The position numbers were made by a program, and so were the translations under genes. Source: Paucibacter sp. DJ2R-2 (GTDB lineage Bacteria > Pseudomonadota > Gammaproteobacteria > Burkholderiales > Burkholderiaceae_C). Taken from it: DNA of 64,000 bases. Shown here piece by piece: positions 1-64,000 of this stretch; the first letter of the stretch is position 1, and the number at the start of each line of letters is the position of its first letter. The stretch is from contig NZ_JAJIRT010000001.1 in the NCBI RefSeq assembly GCF_025717675.1, positions 558,001-622,000 of the forward strand, in the 5' to 3' direction. The notes under the pieces were generated by a model. It did not search any database and was not told the origin of the DNA. It saw only the letters and a program-made list of their open reading frames with translations.

Positions 1-1
1 G

Positions 2-613
2 GGCCAGGGCCATGAGGTCGTGTTCGGCGCCGTGCTCGGCACCGGCGTGGGCGGCGGCCTGGTCGTGCGCGGGCAGCTGGTGCAAGGGGCTGGCGGCCTG
101 TGCGGCGAATGGGGCCATGGCCCCAGCATCAACGAAGCCACCTTGCTGAACGGCGCGGGCCAGCGCGTGCACCTGCCACGCTTTCGCTGCGGCTGCGGCC
201 TGAGCGGCTGCGCCGACACGGTGGGCGGCGCCCGCGGCCTGGAGCGCCTGCACCTGGCCCTGAACGGCGGCGCGGCGCACAGCAGCCATCAGATCCTGAC
301 CGACTGGCAGGCCGGCGAGCGCGCTGCCAGCGCCACCGTGGCGGCTTATGTCGAGCTGCTGTCCGGCCCCTTGGCCCTGGTTGTCAACGTCACCGGTGCC
401 AGCGTGGTGCCGGTCTGCGGCGGCCTGAGCCGCTCGGCAGAGCTCATCAGCGCACTCGATGCCGCCGTGCGCCGGCAGATCTTGCGCCGCAGCCGCAATG
501 ACAGCAAGGACTGCGATCAAGCCTTGCTGCGGCCCAGTGTCTTGAACGACCAAGCCGGTCTGATCGGTGCCGCCTTCGCCTTTGAGCACGGTGCTGCCGA
601 GGTGCGCGCATGA
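2..613 (+). CDS. ROK family sugar kinase, 5'-truncated by the window edge
   Basis: The frame is open from the first bases of the window, so the N-terminal ATP-binding half is missing and about 203 residues remain. The visible part holds the ROK features: the glycine-rich stretch GTGVGGGLV, the GEWGH motif that carries a sugar- and metal-contacting Glu/His, and the cysteine cluster CGCGLSGC that binds zinc in ROK kinases. ROK proteins with this pattern phosphorylate hexoses such as N-acetylglucosamine, N-acetylmannosamine or glucose; which one cannot be told here. The stop overlaps the next start as ATGA, so it is translationally coupled to cutC. No helix-turn-helix is visible, but that would lie outside the window. 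Confidence 0.85.
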   Translation, partial: GQGHEVVFGAVLGTGVGGGLVVRGQLVQGAGGLCGEWGHGPSINEATLLNGAGQRVHLPRFRCGCGLSGCADTVGGARGLERLHLALNGGAAHSSHQILTDWQAGERAASATVAAYVELLSGPLALVVNVTGASVVPVCGGLSRSAELISALDAAVRRQILRRSRNDSKDCDQALLRPSVLNDQAGLIGAAFAFEHGAAEVRA

Positions 614-1350
614 GCGTCTTGCTGGAAGTCTGTGTCGACGACATCGCCGGCCTCGACGCCGCACAGAAAGGCGGGGCCGACCGCATCGAGCTGTGCAGCA
701 GCCTGGGCTGCGGCGGGCTCACGCCCTCGGCCGGCTTGATGGCCGAAGCGGCGACGCGCAGCCTGCCCGTGATCGCCCTGATCCGCCCGCGCAGCGGCGG
801 CTTTGTCTACAGCGAGGCCGAGGCGCGCATCATGTTGCAAGACATCGCCCTGGCGGCGGAGCTGGGTCTGGCCGGCGTGGCCATCGGTGCGCTCACGCCC
901 GAACGCCAACTCGACCGGCCGCTGCTGGAACGCCTGATCCGCGTGGCCAATGGACGCCTGCAGCTGACCCTGCACCGCGCCTTTGACCTGGTACGTGACC
1001 CGGGTGCCGCGCTGGAGGTGGCCATCGCCCTGGGCTTCCAACGCGTGCTCACATCGGGCGGCGCGCCGAGCGCCTTGGCAGGCAGCGCTCAGTTGGCCGC
1101 CCTGGTTCGCCAGAGCCAGGGGCGCATCCGCATCCTCGCCGGCAGCGGCATCCGCCCCGACAAGGTGGCCGCCTTGCTGGCCGCGACGGGGGTGCGTGAG
1201 GTGCATGCCTCTTGCCGCCTGCCCGCGAGCGAAGCGCCAGCTGCTGAGTTGCTGGAGTTTGGGTTCAGCGAAGCCTTGTCGCGGCAGACCTCAGCCGAAG
1301 AAGTCAGAGCGATGCAGCAGCAGATCTCAAGTCAAGAAGATCGCATCTGA
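610..1350 (+). CDS. cutC: CutC family protein (copper homeostasis / (beta/alpha)8 barrel)
   Basis: This 246-residue protein has the usual length of CutC. The family N-terminus is clear (VCVDDIAGLDAAQKGGADR followed by IELCSSL and GGLTPSAGL), as is the later TSGGAPSAL segment. CutC was linked to copper tolerance in E. coli, but its biochemical role is unsettled and several homologues look like barrel enzymes without proven copper chemistry. The start overlaps the stop of the ROK kinase gene by four bases, so both are probably on one mRNA. A sugar-related role suggested by that pairing is as plausible as a copper one. Confidence 0.9.
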   Translation: MSVLLEVCVDDIAGLDAAQKGGADRIELCSSLGCGGLTPSAGLMAEAATRSLPVIALIRPRSGGFVYSEAEARIMLQDIALAAELGLAGVAIGALTPERQLDRPLLERLIRVANGRLQLTLHRAFDLVRDPGAALEVAIALGFQRVLTSGGAPSALAGSAQLAALVRQSQGRIRILAGSGIRPDKVAALLAATGVREVHASCRLPASEAPAAELLEFGFSEALSRQTSAEEVRAMQQQISSQEDRI

Positions 1351-1403
1351 CGCAGGGCCGTCAAACCCAGCGGAGACAGGGCTCACGCTGCAATTCACTG
1401 AGG

Positions 1404-2621
1404 TCAATCGGCGCGCGCAGGCAATGCCCCCTGAATGGCCGCAATCAAAAGGCTGATATCTGCACTCGGATTGGCTGCGACATTGCGGAACCACCGCACA
1501 CCCGCGATGGAGGTGGTGGACGTGGAACCCACCGGCAGTTGCTGCAGCACCTGCTCAAACAGGCTTTCGTCTTTCAGACGCCAAAGCACGACGCCGGTTT
1601 GGGGTTCCGCATAGAGCTCAAGGCGCTCATCGGCCGCGACAAAATCTCTCAAGCTGCGAGCGAGGTCCATGCAGTGCTCAATGCGCTGAGCAATTCCTTC
1701 GCGTCCCCAGGCAAGCAGCGTTGCCAGAAGGGCTGTGGCCACGGCGCCATGGGAACCCAGAACGCCGACATTGGGCGTGGCAAGGTAGGCACCACCGAAG
1801 CTCACTGCCGCATGGGCTTTCGCCGTGTCTTTGAACAAAACCAGCGCGGACTCTTTGGGTTGAAACAGCCACTTGTGCGCGGACACGGCCACGGAATCTG
1901 CCGCCTCGATGCCGGCCAGTGAGTCGGCGTATTTGCTCAGTCGCAATGGGCCTGCCCAGGCCGCATCGACATGGGTCCATGCGGCCCTGCCGGCCAGATG
2001 AAGAGGGTCAATAGCACCGGTACTGGTCGCTCCGGCTGTGAGCACCAAGGCAGACTGACTCAAGTCGGCCGGCAAGCGCGCCGCGTCCATCGAGCCCTTG
2101 GCGTCTATGGGCACGCTCTGGTACTTCAGACCCAAGAGATGCGCCGCTTTTGCAATGGAGAGATGCGCGCCCGCCGATGCGATCACCTCCGTGATGCCGG
2201 CACATTCGCGCGCGGCCCACAAGGCGGTCAAATTGGCCACGCTTGAACCCGGCGTCATGTGCCCGCCGTTCATGCCAAAGAATGGCGCCAGCCATGCCAC
2301 GACCTGCTCTTCGATGCGGCGAGCCACAGGTGCTGTGGCTGGGTGAAGCAGGTTCTGATTGAGCGACGCGTTCCACAGCGTCATGGCCCAAGTGATCCAG
2401 GGCGTTGGCGGGTCCATGTGGGCAAATGACGTGGCTTCGCCCAAACGCGCGGCGCCGCCAAGGATGCTCGGGGCAAGCAAATGCAGCGCAGCCCTTGAGC
2501 CCATCCCGACCTGCGGCAGTTCTGAATCCAGGGATAGCGCCGTCGCGCCGCTGAAGTCACGACTCATCAACTCGACGGCCTGATGCAAACCGTCCGAGTC
2601 GAGTTGAAATTCTTTGTCCAT
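1404..2621 (-). CDS. PLP-dependent group II decarboxylase / aminotransferase-fold protein
   Basis: This 405-residue protein belongs to the group II PLP-dependent decarboxylase family (aromatic amino acid, glutamate and diaminobutyrate decarboxylases). The PLP-binding lysine lies in SAHKWLFQPKESALVLF. The ring-stacking histidine is in ASAGAHLSIAKAA and the PLP aspartate in WTHVDAAWAG. The start is taken at the ATG at 2621 because GAGG stands about ten bases upstream and the family N-terminus begins nearby; the longer frame runs into the MITE. It faces cutC convergently. The substrate cannot be assigned. Confidence 0.8.
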   Translation of the reverse strand: MDKEFQLDSDGLHQAVELMSRDFSGATALSLDSELPQVGMGSRAALHLLAPSILGGAARLGEATSFAHMDPPTPWITWAMTLWNASLNQNLLHPATAPVARRIEEQVVAWLAPFFGMNGGHMTPGSSVANLTALWAARECAGITEVIASAGAHLSIAKAAHLLGLKYQSVPIDAKGSMDAARLPADLSQSALVLTAGATSTGAIDPLHLAGRAAWTHVDAAWAGPLRLSKYADSLAGIEAADSVAVSAHKWLFQPKESALVLFKDTAKAHAAVSFGGAYLATPNVGVLGSHGAVATALLATLLAWGREGIAQRIEHCMDLARSLRDFVAADERLELYAEPQTGVVLWRLKDESLFEQVLQQLPVGSTSTTSIAGVRWFRNVAANPSADISLLIAAIQGALPARAD

Positions 2622-2696
2622 GCTGCTTACCTCAAGTGCCACCGATAACTGAGATTCAGTTGCCCGCCCATTCGCGCCGGCTTGCACGGCTTCTAG

Positions 2697-2858
2697 GGAA
2701 GCTCTGCATAAATCGGGGCGAGACGATGTCGTGCGGATCGGGATGGGCTGCAAGGCGCAGTTTGAAGCCAATAGCCGTAGCTATTGGCGAAAATCGCAAC
2801 GCCGCAGACCGCCCGAGGCCGCGCTAGCAGCGGCCGGGCTGATTTATGCAGAGCTTCC
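2697..2858. mobile_element. MITE, 162 bp, IS5-type ends with CTAG target duplication
   Basis: A perfect 18-bp inverted repeat (GGAAGCTCTGCATAAATC at 2697-2714, its complement at 2841-2858) bounds a short non-coding segment. Both ends are flanked by CTAG (2693-2696 and 2859-2862), which fits the 4-bp YTAR duplication typical of IS5-group insertions. The interior holds a perfect hairpin, GCCAATAGC-CGTA-GCTATTGGC at 2767-2788. No transposase fits inside, so it is a non-autonomous element that would need a related transposase elsewhere. It lies between the decarboxylase promoter region and the isochorismatase 3' end. The IS5 assignment rests on the target duplication and end sequence. Confidence 0.8.
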
Positions 2859-2906
2859 CTAGGACTTGCGCCGAAACCGCCTGCTCCACGTCCCAGTGTT
2901 CGGCGA

Positions 2907-3431
2907 TCAAGCCCCTATCGACCCGGAAGATACCAGTCGAACACGGGTCGACAAGGCATGCAGGGCGATGGCATGGAGCATCTCGCTGACCGTGGTGCAG
3001 GCATCGGTGAGCACCGTCACGCGCTCGTAGGCATCGGCTTGGCGAGACAGGGCCGTGTGGGTCACGCAGTTCTGCGTCATCATGCCGCAGAGCACCAGTT
3101 CGGTGACGCCCAGCGCCTGCAGTGTCGAGTGCAGCGTGGTGCGCTCAAAGCTGTCGGCGAAGTGCTTGACCACCACGGGTGCCTCCGGCGCGGCCGCCAA
3201 GATGCGCGGATGAATCTTCACGCCTTCGGTGCCGGCGTTGAAGAACGGGGCGATGCCCTGGCTGGCGTCGGCCACGTGCTGCACATGGATCACCGGCAGG
3301 CCTCTTGCTTGCGCATCGCGAATCGCCTGCTCGACAGCGGCCAAAGTGGCCTCGGTGTTGGCAAGCGGGAATGCGCCGCCAGGAAAGTAGTCGTTCTGCA
3401 GATCGATCAGCAGCAAGGCTGGTTTGGACAT
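2907..3431 (-). CDS. isochorismatase-family cysteine hydrolase (nicotinamidase-like)
   Basis: This 174-residue protein has the alpha/beta fold of isochorismatase, nicotinamidase and other amidohydrolases. The catalytic triad can be read as Asp10 (LLLIDLQNDY), Lys89 (VVVKHFADSF) and Cys122 (CGMMTQNCVTHT). The start at 3431 is preferred over a codon six residues upstream because GGAG sits about eight bases before it. It is transcribed divergently from the FtrA-like AraC regulator at 3554, with 122 bases between them, an arrangement in which the regulator commonly controls the hydrolase. The substrate (isochorismate, nicotinamide or another amide) is not determined. Confidence 0.85.
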   Translation of the reverse strand: MSKPALLLIDLQNDYFPGGAFPLANTEATLAAVEQAIRDAQARGLPVIHVQHVADASQGIAPFFNAGTEGVKIHPRILAAAPEAPVVVKHFADSFERTTLHSTLQALGVTELVLCGMMTQNCVTHTALSRQADAYERVTVLTDACTTVSEMLHAIALHALSTRVRLVSSGSIGA

Positions 3432-3553
3432 GGGAGTTCTCCGGGGCAATGAGTGAAGTCTTCATTCTTGCGAGAACAGGTGCAGCTGGCCATCGACCCG
3501 AAAGTCAATGATCGGTAAAATCGGGCCAACTTGCTTCTACTTCCCATTCATCG

Positions 3554-4534
3554 ATGCCCATGAGCTCACCCGCCGCTGGACCAGCGCTGCGTCGCCGCGT
3601 GGCGGTGGTGGCGTTCGAAGGGATCAGCCCGTTTCATCTTTCGGTGCCCTGCGTGGTGTTCGGCGAGGGCCTGGCGCCGGACAGTCCCTTTGACCTCGTC
3701 GTGTGCAGCGTGGACCCGGCACCTGTGCGAACCAGCGCGGGCTTTGCCTTGACCGCTTTGCCATCGCTGCGCGCCCTGCAGAAAGCCGATGTGGTGATCG
3801 TGCCGAGTTGGCGTGACGTCAACGAGCGCCCGCCGGAGGCGCTGCTGCGCGCCCTGCGTGCCGCTCATGCGCGTGGCGCCCTCATCGTGGGGCTTTGCTT
3901 GGGCAGCCATGTGCTGGCCGAGGCGGGTCTGCTGGCAGGTGGGCGGGCCACCACCCACTGGGAGTACGCCCCGCTGTTTGCCCAACGTTTCACCGACGTC
4001 AAGGTGGAAGCAGACGTGCTCTACGTCCAGGAGGGACGCGTGCTCACCTCGGCCGGCACTGCGGCCGGCCTCGATGCCTGCCTGCATCTGGTGCGGCAGC
4101 AATTGGGCGGCGAGCGGGCCAATCAGTTGGCGCGGCGACTCGTGATCCCACCGCACCGCGAAGGGGGGCAGTCGCAATACATCCAACAGCCCTTGCCCAA
4201 AGCCCGCACCGGGACTCGGCTGGGCCGACTGATGGACGAGGTGCGCGCCCGGCTCCATGAATCGCACAGCCTGGACTCCTTGGCTCATGAGGCCGGCCTC
4301 AGCCGCCGCACCCTCACCCGGCAGTTCAAGGCCTTGACCGGCACCTCGGTGCAGGTCTGGCTGCTGGCAGAGCGCGTGCAGCTGGCTCAGCGCCTGCTGG
4401 AGCGCGGACCGCTGAGCATCGAGCGCGTGGCCGAACAGGCCGGCTTTGGCTCCGCGGAGTCATTCCGCCTTCAGTTCAGGCAGTCGGTGGGCGTGTCGCC
4501 CAGTCAGTGGCGAAAGACCTTCGCAGCGGTCTGA
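3554..4534 (+). CDS. GlxA/FtrA-like transcriptional regulator (DJ-1/PfpI + AraC HTH)
   Basis: This 326-residue protein has two parts. Residues about 10-190 form a DJ-1/PfpI (class I glutamine amidotransferase-like) domain with the nucleophile-elbow motif GLCLGSHVLAEAGLL followed by ATTHW. Residues about 230-325 hold two AraC-type helix-turn-helix units (SLDSLAHEAGLSRRTLTRQF and IERVAEQAGFGSAESFRLQF). Proteins of this design are transcription factors rather than amidotransferases. It is divergent from the isochorismatase-family gene, its most likely target. It ends convergently with the DUF1428 gene about 165 bases away. Confidence 0.9.
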   Translation: MPMSSPAAGPALRRRVAVVAFEGISPFHLSVPCVVFGEGLAPDSPFDLVVCSVDPAPVRTSAGFALTALPSLRALQKADVVIVPSWRDVNERPPEALLRALRAAHARGALIVGLCLGSHVLAEAGLLAGGRATTHWEYAPLFAQRFTDVKVEADVLYVQEGRVLTSAGTAAGLDACLHLVRQQLGGERANQLARRLVIPPHREGGQSQYIQQPLPKARTGTRLGRLMDEVRARLHESHSLDSLAHEAGLSRRTLTRQFKALTGTSVQVWLLAERVQLAQRLLERGPLSIERVAEQAGFGSAESFRLQFRQSVGVSPSQWRKTFAAV

Positions 4535-4700
4535 AGGCCATCGAGAGCAAGGCGCCCCTCAGGCTCGCATCCATTTGCGTGACTCGGCGCCCCACCGCTC
4601 TCCTCGTGCTCTCCCCGCGCTCACTGGCAGGCGGCGTCGCTATGGCGGCCCAAATCGGGCCCATCATCGGCGTTAGCGAACCCGCCACGCCGCTAGCGAC

Positions 4701-5051
4701 TCAGACCTCTGAGACCACCTCGAACCCGCCAAAGATCATCCGCTTGCCGTCGAAGGGAGGCTCGCCAGCGGACTGCATGCGCGGATCGGCCATCACCTTG
4801 CTCCAGGCTTCGTTGCGCAACTCGCGCGAGGGCCAGGTGATCCAGGAGAAGACCACCGTTTCGTCGGGCCGGCACTGAACGGCCATGGGCAGCGAGGTCA
4901 ACTTGCCTTCCGGCACATCGTCTCCCCAGCAGTCGACGACACGGCTTGCTCCGTATTCTTTGAAGATCTGGCCCATGGCCTGCGAATGCGCCACAAACTC
5001 CGCGCGCCGGGAGTTGGGAACGGAAGCGACGAAGCCATCGACGTATGCCAT
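4701..5051 (-). CDS. DUF1428 family protein (YbaA-like)
   Basis: This 116-residue protein has the full DUF1428 pattern: the opening MAYVDGFVASVP, the central DCWGDDVPEG, and a C-terminal part with MADPRM and FDGKRMIFGGFE. The family has a dimeric alpha/beta-barrel fold related to antibiotic-biosynthesis monooxygenases, but no reaction is established. The start at 5051 is supported by GGAGAA about seven bases upstream; a longer in-frame reading upstream lacks conserved sequence. It stands alone between convergent and co-oriented neighbours. Confidence 0.85.
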   Translation of the reverse strand: MAYVDGFVASVPNSRRAEFVAHSQAMGQIFKEYGASRVVDCWGDDVPEGKLTSLPMAVQCRPDETVVFSWITWPSRELRNEAWSKVMADPRMQSAGEPPFDGKRMIFGGFEVVSEV

Positions 5052-5189
5052 GTGAGTTCTCCGGTGAATCCGCAGGGCCGATGGCCCCGCTGTCGGTCGG
5101 CCTGGCGCTTCACATCGCCAAGTGCGGATGGCAAGCCTAACTGAAAGCCACCCCAAGTCCAACGCCAAGCCCGTGCGGCAACGCGATCG

Positions 5190-6215
5190 TCATTCAGCGG
5201 CCGCAGGCTCGTCGCTCTCGCTGTGCCGCTCTGGCTCTGTGGCCTGGAGGATTTCGCTCAGAACGGAGGTGGCGTAAGTCCCGGCAGGCAAAGAGAAGGT
5301 GAGCACCAGTTGATCGGATTGCGGCCACTCCCATGTCATGTCCCCCGGGCACGCCACCAGGGCGCGGCGGTCCTGATCCAGACCGGCGTGTTCCATGCCG
5401 TCGCACAAGAGGGCGTGACGTTCAGCCACGCCGTTTTCCAAGGCCTGCGCTTGATCGCTGGTGCTCACGCGGCCCCGGCCCCAGAGCGGCCCGGTCGGCC
5501 GGCCGGCCTCGTCCATCACATCACCGGGCAGGGTCTGGCCCCAGAGCCCTTGCTGAATGCGCAGCGCCAGCACCTCATTGAAAACAAAAGAGCGCACCGC
5601 CGACAAGTAGATGCCCTTCTTCTTTGGGTTGCGCACGCGAATCTCGCGCGCCAGCATGGCCCGGCCCTGCTCGACGTTGCCGCCGTCATGGCCGAAACGC
5701 TGAGCGCCGAAGTAATTGGGAACGCCCTGTGAAGCGATCGCCTGCAGATTGACCTCGATCGCGTCACGATCACCCGCGAGCTCACGCAGCACGATGCGAA
5801 ACCGGTTGCCTTGCAAATCGCCGGGGCGCAGCTTCTTCACGTGGCGGCTTTGGCTCAGCACCTTGAACTCAGGGTGCTGAAGCTGAGTCAGGTCGGGCGT
5901 TTCGCCCTTGGGCAGATAGATGCTGAACCACTGTCGGGTGACGGCGTAGCGGTCCTTGAGGCCGGCATAGCCCACATCCCATTCCTGCACGCCGGCGGCC
6001 GCGGCCAGCTGCTGGGCGACGAAGACGGTGTTGGCCCCATTCTTCTCGACGTCCAGCCAGATGTGTTCGCCCGCACCGGAGGGCAGCTGCAGCGGCAGTT
6101 CGGTCACGATGAAATCCTCGTTGAGGAGCTTCAGCGTGGCGCTGACGCCGCTGGCCGGATAAGCCTTGGGCCACTGCGGCAGGGTCGTGTAGGGGGATTG
6201 AAGAGCGTCGGTCAT
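5190..6215 (-). CDS. truD: tRNA pseudouridine(13) synthase TruD
   Basis: This protein of about 341 residues isomerises uridine 13 in tRNA(Glu). The catalytic Asp88 is in YAGLKDRYAVTRQWFS, the family signature. Other matches are NEDFIVTEL near residue 35, RHVKKLRPGDLQGNRFRI, and the TRUD-domain stretch PNYFGAQRFG. The first methionine of the conserved region (6215) is used. Ribosome-binding signals are weak there and an in-frame ATG at 6260 would add 15 residues, so the exact start is open. The Gre-factor gene lies about 200 bases upstream on the same strand. Confidence 0.9.
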   Translation of the reverse strand: MTDALQSPYTTLPQWPKAYPASGVSATLKLLNEDFIVTELPLQLPSGAGEHIWLDVEKNGANTVFVAQQLAAAAGVQEWDVGYAGLKDRYAVTRQWFSIYLPKGETPDLTQLQHPEFKVLSQSRHVKKLRPGDLQGNRFRIVLRELAGDRDAIEVNLQAIASQGVPNYFGAQRFGHDGGNVEQGRAMLAREIRVRNPKKKGIYLSAVRSFVFNEVLALRIQQGLWGQTLPGDVMDEAGRPTGPLWGRGRVSTSDQAQALENGVAERHALLCDGMEHAGLDQDRRALVACPGDMTWEWPQSDQLVLTFSLPAGTYATSVLSEILQATEPERHSESDEPAAAE

Positions 6216-6417
6216 GAGCAGTTTGACGGCACCAACTGGCGATAGAGGCAGGCTGTCCATCCGACCAGGGGCTGTCGAGGTCGTGATTGTCCTCTCTGGC
6301 TGGGCACATGCCTGGGCGTAACGACACCTTGGCTTCGGCCGAGGCCGCAGACCTGGAGTCGGGCTCAATGATGGGGCGAGTGGTGGCAGTGCCGTTCGGC
6401 GTGAACTGGCTTGCGAA

Positions 6418-6900
6418 TCACAGAACCTGCAGCACCTCGAACTGCTGGCGAACCGCAGCAATCTGTATGGACACCTCATCCCCCTCGCATTTGCCGAGCA
6501 CGGCCCTGGCCAAAGGGGCATCACTGCTGATGACCTGAACGAACTGATCGCCGCTGAGCAACTTCATGCTGCCGCCATCGGGGCCGAGAAAGAGCTGTTG
6601 CTGCTGGTCGTCAGCGTTGACCAGGCAAACCAGGGCGCCAAGCTGAATACCTTTGCTGGCGTCGTAGGGGAGCGGGCGGAATTGGCGCCAATGAACCATG
6701 GCCTGGCGGATGGCTTCGGCGCGACGGGCCTGGCCGGTGGCCAGATAGGCGGCTTCGAGGCCCAAAGTGTCGTATTTGTTCTCGGCGATGTTCTCTTCGT
6801 GAGTCGCCGTTTCGTGGGCTGCTCGGGCTGCCTGTTCGGCTTGCAGCAGGTCTTCGGCGAGCCGTTCCAGCACCTGCTGCTGCAACAAGAATTTATCCAT
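6418..6900 (-). CDS. GreA/GreB-type transcription elongation factor-like protein
   Basis: This 160-residue protein has an N-terminal coiled-coil-like half (residues about 5-75, rich in Gln, Glu, Ala and Arg, with NKYDTLGLEAAYLA) and a C-terminal FKBP-like Gre domain (IQLGALVCLVN, then APLARAVLGKCEGDEVSI). The C-terminal motif is the one that lets Gre proteins dock in the RNA polymerase secondary channel. The coiled coil differs from canonical GreA/GreB and the acidic tip residues are not clearly present. It may therefore be a Gre homologue without transcript-cleavage activity (GreAB C-domain protein). It is followed by truD on the same strand. Confidence 0.75.
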   Translation of the reverse strand: MDKFLLQQQVLERLAEDLLQAEQAARAAHETATHEENIAENKYDTLGLEAAYLATGQARRAEAIRQAMVHWRQFRPLPYDASKGIQLGALVCLVNADDQQQQLFLGPDGGSMKLLSGDQFVQVISSDAPLARAVLGKCEGDEVSIQIAAVRQQFEVLQVL

Positions 6901-7256
6901 GATGAAAGGGAGACGGCTCGAGCAAGCGGAGGGGCAGGTCTTGATTATGAAGGGCACCACCCCTGAGGCGAGGACCAAGGCGTTCTGTCACCTCGACGTT
7001 CGACCGGCTTGGGATGCGGGTCTGTGCCGATCAGTTTCTTCCATCAAGTCGGAGAACGCACCCAAAGCTGCTGCACGGCCGCCAATGGCGGCTTCAATGC
7101 CGGGCATGCCGAAAGGAGACATGTTCAAAGCCCGGTTTTGAGCTGACGCCTGTCACTGCAGCCCCTGTGTTCTCAGCGAATGCTTGAACTGTCCTTGAAT
7201 GGGCCCACGTTTAGAATCGCCGTCAAATTCAGGGCACCGTTGCGCGAGGAGAAATA
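6901..7256. other. 356-bp intergenic region between Gre-factor and LysR genes
   Basis: This spacer separates two divergent genes and must hold both promoters. Just before the LysR start it contains GAGGAGAAATA, a good ribosome-binding site for the GTG at 7257. I could not place confident -35/-10 boxes or a LysR T-N11-A operator, and no reading frame here looks coding. Confidence 0.5.
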
Positions 7257-8156
7257 GTGGACCGATTGCATCTGATCAACGTGTTCGTTTCGGTGGTCGA
7301 TGCGAATGGATTCGCCGGCGCTGCGCGCAAGCTCAACATCTCCCCGCCCGCCGTGACCCGCGCCATCAGTGAGCTGGAAGCTCATCTGGGCGTGCGCCTG
7401 CTGACCCGGACAACCCGCGTGGTGCGTGTGACCGAGGCGGGGGCGCGTTATGTGGAGGACTGCCGTCGCATCCTGGCTGAGTTGGCCGAGGCAGATGAAT
7501 CGGTGAGCGGCTTGCACGCCTCGCCACGCGGCCGCCTCACGCTGACCGCACCGGCGCTGTTTGGCGCGCTGTTCGTCACCCCGATCGTGACCGAGTATTT
7601 GCAGCGTTACCCAGAGGTGACGGCTTCTTGCTGGTTCCTCGACCGGGTGGTGAATATGGTCGACGAGGGCGTGGACATCGGGGTTCGCATCGGGGAACTG
7701 CCCGACTCTTCTTTGCAAGCGATCCGGGTGGGACGGGTGCGCCGCGTGATCTGCGCAGCGCCCAGCTATCTGAAGCGCCATGGTGCCCCGCAAACCCCGG
7801 ACGATTTGACAGCACACACGATCGTGTCAGCCAGCGGCGTCACCCCCACGCCGGAATGGCGTTTGGTGGAAAACGGCGCGCCCAAGCTCGTCAAGCTGCA
7901 GCCGCGCATGACCACCACCACGAACGACTCGGCGGTTGCCGCAGCCGTCGCGGGATTCGGGCTGACCCGTCTGATGTCGTATCAGGTGGCCGAGCACGTG
8001 CGCGAAGGTCGGCTCCAAGTCGTGCTGAGCGAGTTTGAAACGGCCCCTCTGCCCGTGCATCTGGTGCACCGCGAGGGCCGCCATGCCTCACAAAAGGCGC
8101 GCGCTTTCCTGGATCTGGCGATCGAGCGTCTGCGCGCCAGCAAGGCGCTGGACTGA
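7257..8156 (+). CDS. LysR family transcriptional regulator
   Basis: This 299-residue protein has the LysR winged helix-turn-helix at residues 1-60 (FVSVVDANGFAGAARKLNIS, PAVTRAISELEAHLG, RLLTRTTRVVRVTEAG) and a periplasmic-binding-protein-like effector domain in the remainder. The RTTR segment places it near the LysR subgroup that often controls oxidoreductases and small-molecule defence genes. The start is GTG with a strong GAGGAG ribosome-binding site. It ends convergently with the PNPOx-like gene 41 bases away, so its target is not obvious from context. Confidence 0.9.
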   Translation: MDRLHLINVFVSVVDANGFAGAARKLNISPPAVTRAISELEAHLGVRLLTRTTRVVRVTEAGARYVEDCRRILAELAEADESVSGLHASPRGRLTLTAPALFGALFVTPIVTEYLQRYPEVTASCWFLDRVVNMVDEGVDIGVRIGELPDSSLQAIRVGRVRRVICAAPSYLKRHGAPQTPDDLTAHTIVSASGVTPTPEWRLVENGAPKLVKLQPRMTTTTNDSAVAAAVAGFGLTRLMSYQVAEHVREGRLQVVLSEFETAPLPVHLVHREGRHASQKARAFLDLAIERLRASKALD

Positions 8157-8196
8157 AGACGGCCTCGCGAGTGAGGCGGCGCACGCCGCTGAGGGT

Positions 8197-8856
8197 TCAG
8201 GCCAGAGGCTCGGCTCCGAGATCCTGGTCGGCGCCTGCTGAAGAGGCCGCCTCGCGCAAGCGCTTCAACTCCTCGCGCGCTTGCAGCAGCTCGGCGCGCA
8301 GCGGCGCCACCGCCGCATTCACCTCGGCCTCGGTGAAGCGGGGCGTGATGTGCTTGGGGCAGTTCCAGTCGTAGGCTTCGACCGTGATCAGCATGGCGCG
8401 CTCCACACGCGCCTCGTACTGCGGCAGGGCCAGCCGAGCCAGCAGGGCCGGGTCTTCATCGGCCGTCACCAGCCTCACGCGCCCCAAGATCTTCAGCCTG
8501 CGTTGATGGGCGTAGTCCATCAGGATGATGGAGACGCGGTCATTGCCCTGCAGATTGCCGACGCTGATGTATTGCACATTGCCGCGGAAGTCGGCATAGC
8601 CCAGGGTCTTGGCATCCAGCACCTGGAGAAAGCCAGCAGGCCCACCGCGGAACTGCACATAGGGCCAGCCGGTTTCGCCCACCGTGGCTTGATAGAAGCC
8701 ATCGCGGGCATGAATGAATTCGGCCTCGCGTGCGGTGAACGCATCACGGCGCTCGTCCGTGTGATCCAGGGCTTCGTAGGCGGAGCGGCTGCCCATGCGG
8801 GTTTGCATGGCCCTCACCGTGGGTGTGAACGCAAGGTCGGAATAGGCTCGGCTCAT
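8197..8856 (-). CDS. pyridoxamine 5'-phosphate oxidase-family flavoprotein
   Basis: This 219-residue protein has a split-barrel FMN-binding fold. Recognisable parts are FYQATVGETGWPYVQFRGG, then FLQVLDAKTLGYADFRGN, QYISVGNL and RVSIILMDYAHQRRLKILG, the strand order of PNPOx-like general-stress flavoproteins. The family reduces small molecules or binds FMN/F420; this one has no assignable substrate. The C-terminal 25 residues form a charged helix (LLQAREELKRLREAA) that may mediate dimer contacts. It lies convergent to the LysR gene. Confidence 0.8.
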   Translation of the reverse strand: MSRAYSDLAFTPTVRAMQTRMGSRSAYEALDHTDERRDAFTAREAEFIHARDGFYQATVGETGWPYVQFRGGPAGFLQVLDAKTLGYADFRGNVQYISVGNLQGNDRVSIILMDYAHQRRLKILGRVRLVTADEDPALLARLALPQYEARVERAMLITVEAYDWNCPKHITPRFTEAEVNAAVAPLRAELLQAREELKRLREAASSAGADQDLGAEPLA

Positions 8857-9041
8857 GATGATTCCTTTGTGCTTTCAGAGGCTTTGCTCGGGCGGCGTCC
8901 GCGGCTGCTACGCCAACAGTCGCGGGCGACTCGGCAGTGTTTGACGGTGGCTTGTTTTGGAAGCGATGCCGGGCCGTGGCGACCCGTGAGCCATCAGGCC
9001 CGGCACCGGGTTCTCAATCGGCAAGCGCGTGTTCCAAGCCC

Positions 9042-9374
9042 TCATGCCAGTGCGCGGTCGACGAAGCGGCCCAAGTCACCCGAAGAGGCCGCACCCAGGC
9101 GGCTGGCGAGGACTTCGCCATTGCGCACCAAGAGCAAGGTCGGCACGCTGCGAATGCCCACCTCCCGCGCCAGATCGGGGCAGGCGTCGATGTCGATCTT
9201 GAGCACACGCAATGAATCAGCGCGCGACTGGGCGAAAGACTCCAGCACGGGCGCAAGTCCCTGGCACGGCCCGCACCAGGCTGCCGCGAAATCCACCAAG
9301 GTGGGGCGATCGTCTTCCAGGGCCAGGACTTCGCGGGCGTGGCTGTCGCTGCGGGCTTCGAGGACTGATTTCAT
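9042..9374 (-). CDS. thioredoxin-fold protein with WCGPC active site
   Basis: This 110-residue protein has the thioredoxin length and the redox motif AAWCGPCQGLAP (Cys34 and Cys37), the cis-proline segment RSVPTLLLV, and a C-terminal helix. It should act as a cytoplasmic disulfide reductase; no signal peptide is seen. The ATG at 9374 is chosen; a GTG two codons upstream is possible and ribosome-binding signals are weak. Whether it is the main thioredoxin or an accessory one cannot be told. The Asp26-equivalent is present as VDFAAAW. Confidence 0.85.
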   Translation of the reverse strand: MKSVLEARSDSHAREVLALEDDRPTLVDFAAAWCGPCQGLAPVLESFAQSRADSLRVLKIDIDACPDLAREVGIRSVPTLLLVRNGEVLASRLGAASSGDLGRFVDRALA

Positions 9375-9634
9375 GAGCACTGCATCTGTGTCGTTGGAAT
9401 GCCTGCATTACACGCGGCCGGCGCCGCAGCTTCAAGCGGGCCTAGCGAATCGGACTATTGCGCGCTGTGTACGGAATCCGCATTGCCGGCTTCCGTGGAT
9501 CCAATTGTTCCGCCATGCGTAGCAGTGACTTCACGGCCATGAGGGTTCACTTGCGGGCAAGAACTGCGCACAGTGGAGGCCTTGCCGAGCGGCTGGCGCT
9601 TGGCTGACACCCTCGCCCTCCGAAGGAATGCTGC

Positions 9635-11077
9635 ATGCGTGAGCACCACGTTGACGTCGCCATCATCGGCAGCGGTACGGCCGGCATGTCCGCCTACCGC
9701 GCTGCCTTGGCACATACCCCCCGGGTGCTCACCATCGAAGGCGGCCCCTACGGCACCACCTGCGCCCGTGTGGGCTGTATGCCCAGCAAGCTGCTGATCG
9801 CGGCCGCCGAGGCGGCCCACGCCGTGGCCGAGGCCGGGCGCTTTGGCGTGCATATCGACACGCAGGTTCGCATCGATGGCGCCGCCGTGATGGCCCGGGT
9901 ACGCAGCGAGCGCGATCGCTTTGTGGGCTTCGTCACCGAGGCGGTGCAAGACTGGGCGCCGGAACACCGCCTGCAAGGCTGGGCGCGCTTCACGGCGCCC
10001 CAGACGCTGGAAGTGAAAGGCCATGACGGCGAGCTGCATCGGGTGCATGCGGCGCGCATCGTCATCGCCACCGGCTCCGAGCCGAATATCGAGTCGGCCT
10101 GGTCGGCAGCGCTGGGTGACCGGCTGATCCGCAACGATGAACTGTTCGATTGGCAGACCCTGCCCAAAGCGGTGCTGGTGCTGGGCACCGGCGTGATCGC
10201 GCTGGAGCTGGCCCAGGCCTTGCACCGCTTGGGTGTTCGGGTGCGGGTGCTCGGCCGCAGCCAGCGCGTGGGCCCACTCACCGACCCGGCGCTGCAGGCC
10301 TTGGCAGGCGAGCTGTTCAGCAGCGAACTGGCGCTGTCGCTGAACCAAGCCACGCCCCATCTGCGGCGCGAGGGCGACGAAGTCCTGCTGGAACTGGACG
10401 GGCGTGTGGAGCGCTTTGACTTCGCCCTGGCTGCCGCCGGGCGCCGTCCGCGGCTGGCGGGCCTGGGGCTGGAGCACAGCGGCCTGCCCCTTCAAGCCGA
10501 TGGGCGCTCGCCCTTCGATCCCCACACCGGGCAGGTCGACAACAGCCCAGTCTTCATCGCTGGCGATGCCAATGGCGAGCGGGAGCTGCTGCATGAGGCC
10601 GCCGACGAAGGCCGTATTGCGGGCGACAACGCCGGCCGCTGGCCCGATGTGCGCGTGCGGCCACGCCGTGCGCCCTTGGCCATCGTGTTCAGCGATCCGC
10701 AAATGGCCATCGCCGGGCGCAGCCACGCCGAATTGCAGGCAGCAGGCACGCCGTTTCTCGCCGGCCAGGTGTCCTTTGCCGACCAGGGCCGCAGCCGTGT
10801 GATGGGCGTCAACCGCGGCGCGCTGCATGTCTACGCCGAAGTGGGCAGCGGGCGCTTGCTGGGCGCAGAGATGCTGGGGCCACGCGCCGAGCATCTCGCC
10901 CATCTGCTCGCCTGGTCGGTGCAGCGCGGTGACACCGTGCAGCAGATGCTGGACAGCCCCTTCTACCACCCTGTCATCGAAGAAGGCCTGCGCACCGCGC
11001 TGCGCTTGTTGCAGCGCGACTTGCGCATGGGCCCACCGCCCGTGGAACGCTGCCTGGACTGTGGACCGGGCGCTTGA
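9635..11077 (+). CDS. dihydrolipoyl dehydrogenase-like class I flavoprotein disulfide reductase
   Basis: This 480-residue protein has the FAD-binding GSGTAG at residues 12-17 and the redox-active disulfide TTCARVGCMPSKLL (Cys43 and Cys48). It also has the NAD-binding VLGTGVIALELAQAL and the second FAD motif VFIAGDANGERELLHEAADEG. The C-terminal catalytic histidine is in FYHPVIEEG, close to the HPT-x-SE of lipoamide dehydrogenases but with VIE instead of TxSE. It is not next to any 2-oxoacid dehydrogenase subunit, so it may be a stand-alone paralogue acting on another disulfide or quinone. Two GST genes follow on the same strand. Confidence 0.8.
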   Translation: MREHHVDVAIIGSGTAGMSAYRAALAHTPRVLTIEGGPYGTTCARVGCMPSKLLIAAAEAAHAVAEAGRFGVHIDTQVRIDGAAVMARVRSERDRFVGFVTEAVQDWAPEHRLQGWARFTAPQTLEVKGHDGELHRVHAARIVIATGSEPNIESAWSAALGDRLIRNDELFDWQTLPKAVLVLGTGVIALELAQALHRLGVRVRVLGRSQRVGPLTDPALQALAGELFSSELALSLNQATPHLRREGDEVLLELDGRVERFDFALAAAGRRPRLAGLGLEHSGLPLQADGRSPFDPHTGQVDNSPVFIAGDANGERELLHEAADEGRIAGDNAGRWPDVRVRPRRAPLAIVFSDPQMAIAGRSHAELQAAGTPFLAGQVSFADQGRSRVMGVNRGALHVYAEVGSGRLLGAEMLGPRAEHLAHLLAWSVQRGDTVQQMLDSPFYHPVIEEGLRTALRLLQRDLRMGPPPVERCLDCGPGA

Positions 11078-11114
11078 GTGCCACCCATTGATCACCTCCA
11101 AAACACCGTCAACC

Positions 11115-11738
11115 ATGATCGACGTCTACTACGCCCCCACGCCCAATGGCGTGAAGATCCCCATCGCACTCGAAGAGTTGGGCGCTCCCTATCGCCTCGT
11201 GCCCGTCAATCTGGGCCGTGAAGAGCAAAAGCAACCGGAGTTCCTGGCGCTCAATCCCAACGGGCGCATCCCGGTCATCGTCGACCCCGATGGGCCCGGC
11301 GGCGAGCCGGTGTCGGTGTTCGAATCCGGCGCCATCCTGCTCTACCTGGCCGACAAGTTTGGCGGCTTGATGCCTTCCGATCCAAGGGATCGCATTCGTG
11401 CGCTGGAGTACTTGTTTTTCCAGGTCGGCGGCGTCGGCCCCATGTTCGGGCAAGCAGGATGGTTCATGCGCCAGCCCGAGCGCATCACCGTGGGCATCGA
11501 GCGTTATCAGGCGGAATCGCGCCGCCTGACTGCCGTGCTGGAGACACGGCTGCAAGAAGCCCACTGGCTGGCCGGCGAGAGCTTTTCGGTTGCCGACATT
11601 GCCCACTTCGGCTGGCTGCGCGTGGCCGACTATGCCGGCGTCCGGCTCGAACCCTACCCCGCGGTGCAGGACTGGCTCCAGCGCATCGCAAGTCGGCCCG
11701 CTGTTCAGCGAGCTGTCCATCCTGTCCAAGCCGCCTGA
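11115..11738 (+). CDS. glutathione S-transferase, GstA/Yfcg-like
   Basis: This 207-residue protein has an N-terminal thioredoxin-like domain beginning IDVYYAPTPNGVKIPIALEEL with the family segments FLALNPNGRIPVIVD and VFESGAILLYLADKFG. The C-terminal helical domain ends with DWLQRIASRPAVQRA. The pattern matches the YfcG/disulfide-bond-oxidoreductase type of bacterial GST, which uses Asn rather than Ser/Tyr near the glutathione thiol. It begins 37 bases after the flavoenzyme gene and is followed after 8 bases by another GST gene, so the genes are probably co-transcribed as a glutathione- and redox-linked set. Confidence 0.9.
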   Translation: MIDVYYAPTPNGVKIPIALEELGAPYRLVPVNLGREEQKQPEFLALNPNGRIPVIVDPDGPGGEPVSVFESGAILLYLADKFGGLMPSDPRDRIRALEYLFFQVGGVGPMFGQAGWFMRQPERITVGIERYQAESRRLTAVLETRLQEAHWLAGESFSVADIAHFGWLRVADYAGVRLEPYPAVQDWLQRIASRPAVQRAVHPVQAA

Positions 11739-11746
11739 GGATGATC

Positions 11747-12358
11747 ATGAAGCTGTTCCACTTTCCCCTGTCCGGCAATGCACACAAGGTGCGCCTCATG
11801 CTTTCCCTGTTGGAGCTGCCCCATGAGTCGGAAGTACCCACCGGCGGCGCGCACAAGCAGCCCGAGTTCCTCGCCTTGAACCCCTTCGGCCAAGTGCCGG
11901 TGCTGGTGGACGGCGAGGTGGTGGTGCGTGACAGCCAGGCCATCCTGGTTTATCTCGCGGCTCGCTACGGCGGCCCGGCCTGGTGGCCGGCGGACCCGGC
12001 CCGCTTGGCTGCCATTCAGGCCTGGCTGTCCACGGCCGCCAATGAGGTGGCGCATGGGCCGGCCCTGCTGCGCATGCACCGCAAGTTCGGCCGTCCCATC
12101 GATCTGGAGGCCACCACGCAGCGCAGCCAGGCCTTGCTCAAGCTGCTGGATGCGCAGTTGTGCGATCAGCCCTGGCTGCTGCCGGGCGATCAGCCCAGCA
12201 TCGCCGACCTGGCCGTCTACCCCTACATCGCGCTCGCACCCGAGGGCGGCCTGGATCTCTCACCTCACCGCCATCTGGTGGCTTGGCTGTCTCGCATACA
12301 GGCCCTGCCCGGCCATGTGGACATGCCGGGCCTGTGGCGCCCCAGCCCCAAAGAATGA
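11747..12358 (+). CDS. glutathione S-transferase
   Basis: This 203-residue GST starts [19 protein letters not shown], where the serine after PL is the usual catalytic position in beta- and theta-like bacterial GSTs. [30 protein letters not shown] and [12 protein letters not shown] complete the family pattern. The start at 11747 is favoured over the ATG two codons earlier because GAGG at 11737-11740 is then well spaced. The stop overlaps the ATG of the next gene (ATGA), coupling it to the Tat-exported NTF2-like protein. Confidence 0.9.
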
Positions 12359-12942
12359 ACAACACCCTTAGCCCCGATCTCACCCGGCGGGACTTGCTTG
12401 TGGCTGGCGCCGCAAGCACCGCCGCCGGATTTCTCCACCCCAGCTTTGCGAGCACCATGAGCACAACATCCCCCGACGCCCCGCGCCCCCCTCTGCCTCC
12501 GTTCAGCCGTGAGACGGCGATTCAAAAGGTCCGCGCGGCCGAAGACGCATGGAACACGCGCGATGCCAAGCGCGTGACCCAGGCCTACACGGCCAACAGC
12601 CGCTGGCGCAACCGGGCCGAAATCTTCCAGGGTCGTGAGGCCATCCTGGCCTTTTTGGAACGCAAATGGGCCAAGGAGCAGGAATACCGCCTGATCAAGG
12701 AACTGTGGGCCGTCAGCGAGAACCGCATCGCCGTGCGTTTCGCCTACGAATGGCGCGACGACTCGGGCCAGTGGTACCGCGCCTACGGCAACGAGAACTG
12801 GGAATTCGATGCCTTGGGCTATATGGCGGTGCGCCATGCCAGCATCAATGACCTGCCCATCAAGCCCGAAGAGCGCAAGTTCCACTGGCCCCAAGGCCGC
12901 CGCCCGGATGATCACCCCTCGCTGAGTGATCTGGGCCTGTGA
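12355..12942 (+). CDS. DUF1348 / SnoaL-like (NTF2-fold) protein with Tat signal peptide
   Basis: The 195-residue product has a twin-arginine signal ([20 protein letters not shown]) in its first 35 residues, then the DUF1348 domain: [30 protein letters not shown], and a Trp/Tyr-rich core ([17 protein letters not shown]). DUF1348 proteins are NTF2-like and usually cytoplasmic, about 150-160 residues long. The Tat leader makes this one a periplasmic variant, unless translation starts at the internal ATG of MSTTSPDAP, which would give a normal cytoplasmic form. It overlaps the GST stop by four bases. Confidence 0.8.
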
Positions 12943-12977
12943 ACCTCCGGGCCTGACTTCAGACGAGCTCTCGCCAC

Positions 12978-13006
12978 AGGGCGTCCCAGCAGGGGCGCCC
13001 TTTTTC
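12978..13006 (+). terminator. rho-independent terminator after the GST/DUF1348 operon
   Basis: An AGGGCG...CGCCCT stem with a 12-base loop is followed directly by TTTTTC, 35 bases after the stop of the DUF1348 gene. It closes the flavoenzyme-GST-GST-DUF1348 transcription unit. Confidence 0.75.
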
Positions 13007-13053
13007 TTTGGCGGCCGCAACTCGATTGCACGCAAGACTGCGTGCGGCTGGCC

Positions 13054-13722
13054 CTAGCCGCCACGAACGCCTGTGTTCGCCTCTGCCGGCCAGGCCGCCA
13101 TGGCCACGTCCACCATGCGCAGCAGGCTGTTGGTGCAGGCGCCGTCGCGCGCCTGAATCGCCAGGCCTTGGATCACCAGCGCAAAGTAACCGGCCAGGGC
13201 CGCACAGTCTGTGCCGGCGGCCAACTCACCCTCGGTGCGAGCGCGTTTGAGCCTTTGCTCGATGGCCTGCCTGGCCTGCAGGCGCATGGCTTCGGTCTGT
13301 GCGTGCTGGGCTGCGTGGGCGGGCGCCCCCTGCAGGCCGGCGGCCGACACCATGCAGCCGGCGACGTGGCTGGGGTCGGTGTACTGGCGGCAGGCCGCCC
13401 GCAAGGCCTGCTCCATGCAAGCACGCGCCGGCAAATCGGACAGCAGAGCGTCGCCGAGAAAAGCGCCATGGCGCTGCGCGTAGAGATCCAGGCATTCGCG
13501 ATAGAGCGATTCTTTGTTGCCAAAAGCCGCATACAGGCTGGGCGGCGCGATGCCCATCGCACTCGCCAGCGTGGCCGTGGACACGCCCTCGTAGCCATGC
13601 CGCCAGAACAGATCCAGCGCCAAGTCCAGGGCTGCGGCGCGATCAAAGCCGCGCGGGCGCCCTGGCAGGCGGCTGCCCTCTGAGTCCTTGGTAGAGGGGG
13701 TCGCTGATCTCGGCTTAGGCAT
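13054..13722 (-). CDS. TetR/AcrR family repressor
   Basis: This 222-residue protein has the TetR DNA-binding domain at residues about 28-75 (GFDRAAALDLALDLFWRHGY, STATLASAMGIAPPSLYAAF, GNKESLYRECLDLY). The C-terminal ligand domain contains VAGCMVSAAGLQ. The GRPRGFD leader and C-terminal features place it with the YcfQ/ComR-like TetR group. It is divergent from the quinone-oxidoreductase-like gene, and two near-identical palindromes lie between them. It probably represses that gene and itself, with release by an electrophile or quinone-like ligand. Confidence 0.9.
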   Translation of the reverse strand: MPKPRSATPSTKDSEGSRLPGRPRGFDRAAALDLALDLFWRHGYEGVSTATLASAMGIAPPSLYAAFGNKESLYRECLDLYAQRHGAFLGDALLSDLPARACMEQALRAACRQYTDPSHVAGCMVSAAGLQGAPAHAAQHAQTEAMRLQARQAIEQRLKRARTEGELAAGTDCAALAGYFALVIQGLAIQARDGACTNSLLRMVDVAMAAWPAEANTGVRGG

Positions 13723-13730
13723 GGGTGAAT

Positions 13731-13746
13731 TGTATTGATCCCTACA
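13731..13746. promoter_or_regulatory. candidate TetR operator 1
   Basis: TGTATTGATCCCTACA, a TGTA-N8-TACA palindrome nine bases upstream of the TetR start. It matches a second copy near the oxidoreductase start at 13 of 16 positions or better, which marks both as operator sites of the local repressor. Confidence 0.65.
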
Positions 13747-13834
13747 CAAATCACAGCACGGAGATTGCAGGCGCGAGAAATTCAGTCTTTCTCCACGCGT
13801 AACACCGCGACCGGCTTTCGAACGCTACTATTTC

Positions 13835-13850
13835 TGTATCGATCACTACA
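13835..13850. promoter_or_regulatory. candidate TetR operator 2
   Basis: TGTATCGATCACTACA, the second copy of the palindrome, 13 bases before the ATG of the oxidoreductase gene. It is 104 bases (about ten helical turns) from operator 1. Position and symmetry suggest repression of the oxidoreductase promoter. Confidence 0.65.
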
Positions 13851-13863
13851 CAACCAGGAAATC

Positions 13864-14883
13864 ATGAATCAGCAATTCCAAATTCGCATCAAGGACGCCA
13901 AAGCGCAGCTGCAGGCGCATACCGGCGCAGCCCATCACGAGCCCGCTGCCGGCCAGTTGCTTCTGCAGGTGAGCGCGGCGAGCCTGAACTACCGCGACCT
14001 GCTCACCTTGCGGGGCGCTGCCAGCGGGGCGGCACGCGATGGCCTTGTTCCTTTGTCTGATGCCGTCGGGACGGTGGTGGCCGTTGGCGACGGTGTGCAG
14101 GGATGGCAGGTGGGCGATCGCGCCAGCCCCAACTTCTTCCCGGCCTGGGTGGATGGCCGCTTCGACCCTGCCCATCTGCAAGAGGCCCTGGGCGGCGGCA
14201 ACACCGACGGGGTCCTGAGCCAGCAGCTGCTGGTGTCGGCTCAGTCGCTGGTGGCACCCGCTGCGCACCTCAGTGATGAAGAAGCCGCCACCCTGCCCTG
14301 TGCCGGCTTGACCGCCTGGCATGCCTTGTTTGAGCGCGGCCACGTCCAGGCCGGCGAGACGGTGCTGGTGCAAGGAACCGGCGGTGTGGCGCTGTTCGGG
14401 CTGCAACTGGCCGCTGCTGTGGGTGCACGGGTGATCGTCACGTCCTCTTCGCATGCCAAGCTGGAACGTGCCCGTCAACTGGGCGCCTGGGCCACCATCC
14501 ATTACGGCGAAACGCCGGACTGGGACCAGCAGGTTCTGAGCTTGACCGAGGGGCTGGGCGCGGACCACATCCTGGAGCTGGGCGGGCCGGACACCTATGA
14601 CCGCTCCATCCGTGCCGTGGCCCCTGGTGGACGCATCGCACAGATCGGCGTGCTGAGTGGCTTCAATGCTCGCCCCGACATCCAGCCCCTGCAATTCAAG
14701 AATGCCCGCATCGACGGCATCTGCGTGGGCTCGGTGGCCCAGCTCCGGCGCCTGAACCAATTCATGGCGCTGCACAACATCCGCCCTGTGATTGACCGCG
14801 TGTTTGACTTCGAAGACAGCCCTGCGGCCTACACGCACCTGGCATCCGGGCAGCATTTCGGCAAGCTGGTGATCCGCCTCTGA
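13864..14883 (+). CDS. NAD(P)-dependent alcohol dehydrogenase / quinone oxidoreductase (MDR family)
   Basis: This 339-residue medium-chain dehydrogenase/reductase has an N-terminal GroES-like domain (SLNYRDLLTLRG, VPLSDAVGTVVAVGDGV) and the nucleotide-binding motif GETVLVQGTGGVALFGLQLA. There is no cysteine cluster for structural zinc, so it belongs to the zinc-independent, NADPH-quinone-reductase-like branch. The start at 13864 has AGGAA six bases upstream. Control by the divergent TetR gene is suggested by the paired TGTA-N8-TACA sites. Confidence 0.9.
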   Translation: MNQQFQIRIKDAKAQLQAHTGAAHHEPAAGQLLLQVSAASLNYRDLLTLRGAASGAARDGLVPLSDAVGTVVAVGDGVQGWQVGDRASPNFFPAWVDGRFDPAHLQEALGGGNTDGVLSQQLLVSAQSLVAPAAHLSDEEAATLPCAGLTAWHALFERGHVQAGETVLVQGTGGVALFGLQLAAAVGARVIVTSSSHAKLERARQLGAWATIHYGETPDWDQQVLSLTEGLGADHILELGGPDTYDRSIRAVAPGGRIAQIGVLSGFNARPDIQPLQFKNARIDGICVGSVAQLRRLNQFMALHNIRPVIDRVFDFEDSPAAYTHLASGQHFGKLVIRL

Positions 14884-14908
14884 TGGGCTGTCTGCCCCTG
14901 CGATCGGG

Positions 14909-15844
14909 TCAAAGATCCAGGGTCAGGCTTTCGCTGCTGGCCCAGCCCACGCAGGTGCACAAACCCTCTGCGCGCTGCGCGGGGCTCAGGCATACGTCAC
15001 GGTGCAGCGGGCGGCCCTCCAGCACGCGGCTGTGGCATTGCCCGCACTCACCGCGCTTGCAGTCGTAGGCCACGAAGGCGTCGGCGGCAATCAGGGCATC
15101 GAGGATGCTGGTGCCGGGCTGAACCTCGACCGCGATGCCGCTTTGAGCGAGATGCACGCGAATCGGGCGGTCGCCTGGCTGCGATCGGGCGCCAAAGCTC
15201 TCGAAGTGCAAGGCGGCGCCCGGCCAGCCCAACTCTGCCGCGCGTTCACGCAGCGCGTTCAGCAGAGGCACCGGCCCGCAGGCGTGCAGGCTGGCGCCGG
15301 CGCTGAAAGTGCCCAGCAGCGCCTCCAGCGTCGGTGGGCTCGCACCAATATGCAGATGAAGTTGCGCGTGGGGCAGGGCCCGCAGCTCGTCGAGCAGCAC
15401 CAAGCGGTCTTCGCTGCGCGCCAAATAGTGCAACTCAAAAGACCGACCCGCAGCATTCAGCGCATGGGCCATGGCATGCATCGGCGTGATGCCGATGCCG
15501 CCGGCCACCAGCAGGGTTCGGCCCTGCTCGGCTTGCAGCGGAAAGCTGTCGAAGGGGCCGTCCACATCGAGGGTCTGTCCTGCCGCCAGTTGTTCATGAA
15601 TCCAGCGCGAACCGCCGCGTGAGGCCGGGTCGAGCAGCACCGCAATGCGGTACTCCTCGGCGGCGCCCTCCGTGCCGATGAGGGAGTAATGACGCTCCAG
15701 CCACTGGCCGTCGGAAACCGGCAGTTGCAGCCGCAGATGTGCTCCAGCGGACCAGGATGGCAAGACCTGACCCTGCGGATGACGCAGGCGAATTTCCAGC
15801 ACGTCCGCGCCGTGACGCTGCAATTGGTGGACGATCAGTTTCAT
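14909..15844 (-). CDS. VanB-type oxidoreductase (FNR + plant-type ferredoxin domains)
   Basis: This 311-residue protein has a ferredoxin-reductase-like FMN/NAD module (RHYSLIG, then LLVAGGIGITPMHAMAHAL and SLHACGPVPLLNAL) followed by a C-terminal [2Fe-2S] domain with YDCKRGECGQCHSRV and a later VCLS cysteine. This is the layout of phthalate dioxygenase reductase and VanB. Its start overlaps the stop of the PNPOx-family gene by four bases (ATGA). No oxygenase gene is adjacent. The likely electron partner is therefore the coupled PNPOx protein, since fused PNPOx-FNR-ferredoxin proteins exist in other bacteria. Confidence 0.9.
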   Translation of the reverse strand: MKLIVHQLQRHGADVLEIRLRHPQGQVLPSWSAGAHLRLQLPVSDGQWLERHYSLIGTEGAAEEYRIAVLLDPASRGGSRWIHEQLAAGQTLDVDGPFDSFPLQAEQGRTLLVAGGIGITPMHAMAHALNAAGRSFELHYLARSEDRLVLLDELRALPHAQLHLHIGASPPTLEALLGTFSAGASLHACGPVPLLNALRERAAELGWPGAALHFESFGARSQPGDRPIRVHLAQSGIAVEVQPGTSILDALIAADAFVAYDCKRGECGQCHSRVLEGRPLHRDVCLSPAQRAEGLCTCVGWASSESLTLDL

Positions 15845-16773
15845 GCGGTGACCTTGGGGTTGAAGGGCGAGGCGTCCAGGAATTCCCAGCTCAGAGCCAT
15901 GGCTTGCTCGCGCAGCAGCCACTCCTCGATCTCGAACTCCCAGAAACGACCGGTGCCCCCGGTGAGGCCCTGCGGGTCTGCCTGGTCCCAGAGCAGCTGG
16001 GCGCGGCCCGTCAGGTGCAGGAGGCGGCCGGTGGCGAAATCGGGCACCACGAGACCACAAGCCGGATCCAGATTGAGATTGCCCAGGGTGTTGAACAGGC
16101 TGTTGCCGGCATAGTCGGGCACGCGCAAGCGTCGCGCAGTGAGGAGCTCGATGAAGCCGACCGGCCCGCCACGGTGCGAGGCGTCGAGCGAACCGCCCGG
16201 TGCGCCGCTGGCGATGAACAAGGTATCGGCCGCACCGAGCAAGGCAGCGCTGGCCTCATCGAGGTCCTGGCCGCGCCGCACGCTGCTGGGCTCGACGCGC
16301 TGGGCGTCTCCGGCGGGTGCATGCGGATGGCGACGCTGGATGTATTTGGGGCAGTTGGGGTAGGCCTCGTCGATCGCGATACGGAGCTGCTGATCGTCGA
16401 GCTGCTCGACTCGGCCGTTGACGCGATAGCGGCGCCGGGTCGAGAGCTCGATGAACAAGAGGCCGGCCCGTGAGCCGAGGTCCAGCTCCTGCCAGAAGGG
16501 GTCGTCGGCCTGGCGCGGAGCGAGGCTCGTCGAGAGTTCGATGCTGCGGCCCTCGGGGCTGCGCAGAAAGCCGGGCGGCCCGAACAGCAAGGAGGCCCAG
16601 AGCTGGCCGCCCTCGTTGCGGGTCGCCGTGGCGACCATGACTTGCTTCTCGATGAAGGGGCGGGCGCCGGCGATCACCGTGTCGGTGATCACGCTGGCAT
16701 TGCGCACCGCGATCGCGGCTTCTCCGGCGCGCGCCTGCACGGCCCGCTCGCCGTCATGGAATGCATGGGCCAT
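15841..16773 (-). CDS. pyridoxamine 5'-phosphate oxidase-family protein, two split-barrel repeats
   Basis: The 310-residue product is about twice the length of a single PNPOx barrel and shows two barrel-like halves: MVATATRNEGGQLWASLLFG with LGSRAGLLFIELSTRRR, then DTLFIASGAP with SLFNTLGNLNLDPACGLVV and LLHLTGRAQLLWD. In other bacteria this module is fused upstream of the FNR/ferredoxin unit that here is the next gene. The two probably form one flavin electron-transfer complex. A DsrE gene lies 21 bases upstream on the same strand. Confidence 0.8.
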   Translation of the reverse strand: MAHAFHDGERAVQARAGEAAIAVRNASVITDTVIAGARPFIEKQVMVATATRNEGGQLWASLLFGPPGFLRSPEGRSIELSTSLAPRQADDPFWQELDLGSRAGLLFIELSTRRRYRVNGRVEQLDDQQLRIAIDEAYPNCPKYIQRRHPHAPAGDAQRVEPSSVRRGQDLDEASAALLGAADTLFIASGAPGGSLDASHRGGPVGFIELLTARRLRVPDYAGNSLFNTLGNLNLDPACGLVVPDFATGRLLHLTGRAQLLWDQADPQGLTGGTGRFWEFEIEEWLLREQAMALSWEFLDASPFNPKVTA

Positions 16774-16794
16774 GGTCGTCTCCCAACTGTTGGC

Positions 16795-17169
16795 TTAGAA
16801 CGTGAAGACGGTGAAACCGTCTGCCACCAGCTTGCCCAGGCTGGGCAGGCCGGAGGTGCCGGGCACGCTGTTGTCGGTGATCAAGTCAAAGCCGCTCTTC
16901 ACCGCATCCTCACGCGAGCCGAACACGTCGGCGCAACCGCAGGACACGCCAGCGATCTCGGTTTCCACCGCCTTGAACAGGGCGTGCACGGGGTGGTCGG
17001 CCTGGCTGATCACACCGGGCCAGCGGGTGCCTGCGCCTTGGAAGTAGATGGACACGTCCGTGCCGCGCTGCTTGAAGTCATAGGCGGCGGCCAGGCCGTT
17101 GAACATGCGACCGAGCGCGTCTTCGCCGCCGTTTTTTGGGTCGGACAAGATGATGATGGCTGCTTTCAT
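16795..17169 (-). CDS. DsrE family protein
   Basis: This 124-residue protein has the DsrE/DsrF-like alpha/beta fold pattern: AAIIILSDPKNGGEDALGRMFNGL at the start (the nucleotide- or sulfur-site loop), DVSIYFQGAGTRWP, and a cysteine-containing loop GVSCGCADVFG. DsrE-like proteins carry sulfur as persulfide or act in redox relay, but many homologues have no known role. The Cys pair in the loop supports thiol chemistry. It is the first gene of the DsrE-PNPOx-VanB unit. Confidence 0.8.
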   Translation of the reverse strand: MKAAIIILSDPKNGGEDALGRMFNGLAAAYDFKQRGTDVSIYFQGAGTRWPGVISQADHPVHALFKAVETEIAGVSCGCADVFGSREDAVKSGFDLITDNSVPGTSGLPSLGKLVADGFTVFTF

Positions 17170-17720
17170 GGGGGTTCCTTGGTGGGTTTGATTCAGAGTG
17201 ATTCAGGTCCTGCGGTGTGCTGCAGGCCTGGGACTGAACTCTAGGGATCGAGCCTCACTTCAGAAATCACTTGCAAGGCAATGGGCTGTTACGGCGCGCG
17301 GAAGAATGGCCACGCCGCCGCAGGCCAGCTGGGGCCGCTTCAGCCGCACCGCCACGGCAAGGTGAGAGCTCACAGCGATGGCCACGAATGTGAGGCTGTG
17401 CCCCAAGGCGAAGCCCGTTCATCTCAAGCCCCGCGCGAGGCGGCGCTCTGAACGCGCGTTCGGCAAATCGAGACGAATGGGACATGGAACGAGACGCGCA
17501 GTCAGCTCAGCAAGCGCTTCGATTCCTAAAGTTCAGTCCATGCAGTCGGGCCAGGACATGTGAACGCAAGAAGCCCTGTCCCAGCTGCTGTGACACCCGA
17601 AGTAACGGCGAATTTCATCGTTGCACGCCGAGCAACTTCAGCACTTCAGCTTGCACTCAGGGGTTGGCCTGAGCCAAGTCATTCAGAACCACCAACCGAT
17701 TCGCCCCAGAAAGGCACATC
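17170..17720. other. 551-bp intergenic region upstream of the YHS/bufferin operon
   Basis: No reading frame here shows domain-like sequence or a credible ribosome-binding site. The region must hold the promoters of both the DsrE unit (leftward) and the YHS unit (rightward). AGAAAGG stands nine bases before the YHS start. I could not identify a metal-responsive operator. Confidence 0.4.
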
Positions 17721-18224
17721 ATGTCCAAGAGCTATTTCCGTGTTTCCCTGATCGCCGTGGCTGCCGCTGCCGCACTGACTGCAGGCCTCGCCCCGTCCGC
17801 GGCCTTTGCCTATGACGAAAACTCTGCCGCGGTCGTGAACATCGACAGCAAGGGTATCGGCCTGCGCGGTCATGACCCGGTGGCCTATCACACCGTGAAC
17901 GCGCCCACCGCGGGCAAGGCTGAGTTCTCGGCCAAGCACAACGGCGTCACCTATCTGTTCGCCAGCGCGGCCAATCGCGATGCTTTCAATGCCAATCCGG
18001 GCAAGTACGAGCCGGCTTACGGTGGCTTCTGCGCCATGGGCGTGGCCCTGGAAAAGAAGCTGGATGGCGACCCGGCGGCCTGGAGGCTGGTGGACGGCAA
18101 GCTGCACTTGAACGTCAACAAGGACGTTCAAAAGAAGTGGCTGGAAGACGTGCCGGGCAACAACAAGAAGGCCGATGCGAACTGGCCCTCGATCAAGGCC
18201 AAGACCCCCAAGTCCCTGGCTTGA
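17721..18224 (+). CDS. exported YHS domain protein
   Basis: This 167-residue protein opens with a Sec signal peptide (hydrophobic VSLIAVAAAAALTAGLA, cleavage expected after AAFA). It then has the YHS-domain layout: GLRGHDPVAYHTV, AEFSAKHNGVTYLFASAANRDAFNANPGKYEPAYGGFCAMG. The AYGGFCAMGV segment with its cysteine is the conserved metal-site region of periplasmic YHS proteins. The gene stands 75 bases upstream of the bufferin operon on the same strand. YHS domains occur in copper- and silver-handling proteins, so a shared metal role is plausible, though not shown. Confidence 0.85.
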   Translation: MSKSYFRVSLIAVAAAAALTAGLAPSAAFAYDENSAAVVNIDSKGIGLRGHDPVAYHTVNAPTAGKAEFSAKHNGVTYLFASAANRDAFNANPGKYEPAYGGFCAMGVALEKKLDGDPAAWRLVDGKLHLNVNKDVQKKWLEDVPGNNKKADANWPSIKAKTPKSLA

Positions 18225-18299
18225 ATCTGAAGCGGGGGCGCGCTGACTTGAGATCAGTGCGTCCCTCCATCCCTCTCCCTCAATCGACTCCCACACATC

Positions 18300-18596
18300 A
18301 TGAGCACACGACGACACGTGATCACGGTCCTGGCTTTGGCGGCGGCTGTGCAGGGCGCCGCCCTGGCGGCTGAGAGCAAGCCGAGCGGCGGCAAGGTGGC
18401 CATGGAGAAGTGCTACGGCATCTCACTGGCCGGGCAGAACGACTGCGCCGCCGGCCCTGGCACCAGCTGCGCCGGGACCTCCAAGGTGAACTACCAAGGC
18501 AATGCCTGGAAGAAGGTCCCCGTGGGCAGCTGCGTCACCACCAAGACACCCCAGGGCCAGGGATCGCTCACGCCGATCACGCCGATCAAGGCCTGA
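18300..18596 (+). CDS. bufA: DUF2282 bufferin-type RiPP precursor (BufA1-like)
   Basis: This 98-residue protein has a cleavable signal peptide ([16 protein letters not shown]) and a conserved core with four cysteines: [39 protein letters not shown]. This is the DUF2282/BufA1 pattern. Bufferins are ribosomal peptides whose cysteines are modified by a DUF692 multinuclear iron oxidase and which bind copper in the periplasm. The enzyme and partner genes follow directly, so this is the substrate of the operon. The short downstream tail lacks further cysteines. Confidence 0.88.
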
Positions 18597-18645
18597 GTCT
18601 GGTGGCTCTTGACGACTCAGTTTCGCAGCAAGAAAGAGTTCTACC

Positions 18646-19479
18646 GTGCAGACGACTCTCGGGCTGAGCTTCAAGCCTCAGCACTTTCAGCAGGCGATGC
18701 AGGCGCAAGCCGAAGGCCTGTGGTTCGAGGTTCATCCCGAGAACTACATGGCCGATGGCGGGCCGCGCCCGCGCATGCTGGCGGCACTGGCCGAACACCA
18801 TCCGGTGGCTCTGCACGGTGTTTCGCTTTCTTTGGCGGGGCCGGAGCCTTTGGATCTGCAGCATCTGCGTCGTCTGCGACAGCTGATCGACCGGGTGAAA
18901 CCGGTCCGCTTGTCCGAGCATCTGGCGTGGTCGCGCTTGGGAGCTCGCTATGTGCCTGATTTGCTGCCGGCGCCGCGCACCCGCGCTTTGCTGGAACGGG
19001 TCATCGCCCACATCGACCAAGTGCAGCAGGTGACGGGCATGCGCTTGGCACTCGAGAACCCCAGCCATTACTTGAGCCTGGAGGGCCATGAGTTCAGCGA
19101 GCCTCATTTCCTGAACGAAGTGGTGCGACGCACGGCCTGTTCCTTGTTGGTGGACGTGAACAACCTCCACGTGAGCGCCGTCAACATCCATCAACGCGCC
19201 AGCGATTGGCTGGCGGAAATTGATATTGAGGCCATCAGCGAGATCCATCTCGCAGGGCACAGTGAGGACCCCGAACTCGGCCCCCACTTGCTGATCGATT
19301 CCCACGATCGCCCGGTCTCCGAGGAGGTGCTGGCTCTGTATGCCGCTTTGTGCCAACGCATCGGTCCGCGCCCCACGCTGATTGAGTGGGACGGAGCCGT
19401 GCCTGATTTCTCCGTGCTCTGGCAAGAGCGAGCGCGGGTGCAGGCAGCCACGCCAGCCTGGAGCTTTGCCCATGACTAG
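18646..19479 (+). CDS. bufB: DUF692 / MNIO-family iron enzyme (BufB-like)
   Basis: This 277-residue TIM-barrel protein belongs to DUF692, the multinuclear non-heme iron-dependent oxidative enzymes that modify RiPP cysteines. Iron-ligand segments visible are FEVHPENYM, ALHGVSLSL, LALENPSHY, LVDVNNLHVSAVN, IHLAGHSED, LLIDSHDRPV and LIEWDGAVPDF. The GTG start at 18646 follows a GAAAGAG ribosome-binding site. Its last eight bases overlap the next gene. Expected role: oxidation of DUF2282 cysteines together with the DUF2063 partner. Confidence 0.9.
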   Translation: MQTTLGLSFKPQHFQQAMQAQAEGLWFEVHPENYMADGGPRPRMLAALAEHHPVALHGVSLSLAGPEPLDLQHLRRLRQLIDRVKPVRLSEHLAWSRLGARYVPDLLPAPRTRALLERVIAHIDQVQQVTGMRLALENPSHYLSLEGHEFSEPHFLNEVVRRTACSLLVDVNNLHVSAVNIHQRASDWLAEIDIEAISEIHLAGHSEDPELGPHLLIDSHDRPVSEEVLALYAALCQRIGPRPTLIEWDGAVPDFSVLWQERARVQAATPAWSFAHD

Positions 19480-20245
19480 CCCTTCGAGCTTTTACACACA
19501 GTTCTTGACCAGCATCGACGGCTGGCATTTGCTGGCCGGAACCGACGTCGAAGTCGGGCTGACCCCAGCGCCAGCGGCCACCGCGGTGTATGCCAACACC
19601 GGTTTGCGCGCGGCCATTGAATCCTTGGAGGCCAACTTCCTCAGCGTCGCCAATTGGCTGGGAGGACCCTGGTTCTGGCCGGCGGCGACTGCATTCGCGC
19701 GCGCCCACCCGCCTCAAGAAGGCCGCCTGTTTCTGTACGGCGATGGCTTCCCCGAGTTCTTGGCCTCGCTGGAACACGCGCAACTCGCCCGTTACACCAG
19801 CGACCTGGCCTCGGTCGACTGGATGTGCATGCGCGCCCATGCGGCAGGCGATCACCTCCCGCTGACCGCGACGCGTTTGGCCACACTTCCACCCGAAGTC
19901 TTGCCTGGCTTGCGACTGCAGGTGGCACCGGCGACTCATTGGAAGGTCTCGCCGGCATACGCACTGGTCGAACTCTGGCGCAGCGCGCGCGCTGGGCACA
20001 CCGAGATCGAAATCAAGCCACAAGAGGCCACCGGCGTGCTGGTGACCCGGCCCGAAGACAGCGTCTGGGTGCACGAGGTTCCGCTGGCCAGCTTGCACCT
20101 GCTGGACGCGCTTGCGGCGGGCCAGTGTCTTGGCGATGCCGCCGCTCACGCCAGCAGCCAGGAAGCGCCAGGCCGCCCATTCGACCTGCAAGCCGCGCTG
20201 AGCGCATTGCTCGAAAACGGCGCTCTGCTGATGCCGCCAAGCTGA
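19472..20245 (+). CDS. bufC: DUF2063 family partner protein (BufC-like)
   Basis: This 257-residue protein matches the DUF2063 'putative DNA-binding' family that accompanies DUF692 enzymes. Its N-terminal domain has the conserved stretch VYANTGLRAAIESLEANFLS and VANWLGG. In RiPP systems this part serves to recognise the precursor peptide rather than DNA. The C-terminal half is a separate alpha/beta region. It overlaps bufB by eight bases, consistent with a 1:1 complex. Confidence 0.85.
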   Translation: MTSPSSFYTQFLTSIDGWHLLAGTDVEVGLTPAPAATAVYANTGLRAAIESLEANFLSVANWLGGPWFWPAATAFARAHPPQEGRLFLYGDGFPEFLASLEHAQLARYTSDLASVDWMCMRAHAAGDHLPLTATRLATLPPEVLPGLRLQVAPATHWKVSPAYALVELWRSARAGHTEIEIKPQEATGVLVTRPEDSVWVHEVPLASLHLLDALAAGQCLGDAAAHASSQEAPGRPFDLQAALSALLENGALLMPPS

Positions 20246-20309
20246 GGGATTCCTCCATCAGCCCCGGCAACTGCCATGACCCCAAGCATCAACCTAGAAG
20301 GAACACATC

Positions 20310-20780
20310 ATGAACGCTCTCCCTCCCGCGCTGCTGCATGCGCACCAAACTCTGGTTCACTGGGCCGGACGCATCTTCCCCGAAAGCCTCGTCTTGCTGG
20401 CAGCGCGGCTGGCCATCGCGGGCATCTTCTGGCGCTCAGGGCGGACCAAGGTCGAGGGGTGGTTCACCCTCAGCGACTCGGCCGTGGCCTTGTTCACAGA
20501 GGAGTACCAGCTCCCTTGGGTGGACCCGGCTTTGGCTGCTTCACTGGCAGCCTTGGCCGAGCATGCGCTGCCGATTCTTCTGCTCCTGGGATTGGGCGCG
20601 CGCTATGCGGCCATCGGCCTGCTCATCATGACCTTGGTGATCCAGTTCTTGGTCTACCCGGACGCCTGGCCCACACATCTCAGTTGGATGAGCCTGCTGG
20701 CCTTGATCGTGGCCCAGGGTGCCGGAGCCCTGTCAGTCGACGCGGTGCTGTCGAAGCGATTATTCCGCTCCGCGCAATGA
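20310..20780 (+). CDS. bufD: DoxX family membrane protein (BufD-like)
   Basis: This 156-residue protein has four predicted membrane helices (around LLAARLAIAGIFW, LAALAEHALPILLLLGL, AAIGLLIMTLVIQFLV, MSLLALIVAQGAGAL), the DoxX/DoxD topology. AGAAGGAACACATC before the ATG gives a good ribosome-binding site. DoxX proteins are frequent fourth members of DUF2282-DUF692-DUF2063 operons; their function there is not established, but membrane electron transfer has been proposed for the family. Confidence 0.88.
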   Translation: MNALPPALLHAHQTLVHWAGRIFPESLVLLAARLAIAGIFWRSGRTKVEGWFTLSDSAVALFTEEYQLPWVDPALAASLAALAEHALPILLLLGLGARYAAIGLLIMTLVIQFLVYPDAWPTHLSWMSLLALIVAQGAGALSVDAVLSKRLFRSAQ

Positions 20781-20862
20781 GCTTTTGCGATGGGTGCGGC
20801 TTGGCATCGAGGGGCCTGTCAGCCGATGATGGCGCATCTCCGCAGTGCAAGTTCAGGCTCAT

Positions 20863-21714
20863 ATGTCAGACGAAATCGATACCTTGTTGACGCGCTTCGA
20901 GCTGAGGTCGCGTGTGTTTTTCTCAGGGCAACTTTGCGGCGTCGCAAACTTCGATGACGGCCAAGGTGTGGGCCATTTGCATGTGATGCGGAAAGGGCAG
21001 CTGGAGGTGTTGTTGTCGGACGGCTCGGTCCAAGCTGTGAGCGCACCGGCGGCCCTGTTCTTTCCACGCGCCACCCCGCATCGTCTGCGCGCGCCCGAGG
21101 TCGACGGCGCTGATTTGATCTGCGCATCGGTGGTCTGTGGTGCGGCCTTTGGCCAGCACTTGATGGCGGAGCTGCCTGCCATGTTGGTCGTGCCCCTGGA
21201 GGAACAAGCCGGCTTGCAAATGAGCCTGCAGCTCCTGTTTGACGAAGCATTTTCCAAACGGCAAGGGCGAGCGGCCGCCGTCGACCGCTTGAGCGAACTG
21301 GTGCTCATCCATCTGCTGAGGGAGGTGCTGACGCAAGGCTATTTGAAGGTCGGCGTGCTGGGTGGCTTGGCCGACCCCCGCCTGGCCCGGGCTTTGCACG
21401 CGATTCACACCGACGCAGCAAGACCCTGGACCCTGGAACAGCTCGCCATCGTGGCCGGCATGTCGCGCGCGCGCTTCGCGGCGCAATTCACTCAGGTCGT
21501 CGGGCAAGCCCCGGGCGAGTACCTGTCGAGCTGGCGCATTAGCCTGGCACAAAGCCTCCTCAGCAAAGGGCGCCAAGTCAAACATGTGGCGGACGAAGTT
21601 GGCTACGGCAGTGCCTCAGCGCTGACCCGTGCTTTCGTCCTCAAGACCGGCATGGCACCGACCGATTGGTTGGCAAGCAGGCGTGCAGGTGCGCACGCTG
21701 CGCTCCATAACTAG
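20863..21714 (+). CDS. AraC family regulator with N-terminal cupin
   Basis: This 283-residue protein has an N-terminal cupin-like effector domain (residues about 10-130, with LHVMRKGQLEVLL and FPRATPHRLRAP) and a C-terminal AraC DNA-binding domain (PWTLEQLAIVAGMSRARFAA, EYLSSWRISLAQSLLSKG, VKHVADEVGYGSASALTRAF). The ATG at 20863 is preferred to a GTG six codons upstream. It follows the bufferin operon after 82 bases on the same strand, so it may regulate or be co-transcribed with it. It is the last chromosomal gene before the Tn7-like left end. Confidence 0.88.
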   Translation: MSDEIDTLLTRFELRSRVFFSGQLCGVANFDDGQGVGHLHVMRKGQLEVLLSDGSVQAVSAPAALFFPRATPHRLRAPEVDGADLICASVVCGAAFGQHLMAELPAMLVVPLEEQAGLQMSLQLLFDEAFSKRQGRAAAVDRLSELVLIHLLREVLTQGYLKVGVLGGLADPRLARALHAIHTDAARPWTLEQLAIVAGMSRARFAAQFTQVVGQAPGEYLSSWRISLAQSLLSKGRQVKHVADEVGYGSASALTRAFVLKTGMAPTDWLASRRAGAHAALHN

Positions 21715-21760
21715 GGAGGTCCTTTTCGCAGGTACCCCTTCAATCATCAGCCCAAATGAA

Positions 21761-21782
21761 GAAGAGGCCTTTCGGCCCCTTC
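21761..21782. terminator. terminator-like hairpin between araC gene and transposon left end
   Basis: GAAGAGGCC-TTTC-GGCCCCTTC forms a nine-pair stem with one A-C mismatch. No clean U-run follows on either strand, so termination strength is doubtful. Before the transposon arrived it would have lain close to the 3' end of glmS and could have served both convergent genes. Confidence 0.4.
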
Positions 21783-21846
21783 CTCACTAAAACCCGATTG
21801 ACTCTATTCGGCAGCGACAGACTTCACTTCTTCGAGTCATAAAGGG

Positions 21847-21984
21847 TGACTCCAACAAATATAGTCCGTCGAGATCGACGCTCGTAAGTCGTTGATCTAT
21901 CTACATTGGCGTCTAACTGGAAAGTCCGTCGGAAATCCTGAAATCAAGGGCCCTAGATACGTCGATCCAAACTAAGTCCGTCGA
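21847..21984. repeat. Tn7-like left end with three TnsB-type binding sites
   Basis: Core copies AGTCCGTCGA at 21863-21872, AGTCCGTCGG at 21923-21932 and AGTCCGTCGA at 21975-21984, all in the same direction, spaced 60 and 52 bases. The outermost belongs to the terminal sequence TGACTCCAACAAATATAGTC. Three well-separated sites is the Tn7 left-end design. Confidence 0.9.
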
Positions 21985-22239
21985 AGCGACATTTTCGACC
22001 GATTTGACCCGGATCCGGCTTGGAAAAAACTACCCCCTAGGGTCCTTGGAGCCACTATGAAAGTCAGCTCCGCTGCGGTTGCAGCCATTCGTGTTTGCCG
22101 CTTGTAGGGCAGCTTCGTGCCCGAAGCGGACGTCCGCACAGGTCTACCGATTTTCCAGAAAGCTGCCACTCAACGTTTGACATGCGTGGATTGACCCGGT
22201 TTGCCGGGGAGAAAGGCGCCTCGATGGAAGAGTTAGGCT

Positions 22240-22758
22240 TTACTGCGATTGAGAGTGTGGATTTCGCCATTGCTTGACGCCCCAGGATTCAGCTAGCGAG
22301 TCTCGACAGACATGCGCAAGGGCGAGGGAGTTTTGCTGCAATTGCTGGCCGACGCTTCCGGCCTCCAGAGAACGGCCGAACTGAACCATTGCGGCTTCGA
22401 CTCTCTTGTCTTCTACCGTCCGATAGGACTTCACGTCAGCAAGGATGGTGAAAAACTGATCGCGCACCGCGTTCGAATCCAACGCCGCCTGGCCGGCGAT
22501 GCGGTCCCGCAGCCACGTGTCGAATCGCCAGTTCTTGCCTAGAGGCCAAGGCACGACGAACAGTGAGACCGTCCTCGTTTCGACCTCTTTGGGATCAACG
22601 CCCGGGAGGGCCGTCGGAACAGCAATCCTCGCCTTGGTTCGAAAATCGAAGCCGAAATCGTTCCAGTTCGGGTCCGTCGGCCAGATGGTGACGCTGTTGG
22701 GGGCCTGCGAACCCGTGGGGTACGCCTGAACGAAGGTGACGTTGTATTCAGCGGGCAT
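22240..22758 (-). CDS. uncharacterised protein, first cargo gene of the island
   Basis: This 172-residue protein matches no family I recognise. It is soluble, with no signal or membrane segment, an N-terminal beta-rich half (EYNVTFVQAYPTG, SVTIWPTDPNWND, TRTVSLFVVPW) and a helical second half (WLRDRIAGQAALDSNAVRDQFFTIL, VEAAMVQFGRSL). ATG at 22758 is used although a ribosome-binding site is not obvious. It lies downstream of the PIN-like gene on the same strand with about 150 bases between. Being nearest the left end, it may be a recent cargo gene. Confidence 0.6.
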   Translation of the reverse strand: MPAEYNVTFVQAYPTGSQAPNSVTIWPTDPNWNDFGFDFRTKARIAVPTALPGVDPKEVETRTVSLFVVPWPLGKNWRFDTWLRDRIAGQAALDSNAVRDQFFTILADVKSYRTVEDKRVEAAMVQFGRSLEAGSVGQQLQQNSLALAHVCRDSLAESWGVKQWRNPHSQSQ

Positions 22759-22915
22759 AGGTGGCAAGGATTTGAGGAGCTATCTCAAGCCAAAATTGTT
22801 GGCTTGTCGGGGCTTACTCGCAGCAGGCCGGATGCAGAACTTGGCATCAGGCTCCTGAGCTACGGCATGGCCATTGCTTTAGGTGGCTCGGCCAGAGAGC
22901 CGAACCAGCAGATGG

Positions 22916-23758
22916 CTAGGCCCGGATCGACTGCTCGCCATCGCGTGAGGCTCTGAGGTGATCTAGCACTCGCTCCATCTCCTTGGGATGCGCCCGCAGA
23001 CTGGGCAACAGAATATGGCTAATGGTCGAGGCGAAGCCCACAATCTCACGGCCGATTTCTCCCACCGCCAATGACGAGGTCACCCGGACTTCCAGCATTC
23101 GCGAGAGCGCGTTGAGATCCTTGTCTCCAGAGTAGAGCCGCACGTTTTCGCGGGTCCCATGATCCTTCCTCATGCCTCGTATGTATGCCGCCTCCATCAC
23201 CAGGCGAATGTCTGCGACGGCGTTGTAGGCGCCGGCGTCAGTCGGATTGACCGCTGGCTTCAGGACGCCTCTGGCTGGCCCGCTGCCGTACAGGCACGCG
23301 ACCGCGCAGGTGACCAGAGGATGCGAAAGATTGACGGCATGCTCGGAGGCCAGCGCGTCAATCTGCCTCAGCACGGCGCGCGCATCTTCCTTGGTACGTT
23401 GATGCACAACCAACGCCTGGAGATCCATGGTCAGCCGCAGAAGCTCGCCTGCCTTCTCACGCATATGTGGCGCAAGCGCAGTCACCATCGAAGCACCGAA
23501 TTCCTGCAGGTACACGGTGTCCGTCGTCGCCAAGCGATAGAACATCCCGACCGCTTGAGTATCGGCCATCATCTGGTCATGGAACTCAGGTCCTGATTGA
23601 GACCTTTGAACGCTTCCCTCAAGGATCGAAAGCAACGGGCTGACTGTGTTTCCCTTGCGGTCTACAGCCCGAGCGATAGCCGCCCCTGCGGTCGGCACGC
23701 CTTTGAGCGACTTCTTGATGTCTTCGACGATGTTTTTGTCAAGTAGATAAAGCGCCAC
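22916..23758 (-). CDS. PIN-like domain protein (putative RNase), uncharacterised
   Basis: This 280-residue protein starts with GTG behind a strong AGGAGA site (spacing five bases). Acidic residues sit where a PIN-type nuclease needs them: LYLLDKNIVEDI at the start, SPLLSILEGSV near residue 45, YNAVADIRLVME and LYSGDKDLNALSR near residues 185-225. The last is the typical fourth-acid loop of PIN domains. PIN proteins cut RNA in toxin-antitoxin and anti-phage modules; no antitoxin-sized partner is adjacent. The assignment is an inference from residue pattern only; overall similarity to known PIN toxins is low and the protein is longer. Confidence 0.6.
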   Translation of the reverse strand: MALYLLDKNIVEDIKKSLKGVPTAGAAIARAVDRKGNTVSPLLSILEGSVQRSQSGPEFHDQMMADTQAVGMFYRLATTDTVYLQEFGASMVTALAPHMREKAGELLRLTMDLQALVVHQRTKEDARAVLRQIDALASEHAVNLSHPLVTCAVACLYGSGPARGVLKPAVNPTDAGAYNAVADIRLVMEAAYIRGMRKDHGTRENVRLYSGDKDLNALSRMLEVRVTSSLAVGEIGREIVGFASTISHILLPSLRAHPKEMERVLDHLRASRDGEQSIRA

Positions 23759-24277
23759 GGTTTCTCCTCTGCTGTTGCCACTTCTCAGCGGCTTGTTCCA
23801 ATGCGATAGCACTCACCGAGCGGATGCACGCTAGACCGCATCGAGTGCTTGCCGCGGCCCACGGTTCAGTTCCCGCTTTTCTGGCCGACAGCTAACGACA
23901 CAGTATGTTTGTCCTCGTATTTTGTGGGCCTCAGGTTTTTCGCCCGAATGTGATTAATTTCTGTCCTTCCACCGACGGCGCGCTGGGAGATCATCGTGTC
24001 GGGTTACGGTATGCCTGTGCCAACTTCTGCTATGGGCACTTTGCAGCCGCTCACCTGTCGAATCCCAGCGGCTGCAACCAGCCTGAAGCTGTCCTTGCGC
24101 AGCCAACGGCAGCATTGCTGCGGGCGCGGTCTCTCACTTCCACGAACTCGACGCCAGAAAGCTGCCGGTCAACGCTGAAGTGGAATGTGGGCCCGCGGCC
24201 TACGCGTGGCGATAGAGGCCGGAGCGATTCAAGCGCAAGCCGCCAGTTCCAACAAAGAAGTCCAAAAGATCTTCATG
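23759..24277. other. 519-bp non-coding stretch in cargo
   Basis: No credible gene. AGAAAGCTGCC-NN-TCAACG near 24150 repeats a segment also present near 22158, and the two share further short blocks such as a GCAGCC-rich stretch. It looks like two degenerate copies of one older sequence, not a gene. Confidence 0.35.
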
Positions 24278-24451
24278 TCAGGGGAGCTTTGTCATTGCAT
24301 AGGCCACGACCCCAACACTGAGGATGATTGCTGGCAACATCAGTAAGAAGAGCCCAAGCAGCACCGGGCCAGCCCCAAAGGGCTTGAGTCGATCCAACAC
24401 CTGAGCTTTCCCCTCTTTGCTGTCCAACAGTGCCTTGATGATTGCCGCCAT
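24278..24451 (-). CDS. small membrane protein, 57 residues
   Basis: A short gene with a good ribosome-binding site (CGGGGAAC five bases before the ATG). The product has a soluble N-terminal 25 residues (MAAIIKALLDSKEGKAQVLD) and one strong membrane helix (PVLLGLFLLMLPAIILSVGV). No family is recognised. Small single-span proteins of this kind occur as toxins or effectors in defence islands, but nothing here shows that role. Confidence 0.45.
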   Translation of the reverse strand: MAAIIKALLDSKEGKAQVLDRLKPFGAGPVLLGLFLLMLPAIILSVGVVAYAMTKLP

Positions 24452-25332
24452 GTTGTTCCCCGTGCAGCTGCGAACCATAACGGAGCAGCCATGAACAACA
24501 TTGTGGGACGAAGGCCAACAAACACTACTGCGGCACAATTGCGCCAGGCCCTCATCCGTCGCATTTCCATGTATCGCAAGGCTTCCAAGTCGTTGATTTG
24601 TTTGGATGCTTCCGTCGAAGGCCCCGCAATCCGTCCGCAGCAGTCGGGTTGTCCAGCGTGTCGCCTGGCCCATCTAAGTTCTTGATTTGATTTGAGTTAT
24701 TTCAGCCATTCTGCGGCCGAATTTCGCTCAAAAGAGCACTCCAGCTCTTAAACCGGGCCGAGCAGATAGAGGATCTGCTTCTTTTCTTCCAGCCCCTGCA
24801 CGGCGTGGCAGAAGTAGCCCACCACCTACTCGATGGCCTCTTGAATCGCCCCGAGTGCCGCTGAGGCCAGTTGGTTTAAGGCAGACAGTCGCTGCCTGAC
24901 CAGCGCGTTGATGATGGCAACTGGCTTTGAGTTTCATTTACGGGGCATGTCCCTGCGGCCCCTTCAGCAGATGATGGTTGAACCAAGCTATTCATTCCAA
25001 CATCGCCAGCTCCACGAATTGCCTGGTCTCCCTTTGCCCTCACCGGCGAATCGCCTCGGCCTAACAGCGCCCTTTGACCGTTTCGGGCAGGGCTTTGTCA
25101 TAGCTGCCGCCCCTGGAGCAAACCGGGCGCTCGATGCCAACTTCTCCCAAACGCTCACTGCTGCGAATCGCAGGCATTGCATCACTCTGTCGGCGTGGCG
25201 CGCCGGGTCGTCGTTTTCAGTCGGCTTATGGCCCCATCTGTGCGCAGATTCACGAACAACACAAAAAGGTGAAGCCAGGAAATACAAGTCACCTTAGGGG
25301 AGCAAGCTCGGGGCACTTCCGTCCATGCATAT
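24452..25332. other. 881-bp degenerate region in cargo
   Basis: No intact gene. It contains a broken fragment of the PrkA kinase gene (listed separately) and GC-rich sequence with overlapping open frames on both strands but no start signal or domain. Its composition differs from the AT-richer segment that follows at 25333. Probably the scar of former cargo. Confidence 0.4.
24748..24852 (-). pseudogene. relic of the PrkA-type serine protein kinase gene
   Basis: Reading leftward, the frame gives GAIQEAIE, a stop, then VVGYFCHAVQGLEEKKQI and LYLLGPV before a second stop. The conserved segment just before the Walker A loop of PrkA (YeaG) reads almost the same, ending YLLGPVGGGKSS. Here the glycine loop is replaced by a stop and the rest of the 640-residue protein is missing. 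It is clearly non-functional. The match is from memory of the family sequence. Confidence 0.65.
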
Positions 25333-25965
25333 TCACATCTCCATGAATAGAAGAATGACCGGAACAGTAGCAAAAACCAGAAATGAAAAAAACCTCAAGG
25401 GAAAGGCAACCCGTTCAACTCGATGCAGAAAGCCATCGTTCGCCTCACGAGAGGCCATGAGGTGCCCGAGGTACCAAAGAGAAAAATTCAGCGCGAGCAC
25501 TTGAATAGCCAAGAAGACGCCACCCGCACCCATGAGCCACGTTTTCCACAAGGCAAGATTCTTCGTGGAAGCTGTAAACGTTGAAAAGAGTTGCCCAAAA
25601 AGCAACCCGAAAGACAAACCGCCAATGGCATAAGTATTTATAAGAACATGATATGCACTGCGCGCGACAAATCTAGATCTAGGAAACAGCAAGGCAAAGC
25701 CTACCAGCACAAGCCCAAGAGTCCCTACAACGTTCCAGAGATGAGGTCCGATCCCCTCTGAAATTGCGGATTCAAGGTAAGTCGCCGGTAGGTAGTTCCG
25801 GAATCGAGCCACAAGCCACACGATCAGGAATGACGGCGCGGCCCACCAAAAAACAATCAGCGCGCCTTCCTTTGCGACCCGAGGAGACCACAGGGCCGCA
25901 CTATCAAATGGCTGGACTTGCGTACGGAGGTATTGCCTCAGTCTGCTCATAGCTTGAATGTCCAT
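25333..25965 (-). CDS. multi-spanning membrane protein, uncharacterised
   Basis: This 210-residue protein has about five hydrophobic segments (GALIVFWWAAPSFLIVWLVA, WNVVGTLGLVLVGFALLF, NTYAIGGLSFGLLFGQLF, WLMGAGGVFLAIQVLALNF, FFSFLVFATVPVILLFM). No transporter or enzyme motif is recognised. The segment is more AT-rich than the chromosome, indicating a different origin from its neighbours. ATG at 25965 is used; MSRLRQ five codons later is an alternative. It belongs to the left cargo block. Confidence 0.6.
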   Translation of the reverse strand: MDIQAMSRLRQYLRTQVQPFDSAALWSPRVAKEGALIVFWWAAPSFLIVWLVARFRNYLPATYLESAISEGIGPHLWNVVGTLGLVLVGFALLFPRSRFVARSAYHVLINTYAIGGLSFGLLFGQLFSTFTASTKNLALWKTWLMGAGGVFLAIQVLALNFSLWYLGHLMASREANDGFLHRVERVAFPLRFFSFLVFATVPVILLFMEM

Positions 25966-26092
25966 TCAACTAAGCCCATCAAACGCCCCACCGCATCGAA
26001 TGTATGCGGAATGGCAAACGCAATGCTGGCATTAACAACCAGAATTTCGGGGCCTTGCGACCGAGAACGACAATTGGCCAGTCGGCTGCGAT

Positions 26093-26242
26093 CTACTTCT
26101 TTCCGAAGATATACCCAACTAAAGTGCCAAACAAGACTCCCAGAGAAATATCAAATTTCCCAAGACAGCTCAGCGCCAACGACGCAGTGACCACAATTAA
26201 AATGATCAACGCCTGCAGCCATTTGAATCGCCCCGGGGCGAT
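26093..26242 (-). pseudogene. possible small membrane-protein fragment lacking a start codon
   Basis: The 49-codon frame between stops reads WLQALIILIVVTASLALSCL then KFDISLGVLFGTLVGYIFG and ends KK: two hydrophobic helices, the second a glycine-rich hairpin. There is no ATG; TTG at 26209 or GTG at 26194 are the only starts and neither has a ribosome-binding site. It is either a truncated gene or an unusual start. The AT-rich composition matches the membrane protein at 25333. Confidence 0.3.
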
Positions 26243-26246
26243 TCAA
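26223..26246. repeat. 24-bp perfect palindrome
   Basis: TTGAATCGCCCC followed by its exact complement GGGGCGATTCAA, six bases beyond the stop of the small gene at 26252. No T-run follows. A half-copy, CTTGAATCGCCCC, recurs at 24840-24852. Confidence 0.7.
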
Positions 26247-26251
26247 GCTGA

Positions 26252-26497
26252 TCAATGTGACTCAGTCCGCGAAGTCGAGAGCCGGACGCTCGTGCGTGCC
26301 AGCTGACGTCGCAGAGCATCCTCGTACTCCGCAGCTACGCCGAGAAGTTGCTCAATCGTTCTGATCGTCGTTTGGATTACAGAAAGATCACCAAGATCAT
26401 GAATGCATCGTGCCGTCGAGAGGCGTTCGAGTAGGCACTCAATGACAGGCTGCGCTGCCTCCACGGTTTTAACTATTTGCACGTGTGATTGCTTCAT
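26252..26497 (-). CDS. small soluble protein, 81 residues
   Basis: A short gene with a clear GGAGAG ribosome-binding site five bases before the ATG. The product is helical (VQIVKTVEAAQPVIECLLERL, LSVIQTTIRTIEQLLGVAAEY) with no signal peptide or membrane span and no recognised family. Its 3' end is followed by a 24-bp perfect palindrome. The gene lies 377 bases downstream of the giant RT gene on the same strand, so it could be part of that system or an independent regulator. Confidence 0.5.
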   Translation of the reverse strand: MKQSHVQIVKTVEAAQPVIECLLERLSTARCIHDLGDLSVIQTTIRTIEQLLGVAAEYEDALRRQLARTSVRLSTSRTESH

Positions 26498-26874
26498 GAT
26501 GCTCTCCAGTGAACAGATGGGCGATTGATTCTGGGCCTATTCGGTGGCGACTGAATGTGGCGTCTCGAAAGAAGCGGGGGGGCGTGTAAGGGGGGCATGC
26601 CCTGACCTGAAGGCCTTATCCCCAGGCCCCAGGAGTCAGGCGCTCGAACTGACTGAGCAATCAAAGTTGCTGGCGCCGACGACAAATTGATCCGAGGCGT
26701 CGACTTTCGATTGCCCCTACCAACCGACGTCGTTTGCCGAGGAGCAGCGTCAAGCGACGTCGCTCGCGGGGTCAGTCGGCGCTCGGCAGAACTTCGGCAA
26801 ATGGGTTTATCCGCGAGTGGCGCACACAGTTCTGGAGCGCCTAGACTACCCGCGCGCCAAGCACGGACACAATT
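26498..26874. other. 377-bp spacer 3' of the primase-RT gene, with tRNA-like arm and hairpins
   Basis: No credible gene. On the minus strand, 26658-26642 reads GCTCAGTCAGTTCGAGC, like a tRNA D-arm, followed by GCCTGACTCCTGG, a usual neighbour of such arms. A TCAGG/CCTGA stem enclosing GGCC/GGCC follows (26640-26606). There is no T-arm or acceptor, so it is not a tRNA gene. It may be a tRNA relic or part of an RNA used by the RT system. Confidence 0.35.
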
Positions 26875-29800
26875 CTAGGTTTCGTCACGGTCGAACATTG
26901 AAGAAGTGCTTCCGCCAAAGTCTGCACCCCATGGGGGAACAAAAACGGTGGGGAGCTTGCCTTCGATTGGACTGAGGTCGACAGGAAGCCAATCAATCAA
27001 AGTTGGCGGTGGCCCATAGAACGGCATCTCTCGCCAGTTTCGGCTCCAGCATTCAAGCCGGTTGGTCCACCCCGATGGTTCTGAGAAGAAGCCTGCCATG
27101 GCCTTCGCCTCATCGAACAGCTCTTTTCCGTTGGTGAGAACAGACCTTGAATCGACAAGACGTGCTGGGCCTACCTTGGTCAGGAATGCACTGACCTGCT
27201 GAAAGGCCTTCGCGACGGTTTCAGCCTCCTGAATCTTCATCGCTTTCGTTGGACTGCCCAGAGCAGCCGACGCAGGAACAAAGCCGCCGTTCTCTGGTGT
27301 ATATGCTTGTACTAGACGCGCCTCGTCCAGCATTTCAACGACGGGAAGATGAGCAACTAGTTGGACAGGCGTCGGCAAGGCTTGCGGTCGTGGCTTGCCT
27401 TCGTTCATATAGATGGGGTCGATGTCGACAATCACGACCGCCTGCTCCTTGCGCGTCAGGACGTCCTCCGAACGGTTGTAGTAGATGCCACGCGACCACC
27501 CTGAGTATGGTGTTGCCGCCAGTAGGTGCCCAGGCGCTTCGCGGGCAGTGGACCAACTGCTCTTCGCGATGACACAACTCCCTCCACCTTTCAAGCCAGT
27601 CTTAGCATCAGTCAGGACTGCAGCGCAGAACACCGTGGTTAGGCCGGCAGCCAGCAAGGCAGATTGACCATAAATCCAGTAGTCCGCAGAGCGAGTTGTG
27701 CAGGCGGGCACAACCAAGATGGTTCTACGGTCTGGCCGCCCATCAAGCTGAAGCGCCGCCGTCAAATTTTCTATGTCCTTGAACACAGGGTCGTACTTCA
27801 CGTCTCCGGGGTCGTATCCGAACCGCTGGCGAAGGGCTCGATACTCGCTACGAATCGTCCCGTGGTTCACCGGATGCGTAGAAGCAAACAGCTCAGAGCA
27901 AATCAGCTCTGCCATCCTCTCCACTGGACGAATTTGTTGCGCAAGAGCGGTCACTCCCCTGACATCCAATTGCTGCGCCTTCACGGCCGCACGCGCCTCC
28001 TCAGTGGCTGATACAAGGCCCTCCAAGCTTGCGAGTGGTGCCCAGTCTTCTCCGGACGGATTGATGAACTCACCCATCGCCATGGAATGAAACTTCTTCC
28101 GTCGACTGAAGACGCCGACAGCTCCAGGTACGTCGTTCTGAATTGGCTGGAGCAGCGTTATGTACGCTGACTTCTCCATCGAGTTGCCGCCTGTCGCGAA
28201 CACCTTCTGCTTGTCCAGCGTCCCAAAGATGTTCTCAAAGCTCTTTGTGAAATGCAGGTCTCTCGGTGACCCATGAAGGCGATATGTGCCAGCGACGACA
28301 GACAGCTTGGCGTTCGGCAGGTTTGTTAGGCGCTCGCGCAGCCACTCGACGGTGTCAGGCCGAACGCTGTATTCAGGAAGAACCAGGACGTCTACGCTGA
28401 ATTCGTGGCATGCCCGAATGGCTTCGTCAATTAGGCGCCGCCTTCTATGCTCATTCCAGCTAGGCACCAATTCAGCGCGGTCCCATTGGTTCTCCAACGC
28501 CTCTTTGGACAAGCTCGCCCTTGCGCGCTGTGCGCTTGATGTTGTTGGTGGCGTCGGCGTAACTCCTGCTCGCTCGCCTGCCATTTCCGCCAGAGCAGCT
28601 CCGCAGGTCGAATCGATGTCTACCTCGTTGCAGAACGCACGGTCGATGTTGTCTGGAAATCCCGCATCGACGATTGGGTGGTAGTAAGAATCGTCGATTC
28701 GGAACTGGAAAACAGCGAACCGTACGTGGCCAGCACTCTTCGCGGTTCGTCGAGTTCGCCATTCCCGTTCCTGCACCTCACGCAAGCGCTTGAAGAACTT
28801 CTCATGGAACATGCCCGGGGCGGAAGGAAGGCCACTTTCTAGGGTGGCATCCTTGCTGCCATCTGTGCCTGTAGGTTGCAAAGGCTTGTCGGGCGCAATT
28901 TCATCCTTGGTCGAGGCAACACTGCTCGCGTCTTGGGCCTCCCTAGTGGTGCCCTTCGCGATGCCCTCCTTTGGGGGAATTGGGGCGCGAACCGGATTCT
29001 CTGTCTCAGAAGCCGTTTTCGACGGAAGCCCATCGCCATCAAATAGAGACCGCTTACCTTGCGTCCCAGCCGTTCTCGCGAACGTCTCACCTAGAACAGA
29101 AACGCCAATCAACTTACCGTCACGATTGTTCGTTTGCGTCCACACGCGCTGGCTGGTTTCGACTTCGTCAATCTCTACGTGTCTATCGCGCCCGACTTGC
29201 TCAATGAGGCCGCGAGCGTGGGGCCACTGGCGCCCGCTTTCGTCGGTGAACGATTTGGACTGTGGTTGCAGGCCCCAGATGTGCGACTTGCAGGTTCGGA
29301 CTCGATAGCCAAGAGCAGACTGAATCCCTACGAAGAGGGCTAAGCCGGTTTTGAATGAGTCCTCATCGAGGACTGCGTCGATGTGGGAATTCGCTCCGAA
29401 GGGCCACTTCTCATGCGCAAGCTCGTCATCAGGACATGCGCTCCCGAGTTGTCTGGCCAGTGATGTCATCGCCGGCCTCAGCTTTTCAGCGTGTTCCTCC
29501 GGCAGCACAGCCTTACTAGAGTCCGTGCCGTACAGGTTCAACTGCGTCGTTAGCAAAGCAAGCCAGCCGAGTGGCGTAACCTTCGCGACGATACCGAGCC
29601 GCCCCTTTGGCGCCAGCGCGTCACGGAAGAGCGCTCCGATGTTAATGCCCGCACTGTCAATCGCCAGCACGGCATCCTCGAGCTCCCACTCAGGCGGAAC
29701 ATTCACGTCAGTGGAAGTCGTCGCATCGCCTGCTAGATTCATTTCGAAAACAAGCGCGCGCGCCCACGCTGACACAGCGGCCACACGAACCGAGCGCCGT

Positions 29801-32800
29801 AGTGCGGTCCAAGCAGACTGCGCCTGGTCTGGAATTCCCCGCACCAGACCTGACTCCAATTTGCCAAGCCGGCGGTCAATGAGTCGCCACGCGGTCACGA
29901 CCCTCCGTTCCGGGCCATTGGGGCCTTCGACAACCTCGCATTCTGGCAAGGCGCCGAGTTGCTTCGCGGTGAGGCGTGAGAAAACTGCTGGAGCGATTTC
30001 GGCCAGCATAGATGTCAGCACGCCTGGCCGGGCAACGTCGCTATGTCCGTCAGCCTGCAGTCGCATGGCAGCCGTCTCAGTCTCAACCGCCAATAGAAAC
30101 TGGACCTCATCCACTGCATCACGGCTCGTTGGAAAGCTCCGTAGCAGTTGAACAGCGCGATAAGTAGCCCCCGTGAGATGCCCACATGTCGGATGCGGAA
30201 GCCCTGGTGTTGATGGATGTCCTTCACCACGCAAGCGCCCAAGGAGCCGCGAAAGGACATACTGCGCGGTATTGATGTCGACGGCTTTGCCATCCTGCTC
30301 AAGAGCTTGGAAACGCTCCAGGTCGTCGACCATGCCAAGGGCATCTGTTACGGCATAGCCGATGCGCCAGAGCCGGGCGTCAGCGAGTGGGACTTCGTGA
30401 GCGCGCAGCCGGCCCTTGCCGTCTCTTGCAAATGCGAAGTTCGCGAGATACGACCGAGGAACGACCGGACCAAAGAGACTGAATGCCGCCTCTCCAGAGT
30501 CGAAATCTTCTACCCAATGCGATGCACTGATGAATGGCCACGCTGGCACAAACTCCATCGGTTCCTTGGCCCCGATGTCCTCCATGTCATGTTCCAACTC
30601 ATGATTCACGCGCGCCAGTGCATCAAAGCAGTCGGCCGCCCATTGGAGTTCTAGGCATCCAAAATCAGCCACCTTGCTCGGTTGCGTCTTTCGAATCTTG
30701 TTGGCGCTACCGGCCCAAGCAGTTTTCCGAGCAGCCAAACGCGCAATGTCGATAGGAAGGTCTACATCACTCCAAACTGGCTGAACCGACACCGTGCCGT
30801 CCGGGGTCGCCATGCGATAGGCAACTGACGCCGGCAGAGAGCCTCCGGGGAATATCTGCGTCAAGGTCCTGAGCTGCGTGCCCTCATGGTTTGCGTTCTT
30901 GAGCACAAGATGGCCCACACGGATACCAGGCAGGGCTGGCACTGGCTCGCCAATTTCTCCGAGTAGGTGCTTCCGACGGGGCAAGCAGTGGATAAGTCCA
31001 TCAACATGACAAACGGCCAGTAGCGCAGCAAGCGCATCGAGCCGCAATCCAAGCATAACTAGTTCGTGCTCGGCAAGGTCAGGCTTCCAAAGATTAAGAA
31101 GGCCGAAGAACTCCGAGGCGCCAGCACCTGGCCGCAACAAGACAGGTTCAGTCAGCTTGCCCCGAATGCTGCTGAGTGGGTCATCGGCCGCGCCCCAATC
31201 GCGTCCCAGCAGAACAATTGCTTCGTGGAGCCAGAGAAATAGCGGACGCAATGGAGACGTATAGTCCAAACGGTTTCCAACGTTGGCCTTGATTTCCAAG
31301 TCCGAACTTGTGCCGTCTGCATCGGTCAGCCACGCTCGCGCCAGTGACGAATTGAGTTCGTCCGAAGCAAGGCCAAGTAGTGGGCCTAGCTCGTCCGACA
31401 GCGTGCCACTGGTCGGGCAAATTCGCAGCTGCCTGGCAATCCACCGAACACATACGCTTCGTTGAACAAACATTCGTCGAAGCTTGAGGACACCCTTCCC
31501 TGCTCCACGTGGGGGTGTAGCCTTAGGGGCGGCTAACTCTGTAAAGAATCCGTCGAGCACAACTAGGTTGGAAAGCGCAGCGATGGCTGCTTTCCGCTGG
31601 GACTCAGCCAAGAACGACAGATTTCGGTCGTAGGAATTTGCACTTCGCAGGAGTTGCTCAAGACCATCCAAAGCATAGAGGCTGGGGTCAAGCCAAGGGC
31701 ACACTTCCACCTTCATTCGCGGTGCCAGGCGTTCTGTAACTTCGCTCCATATGGACCAGTACGCGCGCCACGCATCCTCAGAGGTTTGATGTCCCTCCTT
31801 CGCGACGGCATACCAAGTCCACCGTGCAGCTTTAGATAGCTCGGCAGGTCGCAAGTCGTGCGCGTTAAGCGCAGTGAACACTTGACGCTGAATGGATTCG
31901 GTATCTGCCTCGTACAGGCGACGGTCGCTGAGAAGCACGAGTGCGCTTGCTCTTTGGATTGGGTCTTGCCAGGTCTCGAATCCAGCCTCGCCGTCGCCCA
32001 GTTCCAGCAGACCAATTTCGCGAGCAGGCCCAGAACCTATAAGCGCCTTACCCTCCGTAAGAAGTTCACTGAACTCCTCTGGGGTCATACGCGGAGCCAA
32101 GTCTCCCTTGGGAATCGCTTCCAAGCGCAGCCGGGTGCACGCATCTTCAACGGCTGCGCGCAGTTCTTCCAAAACTTGCGGGGAATCCGCAACTAGAAAT
32201 ATGTCGTCGACGTAGCGAGCATAGCCAGCGTGAGGCAGTGCATTTTCGGAATTGAATCTCTTCAGTAGCTTCCGCAATTCCGCGTCCAAAGGGAAGAGTG
32301 CCACCGTCGCAAGCCAAGCGGACAGCACCGGCCCTTGCGGAATCCCCATCGACGACTCGCACTTGGCGATTCGCCCGGTCTCGGGGTGGTAGTACTGGTA
32401 CCCAAAACTCTGCTCGCAGAACCAGTCAACCAACGAGTCCGAAAGATTCTGACGACCATTGCTGAAAGAGGGTGCGAACTCTTCGCGTCGCTCGGCCAAG
32501 TCAAGTCGCTCAAATGCCGCCTTGAATGGCTCCCTAAGCGCGTCTCTAACCGTCGACCTATACAGGCGGTCGTAGTACCGCTTGAGGTCTAGCCGCAATG
32601 CATAAACTTCGTCGAAGCCGTTCGCAGTAGCGCGCAAACTTCCGATGAATTCTCGCCAGCACTCGATGTATGGACGGAACATGCCTTGATTGGCGGCTTT
32701 AGACCGCCCTTCAAGCACATCCATATCGATTTGGTAGGCGAAGCTCAGCGTCTGTTCATCCGTCCCCGGCGTCCCACTCTCTGCCGTGGTGACCGTCGCC

Positions 32801-34692
32801 CTTCGTCCGCGATAGAAGCGGACGGCGGGAATGCTGCGGCTGAAGCAGGCCTCTTCCGACAGGACATCGAATCTCTCTGTCAAGGTTTCAGACAGCATGT
32901 ACTGCTGAAGCACCAAGTCCTCTGGACAAGGCATCGTCTTGAGCCGTGGTTCTTGCTTGTCAAAATCGCGAGCCACAAACACAGCGTCAAACGGCTCCAG
33001 CGGTTCAAAGGTGGCCTCTTGCAGGCGCTCCCGCAACCCGACATTGAACGCGGTCGCCCCAGACTCAAGCCTCCGCCAAGCGGCCTCGTCAGTCGGAACT
33101 TCACCTCGGTCCGCACCAGACTTAGCCAACACACGCGCGTTGTTAAGCCGTGATGCCTCGTCGGCAATGAACTCTGCGCTGTAACCCTCGTCTTGTAGAG
33201 CCCGGCCGGCACTAGTGCTCGAACTACTGCGCAATGCTTCAATGTCAGAAAACCAAGCGCGCTTATACCCCGCGTTCGAACGCAAACCGAGATTCAGAAG
33301 AAAACTGGCCTCTGCAGCATTTCGTGTGAGGCCCATCGCGGCCCTGTACCTCACACCGAGCGACATGGCCCTCCACACGTCATCGTCAAGCACCGCGTCC
33401 AGGCTATAAAGGCTCTCCAGCTTGGATGCGACTACTGGCAACGCGGTCGGATGAATCGAGTCTTGGATGAACGCTTCGGTCCACCCTCCATCCAGCGCCG
33501 AGATGAGCGAGTCCGGGTCTTTCTCGTCATCAGTCGAAACACCAAGCTCTGTTAGCTTGGTCTTGCTCGGCCAAACAAAATCTGCATCAAATCCAGCCTC
33601 GGCGAGAGCTAGCGCAAGTTTTGCACTGCCGCGCACGCCTGCCTTGTCTCGGTCCAGGAAGATATGAACAAGCAGGTCTCCGGCCGGTGCGGCGGAGTCG
33701 GCAATGCGGCGCAACTGCTCAATTTGCTCCTTGGAAGCTTGTGCGCCAAGGATGGAGACCGCCGGATGACCTAGCGACTCTAGTCGCAGCGCGTCGACCA
33801 GGCCTTCGCAAACGAAAATCTCTTTGTGCTCGCCCGCCTTTGACCGACCTTTCAGCAGCTCGAGAGCGGCGTTCCCCCGGTACAAGACCTTGCTCTTCGC
33901 AAACCCTGGGCTGTAGAGGTATTTGGGCGAATCTTTCTGTACCTCCTTGACGGCGCGACCAGCGAAGCCGACCACATCTCCTTCCAGCGTGTGGATTGGA
34001 AAAACAACCCGGGCATCGAAAAAGAAGTCTCGAAAGCGGGGCTCCGCTCCGGCGAAGAGTTGGTTTGAGTCCGTCGTGCGCTTAACGCGACGGAGCAGTC
34101 CAATTTGCTCCAGCATCGCTTCTTCGATACGCCCCTGCCCGGGGTCGATAGAGGCGCGCACCACCTCCCCTGTTAAGGTGTTGGAGCGCGCATACGACAG
34201 GCTAGCCTTCTTTGCGATGTCCTCAGGCAGGTTCCGCGAAGCCAACCAACCGCTGAGTTCAAAATCGGCACTTGCCCTGTGATAGACATTGGCTGCGTAC
34301 TTGAATGCTGCTTGCGACGTCCCGTCCCATACTGGTCGGTCGCCAACCTTTCGCTGGTTGCTGCCAGGACCGGTACGAGTCTTCCGCTGCGGAATACTGA
34401 AAGTGCTTCTGAGCCATTCAGCAGCCTCTGCGAACGATGCGTGCCGCACATGCCGCACCATGTCGAAAATGTCGCCGTCCGCGCCGCATACGAAGCAATG
34501 GTGGTGGGGGGGACGGGTGTCCCAGTTCTCATACAGAACCATTGACGGGTCGTGGTCGTCGTGGAATGGGCATAGGCAGCGCAAATTTGCCCCGCGACGG
34601 ACAACCGCTATGCCCAACGCCTCTGCAACCCGCGACGGTGCTACCGCGCGCAACAATTCATCGACCGAGCTGCGGTCCACCTCTCGTGCCAT
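26875..34692 (-). CDS. giant DnaG-like zinc finger/Toprim - reverse transcriptase - nitrilase-like fusion protein
   Basis: The 2605-residue protein has, in order: a DnaG-type CHC2 zinc finger (C41 and H44 in CPFHDDHDPSM, C66 and C69 in HCFVCGADGDIF); a primase-like region with RFRDFFFDARVVFPIHTLEG; a Toprim domain (E296 in VCEGLVDAL, D347 and D349 in FLDRDKAG); and a reverse transcriptase (D702 in LRLDLKRYYD, GIPQGPVLS at 783-791, YVDD at 827-830). About 1,200 unassigned residues follow. The C-terminal CN-hydrolase-like part (about 2040-2440) has E2107 in LVLPEYS, lysines 2161/2163 in LDKQKVF and C2331 in VVPACTTR. RT plus nitrilase recalls DRT1-type UG reverse transcriptases in phage defence. 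The start at 34692 follows GGAGAG. Function inferred; no partner gene is obvious. Confidence 0.85.
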   Translation of the reverse strand: MAREVDRSSVDELLRAVAPSRVAEALGIAVVRRGANLRCLCPFHDDHDPSMVLYENWDTRPPHHHCFVCGADGDIFDMVRHVRHASFAEAAEWLRSTFSIPQRKTRTGPGSNQRKVGDRPVWDGTSQAAFKYAANVYHRASADFELSGWLASRNLPEDIAKKASLSYARSNTLTGEVVRASIDPGQGRIEEAMLEQIGLLRRVKRTTDSNQLFAGAEPRFRDFFFDARVVFPIHTLEGDVVGFAGRAVKEVQKDSPKYLYSPGFAKSKVLYRGNAALELLKGRSKAGEHKEIFVCEGLVDALRLESLGHPAVSILGAQASKEQIEQLRRIADSAAPAGDLLVHIFLDRDKAGVRGSAKLALALAEAGFDADFVWPSKTKLTELGVSTDDEKDPDSLISALDGGWTEAFIQDSIHPTALPVVASKLESLYSLDAVLDDDVWRAMSLGVRYRAAMGLTRNAAEASFLLNLGLRSNAGYKRAWFSDIEALRSSSSTSAGRALQDEGYSAEFIADEASRLNNARVLAKSGADRGEVPTDEAAWRRLESGATAFNVGLRERLQEATFEPLEPFDAVFVARDFDKQEPRLKTMPCPEDLVLQQYMLSETLTERFDVLSEEACFSRSIPAVRFYRGRRATVTTAESGTPGTDEQTLSFAYQIDMDVLEGRSKAANQGMFRPYIECWREFIGSLRATANGFDEVYALRLDLKRYYDRLYRSTVRDALREPFKAAFERLDLAERREEFAPSFSNGRQNLSDSLVDWFCEQSFGYQYYHPETGRIAKCESSMGIPQGPVLSAWLATVALFPLDAELRKLLKRFNSENALPHAGYARYVDDIFLVADSPQVLEELRAAVEDACTRLRLEAIPKGDLAPRMTPEEFSELLTEGKALIGSGPAREIGLLELGDGEAGFETWQDPIQRASALVLLSDRRLYEADTESIQRQVFTALNAHDLRPAELSKAARWTWYAVAKEGHQTSEDAWRAYWSIWSEVTERLAPRMKVEVCPWLDPSLYALDGLEQLLRSANSYDRNLSFLAESQRKAAIAALSNLVVLDGFFTELAAPKATPPRGAGKGVLKLRRMFVQRSVCVRWIARQLRICPTSGTLSDELGPLLGLASDELNSSLARAWLTDADGTSSDLEIKANVGNRLDYTSPLRPLFLWLHEAIVLLGRDWGAADDPLSSIRGKLTEPVLLRPGAGASEFFGLLNLWKPDLAEHELVMLGLRLDALAALLAVCHVDGLIHCLPRRKHLLGEIGEPVPALPGIRVGHLVLKNANHEGTQLRTLTQIFPGGSLPASVAYRMATPDGTVSVQPVWSDVDLPIDIARLAARKTAWAGSANKIRKTQPSKVADFGCLELQWAADCFDALARVNHELEHDMEDIGAKEPMEFVPAWPFISASHWVEDFDSGEAAFSLFGPVVPRSYLANFAFARDGKGRLRAHEVPLADARLWRIGYAVTDALGMVDDLERFQALEQDGKAVDINTAQYVLSRLLGRLRGEGHPSTPGLPHPTCGHLTGATYRAVQLLRSFPTSRDAVDEVQFLLAVETETAAMRLQADGHSDVARPGVLTSMLAEIAPAVFSRLTAKQLGALPECEVVEGPNGPERRVVTAWRLIDRRLGKLESGLVRGIPDQAQSAWTALRRSVRVAAVSAWARALVFEMNLAGDATTSTDVNVPPEWELEDAVLAIDSAGINIGALFRDALAPKGRLGIVAKVTPLGWLALLTTQLNLYGTDSSKAVLPEEHAEKLRPAMTSLARQLGSACPDDELAHEKWPFGANSHIDAVLDEDSFKTGLALFVGIQSALGYRVRTCKSHIWGLQPQSKSFTDESGRQWPHARGLIEQVGRDRHVEIDEVETSQRVWTQTNNRDGKLIGVSVLGETFARTAGTQGKRSLFDGDGLPSKTASETENPVRAPIPPKEGIAKGTTREAQDASSVASTKDEIAPDKPLQPTGTDGSKDATLESGLPSAPGMFHEKFFKRLREVQEREWRTRRTAKSAGHVRFAVFQFRIDDSYYHPIVDAGFPDNIDRAFCNEVDIDSTCGAALAEMAGERAGVTPTPPTTSSAQRARASLSKEALENQWDRAELVPSWNEHRRRRLIDEAIRACHEFSVDVLVLPEYSVRPDTVEWLRERLTNLPNAKLSVVAGTYRLHGSPRDLHFTKSFENIFGTLDKQKVFATGGNSMEKSAYITLLQPIQNDVPGAVGVFSRRKKFHSMAMGEFINPSGEDWAPLASLEGLVSATEEARAAVKAQQLDVRGVTALAQQIRPVERMAELICSELFASTHPVNHGTIRSEYRALRQRFGYDPGDVKYDPVFKDIENLTAALQLDGRPDRRTILVVPACTTRSADYWIYGQSALLAAGLTTVFCAAVLTDAKTGLKGGGSCVIAKSSWSTAREAPGHLLAATPYSGWSRGIYYNRSEDVLTRKEQAVVIVDIDPIYMNEGKPRPQALPTPVQLVAHLPVVEMLDEARLVQAYTPENGGFVPASAALGSPTKAMKIQEAETVAKAFQQVSAFLTKVGPARLVDSRSVLTNGKELFDEAKAMAGFFSEPSGWTNRLECWSRNWREMPFYGPPPTLIDWLPVDLSPIEGKLPTVFVPPWGADFGGSTSSMFDRDET

Positions 34693-35236
34693 CAGGAACT
34701 CTCCACTGTGTTCTTGTCGTCGGCCGAGCACCACTCAGGGCGGCGGACGCCGGAACCAACGGTCGGGCGCACGCAGGTAAGTGCTATTGAACGGCTTTTA
34801 TGTAAGCAAGAGTACCAGCGTTGCAGGACGGTCGACAATTACAGCCGGCACCCGGTGGGCCCGACCGAACTAGATGCGCTGCAAGAGCAATTGCTTCAAC
34901 TACAGCTTTCTGAATTGACCATTTGCCTTGCTCGCCCACCCTCTGGCGCGGAAACCCCGCACACGACTAATGGTCTATCCCGCCTTCGGGTGCTGCGGCA
35001 ACGCATGACCGATGTGCCTCTCACATAGCTTCCAGTAACGGCTAAAGAGCGCTTCGGCGACTTCAACTTGTGCTGAAAACTCAGCGATGGTCATATAGAC
35101 CGATTTGTCCGGTTGGTCAGGCGTCATGTCGAAATCCAATGGCACGAAGGCCAGTATGGGCTCGTCAAGGTTGCACCGCCCATCGTCGGTCTGGCCGCAC
35201 TTTGCCGTTACTGCCCAACGGCCATGCGCGAAGTCA
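34693..35236. other. 544-bp region upstream of the primase-RT gene
   Basis: It must hold the promoter of the 7.8-kb gene. Apart from the doubtful short frame at 34708 no coding sequence is seen. Reverse-transcriptase defence systems often keep a structured non-coding RNA here or at the 3' side; I see no decisive structure. Confidence 0.35.
34708..35028 (+). CDS. doubtful short ORF divergent from the primase-RT gene
   Basis: The 106-codon frame contains a plausible amphipathic helix (TELDALQEQLLQLQLSELTI) and a basic end (LSRLRVLRQRM), but the first 45 residues look random and no ribosome-binding site is evident. A real protein might start further inside. Low confidence. Confidence 0.2.
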   Translation: MFLSSAEHHSGRRTPEPTVGRTQVSAIERLLCKQEYQRCRTVDNYSRHPVGPTELDALQEQLLQLQLSELTICLARPPSGAETPHTTNGLSRLRVLRQRMTDVPLT

Positions 35237-35791
35237 TTACGAGAGGCCGATCAGCCCAGCAACCTCATGTTCACGCGCGTCGATCTCGAAGCGCGAGTTT
35301 CGATAGCCGCACTTCGCAACATCCATCAAATACTGCGGCAGAAAATCCGCAATCGAGCCAGCCTGCTCGTACTGGTGGACATGCCGAAGCTCGTGGGCGA
35401 TCAAGCGTCCGTCCACACTTCCCTTGCGGATGAAGATCCCGTAGCCCAAGGCCAGGCCAACGCTGTCTTCTCCAACGAAGTCGCCCAACCGGACGGCCTG
35501 AAGTAGAACCGGATCATCTGGCAAGGGGATGGCGTCAACCTCAAGGATGCGGACACGCTCGATCCGAACGACTCCAACCTTTAGGGCAACACTAGCGCCG
35601 GCCTCGTTCAGCGGTGAGCCGAACCGTGCGATTTCCAGCGCCATCTGCTCAGCCCATGCAACGGCAGCCGGCATGATGGCCGGCAGAACTTTGGTAAGTG
35701 GTTCATTGATCACAAAGCTGCTCCAATATTCATCCGCACCGATTCCATCGAAGCAGAAAACCTGAATCGCCAAAGCATCGCAAAGACACAT
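35237..35791 (-). CDS. putative zinc metallopeptidase-like protein (HELRH motif)
   Basis: The 184-residue product contains GRLIAHELRHVHQYEQAGS near residue 135, an HExxH zinc site with a following acidic FEIDAREHE about 40 residues later that may supply the third ligand. This resembles the DUF4157/eCIS-core type peptidase-like domain. The N-terminal half is unassigned. The start at 35791 is uncertain: ribosome-binding signals are weak and an in-frame extension exists upstream. It lies between the giant RT gene and the Mrr-like nuclease, all on the minus strand. A proteolytic effector role is possible but unproven. Confidence 0.55.
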   Translation of the reverse strand: MCLCDALAIQVFCFDGIGADEYWSSFVINEPLTKVLPAIMPAAVAWAEQMALEIARFGSPLNEAGASVALKVGVVRIERVRILEVDAIPLPDDPVLLQAVRLGDFVGEDSVGLALGYGIFIRKGSVDGRLIAHELRHVHQYEQAGSIADFLPQYLMDVAKCGYRNSRFEIDAREHEVAGLIGLS

Positions 35792-35866
35792 TGACGCTCG
35801 GAAAGAAACAAGGTTGCCCGACCAACGCGTCGGGGCCCGATTCAGCTCCGCACCGCACACCGAGAC

Positions 35867-36796
35867 TCATACGGCACGCATCGGTAACGTCGTCTTGCAC
35901 TTCGGATATGAAGTGCATCCCCAAAAGGGTGAGCCTCCGTTGCGCGGCACCCGATCAACCATCTTGACGCCGCAGTTCACGCAGGTGGGGCACCAATACT
36001 CCCCCTCCAACGCAACATCAAGCAGCTCGGATTGCTGCTCTGGCGTGCGCGAAGCTATGAGCTGGAGCAGCTTTTCTGCGCTGAGCAGATTCACTCCGTT
36101 CTCAGCAGCAAAGGCCGCAGCATCTGCGGTGAACGCGGAGGTGGTCGCGAACTGGCCGCGCTTCACGTTGTGAGCCGCCATCACGCCCCGCAGTTCTCGA
36201 ATCTTATCGACACCCACCTTCCTGCCTTGCCAGTGCTTGCACTGCACCAAGCTAACGGGAATGCCCGGCTGATGGCGCGAGTACAACCAGATGTCGACAC
36301 CACCATCAGCGCCGTGCGACTGTGATTGCGTTTCAAAGCCTGCCTGCTTGAACAGGGCCTCGACCAGCGCCTCAAAGCGGCGCCACTCGATCACATCAAG
36401 AACCGTCTTGCTCCACGCATCAGGGCGAACCGGCACCGCAAAGGAGGCGGCGACGAGATCAGCCTGCGCCGTCACAGGCACAGATGCCCGAGCCGCACTA
36501 AATGCGGAACTCGAATCGCTGGAACGCATGCCCTGCTGCAGGCCGACTCCTTTCGCGCTCTCGCCCTTTTCGGGCCTTCCTGGCTGAGATGCCTTTTTGG
36601 CTATCACCAGGAGAGCGCCACCTCCAATCAGCAAGACCAGGCCCAAGGGTCTGAGCATGCCAAATGCAGCCTCGAGCGGCGACTTGCTCAAGAAGAATGG
36701 CAGCAATGCGAGCAACACCCCCACCCCGAGGATCTTGAGCGCTACATCTTCCAGCTTGCGCGCTGCCCGGGTCTTTTCGTTTGATCTTCTTGCCAC
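35867..36796 (-). CDS. membrane-anchored Mrr-like restriction endonuclease with C-terminal zinc ribbon
   Basis: The 309-residue protein has two N-terminal membrane helices (residues about 20-38, ALKILGVGVLLALLPFFL, and about 50-68, LGLVLLIGGGALLVIA). A PD-(D/E)xK domain follows, with FEALVEALFKQAGFETQ, HGADGGVDIWLY and SLVQCKHWQ (D and QxK catalytic residues). A four-cysteine topoisomerase-type zinc finger ends it (CPTCVNCGVKM, FWGCTSYPKC). The GTG at 36796 follows GGGAGG. Mrr-like nucleases cut foreign or modified DNA; the membrane anchor suggests action on entering DNA. It is divergent from the XRE/tniQ unit across a concentric palindrome. Confidence 0.85.
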   Translation of the reverse strand: MARRSNEKTRAARKLEDVALKILGVGVLLALLPFFLSKSPLEAAFGMLRPLGLVLLIGGGALLVIAKKASQPGRPEKGESAKGVGLQQGMRSSDSSSAFSAARASVPVTAQADLVAASFAVPVRPDAWSKTVLDVIEWRRFEALVEALFKQAGFETQSQSHGADGGVDIWLYSRHQPGIPVSLVQCKHWQGRKVGVDKIRELRGVMAAHNVKRGQFATTSAFTADAAAFAAENGVNLLSAEKLLQLIASRTPEQQSELLDVALEGEYWCPTCVNCGVKMVDRVPRNGGSPFWGCTSYPKCKTTLPMRAV

Positions 36797-36821
36797 CAAT
36801 CGCCTCCCTTTTGCGCGAAAT

Positions 36822-36857
36822 CATAGTCCGTCGAACTTCGAAGTTTTGAACACTATG
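36822..36857. promoter_or_regulatory. 36-bp concentric dyad with an embedded transposon-end motif
   Basis: CATAGT at 36822-36827 and ACTATG at 36852-36857 flank the 12-bp palindrome AACTTCGAAGTT (36834-36845), all sharing one centre at 36839.5. The left part also reads AGTCCGTCGA (36825-36834), the core of the transposon-end sites. It lies between divergent genes (nuclease, XRE regulator) and is likely an operator for the XRE protein, perhaps also bound by TnsB. Confidence 0.6.
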
Positions 36858-36972
36858 GGGAGGTCGCAATCGGCCTCACGCACAGACGCCTCATCGGCAC
36901 GCGACGCGACCACTCAGCCCTCCTGGCAAAACCTCGCTTCCCAAGTTGAATGCATTTATGCATACTTGGCCG

Positions 36973-37326
36973 ATGCCAGAACACCAGCAAAACACCATGA
37001 TTGCGAGCGCCTCGGAGCGCGCGCGAAGAGTTGGACTACATCAATCCTCAATTGCAAAAGCTCTTGGCGCCAGCCAATCACAAGTCAGCCGAGTGTTTTC
37101 CGGAAAAACTTCAGCGCAATCAAAGCTGGCAAAAGACATATGCATATATGTACTTGGCTCAACTTCAAAGTCGCAAGCAGATGCAGTTCGCGCAAATGAA
37201 GAGCTGATCGGAGCGCTGGCAGAAGTCTGGAACGGGACTCCGGCCCATGCTCGCGCACTTGCCGTCGTCATCCGCTCTCTCGCCCTGCTCTCTCCACCAC
37301 TTTCAACGGACGAGGCCACATCGTGA
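36973..37326 (+). CDS. XRE/Cro-type regulator preceding tniQ
   Basis: This protein of about 117 residues has a helix-turn-helix, ASERARRVGLHQSSIAKALG then ASQSQVSRVFSGKTSAQSKL, typical of Cro/XRE repressors. The start is uncertain because ATG codons at 36958, 36973 and 36997 all lack a clear ribosome-binding site. Its stop overlaps the GTG start of the tniQ gene, so both are made together. It probably represses its own promoter through the dyad at 36822 and thereby sets tniQ levels and transposition target choice. Confidence 0.7.
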   Translation: MPEHQQNTMIASASERARRVGLHQSSIAKALGASQSQVSRVFSGKTSAQSKLAKDICIYVLGSTSKSQADAVRANEELIGALAEVWNGTPAHARALAVVIRSLALLSPPLSTDEATS

Positions 37327-38507
37327 ATGCACCCTTCTTACCCGCGCCGTTTGAAGATGAGCTCCTGGATGGATACCTCGGCCGGTGCTGTGCGGCGCAT
37401 TGCTGTACCAACGCCAAATCCCTGATTGCTGGGTTGGGCGCTCACCTACAGTTGCCCGGCCCGTGCTCAACGCAGGCAGCGATCGCCGCTGGACTGACCA
37501 TCACACCTCAACAGGTGCTATTTCGGCTCACGACGTTGCCTGCACAACGCGCCTTCGCCCCCAGCCACAAAAGGGACGGACGGCCGCGAACGGAAGCGCT
37601 CTACCTAATGGGAGTTCAGATGCGCTCCAAGGTCGAAGCCATGACTTGTGCAGCGTGCCTCAACGAAGACAGGAAGCATGGCCGAACCAGCTACTGGCGA
37701 CGGATTCACCATCTCCCGGACGTGGACTGGTGTCCGATCCACCGCGAAGCCCTGCTCAAGTTTGATCCGAAGGCATTCCGTCATCGTCCAACTGACGCGC
37801 TCGCACAAGGCCCGGGGGTGCGCCTCGCCTTACCGACCGCGTTTGATGCTGCGAGTATCTTGGGTCGGTACGCCGGGCTCTTGGCCCACTGGCTGCAACG
37901 TGACTTTGTCGGAAGCAGCGCCGCACTCACCCATGTGATTCGCGATGGATGCACATCACACGAGCTTCGGTGGACGGAAACCGGCAGACGCCCTCTCGTG
38001 AGTGACCTTATTGCGAGGCAGGTGCCGACGGAGTGGCTTGCGCTTCACTGGCCAGATCTTCTGACCAAGACTCCGGGTGAGTACTTCGCAAGATTGGATG
38101 GTCCAAGCAAGGACAAACACGTCAGCTATCCCGGCGCAGCATGCGCGCTCGTGTTGGCCACTTTGTTCGATTCCGTCTCTGAGATTCAGGCACGGTTGGA
38201 AGAGGCCGAGTCGCGATTTGTTTCAAGCCCGGACACTGTGCGCGACGGCGCACTGAATGCGGCGTACCTGGACTTCATAAACGGCGCCAAGATCGACACT
38301 GCATGCAGAACCCAGCAAGTCTCGGCAGAACAGTTGGAGCAACGCATCCGCGACGAAGCCAAGCGCTGGAGCCGTGCTACCGATGGCGCGCCCAGAGCGA
38401 CTCCACATCGTCGAAGGAGTCCGCTCCCAGCAAGCGCCTCAGTACACAGACCGTCAGTGGCCAAGAGCTCGGGGCTTGAGCCACTTTCCTTAGCCCTGGC
38501 GCAATGA
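37323..38507 (+). CDS. tniQ: TniQ family targeting protein (second TniQ of the element)
   Basis: The 394-residue protein has the TniQ N-terminal domain (PAPFEDELLDGYLGRCCAAH) and its zinc-binding part (MTCAACLNEDRKHGRTSYW then RIHHLPDVDWCPIHREALL, with CxxC and CxxH ligands). TniQ proteins recognise the target and recruit TnsC. The element also encodes a longer TnsD on the other strand, so this is probably an alternative target selector replacing the role TnsE has in Tn7. It starts with GTG inside the stop of the XRE gene and its last 131 bases overlap the 3' end of tnsD convergently. Confidence 0.85.
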   Translation: MNAPFLPAPFEDELLDGYLGRCCAAHCCTNAKSLIAGLGAHLQLPGPCSTQAAIAAGLTITPQQVLFRLTTLPAQRAFAPSHKRDGRPRTEALYLMGVQMRSKVEAMTCAACLNEDRKHGRTSYWRRIHHLPDVDWCPIHREALLKFDPKAFRHRPTDALAQGPGVRLALPTAFDAASILGRYAGLLAHWLQRDFVGSSAALTHVIRDGCTSHELRWTETGRRPLVSDLIARQVPTEWLALHWPDLLTKTPGEYFARLDGPSKDKHVSYPGAACALVLATLFDSVSEIQARLEEAESRFVSSPDTVRDGALNAAYLDFINGAKIDTACRTQQVSAEQLEQRIRDEAKRWSRATDGAPRATPHRRRSPLPASASVHRPSVAKSSGLEPLSLALAQ

Positions 38508-40131
38508 TTGCCCAGTCTGAGATTCGCATATTGAAGCCCGGCTTCGTGAGCTGCGCCGAAGCGAGAGCGGTCTCCAAGTTATGCGCATAGCGCTCGTCGG
38601 CACGGTGACGCCGGTGCGTTGAGCCGTTTCCAAGTTGAACGGAAGGTAGGTGCGAGGACTGAGCATGGAGCCATTCGCGATCGTTGCGATACAGCCAGGC
38701 AAATGCCGCAGGGGCAACCCTCCGTGCTGAGGCCCGGCCGATCGCCGCTTCGGCCGATACAACCCTCAACCACGCCTCTCGTGCACGCACTCTGGCTGCC
38801 TCATGGCGAACCTCGTGCCAAAGCTCTTGGAGTCCCGGCACGATCCTGAGGATTCTGGTCACGGTCACCTCGCTCATTCCGATCCGTAGAGCCACATCCC
38901 GCTTGTTCACCCCTTCCACGAGCATGTCTATCGCAGCGCTCCAGCGCTCGTCATCAAGCTTCTTCGGGCGCCTGGCGGTTTGTAGTCCGGCTCTGGCCGC
39001 CCAAACGGCAACAGTGCCTGGCTCCACGCCAAGTCGGTTTGCGATTGCAGTCATAGATTCGCCGCCAGACAAGAGTGCGGTCACTGCCGCGACTGCGCGC
39101 CCATCTTTGCCGCCATCGGCTTGTCCAGAATCAACTTGTGCTCGAGCTGTAATTGCAGGCGCTGCTTGCGGCAGGGGCGCGTCGTAGGCGTCGATGAACT
39201 CATCCAGGCTGTCAAAGAACAGACAGAGCCACGCGATGTAACGAAGCGGATGAGTCAATCCTCGGCCGGACAAAATCCGCGTCAACTGTGCCGTGGACAC
39301 CGCCACGTCGAGCTGCATGGCGAAAGGCGGCAGCATGTTCAATGCAGCCACATGCTGTCCCATGTGCGCCTGCAGGTCGGCCCACGAAACCCGTCCAGCT
39401 CGGCTCAGCACACCGCACCGGCTCAGCCCGGATCTGAAGCCCTGTGCAAGGCGTTGGGCGTTGGCAAGCCTAGATGCCGGCAATCGGCATAGCGCAGCGC
39501 CGAATGCGGCCATACGCAATCCAAGTTCACAACTTCGAAGTGAGCTCGGACCCGTTGCCCAAGGCACAAGCGCTGCACCCATTGGCAGCGCCCACTGAAA
39601 TCGGGCACGCTGGTCCAGCTTGATCGGAGAGACTAGCAACGGCGTGCTGTGCTCTTCGCAGTACCAGGATGACGGCAGCTGATGCGTGCGCCGCCAGTGC
39701 GCGACGCCGAACTGCTGTCGATCTAACTTCATGCAGCATGGACAGGCTTTCAGGGGATGCGCCGCGCCAAGCCCGCTGGTGAGCATGCCAAGTTGATACT
39801 TCAGGTGCGCCACGCTCCCATCGATCAACTGCGCCTGAGCCTGCTCGACAAGTGCCAGAGAACGAAACGGCGCATAAAAGGCAAGCAGCGTTCTGTCTGT
39901 GCAGATGTCACTCGCAGCCCCCAGGCTGCCTTCAGCACGGCGGACCAACGCTCCGATGCCGTCCGGCAGATCGTGGGCCACCCCTCGACGACGCGCTCCG
40001 AACAGTTGCATGCATGTGGCCGCCGCGAGGCCATTCACAGCCAAATGGTGATACCGACTGCACCAGCTGAACAAGGTCTCATCAGGCAGCCAGGGAATCC
40101 GCTCCCCCAATGAAGCTCGATTCGCACTCAC
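38377..40131 (-). CDS. tnsD: TnsD/TniQ family target-site selection protein
   Basis: This 584-residue protein has the TniQ start (IPWLPDETLFSWCSRYHHLA) and a zinc site (KACPCCMKLDRQQFGVAHW, HQLPSSWYCEEHSTPL). The long C-terminal part has two helix-turn-helix-like repeats (GGESMTAIANRLGVEPGTVAVWAARA, NKRDVALRIGMSEVTVTRIL) fitting DNA recognition. Tn7 TnsD (508 residues) binds the 3' end of glmS, and the element sits right next to glmS, so this is the likely attTn7 selector. It is the last gene of the tnsABCD operon, overlapping tnsC by ATGA and the opposite tniQ at its 3' end. Confidence 0.88.
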   Translation of the reverse strand: MSANRASLGERIPWLPDETLFSWCSRYHHLAVNGLAAATCMQLFGARRRGVAHDLPDGIGALVRRAEGSLGAASDICTDRTLLAFYAPFRSLALVEQAQAQLIDGSVAHLKYQLGMLTSGLGAAHPLKACPCCMKLDRQQFGVAHWRRTHQLPSSWYCEEHSTPLLVSPIKLDQRARFQWALPMGAALVPWATGPSSLRSCELGLRMAAFGAALCRLPASRLANAQRLAQGFRSGLSRCGVLSRAGRVSWADLQAHMGQHVAALNMLPPFAMQLDVAVSTAQLTRILSGRGLTHPLRYIAWLCLFFDSLDEFIDAYDAPLPQAAPAITARAQVDSGQADGGKDGRAVAAVTALLSGGESMTAIANRLGVEPGTVAVWAARAGLQTARRPKKLDDERWSAAIDMLVEGVNKRDVALRIGMSEVTVTRILRIVPGLQELWHEVRHEAARVRAREAWLRVVSAEAAIGRASARRVAPAAFAWLYRNDREWLHAQSSHLPSVQLGNGSTHRRHRADERYAHNLETALASAQLTKPGFNMRISDWAIIAPGLRKVAQAPSSWPLTVCVLRRLLGADSFDDVESLWARHR

Positions 40132-41576
40132 CCCTGCTCCTCAGTTGCCCCGCCCGGGTCTTTGTGAACACTGCGATCCTTGGCTCTGGCCGGCGACAGA
40201 AGATCAGCACCCGCCATCAGTGCTTCTGCGCTGATGGGTCCGCTGCGCGGCAGCCTGGTAACCGTCGCTGCCTTGCGTCCGGTACTCGCAGCTTGCCCGG
40301 CAGCACAGCGCAACGCCGCGAGTACGCCTTTCTCCTCAAGCGTCAGCGCACTCTCTACGACATGTTTCGCTGCAGCTGCAGGGACAGTTAGAGTTGTAGC
40401 GGCACGAGGACCAGAAATAGGTTTGCCCTCGACTGCGCCACCGGGAGAAAGAGACGCGTCCGTGAAGGGACAAACCAGACCCCGATGTCGCGCCCTCTCG
40501 CGCGCACTGAAATTGATCGACTGCAGTGCCTCGACATCAGCGCGTTGGCTTGTGAACGCAGTTGATTGAAATGCTCGTCTGACTTCTGCCATCGACACCG
40601 GCCGCGTGACGGAGGAAGGCCAGGCTTGCCTGCAAGACTCCAGAAGCAGGATACTCAGCAGCCGATACAAGCCACCAGTCAGTCGATAGAGCTCGGGACC
40701 ATCCCGATCCGGCACCAACTCAAAATGACCTGGCGCGACGCGCACATACTCGGCGATGACATCCCGCCAATTGGATTCGCCCAAGGAAGGAACATCGAGA
40801 AGGAGGCAGTTGGCAAACAATCGATCCTTGTCTTCTTGCGGCCGCTTCAGTAGTTTGTGCCCGAGCGAGTAGTTGAAACAGTAAACAAGATACGGGCCCA
40901 AATCATTCAGCTCTGTCAATAAGTTGGCAATCAAGGTCGTCGCCCCCTCACTGCGAGTCATCGACTGCAACTCGTCTACTGGCACCAACAGCGTCCCCTG
41001 CGCAAACAACCATTCTCGAAGGTGCTGCACGAGCCCTGAGGGGCTGATGTTGGTTCTGCCACCCACGAAAACTGGGTTGGCCAGACGACATAGAACCGCC
41101 TGGCTTGAACGTTCCGCAGTCAAGATGAGCGGAACGACAGGCCTTGAGCAAGCGGGCACGCTTGGCGTCAGACAGAAGCCCTCGGGTGGTTGAAGAGCAC
41201 GATCCAAGGCGAGAATCAGCGAAGATTTGCCGACGCCTGCCAGCCCGGTCAGCCCCCAAATTTCCGGCTCGACGGTCAGCAACGGACTTCTCGCGTATAT
41301 GGCATCTTCATAGGTCTTCACACATGAGAAGCGGTGCGAAGCATTTCCCCGGGCGCGGTCGACCAACTTCCGCAAGACGCCCAGGTGCTGATTGCACGGC
41401 AAATAGATCTGCTTCCATGCTGACCTGAGCTCATCACAAGCTATGGTTGGCGACTTGCCGACAAGACTGAGTCCCTGCTCAGCCCTCAGGGTGACTTTTG
41501 CCCGCAAGCTCTCGTCCGAATCGAGACCTTCAAACCAGACATCCCACGGGCGCAGGACCTTGACGCCGGCGCTCAT
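40128..41576 (-). CDS. tnsC: TnsC-type AAA+ ATPase, transposition regulator
   Basis: The 482-residue ATPase has Walker A GLAGVGKSS at residues 111-119 and Walker B LLVPVDELQSM, with GKSPTIACDELRSAWKQIYLP upstream. TnsC links the TniQ/TnsD-marked target to the TnsAB transposase and enforces target immunity. The C-terminal 100 residues (Ala/Arg-rich, VESALTLEEKGVLAALRCAA) probably carry the TnsA/TnsB interaction, as in Tn7. It overlaps tnsB and tnsD by four bases each. Confidence 0.9.
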   Translation of the reverse strand: MSAGVKVLRPWDVWFEGLDSDESLRAKVTLRAEQGLSLVGKSPTIACDELRSAWKQIYLPCNQHLGVLRKLVDRARGNASHRFSCVKTYEDAIYARSPLLTVEPEIWGLTGLAGVGKSSLILALDRALQPPEGFCLTPSVPACSRPVVPLILTAERSSQAVLCRLANPVFVGGRTNISPSGLVQHLREWLFAQGTLLVPVDELQSMTRSEGATTLIANLLTELNDLGPYLVYCFNYSLGHKLLKRPQEDKDRLFANCLLLDVPSLGESNWRDVIAEYVRVAPGHFELVPDRDGPELYRLTGGLYRLLSILLLESCRQAWPSSVTRPVSMAEVRRAFQSTAFTSQRADVEALQSINFSARERARHRGLVCPFTDASLSPGGAVEGKPISGPRAATTLTVPAAAAKHVVESALTLEEKGVLAALRCAAGQAASTGRKAATVTRLPRSGPISAEALMAGADLLSPARAKDRSVHKDPGGATEEQG

Positions 41577-43630
41577 GGTTTTCCTCCTTGGGCGCGCAGG
41601 ATGGGCATGATCTGTCTCGACTCTTCCCGCGAAGCGGCGTTGCCTCGCTTGGCACGACCAGGCCTCGTCTCGAAGGTTTCGTACACGCCCCCAGATTGGG
41701 CCTCGAATCGCTCTGCCACGTCTGCTTTGGCGGCTTCACGATGCACCGTCAGGCTGGCCCGTTCGCGGCGGCGCAACTCCATTAATTGCGCCATCTCCTC
41801 GATACAGAGAAACAACTCGCCTTCATCCGTTTGAATTCCATAGGCCGCATCGACCACGACGATGCCGCGCGGCGTATCGAGGAAGATGTGCCTCAAGCAC
41901 ATTGGGAATGCATAGCCTTGAATTGCACGCGCTCCGGCGAGGACCCCGCTGGAATGCAGAGCCTTAGACCAAAAGCGAAAGCCCAGGAAGTACACCGCGC
42001 CGTCTTCCACGGTCACATCAATTTTCTTGAGGTACCCGCGGATCGCCTGCTCCTGGGGAATTCGATAGGCCATCGTTCGGCCGAGGCTTGTCAGATAGTT
42101 CCAGAGCCCAATCGGCGTCGGGAACACCCCCGCACTCAGCGCGCTCGGCCCAAGCCTCGAAATGACGTCGGTTGTCTTGTTGGATTCGATGGCGCGCCAG
42201 ATTTCGCGAGTCGCCAATTGCACCAACGTCTGGCTCGTCACTTTGAATTGCGGAGCCCCTTCCGACTTGACGCTCTTGGGGTTGCGCGTTTCCACATTGG
42301 CTTTGGATTGCCCAGAATAGGATGGTGCAATCTCTTTGATGGTCGCCAACAAATCGGCATCGACCGCATCTCCCCCACTCGTCGCGCCGGGCCCTCGATC
42401 AGTGAGGTCATGCATAGGAAGGCCCACCGTCGGCCATTCATCCTCTCGAATGACGATACCGAATAGCTTGCAGAACCACACTTTGTCCACAGCCATGCAG
42501 AACTTGGCCATACGGTAAGCCTCGGCCTTCTCGCCCTTCACGGAAAAGCCGATACCCACGATCGCCCCGGTACCCACGCAGATGATTCGCACCACATGCA
42601 AGCGAGGCAGGTAGCTCCCCTCGATGTAGCCCTTGGCAACGTCCTCGACAACATAGGCATCCGATTGCAGTGCCTCCATGGCATAAGCCACAGAAGCAAT
42701 AAAGCTACCTCGCGGCTCAGCGAACTCCGACTTGACACGCGAGGCACCGTACTTCATCAGGCGCCGCGTTTCTAGATCAAAGGCCAGGCAGACCCGGTAG
42801 CTGAATTGCCCAAATGTCGGAAAGCGCGCACCTTCCGGGTGACTGAAAGCCATGCGTCCATCCGGCTCCGTATGAGGCCTGCAACCGAAAACCTTCAGCA
42901 TCGAATTCCGGTAGACCGAGCGCATCGAAGCGCCAGGTGTCGCGAAGTCCCGGAAGCCCTTCTCACATTTGAGCCTGACATCGTCACCACAGGAGCTGTG
43001 CCCATTCCGGGCACCGTATTTGGAAGGTCTGCCGAACTTGCGCTCATGGGCCTTCCGTTCCCACTTGCCGATTTGCGTCACGCGGTAGTGCAAGGCCAAT
43101 CTTTCTTGGCCGAACGCGATGTACGAAAAGAACGCCAGTCGATACCTCGACTCGTTCTGCACCGGAGTACAGGCTCTCGCCAACTTGTTCAAATATGCAG
43201 CGGGATCTGTGGCCTCGAAAACCTCCTTCACTCGCTCCAACGCAGGCCAAAGATGAGCCAACATCGCGTCTACGCGCCCATCGTGTGGGTGAGTCATATC
43301 GGTGCGACAGCGATCGTGCTCGATCAACTCGGCCATGGTGACGTCATCCAGCCAATGAGGAAGAGCACGCTGACATGGACTGGGACGGATCAGCTCGCTT
43401 TTGATGGCCTCTTCGAAGCGATCTCGTTGAAGGAAGACCACAACGGCTTTGAGACCGCCGGAGTTCACGGGTTTGGACTTCTCCGCTTTGGCCGTCGAAG
43501 AGGCGTTGAACGTCACCAACAAGACTCGATTGCGAGCCGCATCGCTGTACATCAAGTGATACGTCACGCCCGAGACCAAGCCTTCAAAGCCATGAGGGGC
43601 ATGGAGTTGCGCATTGAGATGCATGTTCAC
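41573..43630 (-). CDS. tnsB: TnsB-type DDE transposase
   Basis: This 685-residue integrase-fold transposase makes the 3' cuts and joins. The catalytic triad is read as Asp324 (ALQSDAYVVED), Asp411 (MHDLTDRGPGA) and Glu447 (QSKANVETRN). The spacings of 87 and 36 residues are close to Tn7 TnsB (88 and 35). Upstream lie helix-turn-helix segments that should bind the AGTCCGTCGR end sites; downstream is a Mu-type beta-barrel region and a basic tail. It overlaps tnsA and tnsC by ATGA. Confidence 0.92.
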   Translation of the reverse strand: MNMHLNAQLHAPHGFEGLVSGVTYHLMYSDAARNRVLLVTFNASSTAKAEKSKPVNSGGLKAVVVFLQRDRFEEAIKSELIRPSPCQRALPHWLDDVTMAELIEHDRCRTDMTHPHDGRVDAMLAHLWPALERVKEVFEATDPAAYLNKLARACTPVQNESRYRLAFFSYIAFGQERLALHYRVTQIGKWERKAHERKFGRPSKYGARNGHSSCGDDVRLKCEKGFRDFATPGASMRSVYRNSMLKVFGCRPHTEPDGRMAFSHPEGARFPTFGQFSYRVCLAFDLETRRLMKYGASRVKSEFAEPRGSFIASVAYAMEALQSDAYVVEDVAKGYIEGSYLPRLHVVRIICVGTGAIVGIGFSVKGEKAEAYRMAKFCMAVDKVWFCKLFGIVIREDEWPTVGLPMHDLTDRGPGATSGGDAVDADLLATIKEIAPSYSGQSKANVETRNPKSVKSEGAPQFKVTSQTLVQLATREIWRAIESNKTTDVISRLGPSALSAGVFPTPIGLWNYLTSLGRTMAYRIPQEQAIRGYLKKIDVTVEDGAVYFLGFRFWSKALHSSGVLAGARAIQGYAFPMCLRHIFLDTPRGIVVVDAAYGIQTDEGELFLCIEEMAQLMELRRRERASLTVHREAAKADVAERFEAQSGGVYETFETRPGRAKRGNAASREESRQIMPILRAQGGKP

Positions 43631-44604
43631 ACCTCCCTCTTGAACAGATGGGCAAAACGCTCAAACACGCTGTTCTTTTCAGGGCGCAAAGGCTGATCAA
43701 CCAAAACCAGCGCGTCCATCAGATCGACCCTAACTCGACGCTCCCACAGCAAGCAAAAGAAAGCTTGTCGGACATCCTGGTAGTCACAGCCGTGGCGATG
43801 GGTCACACCCAGCAAGGCGACCTGCGGTGGTTCGCGTCCAACGGTGCCTCGGACGCGATCTTCTAGTTCCCGCAGGATGTCGCGATCAAGCTGACGCTGC
43901 GGGCGCTGGTGCAGGAACAGGAGGCGGAGGTTGTGATCGAGTGTCGGAGGGACGGTGTCGCTCACAAATCGAACGGTACGAATGCCTGCATCCAAATAGA
44001 GTTGCTCTTCGATTGCATGCCGGGCACGGGCAGCGCTGGCGTCGGCATTTGAATTCCGAACTCGGCGACGTAGATTGATCGTCCGGTTGAAGTCCTCCTC
44101 TGCCAGCTTGACGGACCAATTGACAACATAGGGCCCACGCCCATCGAAGAGAAACAACAGCAAGTCGCCGAACATGGGCGTGGGCACCAGCCGAGTCTCT
44201 TGGGACTGCTCGTCGTAATGACGGATCCAGCCGTGCGTCTTCAAAACATCCAGGCGCTCAGCAACAGCAATCGTGCCTTGCAGTGACGGCAAGTCCAATC
44301 CGACAGCGCGGGCGTGCCCAGACAGCGGATGCTGCTGTGGCTTCACTGGCAGCATCCGTTGCTCATGCATCTCAAACAAGTCGGGATGGAACAAGGCCAG
44401 CCTGGCTGCTGTTTGCTCCGTCGCAGACAACGCGTGAACGTAGCGCTGCAACTTCTGTGACCACATCTGCGCCGCTCGCGAAACGCTAGGGGCCTCCTCA
44501 CGCGTGGCAAAAATGCCAGGCTGGTAGTCGGGGCTCCATGCCGGAGGATCTTGTCGGCGATGGATCTGTTGCAAACGGGCGAACGTCATCCGCCTCTGGG
44601 CCAT
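43627..44604 (-). CDS. tnsA: TnsA endonuclease-like subunit of the Tn7-like transposase
   Basis: The 325-residue protein (Tn7 TnsA: 273) has the TnsA nuclease pattern: a Glu-bearing N-terminal helix region, then PTPMFGDLLLFL and PYVVNWSVKLAEE for the Asp and Lys of the restriction-enzyme-like site, followed by a winged-helix C-terminal domain. It makes the 5' cuts that give cut-and-paste transposition. The ATG at 44604 has AGGA seven bases upstream. As in Tn7, tnsA is the glmS-side gene of the operon. Here 11.8 kb of cargo separates it from the right end, so its promoter is not inside the end repeats. Confidence 0.85.
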   Translation of the reverse strand: MAQRRMTFARLQQIHRRQDPPAWSPDYQPGIFATREEAPSVSRAAQMWSQKLQRYVHALSATEQTAARLALFHPDLFEMHEQRMLPVKPQQHPLSGHARAVGLDLPSLQGTIAVAERLDVLKTHGWIRHYDEQSQETRLVPTPMFGDLLLFLFDGRGPYVVNWSVKLAEEDFNRTINLRRRVRNSNADASAARARHAIEEQLYLDAGIRTVRFVSDTVPPTLDHNLRLLFLHQRPQRQLDRDILRELEDRVRGTVGREPPQVALLGVTHRHGCDYQDVRQAFFCLLWERRVRVDLMDALVLVDQPLRPEKNSVFERFAHLFKREV

Positions 44605-44734
44605 AAGGTGTCCTTTCGCGCGATCGCGTCGCGCATGCTCGTGAATGAACGAGGGACACCCTTGACCCGCACCATTTAGGCGGGTACATTTTTTCCACTC
44701 CTGGAAATTTGAGGGTTTCCCTCGATACGTCTCA

Positions 44735-44768
44735 GAAAGCCGCAAGCGTTCCACCGCCTGCGGCTTTC
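44735..44768. terminator. hairpin between tnsA promoter region and XRE gene
   Basis: GAAAGCCGCA and TGCGGCTTTC form a perfect ten-pair stem around a 14-base loop, just past the stop of the minus-strand XRE gene at 44781. No U-run follows, so it may be a weak terminator or a processing structure insulating the tns promoter. Confidence 0.45.
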
Positions 44769-44780
44769 GCGTTTGTGGGC

Positions 44781-45074
44781 TCAGGTTTTCATTTGGGCCT
44801 CCTTGGGCGTCAGTGGCGGCACGGCCGCTGGCACGTGCTCAACAGACGAAGCGACGGCCAGCAGCACGCCGGGCTCAATCTTCTTCAGGCCCAGCGCCAG
44901 AGCAATCTGATGGCTCTGCCCGCGTCTGGCCCGGCTGCGGCCATTCAGCACGTTGTAGACCATGTTCACGTCGAAGCCGTGCTCACGCGCCCAGTCCTTC
45001 ACGGTGATGCCGTTGGCATAGAACTGATGACGCACGACCTCGACGTCGACCGGATCGGGTTGAGCTGGCTGCAT
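44781..45074 (-). CDS. XRE-like DNA-binding protein upstream of tnsA
   Basis: The 97-residue protein holds a helix-turn-helix (GITVKDWAREHGFDVNMVYN then VLNGRSRARRGQSHQIALAL) of the phage-associated XRE type. It lies immediately before the tnsABCD operon on the same strand, the position of a transposition repressor, and is divergent from the unknown gene at 45203. The ATG at 45074 is used; 36 more residues upstream look less conserved. Confidence 0.7.
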   Translation of the reverse strand: MQPAQPDPVDVEVVRHQFYANGITVKDWAREHGFDVNMVYNVLNGRSRARRGQSHQIALALGLKKIEPGVLLAVASSVEHVPAAVPPLTPKEAQMKT

Positions 45075-45202
45075 GAATTTGACCAAATTTGCTTGTTTCG
45101 AAACGGGCCGGATAGGCCTCGCGCCGAGGGATGCTAAATCGAGGTCTTGCGGAGGACAATCTGCAACGTTGGCGCGGAGCAATCTGACGGCATTGATCGC
45201 AA

Positions 45203-46111
45203 GTGATTGATACGACTAATCTTTCTCTCTCCCATGCCTGTTTCTCATTAACTAACGGCAGGCAGCGTCGCCGCGAACTGGTGGACATTTTTTCGACGAT
45301 TGCTTGGTCGTGGGATGTCGCAATGCGAGCCGATGTCGAACCTCTTGTCGACCTCGTCAAATGGCATGCGGGTGATTCCATGGAGCCGGCGAGGCTCAAG
45401 TACGCACACAGGCAGTGGTCGGAGCGCTTTCAGGGCCGAAGGTCACCCAGCCCAAAGCTCATCGCAGAAATGGAAGCTCGGAGCCCGGGGAGCGCGGCGA
45501 CCTGGTCGTTGGCGCTATGGCCGGCCCTACGCGCTGACATGCCATTGGGGGAGTACATCGACGCCGTGGTTCAGCGGCTGCCCGAGAGAAAGTACCGAGC
45601 CTTTACCAAGTTGCTGCTTCGCAGCCTAAGGTTCCCCGGCCGTGTCGTTCATCCATATCTCCAGCCGGTGATTGATATGACGCTGTCAGCGTCCCTGGAT
45701 GATCTTGCTTGCTTGCTCGTACTGCTGCGGCTGACCATCGAACGTGGCAAGGGACGTGAAACACCGATGGCCGAGAACCTGTTCGTTGTGATGCTGGTCC
45801 AGGCGCCTTGGCTGGCTGACCACGGTCTGTTGGCCCCCATCGCCGAGTACGTCGACAAGCACTTCTTCAAACGGGTCAACATCGCTTGGCTCAGTCATAT
45901 CAATTCACAGGATTACCTGTATGCCGCGCACCAAGTCGCCGAGACCTTGGCCGTCACACACCCGGAGACACCCGGCTACGCTGCGTACGAAACGTGGAAG
46001 CCAGCCGTCTTAGCGTCCGGATACGCTTGGGAGCTCGTCGATGCAAGACGGCGCATTGCCGAGAACAAGGCAAAGAGAAGACGGTGCGTCAACAACACCA
46101 CAAAAGGTTGA
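45203..46111 (+). CDS. uncharacterised protein, 302 residues
   Basis: No family is recognised with certainty. Residues 65-110 contain ARLKYAHRQWSERFQGRR, then SPKLIAEMEARSPGSAATW, SLALWPAL. This resembles the helix-turn-helix-like 'W..F..G...P.......PG....W..PLW' block of several uncharacterised proteobacterial proteins, suggesting nucleic-acid binding. The rest is helical. It starts with GTG at 45203; the ATG at 45321 is an alternative. It is followed on the same strand by another gene of unknown role. Confidence 0.6.
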   Translation: MIDTTNLSLSHACFSLTNGRQRRRELVDIFSTIAWSWDVAMRADVEPLVDLVKWHAGDSMEPARLKYAHRQWSERFQGRRSPSPKLIAEMEARSPGSAATWSLALWPALRADMPLGEYIDAVVQRLPERKYRAFTKLLLRSLRFPGRVVHPYLQPVIDMTLSASLDDLACLLVLLRLTIERGKGRETPMAENLFVVMLVQAPWLADHGLLAPIAEYVDKHFFKRVNIAWLSHINSQDYLYAAHQVAETLAVTHPETPGYAAYETWKPAVLASGYAWELVDARRRIAENKAKRRRCVNNTTKG

Positions 46112-46284
46112 GACCCGAAGACTGAAACCAGCCAAAGGACAGGCAACTCACAACGCTATTCAATAGCTACAGTCCACGCCCCATCCTCGGTGCAGCAATC
46201 ATGCTGGGTGGTGCAAATGGCGCAATGAAAGTCGCGCCACTTGCCAGCAGGATCGACGCTCCAAATGAATTAGCCTGAGTCGCA

Positions 46285-47394
46285 ATGTCGCTATTACCCG
46301 GAAGGCCCAAGCCGCTGAAGTTGAGCGGCGCAATCCTGTTTGATTCTTTTGCCACTGCCAAGCTAAACGAAAGGCCATACCGCGACACCTTTGAGCAGAT
46401 GCCCGGTGGCGCGGCCTACGTAAAGAGGCTTGAAAGACTCCAGCGCAGAAACCTGCAATCCCTCGACACAAAGGTGGAAGGGGACATGATGGAGTTCTTC
46501 CGGCGCGCTGGCATGGAGGCCGAGTTACTGGCGCGGCTCGAAGACCTGTTCGAACGCGTGCGTAAGGATCCAAGTCAGCTGGAGCAACTTGGACATTGGA
46601 CGATGCAACTTCAGATGACTCACGACCTCATTCGTGCCCCGGCACTCATTGAGGCCAGGCACAACGCCGCCATTGAAGCCTCGTCTAAGCATCTTGATCG
46701 CTGTCTATATGACGGTGATTTTCCAGGTGCCGCATCCACTTGGGCAGCGCAGCCGGAGCTCAAGTGTTTCGTCACTCCTTTGGGATTGAAGTGGCTCAAT
46801 CGATGCGAGTCACTGGAAGAAGCTTTGCTGACCCGGATGGTTGGGCTGTTCGATGCTCAGATTTGCATGCTCGCGAAAGTGGACGCAGAGCTACTGGCCA
46901 ACGCAGATCCCCGCTTTCTTCGCCTGAATGACATGTTGGGCCCCGGCGGAGTGGTTCACTCGGGGGCGATCTATCTGCGCTGGGTGATGTCATGTGTTAA
47001 GGCTCAGACCTTGGCGGAGCTCTTGGAGCTCGCCAACAAAGGGACCAAAGCCGGTATGGACCCGTTGGACATCACCACCCTCAAGCGCTGGAGTTGCGGC
47101 CAGTCTTTCCCGTCGGAGGCCAAAGTCATCCAACTATCCAGCGCGCTCAGGCAGGCCCTCGCCGCGAAAGAGACTTGCCCTACTGGCCATGAAGAAGATC
47201 ACTACACCGTCTTCTGGTTGGCGCGTCGTTTAGACCGCCAGGCAAGAATGATGAAGTGGCTCGCTCGGCCGAAGGAGCTCTTCATCCTGGAGGGAACGCG
47301 CTATGGCTTTCTTGACCTCTTTGAAGCAACCAGCGTGGATGACTGGTTGCGTTCGCGGGCGAAGCACTGGTCGGGACTCTTGGCCCAGGCCTGA
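46285..47394 (+). CDS. uncharacterised protein, 369 residues, HTH-like C-terminal block
   Basis: No family recognised. It is mostly helical and soluble. Near residue 265 it reads LDITTLKRWSCGQSFPSEAK then VIQLSSALRQAL, the spacing of an XRE-like helix-turn-helix. It lies 173 bases after the 45203 gene, which carries a similar block, so the two may be a functional pair in the island. A role in transposon regulation or defence is open. Confidence 0.6.
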   Translation: MSLLPGRPKPLKLSGAILFDSFATAKLNERPYRDTFEQMPGGAAYVKRLERLQRRNLQSLDTKVEGDMMEFFRRAGMEAELLARLEDLFERVRKDPSQLEQLGHWTMQLQMTHDLIRAPALIEARHNAAIEASSKHLDRCLYDGDFPGAASTWAAQPELKCFVTPLGLKWLNRCESLEEALLTRMVGLFDAQICMLAKVDAELLANADPRFLRLNDMLGPGGVVHSGAIYLRWVMSCVKAQTLAELLELANKGTKAGMDPLDITTLKRWSCGQSFPSEAKVIQLSSALRQALAAKETCPTGHEEDHYTVFWLARRLDRQARMMKWLARPKELFILEGTRYGFLDLFEATSVDDWLRSRAKHWSGLLAQA

Positions 47395-47791
47395 GAGTCG
47401 ACGCCCAGCTGACCTAAAGATCAATCAGCTCTTGTTTTTCGGGGGGGCATTGTCACGGTATGGCCCTGAAGGTTTGCCGGGAACTTTGCTGGGCCAGTTG
47501 GGTGGTCGCTGGGCGGGGGGCAGTGCAGGATGTTGCTTACCGTTCAACCGTGCAGAGTTGGGCGTATATCTCGTGATCAATTGCATGATGGGAGCTTCAG
47601 TGTGTTTTGTCGCTGGACCATTCCAACGACCGGCCGAAGCATCCCTCTCCCGATCGACTTTGTAGGTAGCAAAGTTTGGACACGTCCTGAGTGTCCGGCC
47701 CTCAGTTTCCCTCAAGTTCGCCAGCCCGCCTTCGCGCTCCCACATAATTGAAATCAAATCTCAAGTCACAAATGAGGGCAGGGAGTGCCAC
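47395..47791. other. 397-bp spacer before the type I RM operon
   Basis: It holds the promoter for hsdR and a doubtful short minus-strand frame at 47425-47586. No operator or repeat could be fixed. Confidence 0.35.
47425..47586 (-). CDS. doubtful proline-rich ORF, 53 residues
   Basis: The product would be basic and proline-rich (HPALPPAQRPPNWPSKVPGK near the middle, ending PPKNKS), unlike a random GC-rich frame. No ribosome-binding site is seen and no family is known. Confidence 0.25.
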   Translation of the reverse strand: MQLITRYTPNSARLNGKQHPALPPAQRPPNWPSKVPGKPSGPYRDNAPPKNKS

Positions 47792-50179
47792 GTGGACAAA
47801 AAGTCGCTCAGCGAAAGAGACATTTGCACCAAGTTCATCGCACCCGCCGTCGTCGCGGCAGGCTGGGACATCCAGCGTCAGGTGCGAGAAGAAGTTAGCT
47901 TCACCAAGGGCCGCGTGATCGTCCGGGGAAAGCTGCACACTCGCGGTAAGTCGCGGCGCGCTGACTTCATCCTGTACCACCAGCCCAATCTGCCTCTGGC
48001 GGTGATTGAGGCCAAGGTCAACACCCACGCCGTGGGCGACGGCATGCAGCAGGCCTTGGACTACGCCGAAGCGCTGGACGTGCCCTTTGTGTTCTCCAGC
48101 AACGGTGACAGCTTCCTGTTCCACGACCGCACCGGCAATGCAGACCTCACCGAGACTGAGCTGACGCTGGATCAGTTCCCCAGCCCGGCCGAGCTCTGGC
48201 AGCGCTACTGCGCCTGGAAGGGTTTTAACGCCGAAGCCAGCCAAAAGGTCGAAGCCCCGTACTTCGACGACGGCACCGGCCGCATGCCCCGCTACTATCA
48301 GATGAACGCCATCAACCGCACGGTGGAGGCGGTGGCGCGTGGCCAGAACCGCGTGCTGCTGGTGATGGCCACCGGCACCGGCAAGACCTACACAGCGTTT
48401 CAGATCATCTGGCGCCTGTGGAAGAGCCGCCAGAAGAAGCGCATCCTGTTCCTGGCCGACCGCAACATCCTGGTCGACCAGACCAAGAACAACGACTTCA
48501 AGCCCTTCGGCGCGGCGATGACCAAGATCGCCAAGCGGCAGATCGACACGTCCTACGAGATTTACCTTTCGCTGTACCAGGCAGTGACCGGCGCCGAGGA
48601 AGAGAAGAACATCTACAAGCAGTTCTCGCCGGACTTCTTCGATTTGGTCGTCATTGACGAATGCCACCGGGGCAGCGCCGCCGAGGACTCGGCTTGGCGC
48701 GAAATACTTGCCTACTTCTCCAGCGCCACGCACATCGGCCTGACCGCCACGCCCAAGGAGACCAAGGAGGTTTCCAGCATCCACTACTTCGGCGAGCCGG
48801 TCTACAGCTACAGCCTCAAGCAGGGCATTGCGGACGGCTTCCTTGCTCCCTACAAAGTCGTGCGCATCGACTTCGACAAAGACCTGCAAGGCTGGCGCCC
48901 ACCGGCGGGCATGCTGGACAAGAGCGGTCAGCCCATCGAAGACCGTATCTACAACCTCAAGGACATGGACCGGCAACTGGTGCTGGAGGCCCGCACCCAA
49001 CTGGTGGCCGAGAAGATCACCGCCTTTCTCAAAGCCACAGACCCCTTTCAGAAGACCATCGTCTTCTGCGATGACATCGACCACGCCGAGCGCATGCGCC
49101 AGGCCCTGGTGAACCTGAACCCGCAGCGCATCCAGGAGAACCGCAAGTACGTCATGCGCATTACCGGGGACGAGCAAGAAGGCAAGGCCGAGCTCGACAA
49201 CTTCATCAACCCCGAAGAGCGCTACCCCGTCATCGCCACCACCAGCAAGCTAATGACCACGGGCGTGGACGCGCAAACCTGCAAGCTCGTGGTGCTGGAC
49301 CAGCACATCAAGTCCATGACCGAGTTCAAGCAAATCATCGGCCGTGGCACCCGCATCAACGAGGACTACGGCAAGTTCTGGTTCACCATCATGGACTTCA
49401 AAAAGGCCACCGAGCTATTTGCCGACCCGGCCTTTGATGGCGACCCAGTGCAGGTCTACGAACCCAAGGGCGACGAACCGCCGGTTCCGCCCGACGATGT
49501 GCCGGAGCAGCCCGAAGGCGGCGGACCTGTCGGCGGCGATGGCGACGACGCACCGCCCGATGAAGGCGACGACCTGGGCGGCGGTGGCGGCGGCGGCGGC
49601 GGCGGTCGCATCAAGTATGTGGTGGGCAATGTCTCGGTCTTCGTGGTGGCTGAGCGCGTGCAGTACTACGGCGCGGACGGCAAGCTCATCACCGAATCCC
49701 TCCGCGAGTACACCCGAAACTGCGTCACCAAGCAGTTCGGCTCGCTGGACGCCTTCCTGCGCCGCTGGTCTGACGCTGAGCAGAAGAAGGTCATCATCGA
49801 AGAGTTGGCCAACCAGGGCGTGCTCTGGGAAGCCTTGGCCGAAGAGGTCGAAGCTAAGCAGGGCGGAAAGCCGCTCGACCCCTTCGACCTAATCTGCCAC
49901 GTCGCGTTCGATCAGCCACCGCTATCCCGCAAGGAGCGCGCCGACAACGTTAAGAAGCGCAATTACTTTGCCAAGTACCAAGGCCCGGCGCGGCAGGTGC
50001 TGGAAGCCTTGCTGGAGAAGTACGCCGACACCGGCCTGGAACCCATTGAGGACATCAAGATTCTTCAGCTGGACCCGTTCAGCCGCATCGGTGCGCCCAT
50101 CGAATTGGTCAAGGCCTTCGGCGGCAAGGCTGGTTATGCGAAGGCGGTTGTCGAACTTGAAACCCAGCTCTACGCATGA
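47792..50179 (+). CDS. hsdR: type I restriction endonuclease subunit R (HsdR)
   Basis: This 795-residue EcoEI-type R subunit starts with a nuclease domain ([20 protein letters not shown], the D...ExK site near residues 55-75). Two RecA-like helicase domains follow (Walker [12 protein letters not shown] near 190, [14 protein letters not shown]; motif [11 protein letters not shown]). An acidic, Gly-rich linker with a run of ten glycines (about residues 595-605) leads to the C-terminal domain that contacts HsdM. It translocates and cuts unmodified DNA. Its stop overlaps the HNH gene start (ATGA). Confidence 0.92.
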
Positions 50180-51021
50180 CCAAGTCCATCGACAACTATC
50201 AGCTTCGCGCAGCCCTGCTCCAACGAGGCTTTGAGGACATTACCAGCGCCGACCGCTCAACCAAATCTTGGAAGCTTCAGCATCCAAAGATGGGGAACTG
50301 GGTCTCTATCAAATTAGCTGAAGACACTCTGCGGCCTATGCGCACAGCTCCGCTGGTTATTCATCCTGAGGATGCGCGCCGGGTTGCCTCTGCAGTGCCA
50401 ATTGGCGCAGGTGTCGTCTTTGAAGACGCCCCCTACAGAAGTGGCAGTACCAAGTACGCTGGCGGCATGCCTGGGCGGGCGCTTTCGCTGGCGAATGAGG
50501 CAGCTGTTGATGCTTTTGTATCGGCTGCCTTGACTGAGCCCGGCGAATCCCATGCCGTAGACCCCCTCGTATGGGCAGCCGCAACCGCTGACGTTGACGC
50601 TGGCCTGCAAGGGCGCGCCGTTACTGCAACTACCAGGACAGCGCTGATTGAAGCCCGCGTCGGCCAGGGTAGGTATCGAGAAGACTTATTGAAGATTTGG
50701 CACCGCCGATGTGCGGTTACTGGGTGTGGCATCGAAAAAGCTCTGGTCGCATCTCATGCTGTACCTTGGCGTGAGAACAAAGACCCAGAGACGTGCCTGG
50801 ACCCCTACAACGGGTTGCTTTTGGCCGCTTCCATTGACAAGCTGTTCGACCAGGGCCTGATCAGCTTTGATGAGTCTGGCCGCATGCTACGGTGCACCGC
50901 TCTTCGCGGTGTAGATTTGCTTGCTCTCGGCATCACCGCAGACGCAAGGCTCCGAGCCATATCGCCCAAACACCAGCCCTATCTCGCCGCACACCGCAAC
51001 AAACACGGCTTCATCGCCTGA
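50176..51021 (+). CDS. HNH endonuclease inserted in the hsd operon
   Basis: The 281-residue protein ends with an HNH_2-type nuclease domain: [20 protein letters not shown] then [20 protein letters not shown]. The SHAVPW, N and D residues are the HNH core. The N-terminal 150 residues are unassigned and may read DNA sequence or modification. It overlaps hsdR by four bases and lies 51 bases before hsdM, so it belongs to the same operon. Such an insertion may provide a second cleavage activity (type IV-like) alongside the type I enzyme. Confidence 0.8.
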
Positions 51022-51072
51022 AGCCAGGCTAGTGCATCTCCCCGAAAAAACAAGAACAACGCATCCCTGCCC

Positions 51073-52542
51073 ATGTCCATCAGCAGTTCCATCAAATCCA
51101 TCCAAGACATCATGCGCAAGGACGTCGGCGTCGACGGTGACGCCCAGCGCATCGGCCAACTCGTCTGGCTGCTTTTCCTGAAAATCTTTGACGACCGTGA
51201 GCAGGAATGGGAACTGCTGGATGACCACTACCGTTCGCCGCTGCCTGAGCAATACCGCTGGCGCAACTGGGCAGCCAACCCCGAAGGCATCACCGGCGAA
51301 GAGCTGAAGAGCTTCATCGACAACGAACTCTTCCCCGCGCTGCAAAAGCTGGAGAGCTACAGCACCACGCCGGCCGCCTTCGTGGTGCGCGGTGTGTTCG
51401 AGGATGCCTACAACTACATGAAGTCCGGCCAGCTCATCCGGCAGGTCATCAACAAGATCCAGGAAGGCGTCGACTTCAACAAGGCCCAGGAGCGCCACGC
51501 CTTCGGCGATATGTACGAGCAGCTGTTGCGTGACCTGCAAAGCGCAGGCAATGCCGGCGAGTTCTACACACCGCGCCCGGTGACCGAGTTCATGGTCCGT
51601 ATGGTCGACCCCAAGCTCGATGAAAAAGTCATGGACCCCGCCTGCGGCACCGGCGGCTTCCTCACCTGCACCATCGAGCACAAGCGCAAGCACTACGTCA
51701 AAACGCCCGAGGACGAGCGCACGCTGCAGGCCAGCATCCACGGCGTGGAGAAAAAGCCGCTGCCGCATTTGCTGGCCACCACCAACATGATCCTGCACGG
51801 CATCGAGGTGCCCAACCAGATCCGCCACGACAACACGCTGGCCAAGCCTTTGATTGGCTGGGGGCCCAAGGACCGCGTCGACTGCATCGTCGCCAACCCG
51901 CCCTTTGGCGGCATGGAGGAAGACGGCATCGAGACCAACTTCCCTCAGGCCTTCCGTACCCGTGAAACGGCGGACCTGTTTCTCGTGCTCATCATGCATT
52001 TGCTCAAGGACGGCGGTCGCGCGGCCGTGGTGCTGCCCGATGGCTTTCTGTTCGGCGAGGGCATCAAGAGCCGCATCAAGGAAAAGTTATTGAACGACTG
52101 CAATCTGCACACCGTCGTTCGCTTGCCCAATGGCGTGTTCAACCCCTACACCGGCATCAAGACCAATCTGCTGTTCTTCACCAAGGGCACACCGACCAAG
52201 GACATCTGGTTCTACGAGCACCAATACCCGGCCGGGGTGAAGAACTATTCCAAGACGCGGCCCATGCGCATCGAGGAGTTCAAGGTTGAGGAGGCCTGGT
52301 GGGGCAGCGAGGCCGATGGCTTTTCGGCCCGCGTCGAGAACGAGTTCGCCTGGAAGGTCAGCGCCGAGGACATCAAGGCGCGCAACTACAACCTCGACTG
52401 CAAGAACCCGCATGAGGGTGAGCAGGTGAGCCATGACCCGGCGCAACTGCTGGCTGAGTACGCGCGGATGCAGGAGGGCATACATGGGCTGCGGGAGCAA
52501 CTGAAGGCGGCGCTGGCCGAGGCGCTGGAGCGGGGCGAATGA
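51073..52542 (+). CDS. hsdM: type I DNA methyltransferase subunit M (HsdM)
   Basis: The 489-residue N6-adenine methyltransferase has the HsdM N-terminal helical domain, the SAM motif DPACGTGGFLTC near residue 190 and the catalytic NPPFGG near residue 274. It pairs with HsdS to methylate the recognition site and with HsdR to restrict. It overlaps hsdS by ATGA. Confidence 0.94.
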   Translation: MSISSSIKSIQDIMRKDVGVDGDAQRIGQLVWLLFLKIFDDREQEWELLDDHYRSPLPEQYRWRNWAANPEGITGEELKSFIDNELFPALQKLESYSTTPAAFVVRGVFEDAYNYMKSGQLIRQVINKIQEGVDFNKAQERHAFGDMYEQLLRDLQSAGNAGEFYTPRPVTEFMVRMVDPKLDEKVMDPACGTGGFLTCTIEHKRKHYVKTPEDERTLQASIHGVEKKPLPHLLATTNMILHGIEVPNQIRHDNTLAKPLIGWGPKDRVDCIVANPPFGGMEEDGIETNFPQAFRTRETADLFLVLIMHLLKDGGRAAVVLPDGFLFGEGIKSRIKEKLLNDCNLHTVVRLPNGVFNPYTGIKTNLLFFTKGTPTKDIWFYEHQYPAGVKNYSKTRPMRIEEFKVEEAWWGSEADGFSARVENEFAWKVSAEDIKARNYNLDCKNPHEGEQVSHDPAQLLAEYARMQEGIHGLREQLKAALAEALERGE

Positions 52543-54095
52543 CCACGCTGCTTACCGACAATCTGGCACTGCTGGCGGGATCACCGAACGGAGTTGATAG
52601 GCTAAGAGTGGTGATCCGCGACCTAGCGGTAACCGGTCGTCTCGTGCCGCATGAAGATGACGTCGGCAAGTGGCAATGGTCCACACTTGGGAGCGAGATA
52701 TCGGGCATGGATGCGGGTTGGAGTCCAGCCTGCCTTGATACACCAGCGCCTACTTATGAAGTGTGGGGCGTGCTGCGCACCACAGCGGTTCAGCCCTTGC
52801 GCTACGTGCAGGAAGAGAACAAGGAACTTCCTGCCCACTTGACCCCGCGTCCAGAGGCCGAAGTCAAGGCCGGTGATGTTCTCTTCACACGAGCCGGCCC
52901 AATGAACCGCGTCGGCATATCTTGCTTGGTCGATTCGACGCGCCCAAGGCTCATGCTGTCGGACAAGATCATCCGGTTTCGACCAAATCCTCAGCGATTG
53001 GACGGCAGGTTTACGGCTCTTTGCCTAAATGCTGGCGCTACGGCTCGTTACCTTGAGGCCGCAAAGTCCGGAATGGCAGCCAGCCAGGTGAACATCTCTC
53101 AGGCAAAGCTCAAAGCTGCGCCCGTGCCGGTTCCGCCACTGGCCGAGCAACACCGCATCGTCGCCAAGGTTGATGAACTGATGGATCTGTGCGACCGGCT
53201 GGAGGCTGAGCAGGCCGACGCCGAGGCCGCCCACGCGCAGTTGGTGGCGGCCCTGCTCACCAGCCTCACCCAAGCCCGCGACGCCGCCGACTTCCGCGCC
53301 AGTTGGCAACAACTGTCCGAGCATTTCCATACGCTCTTCACCACCGAGGCCAGCATTGACGCGCTGAAGCAGACGGTGTTGCAGTTGGGGGTTATGGGCA
53401 GGCTTGTTCCGCAAGACTTGAATGATGAGCCTGCAACGCAGTTGCTTGCACGACTCCACAGTAGCAAGAGGGCTCGTAGTGCGAAAGGCGAGGAGGCGAC
53501 ACATTCCGACATGGGTTTAGCCTCATCGCTTCCATCAGGATGGTGTTGGGCTAGTTTCGGCGAAATTTGTCAAATCAAGAGCGAGCTAGTTCGCCCGGAG
53601 GACTTCCTGGACAGCATTCAAGTTGCGCCTGATTGCATAGAGAAAGGAACGGGGCGGCTTTTGGAGCGCCGCACAGTTCGACAGACCGGAATTCGCGGAC
53701 CAAACAACCGTTTTGTAGCAGGCCAACTCTTGTACTCCAAGATTCGCCCCTCCTTGTCAAAGGCCGTTTTGGTCGACTTCGACGGGCTCTGTAGTGCAGA
53801 CATGTACCCAATCAACTCGCACATTGATCCAAGATTCCAGCTATCAATGATGCTGAGCGAAATGTTCCTTGCCCAAGTGCGTCTTGCCGAGAACCGAGTC
53901 AAGATGCCCAAGTTGAACCAGGAAAGCCTCACTTCCTTCGTTGTTCCATTGCCGCCCCTTAAAGAGCAGAGCCGAATCGTGGCCAAAGTCGAAGAGCTAT
54001 TGATCGTTTGCGACCAGTTGACGCTTCGTCTGGTCCAAGCCCGCCAGCATCACGAACATCTGGCCTCCGTGCTGGTCGCGCAAGCCGTGGCCTGA
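52539..54095 (+). CDS. hsdS: type I specificity subunit S (HsdS)
   Basis: The 518-residue protein has the two-target-recognition-domain layout. Each TRD ends in the conserved helix entry (PPLAEQHRIVAKVDELMDLC near residue 205, PPLKEQSRIVAKVEELLIVC near residue 480). It should recognise a bipartite asymmetric sequence; the sequence itself cannot be predicted. The subunit is intact, without frame breaks, and is the last member of the hsd set. Confidence 0.92.
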   Translation: MTTLLTDNLALLAGSPNGVDRLRVVIRDLAVTGRLVPHEDDVGKWQWSTLGSEISGMDAGWSPACLDTPAPTYEVWGVLRTTAVQPLRYVQEENKELPAHLTPRPEAEVKAGDVLFTRAGPMNRVGISCLVDSTRPRLMLSDKIIRFRPNPQRLDGRFTALCLNAGATARYLEAAKSGMAASQVNISQAKLKAAPVPVPPLAEQHRIVAKVDELMDLCDRLEAEQADAEAAHAQLVAALLTSLTQARDAADFRASWQQLSEHFHTLFTTEASIDALKQTVLQLGVMGRLVPQDLNDEPATQLLARLHSSKRARSAKGEEATHSDMGLASSLPSGWCWASFGEICQIKSELVRPEDFLDSIQVAPDCIEKGTGRLLERRTVRQTGIRGPNNRFVAGQLLYSKIRPSLSKAVLVDFDGLCSADMYPINSHIDPRFQLSMMLSEMFLAQVRLAENRVKMPKLNQESLTSFVVPLPPLKEQSRIVAKVEELLIVCDQLTLRLVQARQHHEHLASVLVAQAVA

Positions 54096-54108
54096 TCCCC
54101 CCTCCAAC

Positions 54109-54837
54109 ATGGCAACACCTCACAACGACAAACTGGCCGTCCTCATCGACGCCGACAACGCGCAGGCCAGCATCATCAATGAACTGATGGCCGAGGTGTC
54201 CCGCTACGGCACCGCCACCGTCAAGCGCGCCTACGGTGACTGGACCACGCCCAACCTGCGCGGCTGGAAGGATGTGTTGCACAAACTGGCCATCCAGCCA
54301 ATGCAGCAATTCAGCTACACCTCAGGCAAGAACGCGACCGACTCGTCCTTGATCATCGACGCGATGGACTTGCTGCACGCGGGCACCGTGAGTGGCTTTT
54401 GCCTGGTCTCGTCAGACAGCGATTTCACCCGCCTGGCCACGCGAATTCGAGAGGCGGGGCTGGTGGTTTACGGCTTTGGTGAGCAGAAGACTCCGCAGCC
54501 TTTCGTGGCTGCATGTGACAAGTTCATTTACACGGAGATCTTGCGGGCGCAGGGCGTCGGTGCGGCGCCCCAACCCATCGTGAGCGCCGAGCCTGGGCAA
54601 TCGCTGGAAGCCATGCTGAGGCAGGCAGTGACCGCTACCGCCCGCGACAACGGCTGGTCACCCCTGTCGACTGTGGGCTCGCTGATCATGAAGAACCACT
54701 CGGCTTTTGATCCACGTAACTACGGCTGCCAGAAGCTGGGGGAACTGGTGCGCAAGCAGCCGTATCTGGAAGTGAAGGAAGTGCCCGTGCAGGATGGTTC
54801 CAGCAACGTGCATTTGTTTGTTCGACTGCGAGCCTGA
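54109..54837 (+). CDS. NYN-domain RNase-like protein with C-terminal OST-HTH/LOTUS domain
   Basis: This 242-residue protein starts with a LabA-type NYN (PIN-like) domain: LAVLIDADNAQASIINELM, SLIIDAMDLLHAG, FCLVSSDSDFTRLA (four acidic residues). A C-terminal LOTUS-like domain follows from about 165 (QSLEAMLRQAV ... PLSTVGSLIMKN ... NYGCQKLGELV). The combination is common in bacterial NYN proteins that may cut or bind RNA. It follows hsdS by 13 bases, so it is probably in the same transcript. Confidence 0.85.
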   Translation: MATPHNDKLAVLIDADNAQASIINELMAEVSRYGTATVKRAYGDWTTPNLRGWKDVLHKLAIQPMQQFSYTSGKNATDSSLIIDAMDLLHAGTVSGFCLVSSDSDFTRLATRIREAGLVVYGFGEQKTPQPFVAACDKFIYTEILRAQGVGAAPQPIVSAEPGQSLEAMLRQAVTATARDNGWSPLSTVGSLIMKNHSAFDPRNYGCQKLGELVRKQPYLEVKEVPVQDGSSNVHLFVRLRA

Positions 54838-54840
54838 GTC

Positions 54841-55953
54841 ATGCCCATCCAACACGCCATCTGGCAAGTCGGCCAGCCCGCCACGCAGCTGAAGCAAAGC
54901 AAGCTCAGCAGCGAAGCCCTGCTGGAAGAGATGATTGTGCAGGACCCACGCATCTTGTCGCCGGCCTGGATGCTGATTGGCCAGCAGGAGACGACCTCGC
55001 ACGGCGGGCGCATCGACCTGCTGGCCATCGCGCCCGATGGATCGCTGGTGCTGGTGGAGCTGAAGCGCGACCGCACGCCACGCGAAATCGTAGCCCAGGC
55101 GCTGGACTATGCATCCTGGGTGGCCGAGCTGGGCGCCGACCGCATCTCGCAGATCTATGCCCGCTTCAAGCCCGGCCACAGCCTGGAGCAGGACTTCCAG
55201 CAGCGCTTCGGCACGGCGCTGGACGAAGACAGCCTGAACCACGCGCACCAAATCATCATCGTCGCCGCCGAGTTGGACCCATCCACCGAGCGCATCGTGC
55301 AATACCTGAACGACCGCGACATTGCGATCAACGTGCTGTTCTTCCAGGTCTTCGAGCACAGCGGCCAGCAATTGCTCAGCCGCGCTTGGCTGATCGACCC
55401 CAGCGAAACGCAGGCCAATGCGGCTGTGACCATCGCCACCGGCAAAGGGGCCAAGGAGCCCTGGAACGGCGAGTTCTATGTGTCCTTCGGCGACCAGACC
55501 AGCCGCAGCTGGGACGACGCCGTGCGATACGGCTTCATCAGCGGGGGCGGCGGCTCCTGGTACAGCAAGACGCTGAAGCTGCTCTCATCCGGCGACCGGG
55601 TGTGGGTGAACATTCCTGGACGCGGCTATGTGGGCGTTGGCGAAGTGCTGGAGGCGGTGCAGCCAGCCAGCGATTTCCACGTGCACACCGACAACGGCGA
55701 ACGGCTGGCCATGGATGTGCTGAAGCATGGCGAGCTGTACAAAGCTGACGCCGCCGACCCGGAGCTGAGCGAGTACTTCGTGCGCGTGAAATGGCTACAC
55801 ACCATCCCCGCGGCGCTGGCCTTCAATGAGCTGGGCTTGTTTGGTAACCAGAACACGGTGTGCCAACCGACCACGCCGAAGTGGCGGCATACGGTGGAGC
55901 GCTTGAGAGCAGTCTTCAAAATCGGCGAGGCAGAGGCGAGCAGCCGAGACTGA
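54841..55953 (+). CDS. NucS/DUF91-like endonuclease domain protein
   Basis: The 370-residue protein opens with a PD-(D/E)xK domain like NucS/DUF91: GGRIDLLAIAPDGSLVLVEL followed by KRDRTPREIVAQALDYASWV gives the D...ExK core near residues 55-78. The second half (from about 200) contains KEPWNGEFYVSFGDQTSRSW and WVNIPGRGYVGVGEVLEA, a separate beta-rich domain that may read nucleic acid. It begins three bases after the NYN gene and ends the operon. Confidence 0.8.
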   Translation: MPIQHAIWQVGQPATQLKQSKLSSEALLEEMIVQDPRILSPAWMLIGQQETTSHGGRIDLLAIAPDGSLVLVELKRDRTPREIVAQALDYASWVAELGADRISQIYARFKPGHSLEQDFQQRFGTALDEDSLNHAHQIIIVAAELDPSTERIVQYLNDRDIAINVLFFQVFEHSGQQLLSRAWLIDPSETQANAAVTIATGKGAKEPWNGEFYVSFGDQTSRSWDDAVRYGFISGGGGSWYSKTLKLLSSGDRVWVNIPGRGYVGVGEVLEAVQPASDFHVHTDNGERLAMDVLKHGELYKADAADPELSEYFVRVKWLHTIPAALAFNELGLFGNQNTVCQPTTPKWRHTVERLRAVFKIGEAEASSRD

Positions 55954-55977
55954 ACTCAGGGTGATGCAGCTCAACAG

Positions 55978-56014
55978 CCCCCCCCCCCAAAAAAGAGGGC
56001 CCACCCTGGGGGGG
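55978..56014. other. C11/A6 tract and G7 tract flanking a short hairpin
   Basis: Eleven C (55978-55988) and six A are followed by AGGG-CCCA-CCCT and then seven G (56008-56014). The tracts can pair into a stem after the nuclease gene, perhaps a terminator-like structure. Homopolymers of this length are also prone to sequencing error and slippage. Confidence 0.4.
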
Positions 56015-56069
56015 ATGGTTGCTGAGCAAGCGACGACGGATGCTAGCGCCATCGTTGTAGGAGAGCCCC

Positions 56070-56270
56070 ATGCACACCGCCCACCAACCCGCCGGCCACA
56101 CATTCACCGCCACCTTGCTCAAGATCGTGCGGCAAACCGAATTGCTGCTGGAGCGGCGCGTTGAGGCGACCGAGCGCGCGGACGCGCTTCACAGCCTTGA
56201 GGTGACAGAGTCCACCTGGGGGGAGTGGGAGCAGGCGATGTTGGAGTGGAAGCCGGCGCAAATTCGCTGA
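56070..56270 (+). CDS. small soluble protein, 66 residues
   Basis: A short gene behind TAGGAGAGCCCC, a good ribosome-binding site. The product is helical and acidic/basic mixed (TATLLKIVRQTELLLERRVE, STWGEWEQAMLEWKPAQ) with no known family. It is the cargo gene closest to the right end, 140 bases inside it. Confidence 0.5.
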   Translation: MHTAHQPAGHTFTATLLKIVRQTELLLERRVEATERADALHSLEVTESTWGEWEQAMLEWKPAQIR

Positions 56271-56409
56271 GTCAGCCTACTACTGTCGGCGCAAACTGAT
56301 GCCGCACCTTCATACGGCGGGAGTGCACCCGAGCTGACGCCAAAGCTTCTCTCGGGAGGTCAGCCACCGATCACCTTGGCTGGCATTGACCCCACAATGC
56401 GAAAAACCT

Positions 56410-56455
56410 CCGACGAACTTTATTGTTATCCGACGGACTTTATTTATTGGCGTCA
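56410..56455. repeat. Tn7-like right end with two tandem TnsB-type sites
   Basis: On the minus strand the sites are AGTCCGTCGG (56439-56430) and AGTTCGTCGG (56419-56410), 20 bases apart, each preceded by an A/T block (AATAAATAA, AACAATAA) as in Tn7 (ACAATAA-AGTC). The outermost belongs to the terminal TGACGCCAATAAATAAAGTC. Dense tandem sites are the Tn7 right-end design. Confidence 0.9.
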
Positions 56456-56471
56456 AGGGTCAGGTCTTGCC

Positions 56472-58343
56472 TCACTCGACAGTCACACTCTTTGCGAGGT
56501 TACGTGGCTTGTCCACATCCGTCCCACGCGCGCACGCCGTGTGATACGCCAGCAGTTGCAGCGGGATCACGTGCAGGATGGGGCTCAGGGCGCCGTAGTG
56601 CTCGGGCATGCGGATCACATGCAGGCCGGCTTCGCTTTCAATCTGCGTATCGCCGTCGGCAAACACATAGAGCTGGCCGCCACGCGCGCGCACTTCCTGC
56701 ATATTGCTCTTGAGCTTTTCCAGCAGCGTGTCGTTGGGCGCCACGGTGACGACGGGCATCTCGGCGGTGACCAGGGCCAGGGGGCCGTGCTTGAGTTCAC
56801 CGGCCGGGTAGGCCTCGGCGTGGATGTAGCTGATTTCCTTGAGCTTCAAGGCGCCTTCCAGGGCGATCGGGTAGTGCAGGCCGCGGCCGAGGAAGAGAGC
56901 GTTTTCCTTGCGGGCGAACTCTTCGCTCCAGGCAATGACCTGGGGCTCCAGCGCCAGCACGGCTTGCACCGCAACGGGCAGGTGGCGCAGCGCCTTCACA
57001 TGCTCGGCTTCTTGCACTTCGCTGAGGTGGCCACGGGTCTGGGCCAGGGCCAGGGTCAGCAGGAAGAGGCCAACCAGCTGGGTGGTGAAGGCTTTCGTCG
57101 AGGCCACGCCGATTTCCGCGCCGGCGCGGGTGATGTAGGCCAGCTCGCATTCGCGCACCATGGCGCTGGTGGAGACATTGCAGATGGTCAGCGTGTGCTT
57201 CATGCCCTGGGCACGTGCATGCTTGAGCGCGGCCAGGGTGTCGGCGGTTTCGCCGCTCTGGCTGATGGTGACGACCAGGGTGCGCGGGTTGGGCACGCTG
57301 TCGCGGTAGCGGTACTCGCTGGCGATTTCAACGCTGGTCGGGATCTTGGCGATGGACTCCAGCCAGTACTTGGCGGTGGAGCCTGAGTAGTAGCTGGTGC
57401 CGCAGGCCAGGATCAGCACCGAATCGACGTCCTTGAAGATGCCGTAGGCGCCGTCACCGAAGAGCTCGGGGCTGATGCTGGTGATGGACTCGAGCGTGTT
57501 GGCGATCGCGGTGGGCTGCTCGAAGATTTCCTTCTGCATGTAGTGGCGATAGGGGCCCAGTTCGGCCGCGCCGCTGTGGGCGTGGACGGTGCGGACTTCG
57601 CGATGCTGCGCTTCATAACGACCGGTTTCCGCGTTGCGCTGGCTGATCCAGAAACGACCCGGTTGCAGGTCGACCACATCGCCTTCTTCCAGGTAGACGA
57701 TCTGGTCGGTCACGCCGGCCAGGGCCATGGCGTCGGAAGCGACGAAGTGCTCGCCATCGGCGGCCTCCATGCCCACACCCAGCACCAGGGGCGAGCCCTC
57801 GCGGGCGGCCACCACGCGCTGCGGCTCGTCGCGGCAGAACACGGCCACGGCATAGGCGCCCTTGAGGCGCGGCAGGGCTTGCTGCACGGCTTCCAACAGG
57901 TCGCCCTGGTAGAGGTGATCGATCAGGTGGGCGATGACTTCGGTGTCGGTCTGGCTGGTGAAGACATAGCCGCGGCCCTTGAGTTCGGCGCGCAGTTCGT
58001 CGTGGTTCTCGATGATGCCGTTGTGCACCAGGGCAATGCGGCCGACGCTGTCGACGCCGGCGCTGGGGCCGTGCGAGAAATGCGGGTGGGCGTTGTGCAC
58101 GGCCGGGGCACCATGGGTGGCCCAGCGGGTGTGGGCGATGCCGGTGCCGGAGGCGATGCCGTCTTCGGCGGCCAGGCCAGTCAACTCGGCCACGCGCGAG
58201 GTGCTGCGGGCGCGCTTGAGGCCGCCGTCCTGATGCACGGCGACGCCGCAGGAGTCATAGCCGCGGTACTCAAGGCGCTTGAGGCCCTCAATCAGGATGG
58301 GGACGATATTGCGCTGGCTGACGGCTCCGACGATTCCACACAT
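56472..58343 (-). CDS. glmS: glutamine-fructose-6-phosphate aminotransferase GlmS; attTn7 host gene
   Basis: The 623-residue enzyme makes glucosamine-6-phosphate for cell-wall synthesis. MCGIVGAV carries the glutaminase nucleophile Cys (second codon, exposed after Met removal). Also visible are the glutaminase motifs [10 protein letters not shown] and HNGIIEN, two SIS isomerase domains ([29 protein letters not shown]) and the C-terminal [13 protein letters not shown]. The last coding bases are the conserved TnsD-binding region in other bacteria, and the Tn7-like right end begins 16 bases after the stop. The gene is intact. A divergent Lrp/AsnC gene lies upstream. No glmS ribozyme or GlmZ-type signal was identified. 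Confidence 0.96.
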
Positions 58344-58504
58344 GGCTTGGCTCCAGAAGATATGAGGCGCCTTGCTTGCTCGTTCAAGGCTGGAGCGCAT
58401 CGTAGGCACTGCCATGAAATCAATGCTTTCGATTTGTATTGATTTTTGAAATAATCAATCAAGCCATGGTTTGCGTGATGGCATATTTCACGAGAGGGTC
58501 GGAA

Positions 58505-58993
58505 ATGAACGATTCAAATCAAAGCATGGGCTTGGATGCCACGGACCTGCGCATCCTTGAACTGCTGCAGCAGGACGCCTCCGGGTCCAACCAGGATCTG
58601 GCGCAACAGGCCCATGTGTCGCCGGCGACCTGCCTGCGCCGGGTCAAGCGCCTGGTGGACAGCGGCGTCATCGAGCGCCGCGTCGCCCTGCTTTCGCCCG
58701 AGAAGCTGGGCGCCGGCCTGAGCGCCATCGTTGAAATCACCCTGGACCGCCAGGGCGCCGAACACCTGCAGGCCTTCGAAGCCCGGGTGCTGGGCGAGGC
58801 GGCGGTGCAGCAGTGCTACCAGGTCACGCCGGGGCCGGATTTCGTGTTGATCCTGCAAGTGCCCGATATGCCGGCCTACCAGGCCCTGGTCCTGCGCCTG
58901 TTCACGCAGGACGCCAATGTGCGCAATGTCAAAGCCTTCTTCAGCGTGCGGCGTGGCAAGTTCGAGCCACGCATCGCCTTGCCCAAGCTCTGA
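58505..58993 (+). CDS. Lrp/AsnC family transcriptional regulator
   Basis: The 162-residue protein has the Lrp winged helix-turn-helix (TDLRILELLQQDASGSNQDL, HVSPATCLRRVKRLVDSG) and the RAM ligand-binding domain (PDFVLILQVPDMPAYQALV). The ATG at 58505 has an AGAGGG element upstream and starts the conserved region. It is divergent from glmS, with 161 bases between. Regulation of glmS is possible but not indicated by a recognisable site. Confidence 0.9.
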   Translation: MNDSNQSMGLDATDLRILELLQQDASGSNQDLAQQAHVSPATCLRRVKRLVDSGVIERRVALLSPEKLGAGLSAIVEITLDRQGAEHLQAFEARVLGEAAVQQCYQVTPGPDFVLILQVPDMPAYQALVLRLFTQDANVRNVKAFFSVRRGKFEPRIALPKL

Positions 58994-59025
58994 ACCCAAT
59001 CGCTGGGCATGCGTCGGGGCAAGAA

Positions 59026-59049
59026 AAAGGCGACCCCAAGGTCGCCTTT
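59026..59049. terminator. bidirectional terminator between lrp-like and protease genes
   Basis: AAAGGCGAC-CCCAAG-GTCGCCTTT is a nine-pair stem in the convergent space. Leftward it is followed by TTC-rich sequence after five T, giving a strong stop for the protease transcript; rightward only three T follow. Confidence 0.75.
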
Positions 59050-59076
59050 GCTGTTCCACGCGCGTGCTGCCGGCGA

Positions 59077-60114
59077 TCAGGCCTTGCGGCGGCGCACGCT
59101 GGCTCCAACGGCCAGCAGGCCCAGAGCCATCAGGGCATAGGTCTGCGGCTCGGGCACAGCAGTGATGGCGCCAATCCAATCGGCATGCGAGAACACCGCC
59201 GTGGAAGCAGCTAGGTCGCCGAAGCTGGAGTTGGTGCCCACCAGGGCGTCGCAGTCTTCCACGCCGAGCGCGGCATTGCAGTTGCCCCAACCCCAGGAAT
59301 GCACACCGGCCAGCAGCCAACGGTTGTTGTCGGCGTCCCAGATGAAGTCGCCGCCGCCGGAGTCGCCGCCGGCAATCTGGGCTTCCAGACCGGCGCCCAA
59401 GCCGGTACCGCTGGTCCAGCCTGTGCCCCAGGCCGTGCCCAGGCGCGCGATGGCATTCTTGGCCGAGCTGCCGTTGTCGAAGTCGCTGATGTACTCAACA
59501 CCATAAGCACCCTGGTCGGCCACGTCGATGGTGTTGTAGCCGTAGTGCGCCTTGCCCCAATCAAAGCCACCGCTGTTGCCAGTGGCGCCGGTGCCGGTCA
59601 GGCCGTAGCCGGCCAGCAGGTAGTCCTTCTTCAGGTCATTGCCGGCGCTCAGGGCAAAACCGTTGATGTTGGTCACAGCCTGATCGAGCTTGATGATGGC
59701 GATATCCGAGCCCGTGCCCAGCGAGGCTTGCTCACCCTGCCAGCCACTGTGCACCCAAGCCTGGGCGGCATTGCGCTGCACCGCGCCTTGCTTGAAATCG
59801 ATGGTCATGGCGCTGAAGTTGTCGGCGCAGTGAGCCGCCGTCAACACGTACTGGCCGCCGGCCAACAAGGATCCCGAGCAAATCCAGCTGCCCTGGGCAT
59901 TGGAATACAGCAGGCGGGCCACGCCATCGAGCGCGCCGTTGTCGGCACCAGGCTGCAAGACCCAGGATGCCGGGTTGCCGGTAGAAACCACCAAGGCTTG
60001 CTTGCCGGTGAAGTAGTCACTGGCACTGGTCTGCGCCATCGCCACGGTGCTGGCCGCCAGGGCTGCCGCGGTGGCGATCAGGCCGCGTTGCAGGCGAATG
60101 GATGTGCGGGTCAT
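59077..60114 (-). CDS. secreted trypsin-like serine protease with PEP-CTERM anchor
   Basis: This 345-residue protein has a Sec signal (LIATAAALAASTVAMAQ), a trypsin-type catalytic triad (His about residue 94 in VLTAAHCADNF, Asp about 135 in GSDIAIIKLD, Ser about 250 in IAGGDSGGGDF), and a C-terminal VPEPQTYALMALGLLAVGAS plus RRRKA. That tail is a PEP-CTERM signal processed by an exosortase (EpsH-like), which sorts the protein to the surface or exopolysaccharide matrix. A GAGGAA site precedes the ATG at 60114. It is the downstream member of a tandem pair of paralogues. Confidence 0.9.
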   Translation of the reverse strand: MTRTSIRLQRGLIATAAALAASTVAMAQTSASDYFTGKQALVVSTGNPASWVLQPGADNGALDGVARLLYSNAQGSWICSGSLLAGGQYVLTAAHCADNFSAMTIDFKQGAVQRNAAQAWVHSGWQGEQASLGTGSDIAIIKLDQAVTNINGFALSAGNDLKKDYLLAGYGLTGTGATGNSGGFDWGKAHYGYNTIDVADQGAYGVEYISDFDNGSSAKNAIARLGTAWGTGWTSGTGLGAGLEAQIAGGDSGGGDFIWDADNNRWLLAGVHSWGWGNCNAALGVEDCDALVGTNSSFGDLAASTAVFSHADWIGAITAVPEPQTYALMALGLLAVGASVRRRKA

Positions 60115-60336
60115 GGGGAAGGTTCCTCGAAAACTGTGTCTTTGTGGTCGTGCACGGAAGGGCGCTGCAAAGGCTTGAGCCCTTTGTTGCCCGGACCCGC
60201 AGCCCGCCTCCGATTCGGCTGCGCGCGGCCTGGTGACCGTGGCTTGAATATGCCATGCGCCAAGGGCGCCGAGTCCCCCGGGGTCACGGGCCCGGACAAA
60301 CCCCGATTGCTCGCACCCAGCCCACGCGGCGCCCAT

Positions 60337-60361
60337 GAAAAAAGCGACCCGAAGGTCGCTT
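60337..60361 (-). terminator. rho-independent terminator of the upstream protease gene
   Basis: On the minus strand AAGCGACC-TTCG-GGTCGCTT is followed by TTTTTC. The GC stem with a stable TTCG loop and U-run ends the 60390-61553 transcript before the next protease gene. Confidence 0.85.
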
Positions 60362-60389
60362 CTTACTCTGGCGAAAAGCTCGCTCTGGC

Positions 60390-61553
60390 TCAGGCCTTGC
60401 GGCGGCGAGCAGCGGCGCCCACGGCCAGCAGACCCAGAGCCATCAGGGCATAGGTTTGCGGCTCAGGAACGGCGGTGACTGTGGCGATCCACTGACCGTG
60501 CGAGAACACAGCCGTGGAGCCCGACAGGTCGCCGTAGCTGGAGCTGTTGTTCATGGCGTTGTCGCAGCCGCTCAGACCCAAGAAGTCGCAAGCGCCTTGG
60601 CCGTTGGTGGCATTGCCTTGCCAGCCCCAGGAATGCACGCCGGACAGCACCCATTCGGAGCCGTTCCAGACGAAGTCGCCGCCGCCGGAGTCGCCGCCGG
60701 CGATCAGGCCTTCGACACCACCCTGGCCCAGATCACTGCTGAACTGGTTGCCGGTTGCGTCGGCAATGCGCTGCAGGGTGTTGTTGGCTGCGATGCCGCG
60801 GTCGAAGTCGACCATATAGGTCACGCCGTAGGCGTAGTAGTCAGGGTTGTAACCCCAGCCAGCACCCAGGGTGTCGCCCACGGCCTTGTTGAAGGTCTTG
60901 CTGTCGACGTCGAAGGTGTTGTACGCGTAGTGGCCATAGGCGCCGTCATTCCAGTTGGTGCCGGAGTTGACGTTGGCGTTCTGGGTCGTGCCGTAGCCAG
61001 CCATGATGTGGGTCTTGCCGACATCGTTGGTGGTGCTCAGCTTGTAGCCCTGGATGGTGGTGACCGCCGTATCCAGCTTCAGGATGGCGATGTCCGAGCC
61101 GTTGTCGGCCGAATTGTTGAAACCTTGCCAAGCCGGGTGCAGGATGGCGTCGCCCACGGCGACGTTGCGGGTCACGGTGGCAGTGCCGTTGAACCAGCCG
61201 AACTGGACCTTCATCGAGGTGAAGTCATCGGCGCAATGTGCTGCGGTCAGCACGTACTGGCCACCGGCCAGCAACGAGCCGGAGCAGCCATAGCTGCCGC
61301 CACCGCTGGTGGTGAAGCTCAGGCGGGCCACACCGTCCAGCAAGCCGGCCACGCCAGCAATGCTCTGGCCGGGAGCGAAACGCCAGTTCGCGGGCGAGCT
61401 GGTGTTGCCGGTCAGCGGGTCCAGATTGCCCAGGCTGCTGCTGCTGGGCAGGCTCAGGTTCGCGGTCTGCTGGTTACCCAGTGCCTGTGCGCCGCCGGCC
61501 ATGGCCAACAAGGCGGCCGCCGCGATCCAGTGAAGATTTGCTTTCTTTGCCAC
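60390..61553 (-). CDS. secreted trypsin-like serine protease with PEP-CTERM anchor (paralogue 2)
   Basis: The 387-residue protein has a signal peptide (WIAAAALLAMAGGAQALG), a low-complexity Ser/Asn spacer, and the triad at His about 105 (VLTAAHCADDF), Asp about 153 (GSDIAILKLD) and Ser about 288 (IAGGDSGGGDFVW). Its PEP-CTERM tail is nearly identical to that of the neighbour at 59077. It starts with GTG behind AGAGGGA. The two genes arose by tandem duplication, and each has its own terminator, so they are independently transcribed. Likely an extracellular matrix-associated protease. Confidence 0.9.
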   Translation of the reverse strand: MAKKANLHWIAAAALLAMAGGAQALGNQQTANLSLPSSSSLGNLDPLTGNTSSPANWRFAPGQSIAGVAGLLDGVARLSFTTSGGGSYGCSGSLLAGGQYVLTAAHCADDFTSMKVQFGWFNGTATVTRNVAVGDAILHPAWQGFNNSADNGSDIAILKLDTAVTTIQGYKLSTTNDVGKTHIMAGYGTTQNANVNSGTNWNDGAYGHYAYNTFDVDSKTFNKAVGDTLGAGWGYNPDYYAYGVTYMVDFDRGIAANNTLQRIADATGNQFSSDLGQGGVEGLIAGGDSGGGDFVWNGSEWVLSGVHSWGWQGNATNGQGACDFLGLSGCDNAMNNSSSYGDLSGSTAVFSHGQWIATVTAVPEPQTYALMALGLLAVGAAARRRKA

Positions 61554-61791
61554 GCTGAGTCCCTCTCGGTGCTGTGCTTATTAGATCTACCCACCCCGCT
61601 CTGTGCTCGTCGGCTTCTGGCCGCGGCGGGTGGATTGTTACGGGCTTGTTTCAAACATACCCAGGCGTGAATATGGCACGAGAACGGAGGCCTTGACCCC
61701 CTTCACCAGGGGAAGGAATTTCCACTAAGGGAATTCCCCAGGACCCCAGAAATCACCCTGCGGCGCGCACAAAACAGTGGCCGCACCGCAC

Positions 61792-62973
61792 TCAACTTTT
61801 CAGGATCAGCAGGCCCTTGAGGTACTCGCCCTCAGGGAAGCAGATGGTCTGCGGATGATCGGGGGTGGCGCCGACGCGATCGAGGATGAAGCCATCCGCC
61901 CCAGCATCCAGGCCAGCGCCCGCCACGATCTTGTGGAAAAGATCGGGGCTGATGCCGCCCGAGCAGGAGAAGGTGAAGAGCACACCGCCCGGCTTGAGCA
62001 GGCGCAGGCCCAGGCGGTTGATGTCCTTGTAAGCGCGGGCTGCGCGTTCGGCGTGCGCGGCCGTGGGCGCGAACTTGGGCGGGTCCAGCACGATGGCATC
62101 GAACTGCCGACCTTCTTTCAGGAAGTTACGCAAGGTGGCGTTGACATCAGCGTCCAGCGCCCGGTGCAGCTCGGGCGCGAAGCCGTTCAGCGCCACATGG
62201 GCCGTGGCGCGGGCGAGGGCTGGCGCCGAGGAATCGACACTGAGCACCTCCTGCGCGCCGCCCGCCAGCGCCGCCACCGAAAAGCCGCCGGTGTAGCTGA
62301 AGCAGTTCAGCACCGACTGGCAACCGTACTGGCGCACCGTATCGGCGAACTTTTTGCGGTTGTCGCGCTGATCGAGGTAGTAACCGGTCTTGTGACCCTC
62401 GGCCACATCCAGGGTCAGCCGCCACTGGTGTTCGCTGATCGTCACTTCTGTGGCGCCCTCGCCACGGAGCCAGCCCGTCGTCTGGGGCAAGCCCTCGAGT
62501 TCGCGCACCTGAGCGTCCGAGCGCTCGTAGAGCCGGCTCAGGCCCGTGGCCGCCAGCAGGTGGTCGGCGATGACCGGCTTCCAGCGTTCGGCACCGCTGG
62601 ACAGGAACTGGGCCACCAGGGTGTCGGCATAGCGGTCAACGATCAGGCCAGGCAGGCCATCGGCCTCGCCGTGGATCAAGCGCAGCGCGTCCGAGGCAAT
62701 CGGCAAGCGGGCGCGCACGCCCAGAGCACGGTCGATGCGCTGGCGGAAGAAGGCCGCATCGATGCGCTGGCCTTCCTCGAAGCTCCAAGCGCGCAGGCGG
62801 ATCTGCGACTGCGGGCTGAAGGCCGCCCAGCACAGAAAAGCGCCTTCGGCCGACTCGACCCGCACGGTCTCGCCGGCATCGGCATTGCCGCGCGCGACCG
62901 AGCTTTCAAACACCCAGGGGTGGCGGCGCTCCAGCGAGCGCTCCTTGCCGGCGCGGATGACGATTTTCTTCAT
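61792..62973 (-). CDS. rlmI: 23S rRNA (cytosine-C5)-methyltransferase, RlmI-like
   Basis: The 393-residue protein has an N-terminal PUA domain (RHPWVFESSVARGNADAGET), an EEHP/RRM-like middle domain (YADTLVAQFLSSGAERW) and a C-terminal Rossmann methyltransferase (VLNCFSYTGGFSVAALAGGA, then VLDPPKFAPTAAHAERAARA). The catalytic cysteine is in FTFSCSGGISPDLF near residue 340. E. coli RlmI methylates C1962 of 23S rRNA, and length and order agree. Strand and position show no operon partners. Confidence 0.88.
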   Translation of the reverse strand: MKKIVIRAGKERSLERRHPWVFESSVARGNADAGETVRVESAEGAFLCWAAFSPQSQIRLRAWSFEEGQRIDAAFFRQRIDRALGVRARLPIASDALRLIHGEADGLPGLIVDRYADTLVAQFLSSGAERWKPVIADHLLAATGLSRLYERSDAQVRELEGLPQTTGWLRGEGATEVTISEHQWRLTLDVAEGHKTGYYLDQRDNRKKFADTVRQYGCQSVLNCFSYTGGFSVAALAGGAQEVLSVDSSAPALARATAHVALNGFAPELHRALDADVNATLRNFLKEGRQFDAIVLDPPKFAPTAAHAERAARAYKDINRLGLRLLKPGGVLFTFSCSGGISPDLFHKIVAGAGLDAGADGFILDRVGATPDHPQTICFPEGEYLKGLLILKS

Positions 62974-63004
62974 CGGATGATCTGCTTTCTTGTGGATTCA
63001 GGTG

Positions 63005-64000
63005 TCAGCGCACCAAGCTACCGAAGGCATAGCCGACCGAGACATTGAGCACCGGGCTGGACTGCTGAGCGCCGCGCAGCGTGCGCCACTGGCCCAGGCC
63101 CAGACGCAGGCGCAGGCGTTCTTCCTCACCGAGGTTGAGCTGGGTCCAGGCCTCGCCTTGCAGCACCGCGCCGCTGCGCACGGCCACACCGCCGCCGCCG
63201 GCCGCACCGGCCAGCAACTCGGCGCCGACCCGCCAGCGCGGCTGGCTGGCCAGAGGCTGCGTTTGCAGACCCAGACCGACCAGGCCATAGGAGTAAGCAC
63301 CGGCCGAGCCCCAGGCGGCGCTGCCGGCCTGGGCCGTACCGTAGACCGAGCGCGAGAGCTCGCGCGTCATCATCAGGCCGAGATGGGTGACCGCTTCCTG
63401 CCGGCCATCCTTGAAGCGAACCTTGGGCAGGTGCTGGATGCTGGTGAACAGCTGCTGGGTGCGCACCGTGCCGGGCACGTCATCAATGCCAAAGGCGCCG
63501 AAGCGCGGCCCCCGGTCCAGTGGCATGCTCAGGCCCAGGCGGACAAAGCCGGCCTTGAAATTGCCGGCCGTGGCGCGCGCCAGCCCGGCGTCCAGACGCA
63601 GGCTGGGGCCCCAGGGCGTTTGCCAGCGCAGGGTCGGCCCGGCACGCAAGAGCCAGCCGCTGCCGGTGTCAACATTGCCGCCGCCGCCCAGGCCCAGGGC
63701 CAGCTGGCCGCCGACGCGCAAGGAGGGGTGGCCGAGCGCCCAGTCCTGGCCGGCATTGGCCAGCACTTCCATGTATCCATCGGCGCCACCCTGGGCTGCG
63801 CCCGAGGCTTCCACGCCCCACCAGCTGCCCTCAGCGATGTAGTGGCGCAGGTCGGCCCCGGCCTTGCCCATGCGCGCGGTGCTGACATCACCACTGCGGT
63901 TGCGCGTGCTCTTGCGCGGCTTGTAGAAACCGGCCTGCACGGCGATCTCGTCAAAGCCGAGGCCAGTGCGCTGCGAAGCCAGGCCCGGGCGGCCGGCATC
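63005..64000 (-). CDS. Gly-rich, probable outer-membrane beta-barrel protein, 5'-truncated by the window edge
   Basis: The frame is open to the last base of the window, leaving about 331 residues of a larger protein. The sequence alternates hydrophobic and polar residues with Gly/Trp turns (SLRVGGQLALGLGGGG, GPTLRWQTPWGPSLRLDAG, RLRLRLGLGQWRTL) and ends VLNVSVGYAFGSLVR. A C-terminal stretch of aromatic/hydrophobic alternation is usual for outer-membrane barrels. No family is recognised and the N-terminal part (signal, domains) is outside the window. Confidence 0.55.
   Translation of the reverse strand, partial: DAGRPGLASQRTGLGFDEIAVQAGFYKPRKSTRNRSGDVSTARMGKAGADLRHYIAEGSWWGVEASGAAQGGADGYMEVLANAGQDWALGHPSLRVGGQLALGLGGGGNVDTGSGWLLRAGPTLRWQTPWGPSLRLDAGLARATAGNFKAGFVRLGLSMPLDRGPRFGAFGIDDVPGTVRTQQLFTSIQHLPKVRFKDGRQEAVTHLGLMMTRELSRSVYGTAQAGSAAWGSAGAYSYGLVGLGLQTQPLASQPRWRVGAELLAGAAGGGGVAVRSGAVLQGEAWTQLNLGEEERLRLRLGLGQWRTLRGAQQSSPVLNVSVGYAFGSLVR

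Follow-up and report, generated by a model that had tools for sequence, protein, structure and literature searches.

A UG29 reverse transcriptase with a DnaG-type head and a DRT1-like nitrilase-fold domain, carried beside glmS by a Tn7-like transposon

On its sequence, the 2605-aa protein encoded at 26875..34692 (minus strand) of the window, the 64,000-nucleotide stretch of Paucibacter DNA analysed here, is a member of the catalogued DRT group UG29. It joins a replicative-type primase, a reverse transcriptase (RT) and a DRT1-like effector in one chain. We propose that UG29 works in a DRT1-like manner. Serine 887 of the protein itself would be the point from which the RT starts DNA, and the protein-bound DNA would control the nitrilase effector, with abortive infection as the outcome. 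The DnaG core would act on the RT product, most likely by supplying the single strand with RNA primers for second-strand synthesis. Drawing on sequence, predicted models and analogy, we put the chances of this proposal at about even. No UG29 mechanism was found in the open-licence papers searched. What is new here is the Ser/Tyr conservation at S887, the split modules, the alphaproteobacterial DEDDh neighbour and the Tn7-like carriage beside glmS.

The gene starts with ATG at 34692, ends at 26875 and runs on the minus strand for 2605 uninterrupted codons. This open-frame analysis confirms the single intact fusion frame given in a preliminary description of the DNA. A GTG at 34734 is an alternative upstream start and would give 2619 aa. 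Our numbering follows the 2605-aa reading, in which residue n corresponds to bases 34692-3n+1 to 34692-3(n-1). The PADLOC model RT_UG29 (PDLC03767) matched at 2183 bits, aligning model positions 2-2278 of 2280 with residues 20-2603 of the 2619-aa reading. Hence, we assign the protein to UG29. The earlier suggestion of an undescribed system falls with this end-to-end match. Other PADLOC RT models scored far lower (Drt1a 50.2, UG19 40, UG35 38.4 and UG5-nitrilase 35.2 bits), and the group II RT (30.1 bits) and CRISPR RT (29.5 bits) models were close behind these. No paper on bacterial RTs that mentions UG29 was found among the open-licence papers searched, which is not proof of absence. The group name reportedly traces to Mestre et al. 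in 2022.

A scan of a genome collection (84,980 species) gave 48 UG29 loci. Most were in Pseudomonadota, with others in Planctomycetota, Myxococcota, Pedosphaera (Verrucomicrobia, by name) and Bacillota. A single frame of at least 2380 aa was present in 39 of the 48; the other nine were truncated at a contig end, divided into pieces or shortened. Within the genus, only the window's own genome carried UG29 (one of 18). Plasmid records with a match at E ≤ 1e-40 numbered two of 72,556, one of which spans most of the protein. The 27 pattern matches in viral contigs included no relative. Among 50,697 phage records, the sole match at E ≤ 1e-20 was GenBank DQ115810, a 2438-bp record that carries the label cyanophage AS-1. 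This unannotated fragment is 36.8% like residues 782-1015. Separately, a Lachnospiraceae locus (L045:4357-7152) has a 931-aa frame matching residues 17-675 and 2301-2573 only; either an internal deletion or a fault in the assembly would account for this. Surveys for UG10_large and for group II intron RTs found none (0 of 150 and 0 of 16 genomes, respectively), and one for Drt2 found a single partial locus (one of 150 genomes). The survey with the RTasDnaG-like model (0 of 299 genomes) is uninformative, as its threshold of 1e-60 is stricter than the window protein's own score of 2.6e-51.

The nearest genome relative (L001) encodes a protein 73% identical to that of the window. Between these two genes there was no similarity in the 400 bp upstream or the 300 bp downstream. 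This speaks against a non-coding RNA, so far unseen, that templates the DNA as in the class 2 DRTs (DRT2 and DRT9). Nor was there any Rfam match at gathering threshold anywhere in the window, which also has no tRNA. Conversely, RNA families are incomplete, class 2 DRTs do use such an RNA, and four of 15 UG29 locus pairs, all of them close relatives, have some common upstream sequence. On balance, an RNA template of this kind seems very improbable.

The N-terminal part of the protein is a DnaG-type primase core (residues 6-401; 33490..34677, minus strand). Its subdomains are a CHC2 zinc finger (residues 8-100), DNAG_N (148-274) and Toprim (293-373), and the CHC2, DNAG_N and Toprim_2 matches all lie above the Pfam cut-offs. 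TIGR01391 matched residues 6-401 with E 1.3e-46; the score, 159.3 bits, is below the equivalog cut-off of 283.6. The best PDB match of the head was Aquifex DnaG (2au3; E 9.2e-46 with a 48-sequence family profile). Conservation was read from an alignment of 112 proteins (2380-2800 aa, with that of the window among them), drawn from the best 120 of 298 homologues. The DnaG acids E296, D347, D349 and D392 were present in all 112, D300 was likewise invariant, and position 394 was Asp in 97 and Asn in 14. The DnaG-type head recognised in the preliminary description is thus borne out by Pfam, TIGR01391, 2au3 and conservation. Five Pfam families were found at E ≤ 1, and the helicase-binding domain is not one of them.

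Could the head be something other than a primase? It might instead be a sensor, a decoy or a Toprim nuclease. By binding phage DNA, SSB or helicase, or by cutting nucleic acid, it would trigger the RT and nitrilase. The score under the equivalog cut-off and the lack of a helicase-binding match are consistent with such a role. The Toprim of retron Eco2 is termed an effector in the literature, and DRT1 activity is reported to require a phage helicase (PMC13275509). However, the zinc finger and DNAG_N are kept along with the acids, and a plain Toprim nuclease would need neither. We regard a sensor, decoy or nuclease as quite unlikely.

The RT occupies residues ~511-918 (31939..33162, minus strand) and contains D702, GIPQGP and YVDD; it was placed by PADLOC, VIA alignments and conservation. 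The YVDD catalytic motif (residues 827-830; 32203..32214) was found in 112 of 112 aligned homologues (from the best 120 of 298). Behind the RT, VIA alignments place an alpha-helical repeat region (residues ~919-1200; 31093..31938, minus strand). Predicted models show a mostly helical stretch with some beta thereafter (residues 1201-1970; 28783..31092, minus strand). The RT model covers residues 405-1430 and was built from 40 sequences (pLDDT 79.7, pTM 0.88). Nine of its top ten Foldseek rows were UG/Abi RTs (UG15, DRT4, DRT6, AbiA, Abi-P2 and DRT9) and one was a group II RT. With VIA, the aligned lengths were 450 residues for DRT6, 445 for AbiK (7z0z), 421 for DRT4 and 414 for Abi-P2, with an rmsd of 4.5-5.1; families missing from the VIA-align listing are not thereby excluded. 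The alignments of DRT6, DRT4, Abi-P2, AbiK and AbiA extend through model residues 756-796 (protein residues 1160-1200). Most other RTs end near model residues 480-610, with ~190-340 residues aligned. These include DRT2 and DRT9, also of the UG/Abi kind, which aligned over 252-284 residues only. By VIA Z scores alone, the RT families were tied. Thus, on profiles and structure matches, the RT body fits a UG/Abi RT with class 1-like helical repeats. The UG/Abi affinity and the motifs claimed for it earlier are upheld by PADLOC, the structure comparison and the YVDD conservation.

Ser887 (codon at 32032..32034, minus strand) is the predicted protein-priming residue, on the strength of conservation, the model and a forced alignment with DRT1. 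It belongs to a Ser-Gly-Pro motif 57 residues past YVDD, and the loop around it (model residues 481-505) is predicted as disordered, with pLDDT < 50. Position 887 was Ser in 108 and Tyr in four of the 112 aligned homologues (from the best 120 of 298). Across the family it was Ser in 152, Tyr in 12 and Glu in one of 165 sequences; these are the rows used from 166 given, and since the sets overlap and the sequences are related they are not 165 independent cases. Tyr occurs in several groups, namely Pseudomonas (L002, L003 and L007), Burkholderia-type rows, Aquabacter/Aureimonas and L022, the last being the row with Glu, where Tyr is found one column on. As a control, we took every variable column of the 112-row alignment (from the best 120 of 298) in which Ser makes up at least 80%, 11 in all. 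Of these, only position 887 changes to Tyr alone.

The precedent is DRT1. According to PMC13275509, DRT1 begins DNA on Ser402, which lies in a loop absent from the solved structure (residues 382-478 are unresolved), and S402A abolishes immunity. Its authors note that the other class 3 DRTs do not conserve this serine. Serine priming is attributed to DRT10 as well (PMC12632851). Ser402 of 9YFD aligns with S431 of the DRT1 relative L051, where it is part of a Ser-Gly-Pro 76 residues past YVDD. The S431 column was Ser in 118 of 118 rows, with Gly next in 116, the rows being L051 and 117 of 120 listed homologues picked by length. A default profile alignment of the UG29 and DRT1 RTs (E 8e-14) stopped short of the loop. 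The two Ser-Gly-Pro motifs met only under forced global profile alignment, which leaves positional homology unproven. At what we judge to be the corresponding position, UG5-nitrilase proteins had Pro in 84, Ser in 23 and Thr in nine of 120. Other invariant hydroxyls near the RT are those of S650 and Y653 (in the 112-row alignment, from the best 120 of 298, and in the genome set), and either could be an alternative priming residue. Taken together, the conservation of S887 and the analogy with DRT1 are good but not decisive support for protein priming.

Finding a Ser or Tyr in the loop that follows the RT active site favours DRT1-style protein priming, and this bears on how the primase is used. 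The preliminary description suggested that the protein may make and extend its own primer. In that reading the DnaG core makes an RNA primer, the RT of the same chain extends it and the product switches on the nitrilase. In favour of it, the four invariant DnaG acids and the zinc finger are intact. In addition, the match to the query begins within the first 22 query residues at all 48 genome loci; hence, the DnaG part accompanies the RT, fused to it or, in one locus (L034), as the next gene. Against this, the Ser/Tyr residue in a DRT1-like priming loop suggests that the RT needs no RNA primer, and DRT1 itself works without a primase (PMC13275509). An RNA primer from the DnaG core is therefore possible but unlikely, and the loop position favours protein priming. 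The analogy has a cost, since a system that needs no primase leaves the DnaG part unexplained. Conversely, protein priming as in DRT1 would free the DnaG part for another job. Our preferred reading, in which the DnaG core acts on the RT product, is helped by reports, cited in a review, of duplex-like DNA made by DRT7.

The C-terminal effector has a nitrilase fold (residues ~1973-2435; 27388..28776, minus strand). E2107, K2161 and C2331 had been named as its catalytic set. Structure comparison supports the fold, and invariance supports E2107 as the predicted general base (28372..28374). K2161 and C2331 are ruled out, as both are variable across the 112-row alignment (from the best 120 of 298). 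Their places are taken by K2199, the predicted nitrilase lysine (28096..28098), and C2265, the predicted nucleophile (27898..27900), all on the minus strand. E2107, K2199, E2208 and C2265 were each present in 112 of 112 aligned homologues (from the best 120 of 298) and in 40 of 40 sequences of the genome set, window included. Thus, the fold and the invariant Glu, Lys and Cys of a DRT1-type C-terminal nitrilase are all found. In the C-terminal model (pTM 0.56), K2199 follows strand 777-784 and C2265 sits at a strand-to-helix turn. C2265 faces the ICYD of DRT1 and the LICSEL of UG5 in extended, low-confidence alignments. The nitrilase profile matched DRT1 locally, over 34 columns, and UG5 weakly (Prob 8%); against PDB sequences, the nitrilase part alone gave a chance-level match only (E 0.19). 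By analogy with DRT1, the domain is predicted to be a phage-triggered effector.

In some genomes the modules are encoded separately. An Aureimonas locus (L034:813-8549) has three adjoining frames, for the DnaG part (417 aa), the RT with repeats (1289 aa) and the nitrilase (824 aa), which match successive parts of the UG29 model (17-390, 466-1498 and 1630-2269). In Pseudoalteromonas (L016:9986-17385) two frames with a 4-base overlap match model positions 3-1072 and 1095-2264. Such natural splitting into neighbouring genes suggests that the modules act as separable parts of one complex. A further locus (L037) has UG29 in four pieces, which may be an artefact of draft sequence. The PADLOC RTasDnaG-like model, which gave 173 bits on the DnaG head of the window protein, matches two frames of the Aureimonas locus (L034:6075-8549), the DnaG one and the nitrilase one. 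This model seems to mix two modules.

In eight loci, all alphaproteobacterial by name, an exonuclease gene adjoins UG29 on the same strand. It lies downstream in seven (L027, L029, L031, L032, L038, L039 and L047) and upstream in L043. All five of the neighbours tested matched PF00929, and the DEDDh motifs FLD-E, AH-AFD and HRA-DC are kept in eight of eight. On a quick tree a single branch holds all eight loci, with 1 change, and 0 of 500 shuffles gave so low a number. There is a suggestive parallel here with the exonuclease activity cited for DRT7 (RT-PrimPol) in a preprint title. A fuller version of our proposal would make UG29 a one-protein factory for double-stranded immune DNA. Synthesis would start on Ser887 (Tyr in some lineages), the second strand would be primed by DnaG, the alphaproteobacterial DEDDh enzyme would trim the product, and the protein-bound duplex would hold or release the nitrilase killer. 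We offer this version tentatively and think it rather unlikely. If true, UG29 would stand beside the PrimPol-based DRT7 as its counterpart built on DnaG, independently reached and coupled to a DRT1 effector.

The window's UG29 copy is cargo of a Tn7-like transposon beside glmS. The element (21848..56454; 34,607 bp) has termini identical at 21 of the first 24 bases, and is flanked by target duplications AAGGGT at 21842..21847 and 56455..56460. The right duplication is 11 bp from the stop codon of glmS (56472-58415, minus strand; named by eye from sequence). A four-gene transposition block lies at 38377..44754 (minus strand). Its only firm match is the TnsD/TniQ gene (38377-40131; TnsD and TniQ by Pfam). 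The AAA ATPase at TnsC's place (40128-41576) matched AAA_22/AAA_16 weakly, below cut-off. The genes at the places of TnsB (41573-43630) and TnsA (43627-44754) gave no Pfam match at E 0.01, so the Tn7 branch of this element looks divergent by sequence; TnsA, TnsB and TnsC are named by place. A second TniQ gene (37323-38507, plus strand) stands tail to tail with the TnsD-like gene. A TnsB-site-like repeat has three copies at the left end and two at the right, the pattern with up to two mismatches having 14 matches in the whole window against 7.0 expected. With the two flanks joined, the resulting 180 bases matched 14 of 18 genomes of the genus, the window's own among them, for the most part on the glmS side. 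In one relative, G322 (a 76%-complete draft; L059), the match crosses the junction at 76% identity and the site is empty. There, a terminator-like hairpin comes straight after glmS; in the window this hairpin lies beyond the left end (by eye).

The same element carries genes for a type I RM system (HsdR, HNH, HsdM and HsdS; 47792..54095, plus strand) and for Mrr, NYN and PDC-S11 proteins. Four further cargo frames (175, 298, 131 and 210 aa; 22240-25965, minus strand) had no Pfam match at E 0.01, and the 298- and 210-aa ones also none in PADLOC. UG29 thus sits in a mobile element together with other defence genes. Defensive RTs are known cargo of Tn7-like elements (PMC8649781). As cargo, UG29 might serve the transposon or another host process rather than phage defence. 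However, the type I RM and Mrr neighbours, the spread of UG29 over several phyla and its filing under DRT by PADLOC all argue against such service. Furthermore, the 11 neighbour families common to at least three loci, among the 48 plus the window, include no transposition gene of this element, within flanks that reach at most 10 kb, so that more distant genes would be missed. A role outside defence is hardly probable. On the same neighbour survey we rejected a general link between UG29 and Tn7-like elements. One of the 11 families, shared by five loci, is a P4-type integrase (named by eye).

If S887 primes, a second family would start DNA in the DRT1 way, and Ser and Tyr would stand in for each other as primers in a single family. 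What a DnaG primase does in immunity would then become a direct question. Among known proteins, DnaG primase shares with the window protein the CHC2, DNAG_N and Toprim parts with their metal-binding acids. Unlike DnaG primase, the window protein is fused to an RT and a nitrilase, and no helicase-binding domain was found. UG5-nitrilase proteins also pair an RT with a nitrilase and have the same nucleophile motif, LICSEL; they differ in having no conserved serine at the position judged to correspond and, in the 1012-aa L056, no DnaG part. DRT7/UG10 (RT-PrimPol) likewise fuses an RT to a primase; preprint titles and a review cite it as having an exonuclease activity and as making duplex-like DNA that is protein-primed. 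DRT7 has a PrimPol-type primase, whereas that of UG29 is of the DnaG (Toprim) type and UG29 adds a nitrilase; the RT_UG10_large match, 33 bits over 80 residues, falls short of full length. DRT1/UG1 has about half the length (1229 aa in the 9YFD chain) and lacks a DnaG head. Its repeat region had no profile similarity to that of UG29 (residues 930-1990; E 0.19), and the Drt1a match is partial, aligning residues 689-867 with model positions 171-331 of 1176. DRT1 shares with the window protein the RT, the helical repeats, the C-terminal nitrilase and a Ser-Gly-Pro in a disordered loop after YVDD. From UG29 itself, which it matches over its full length and in the same domain order, the window protein shows no essential difference.
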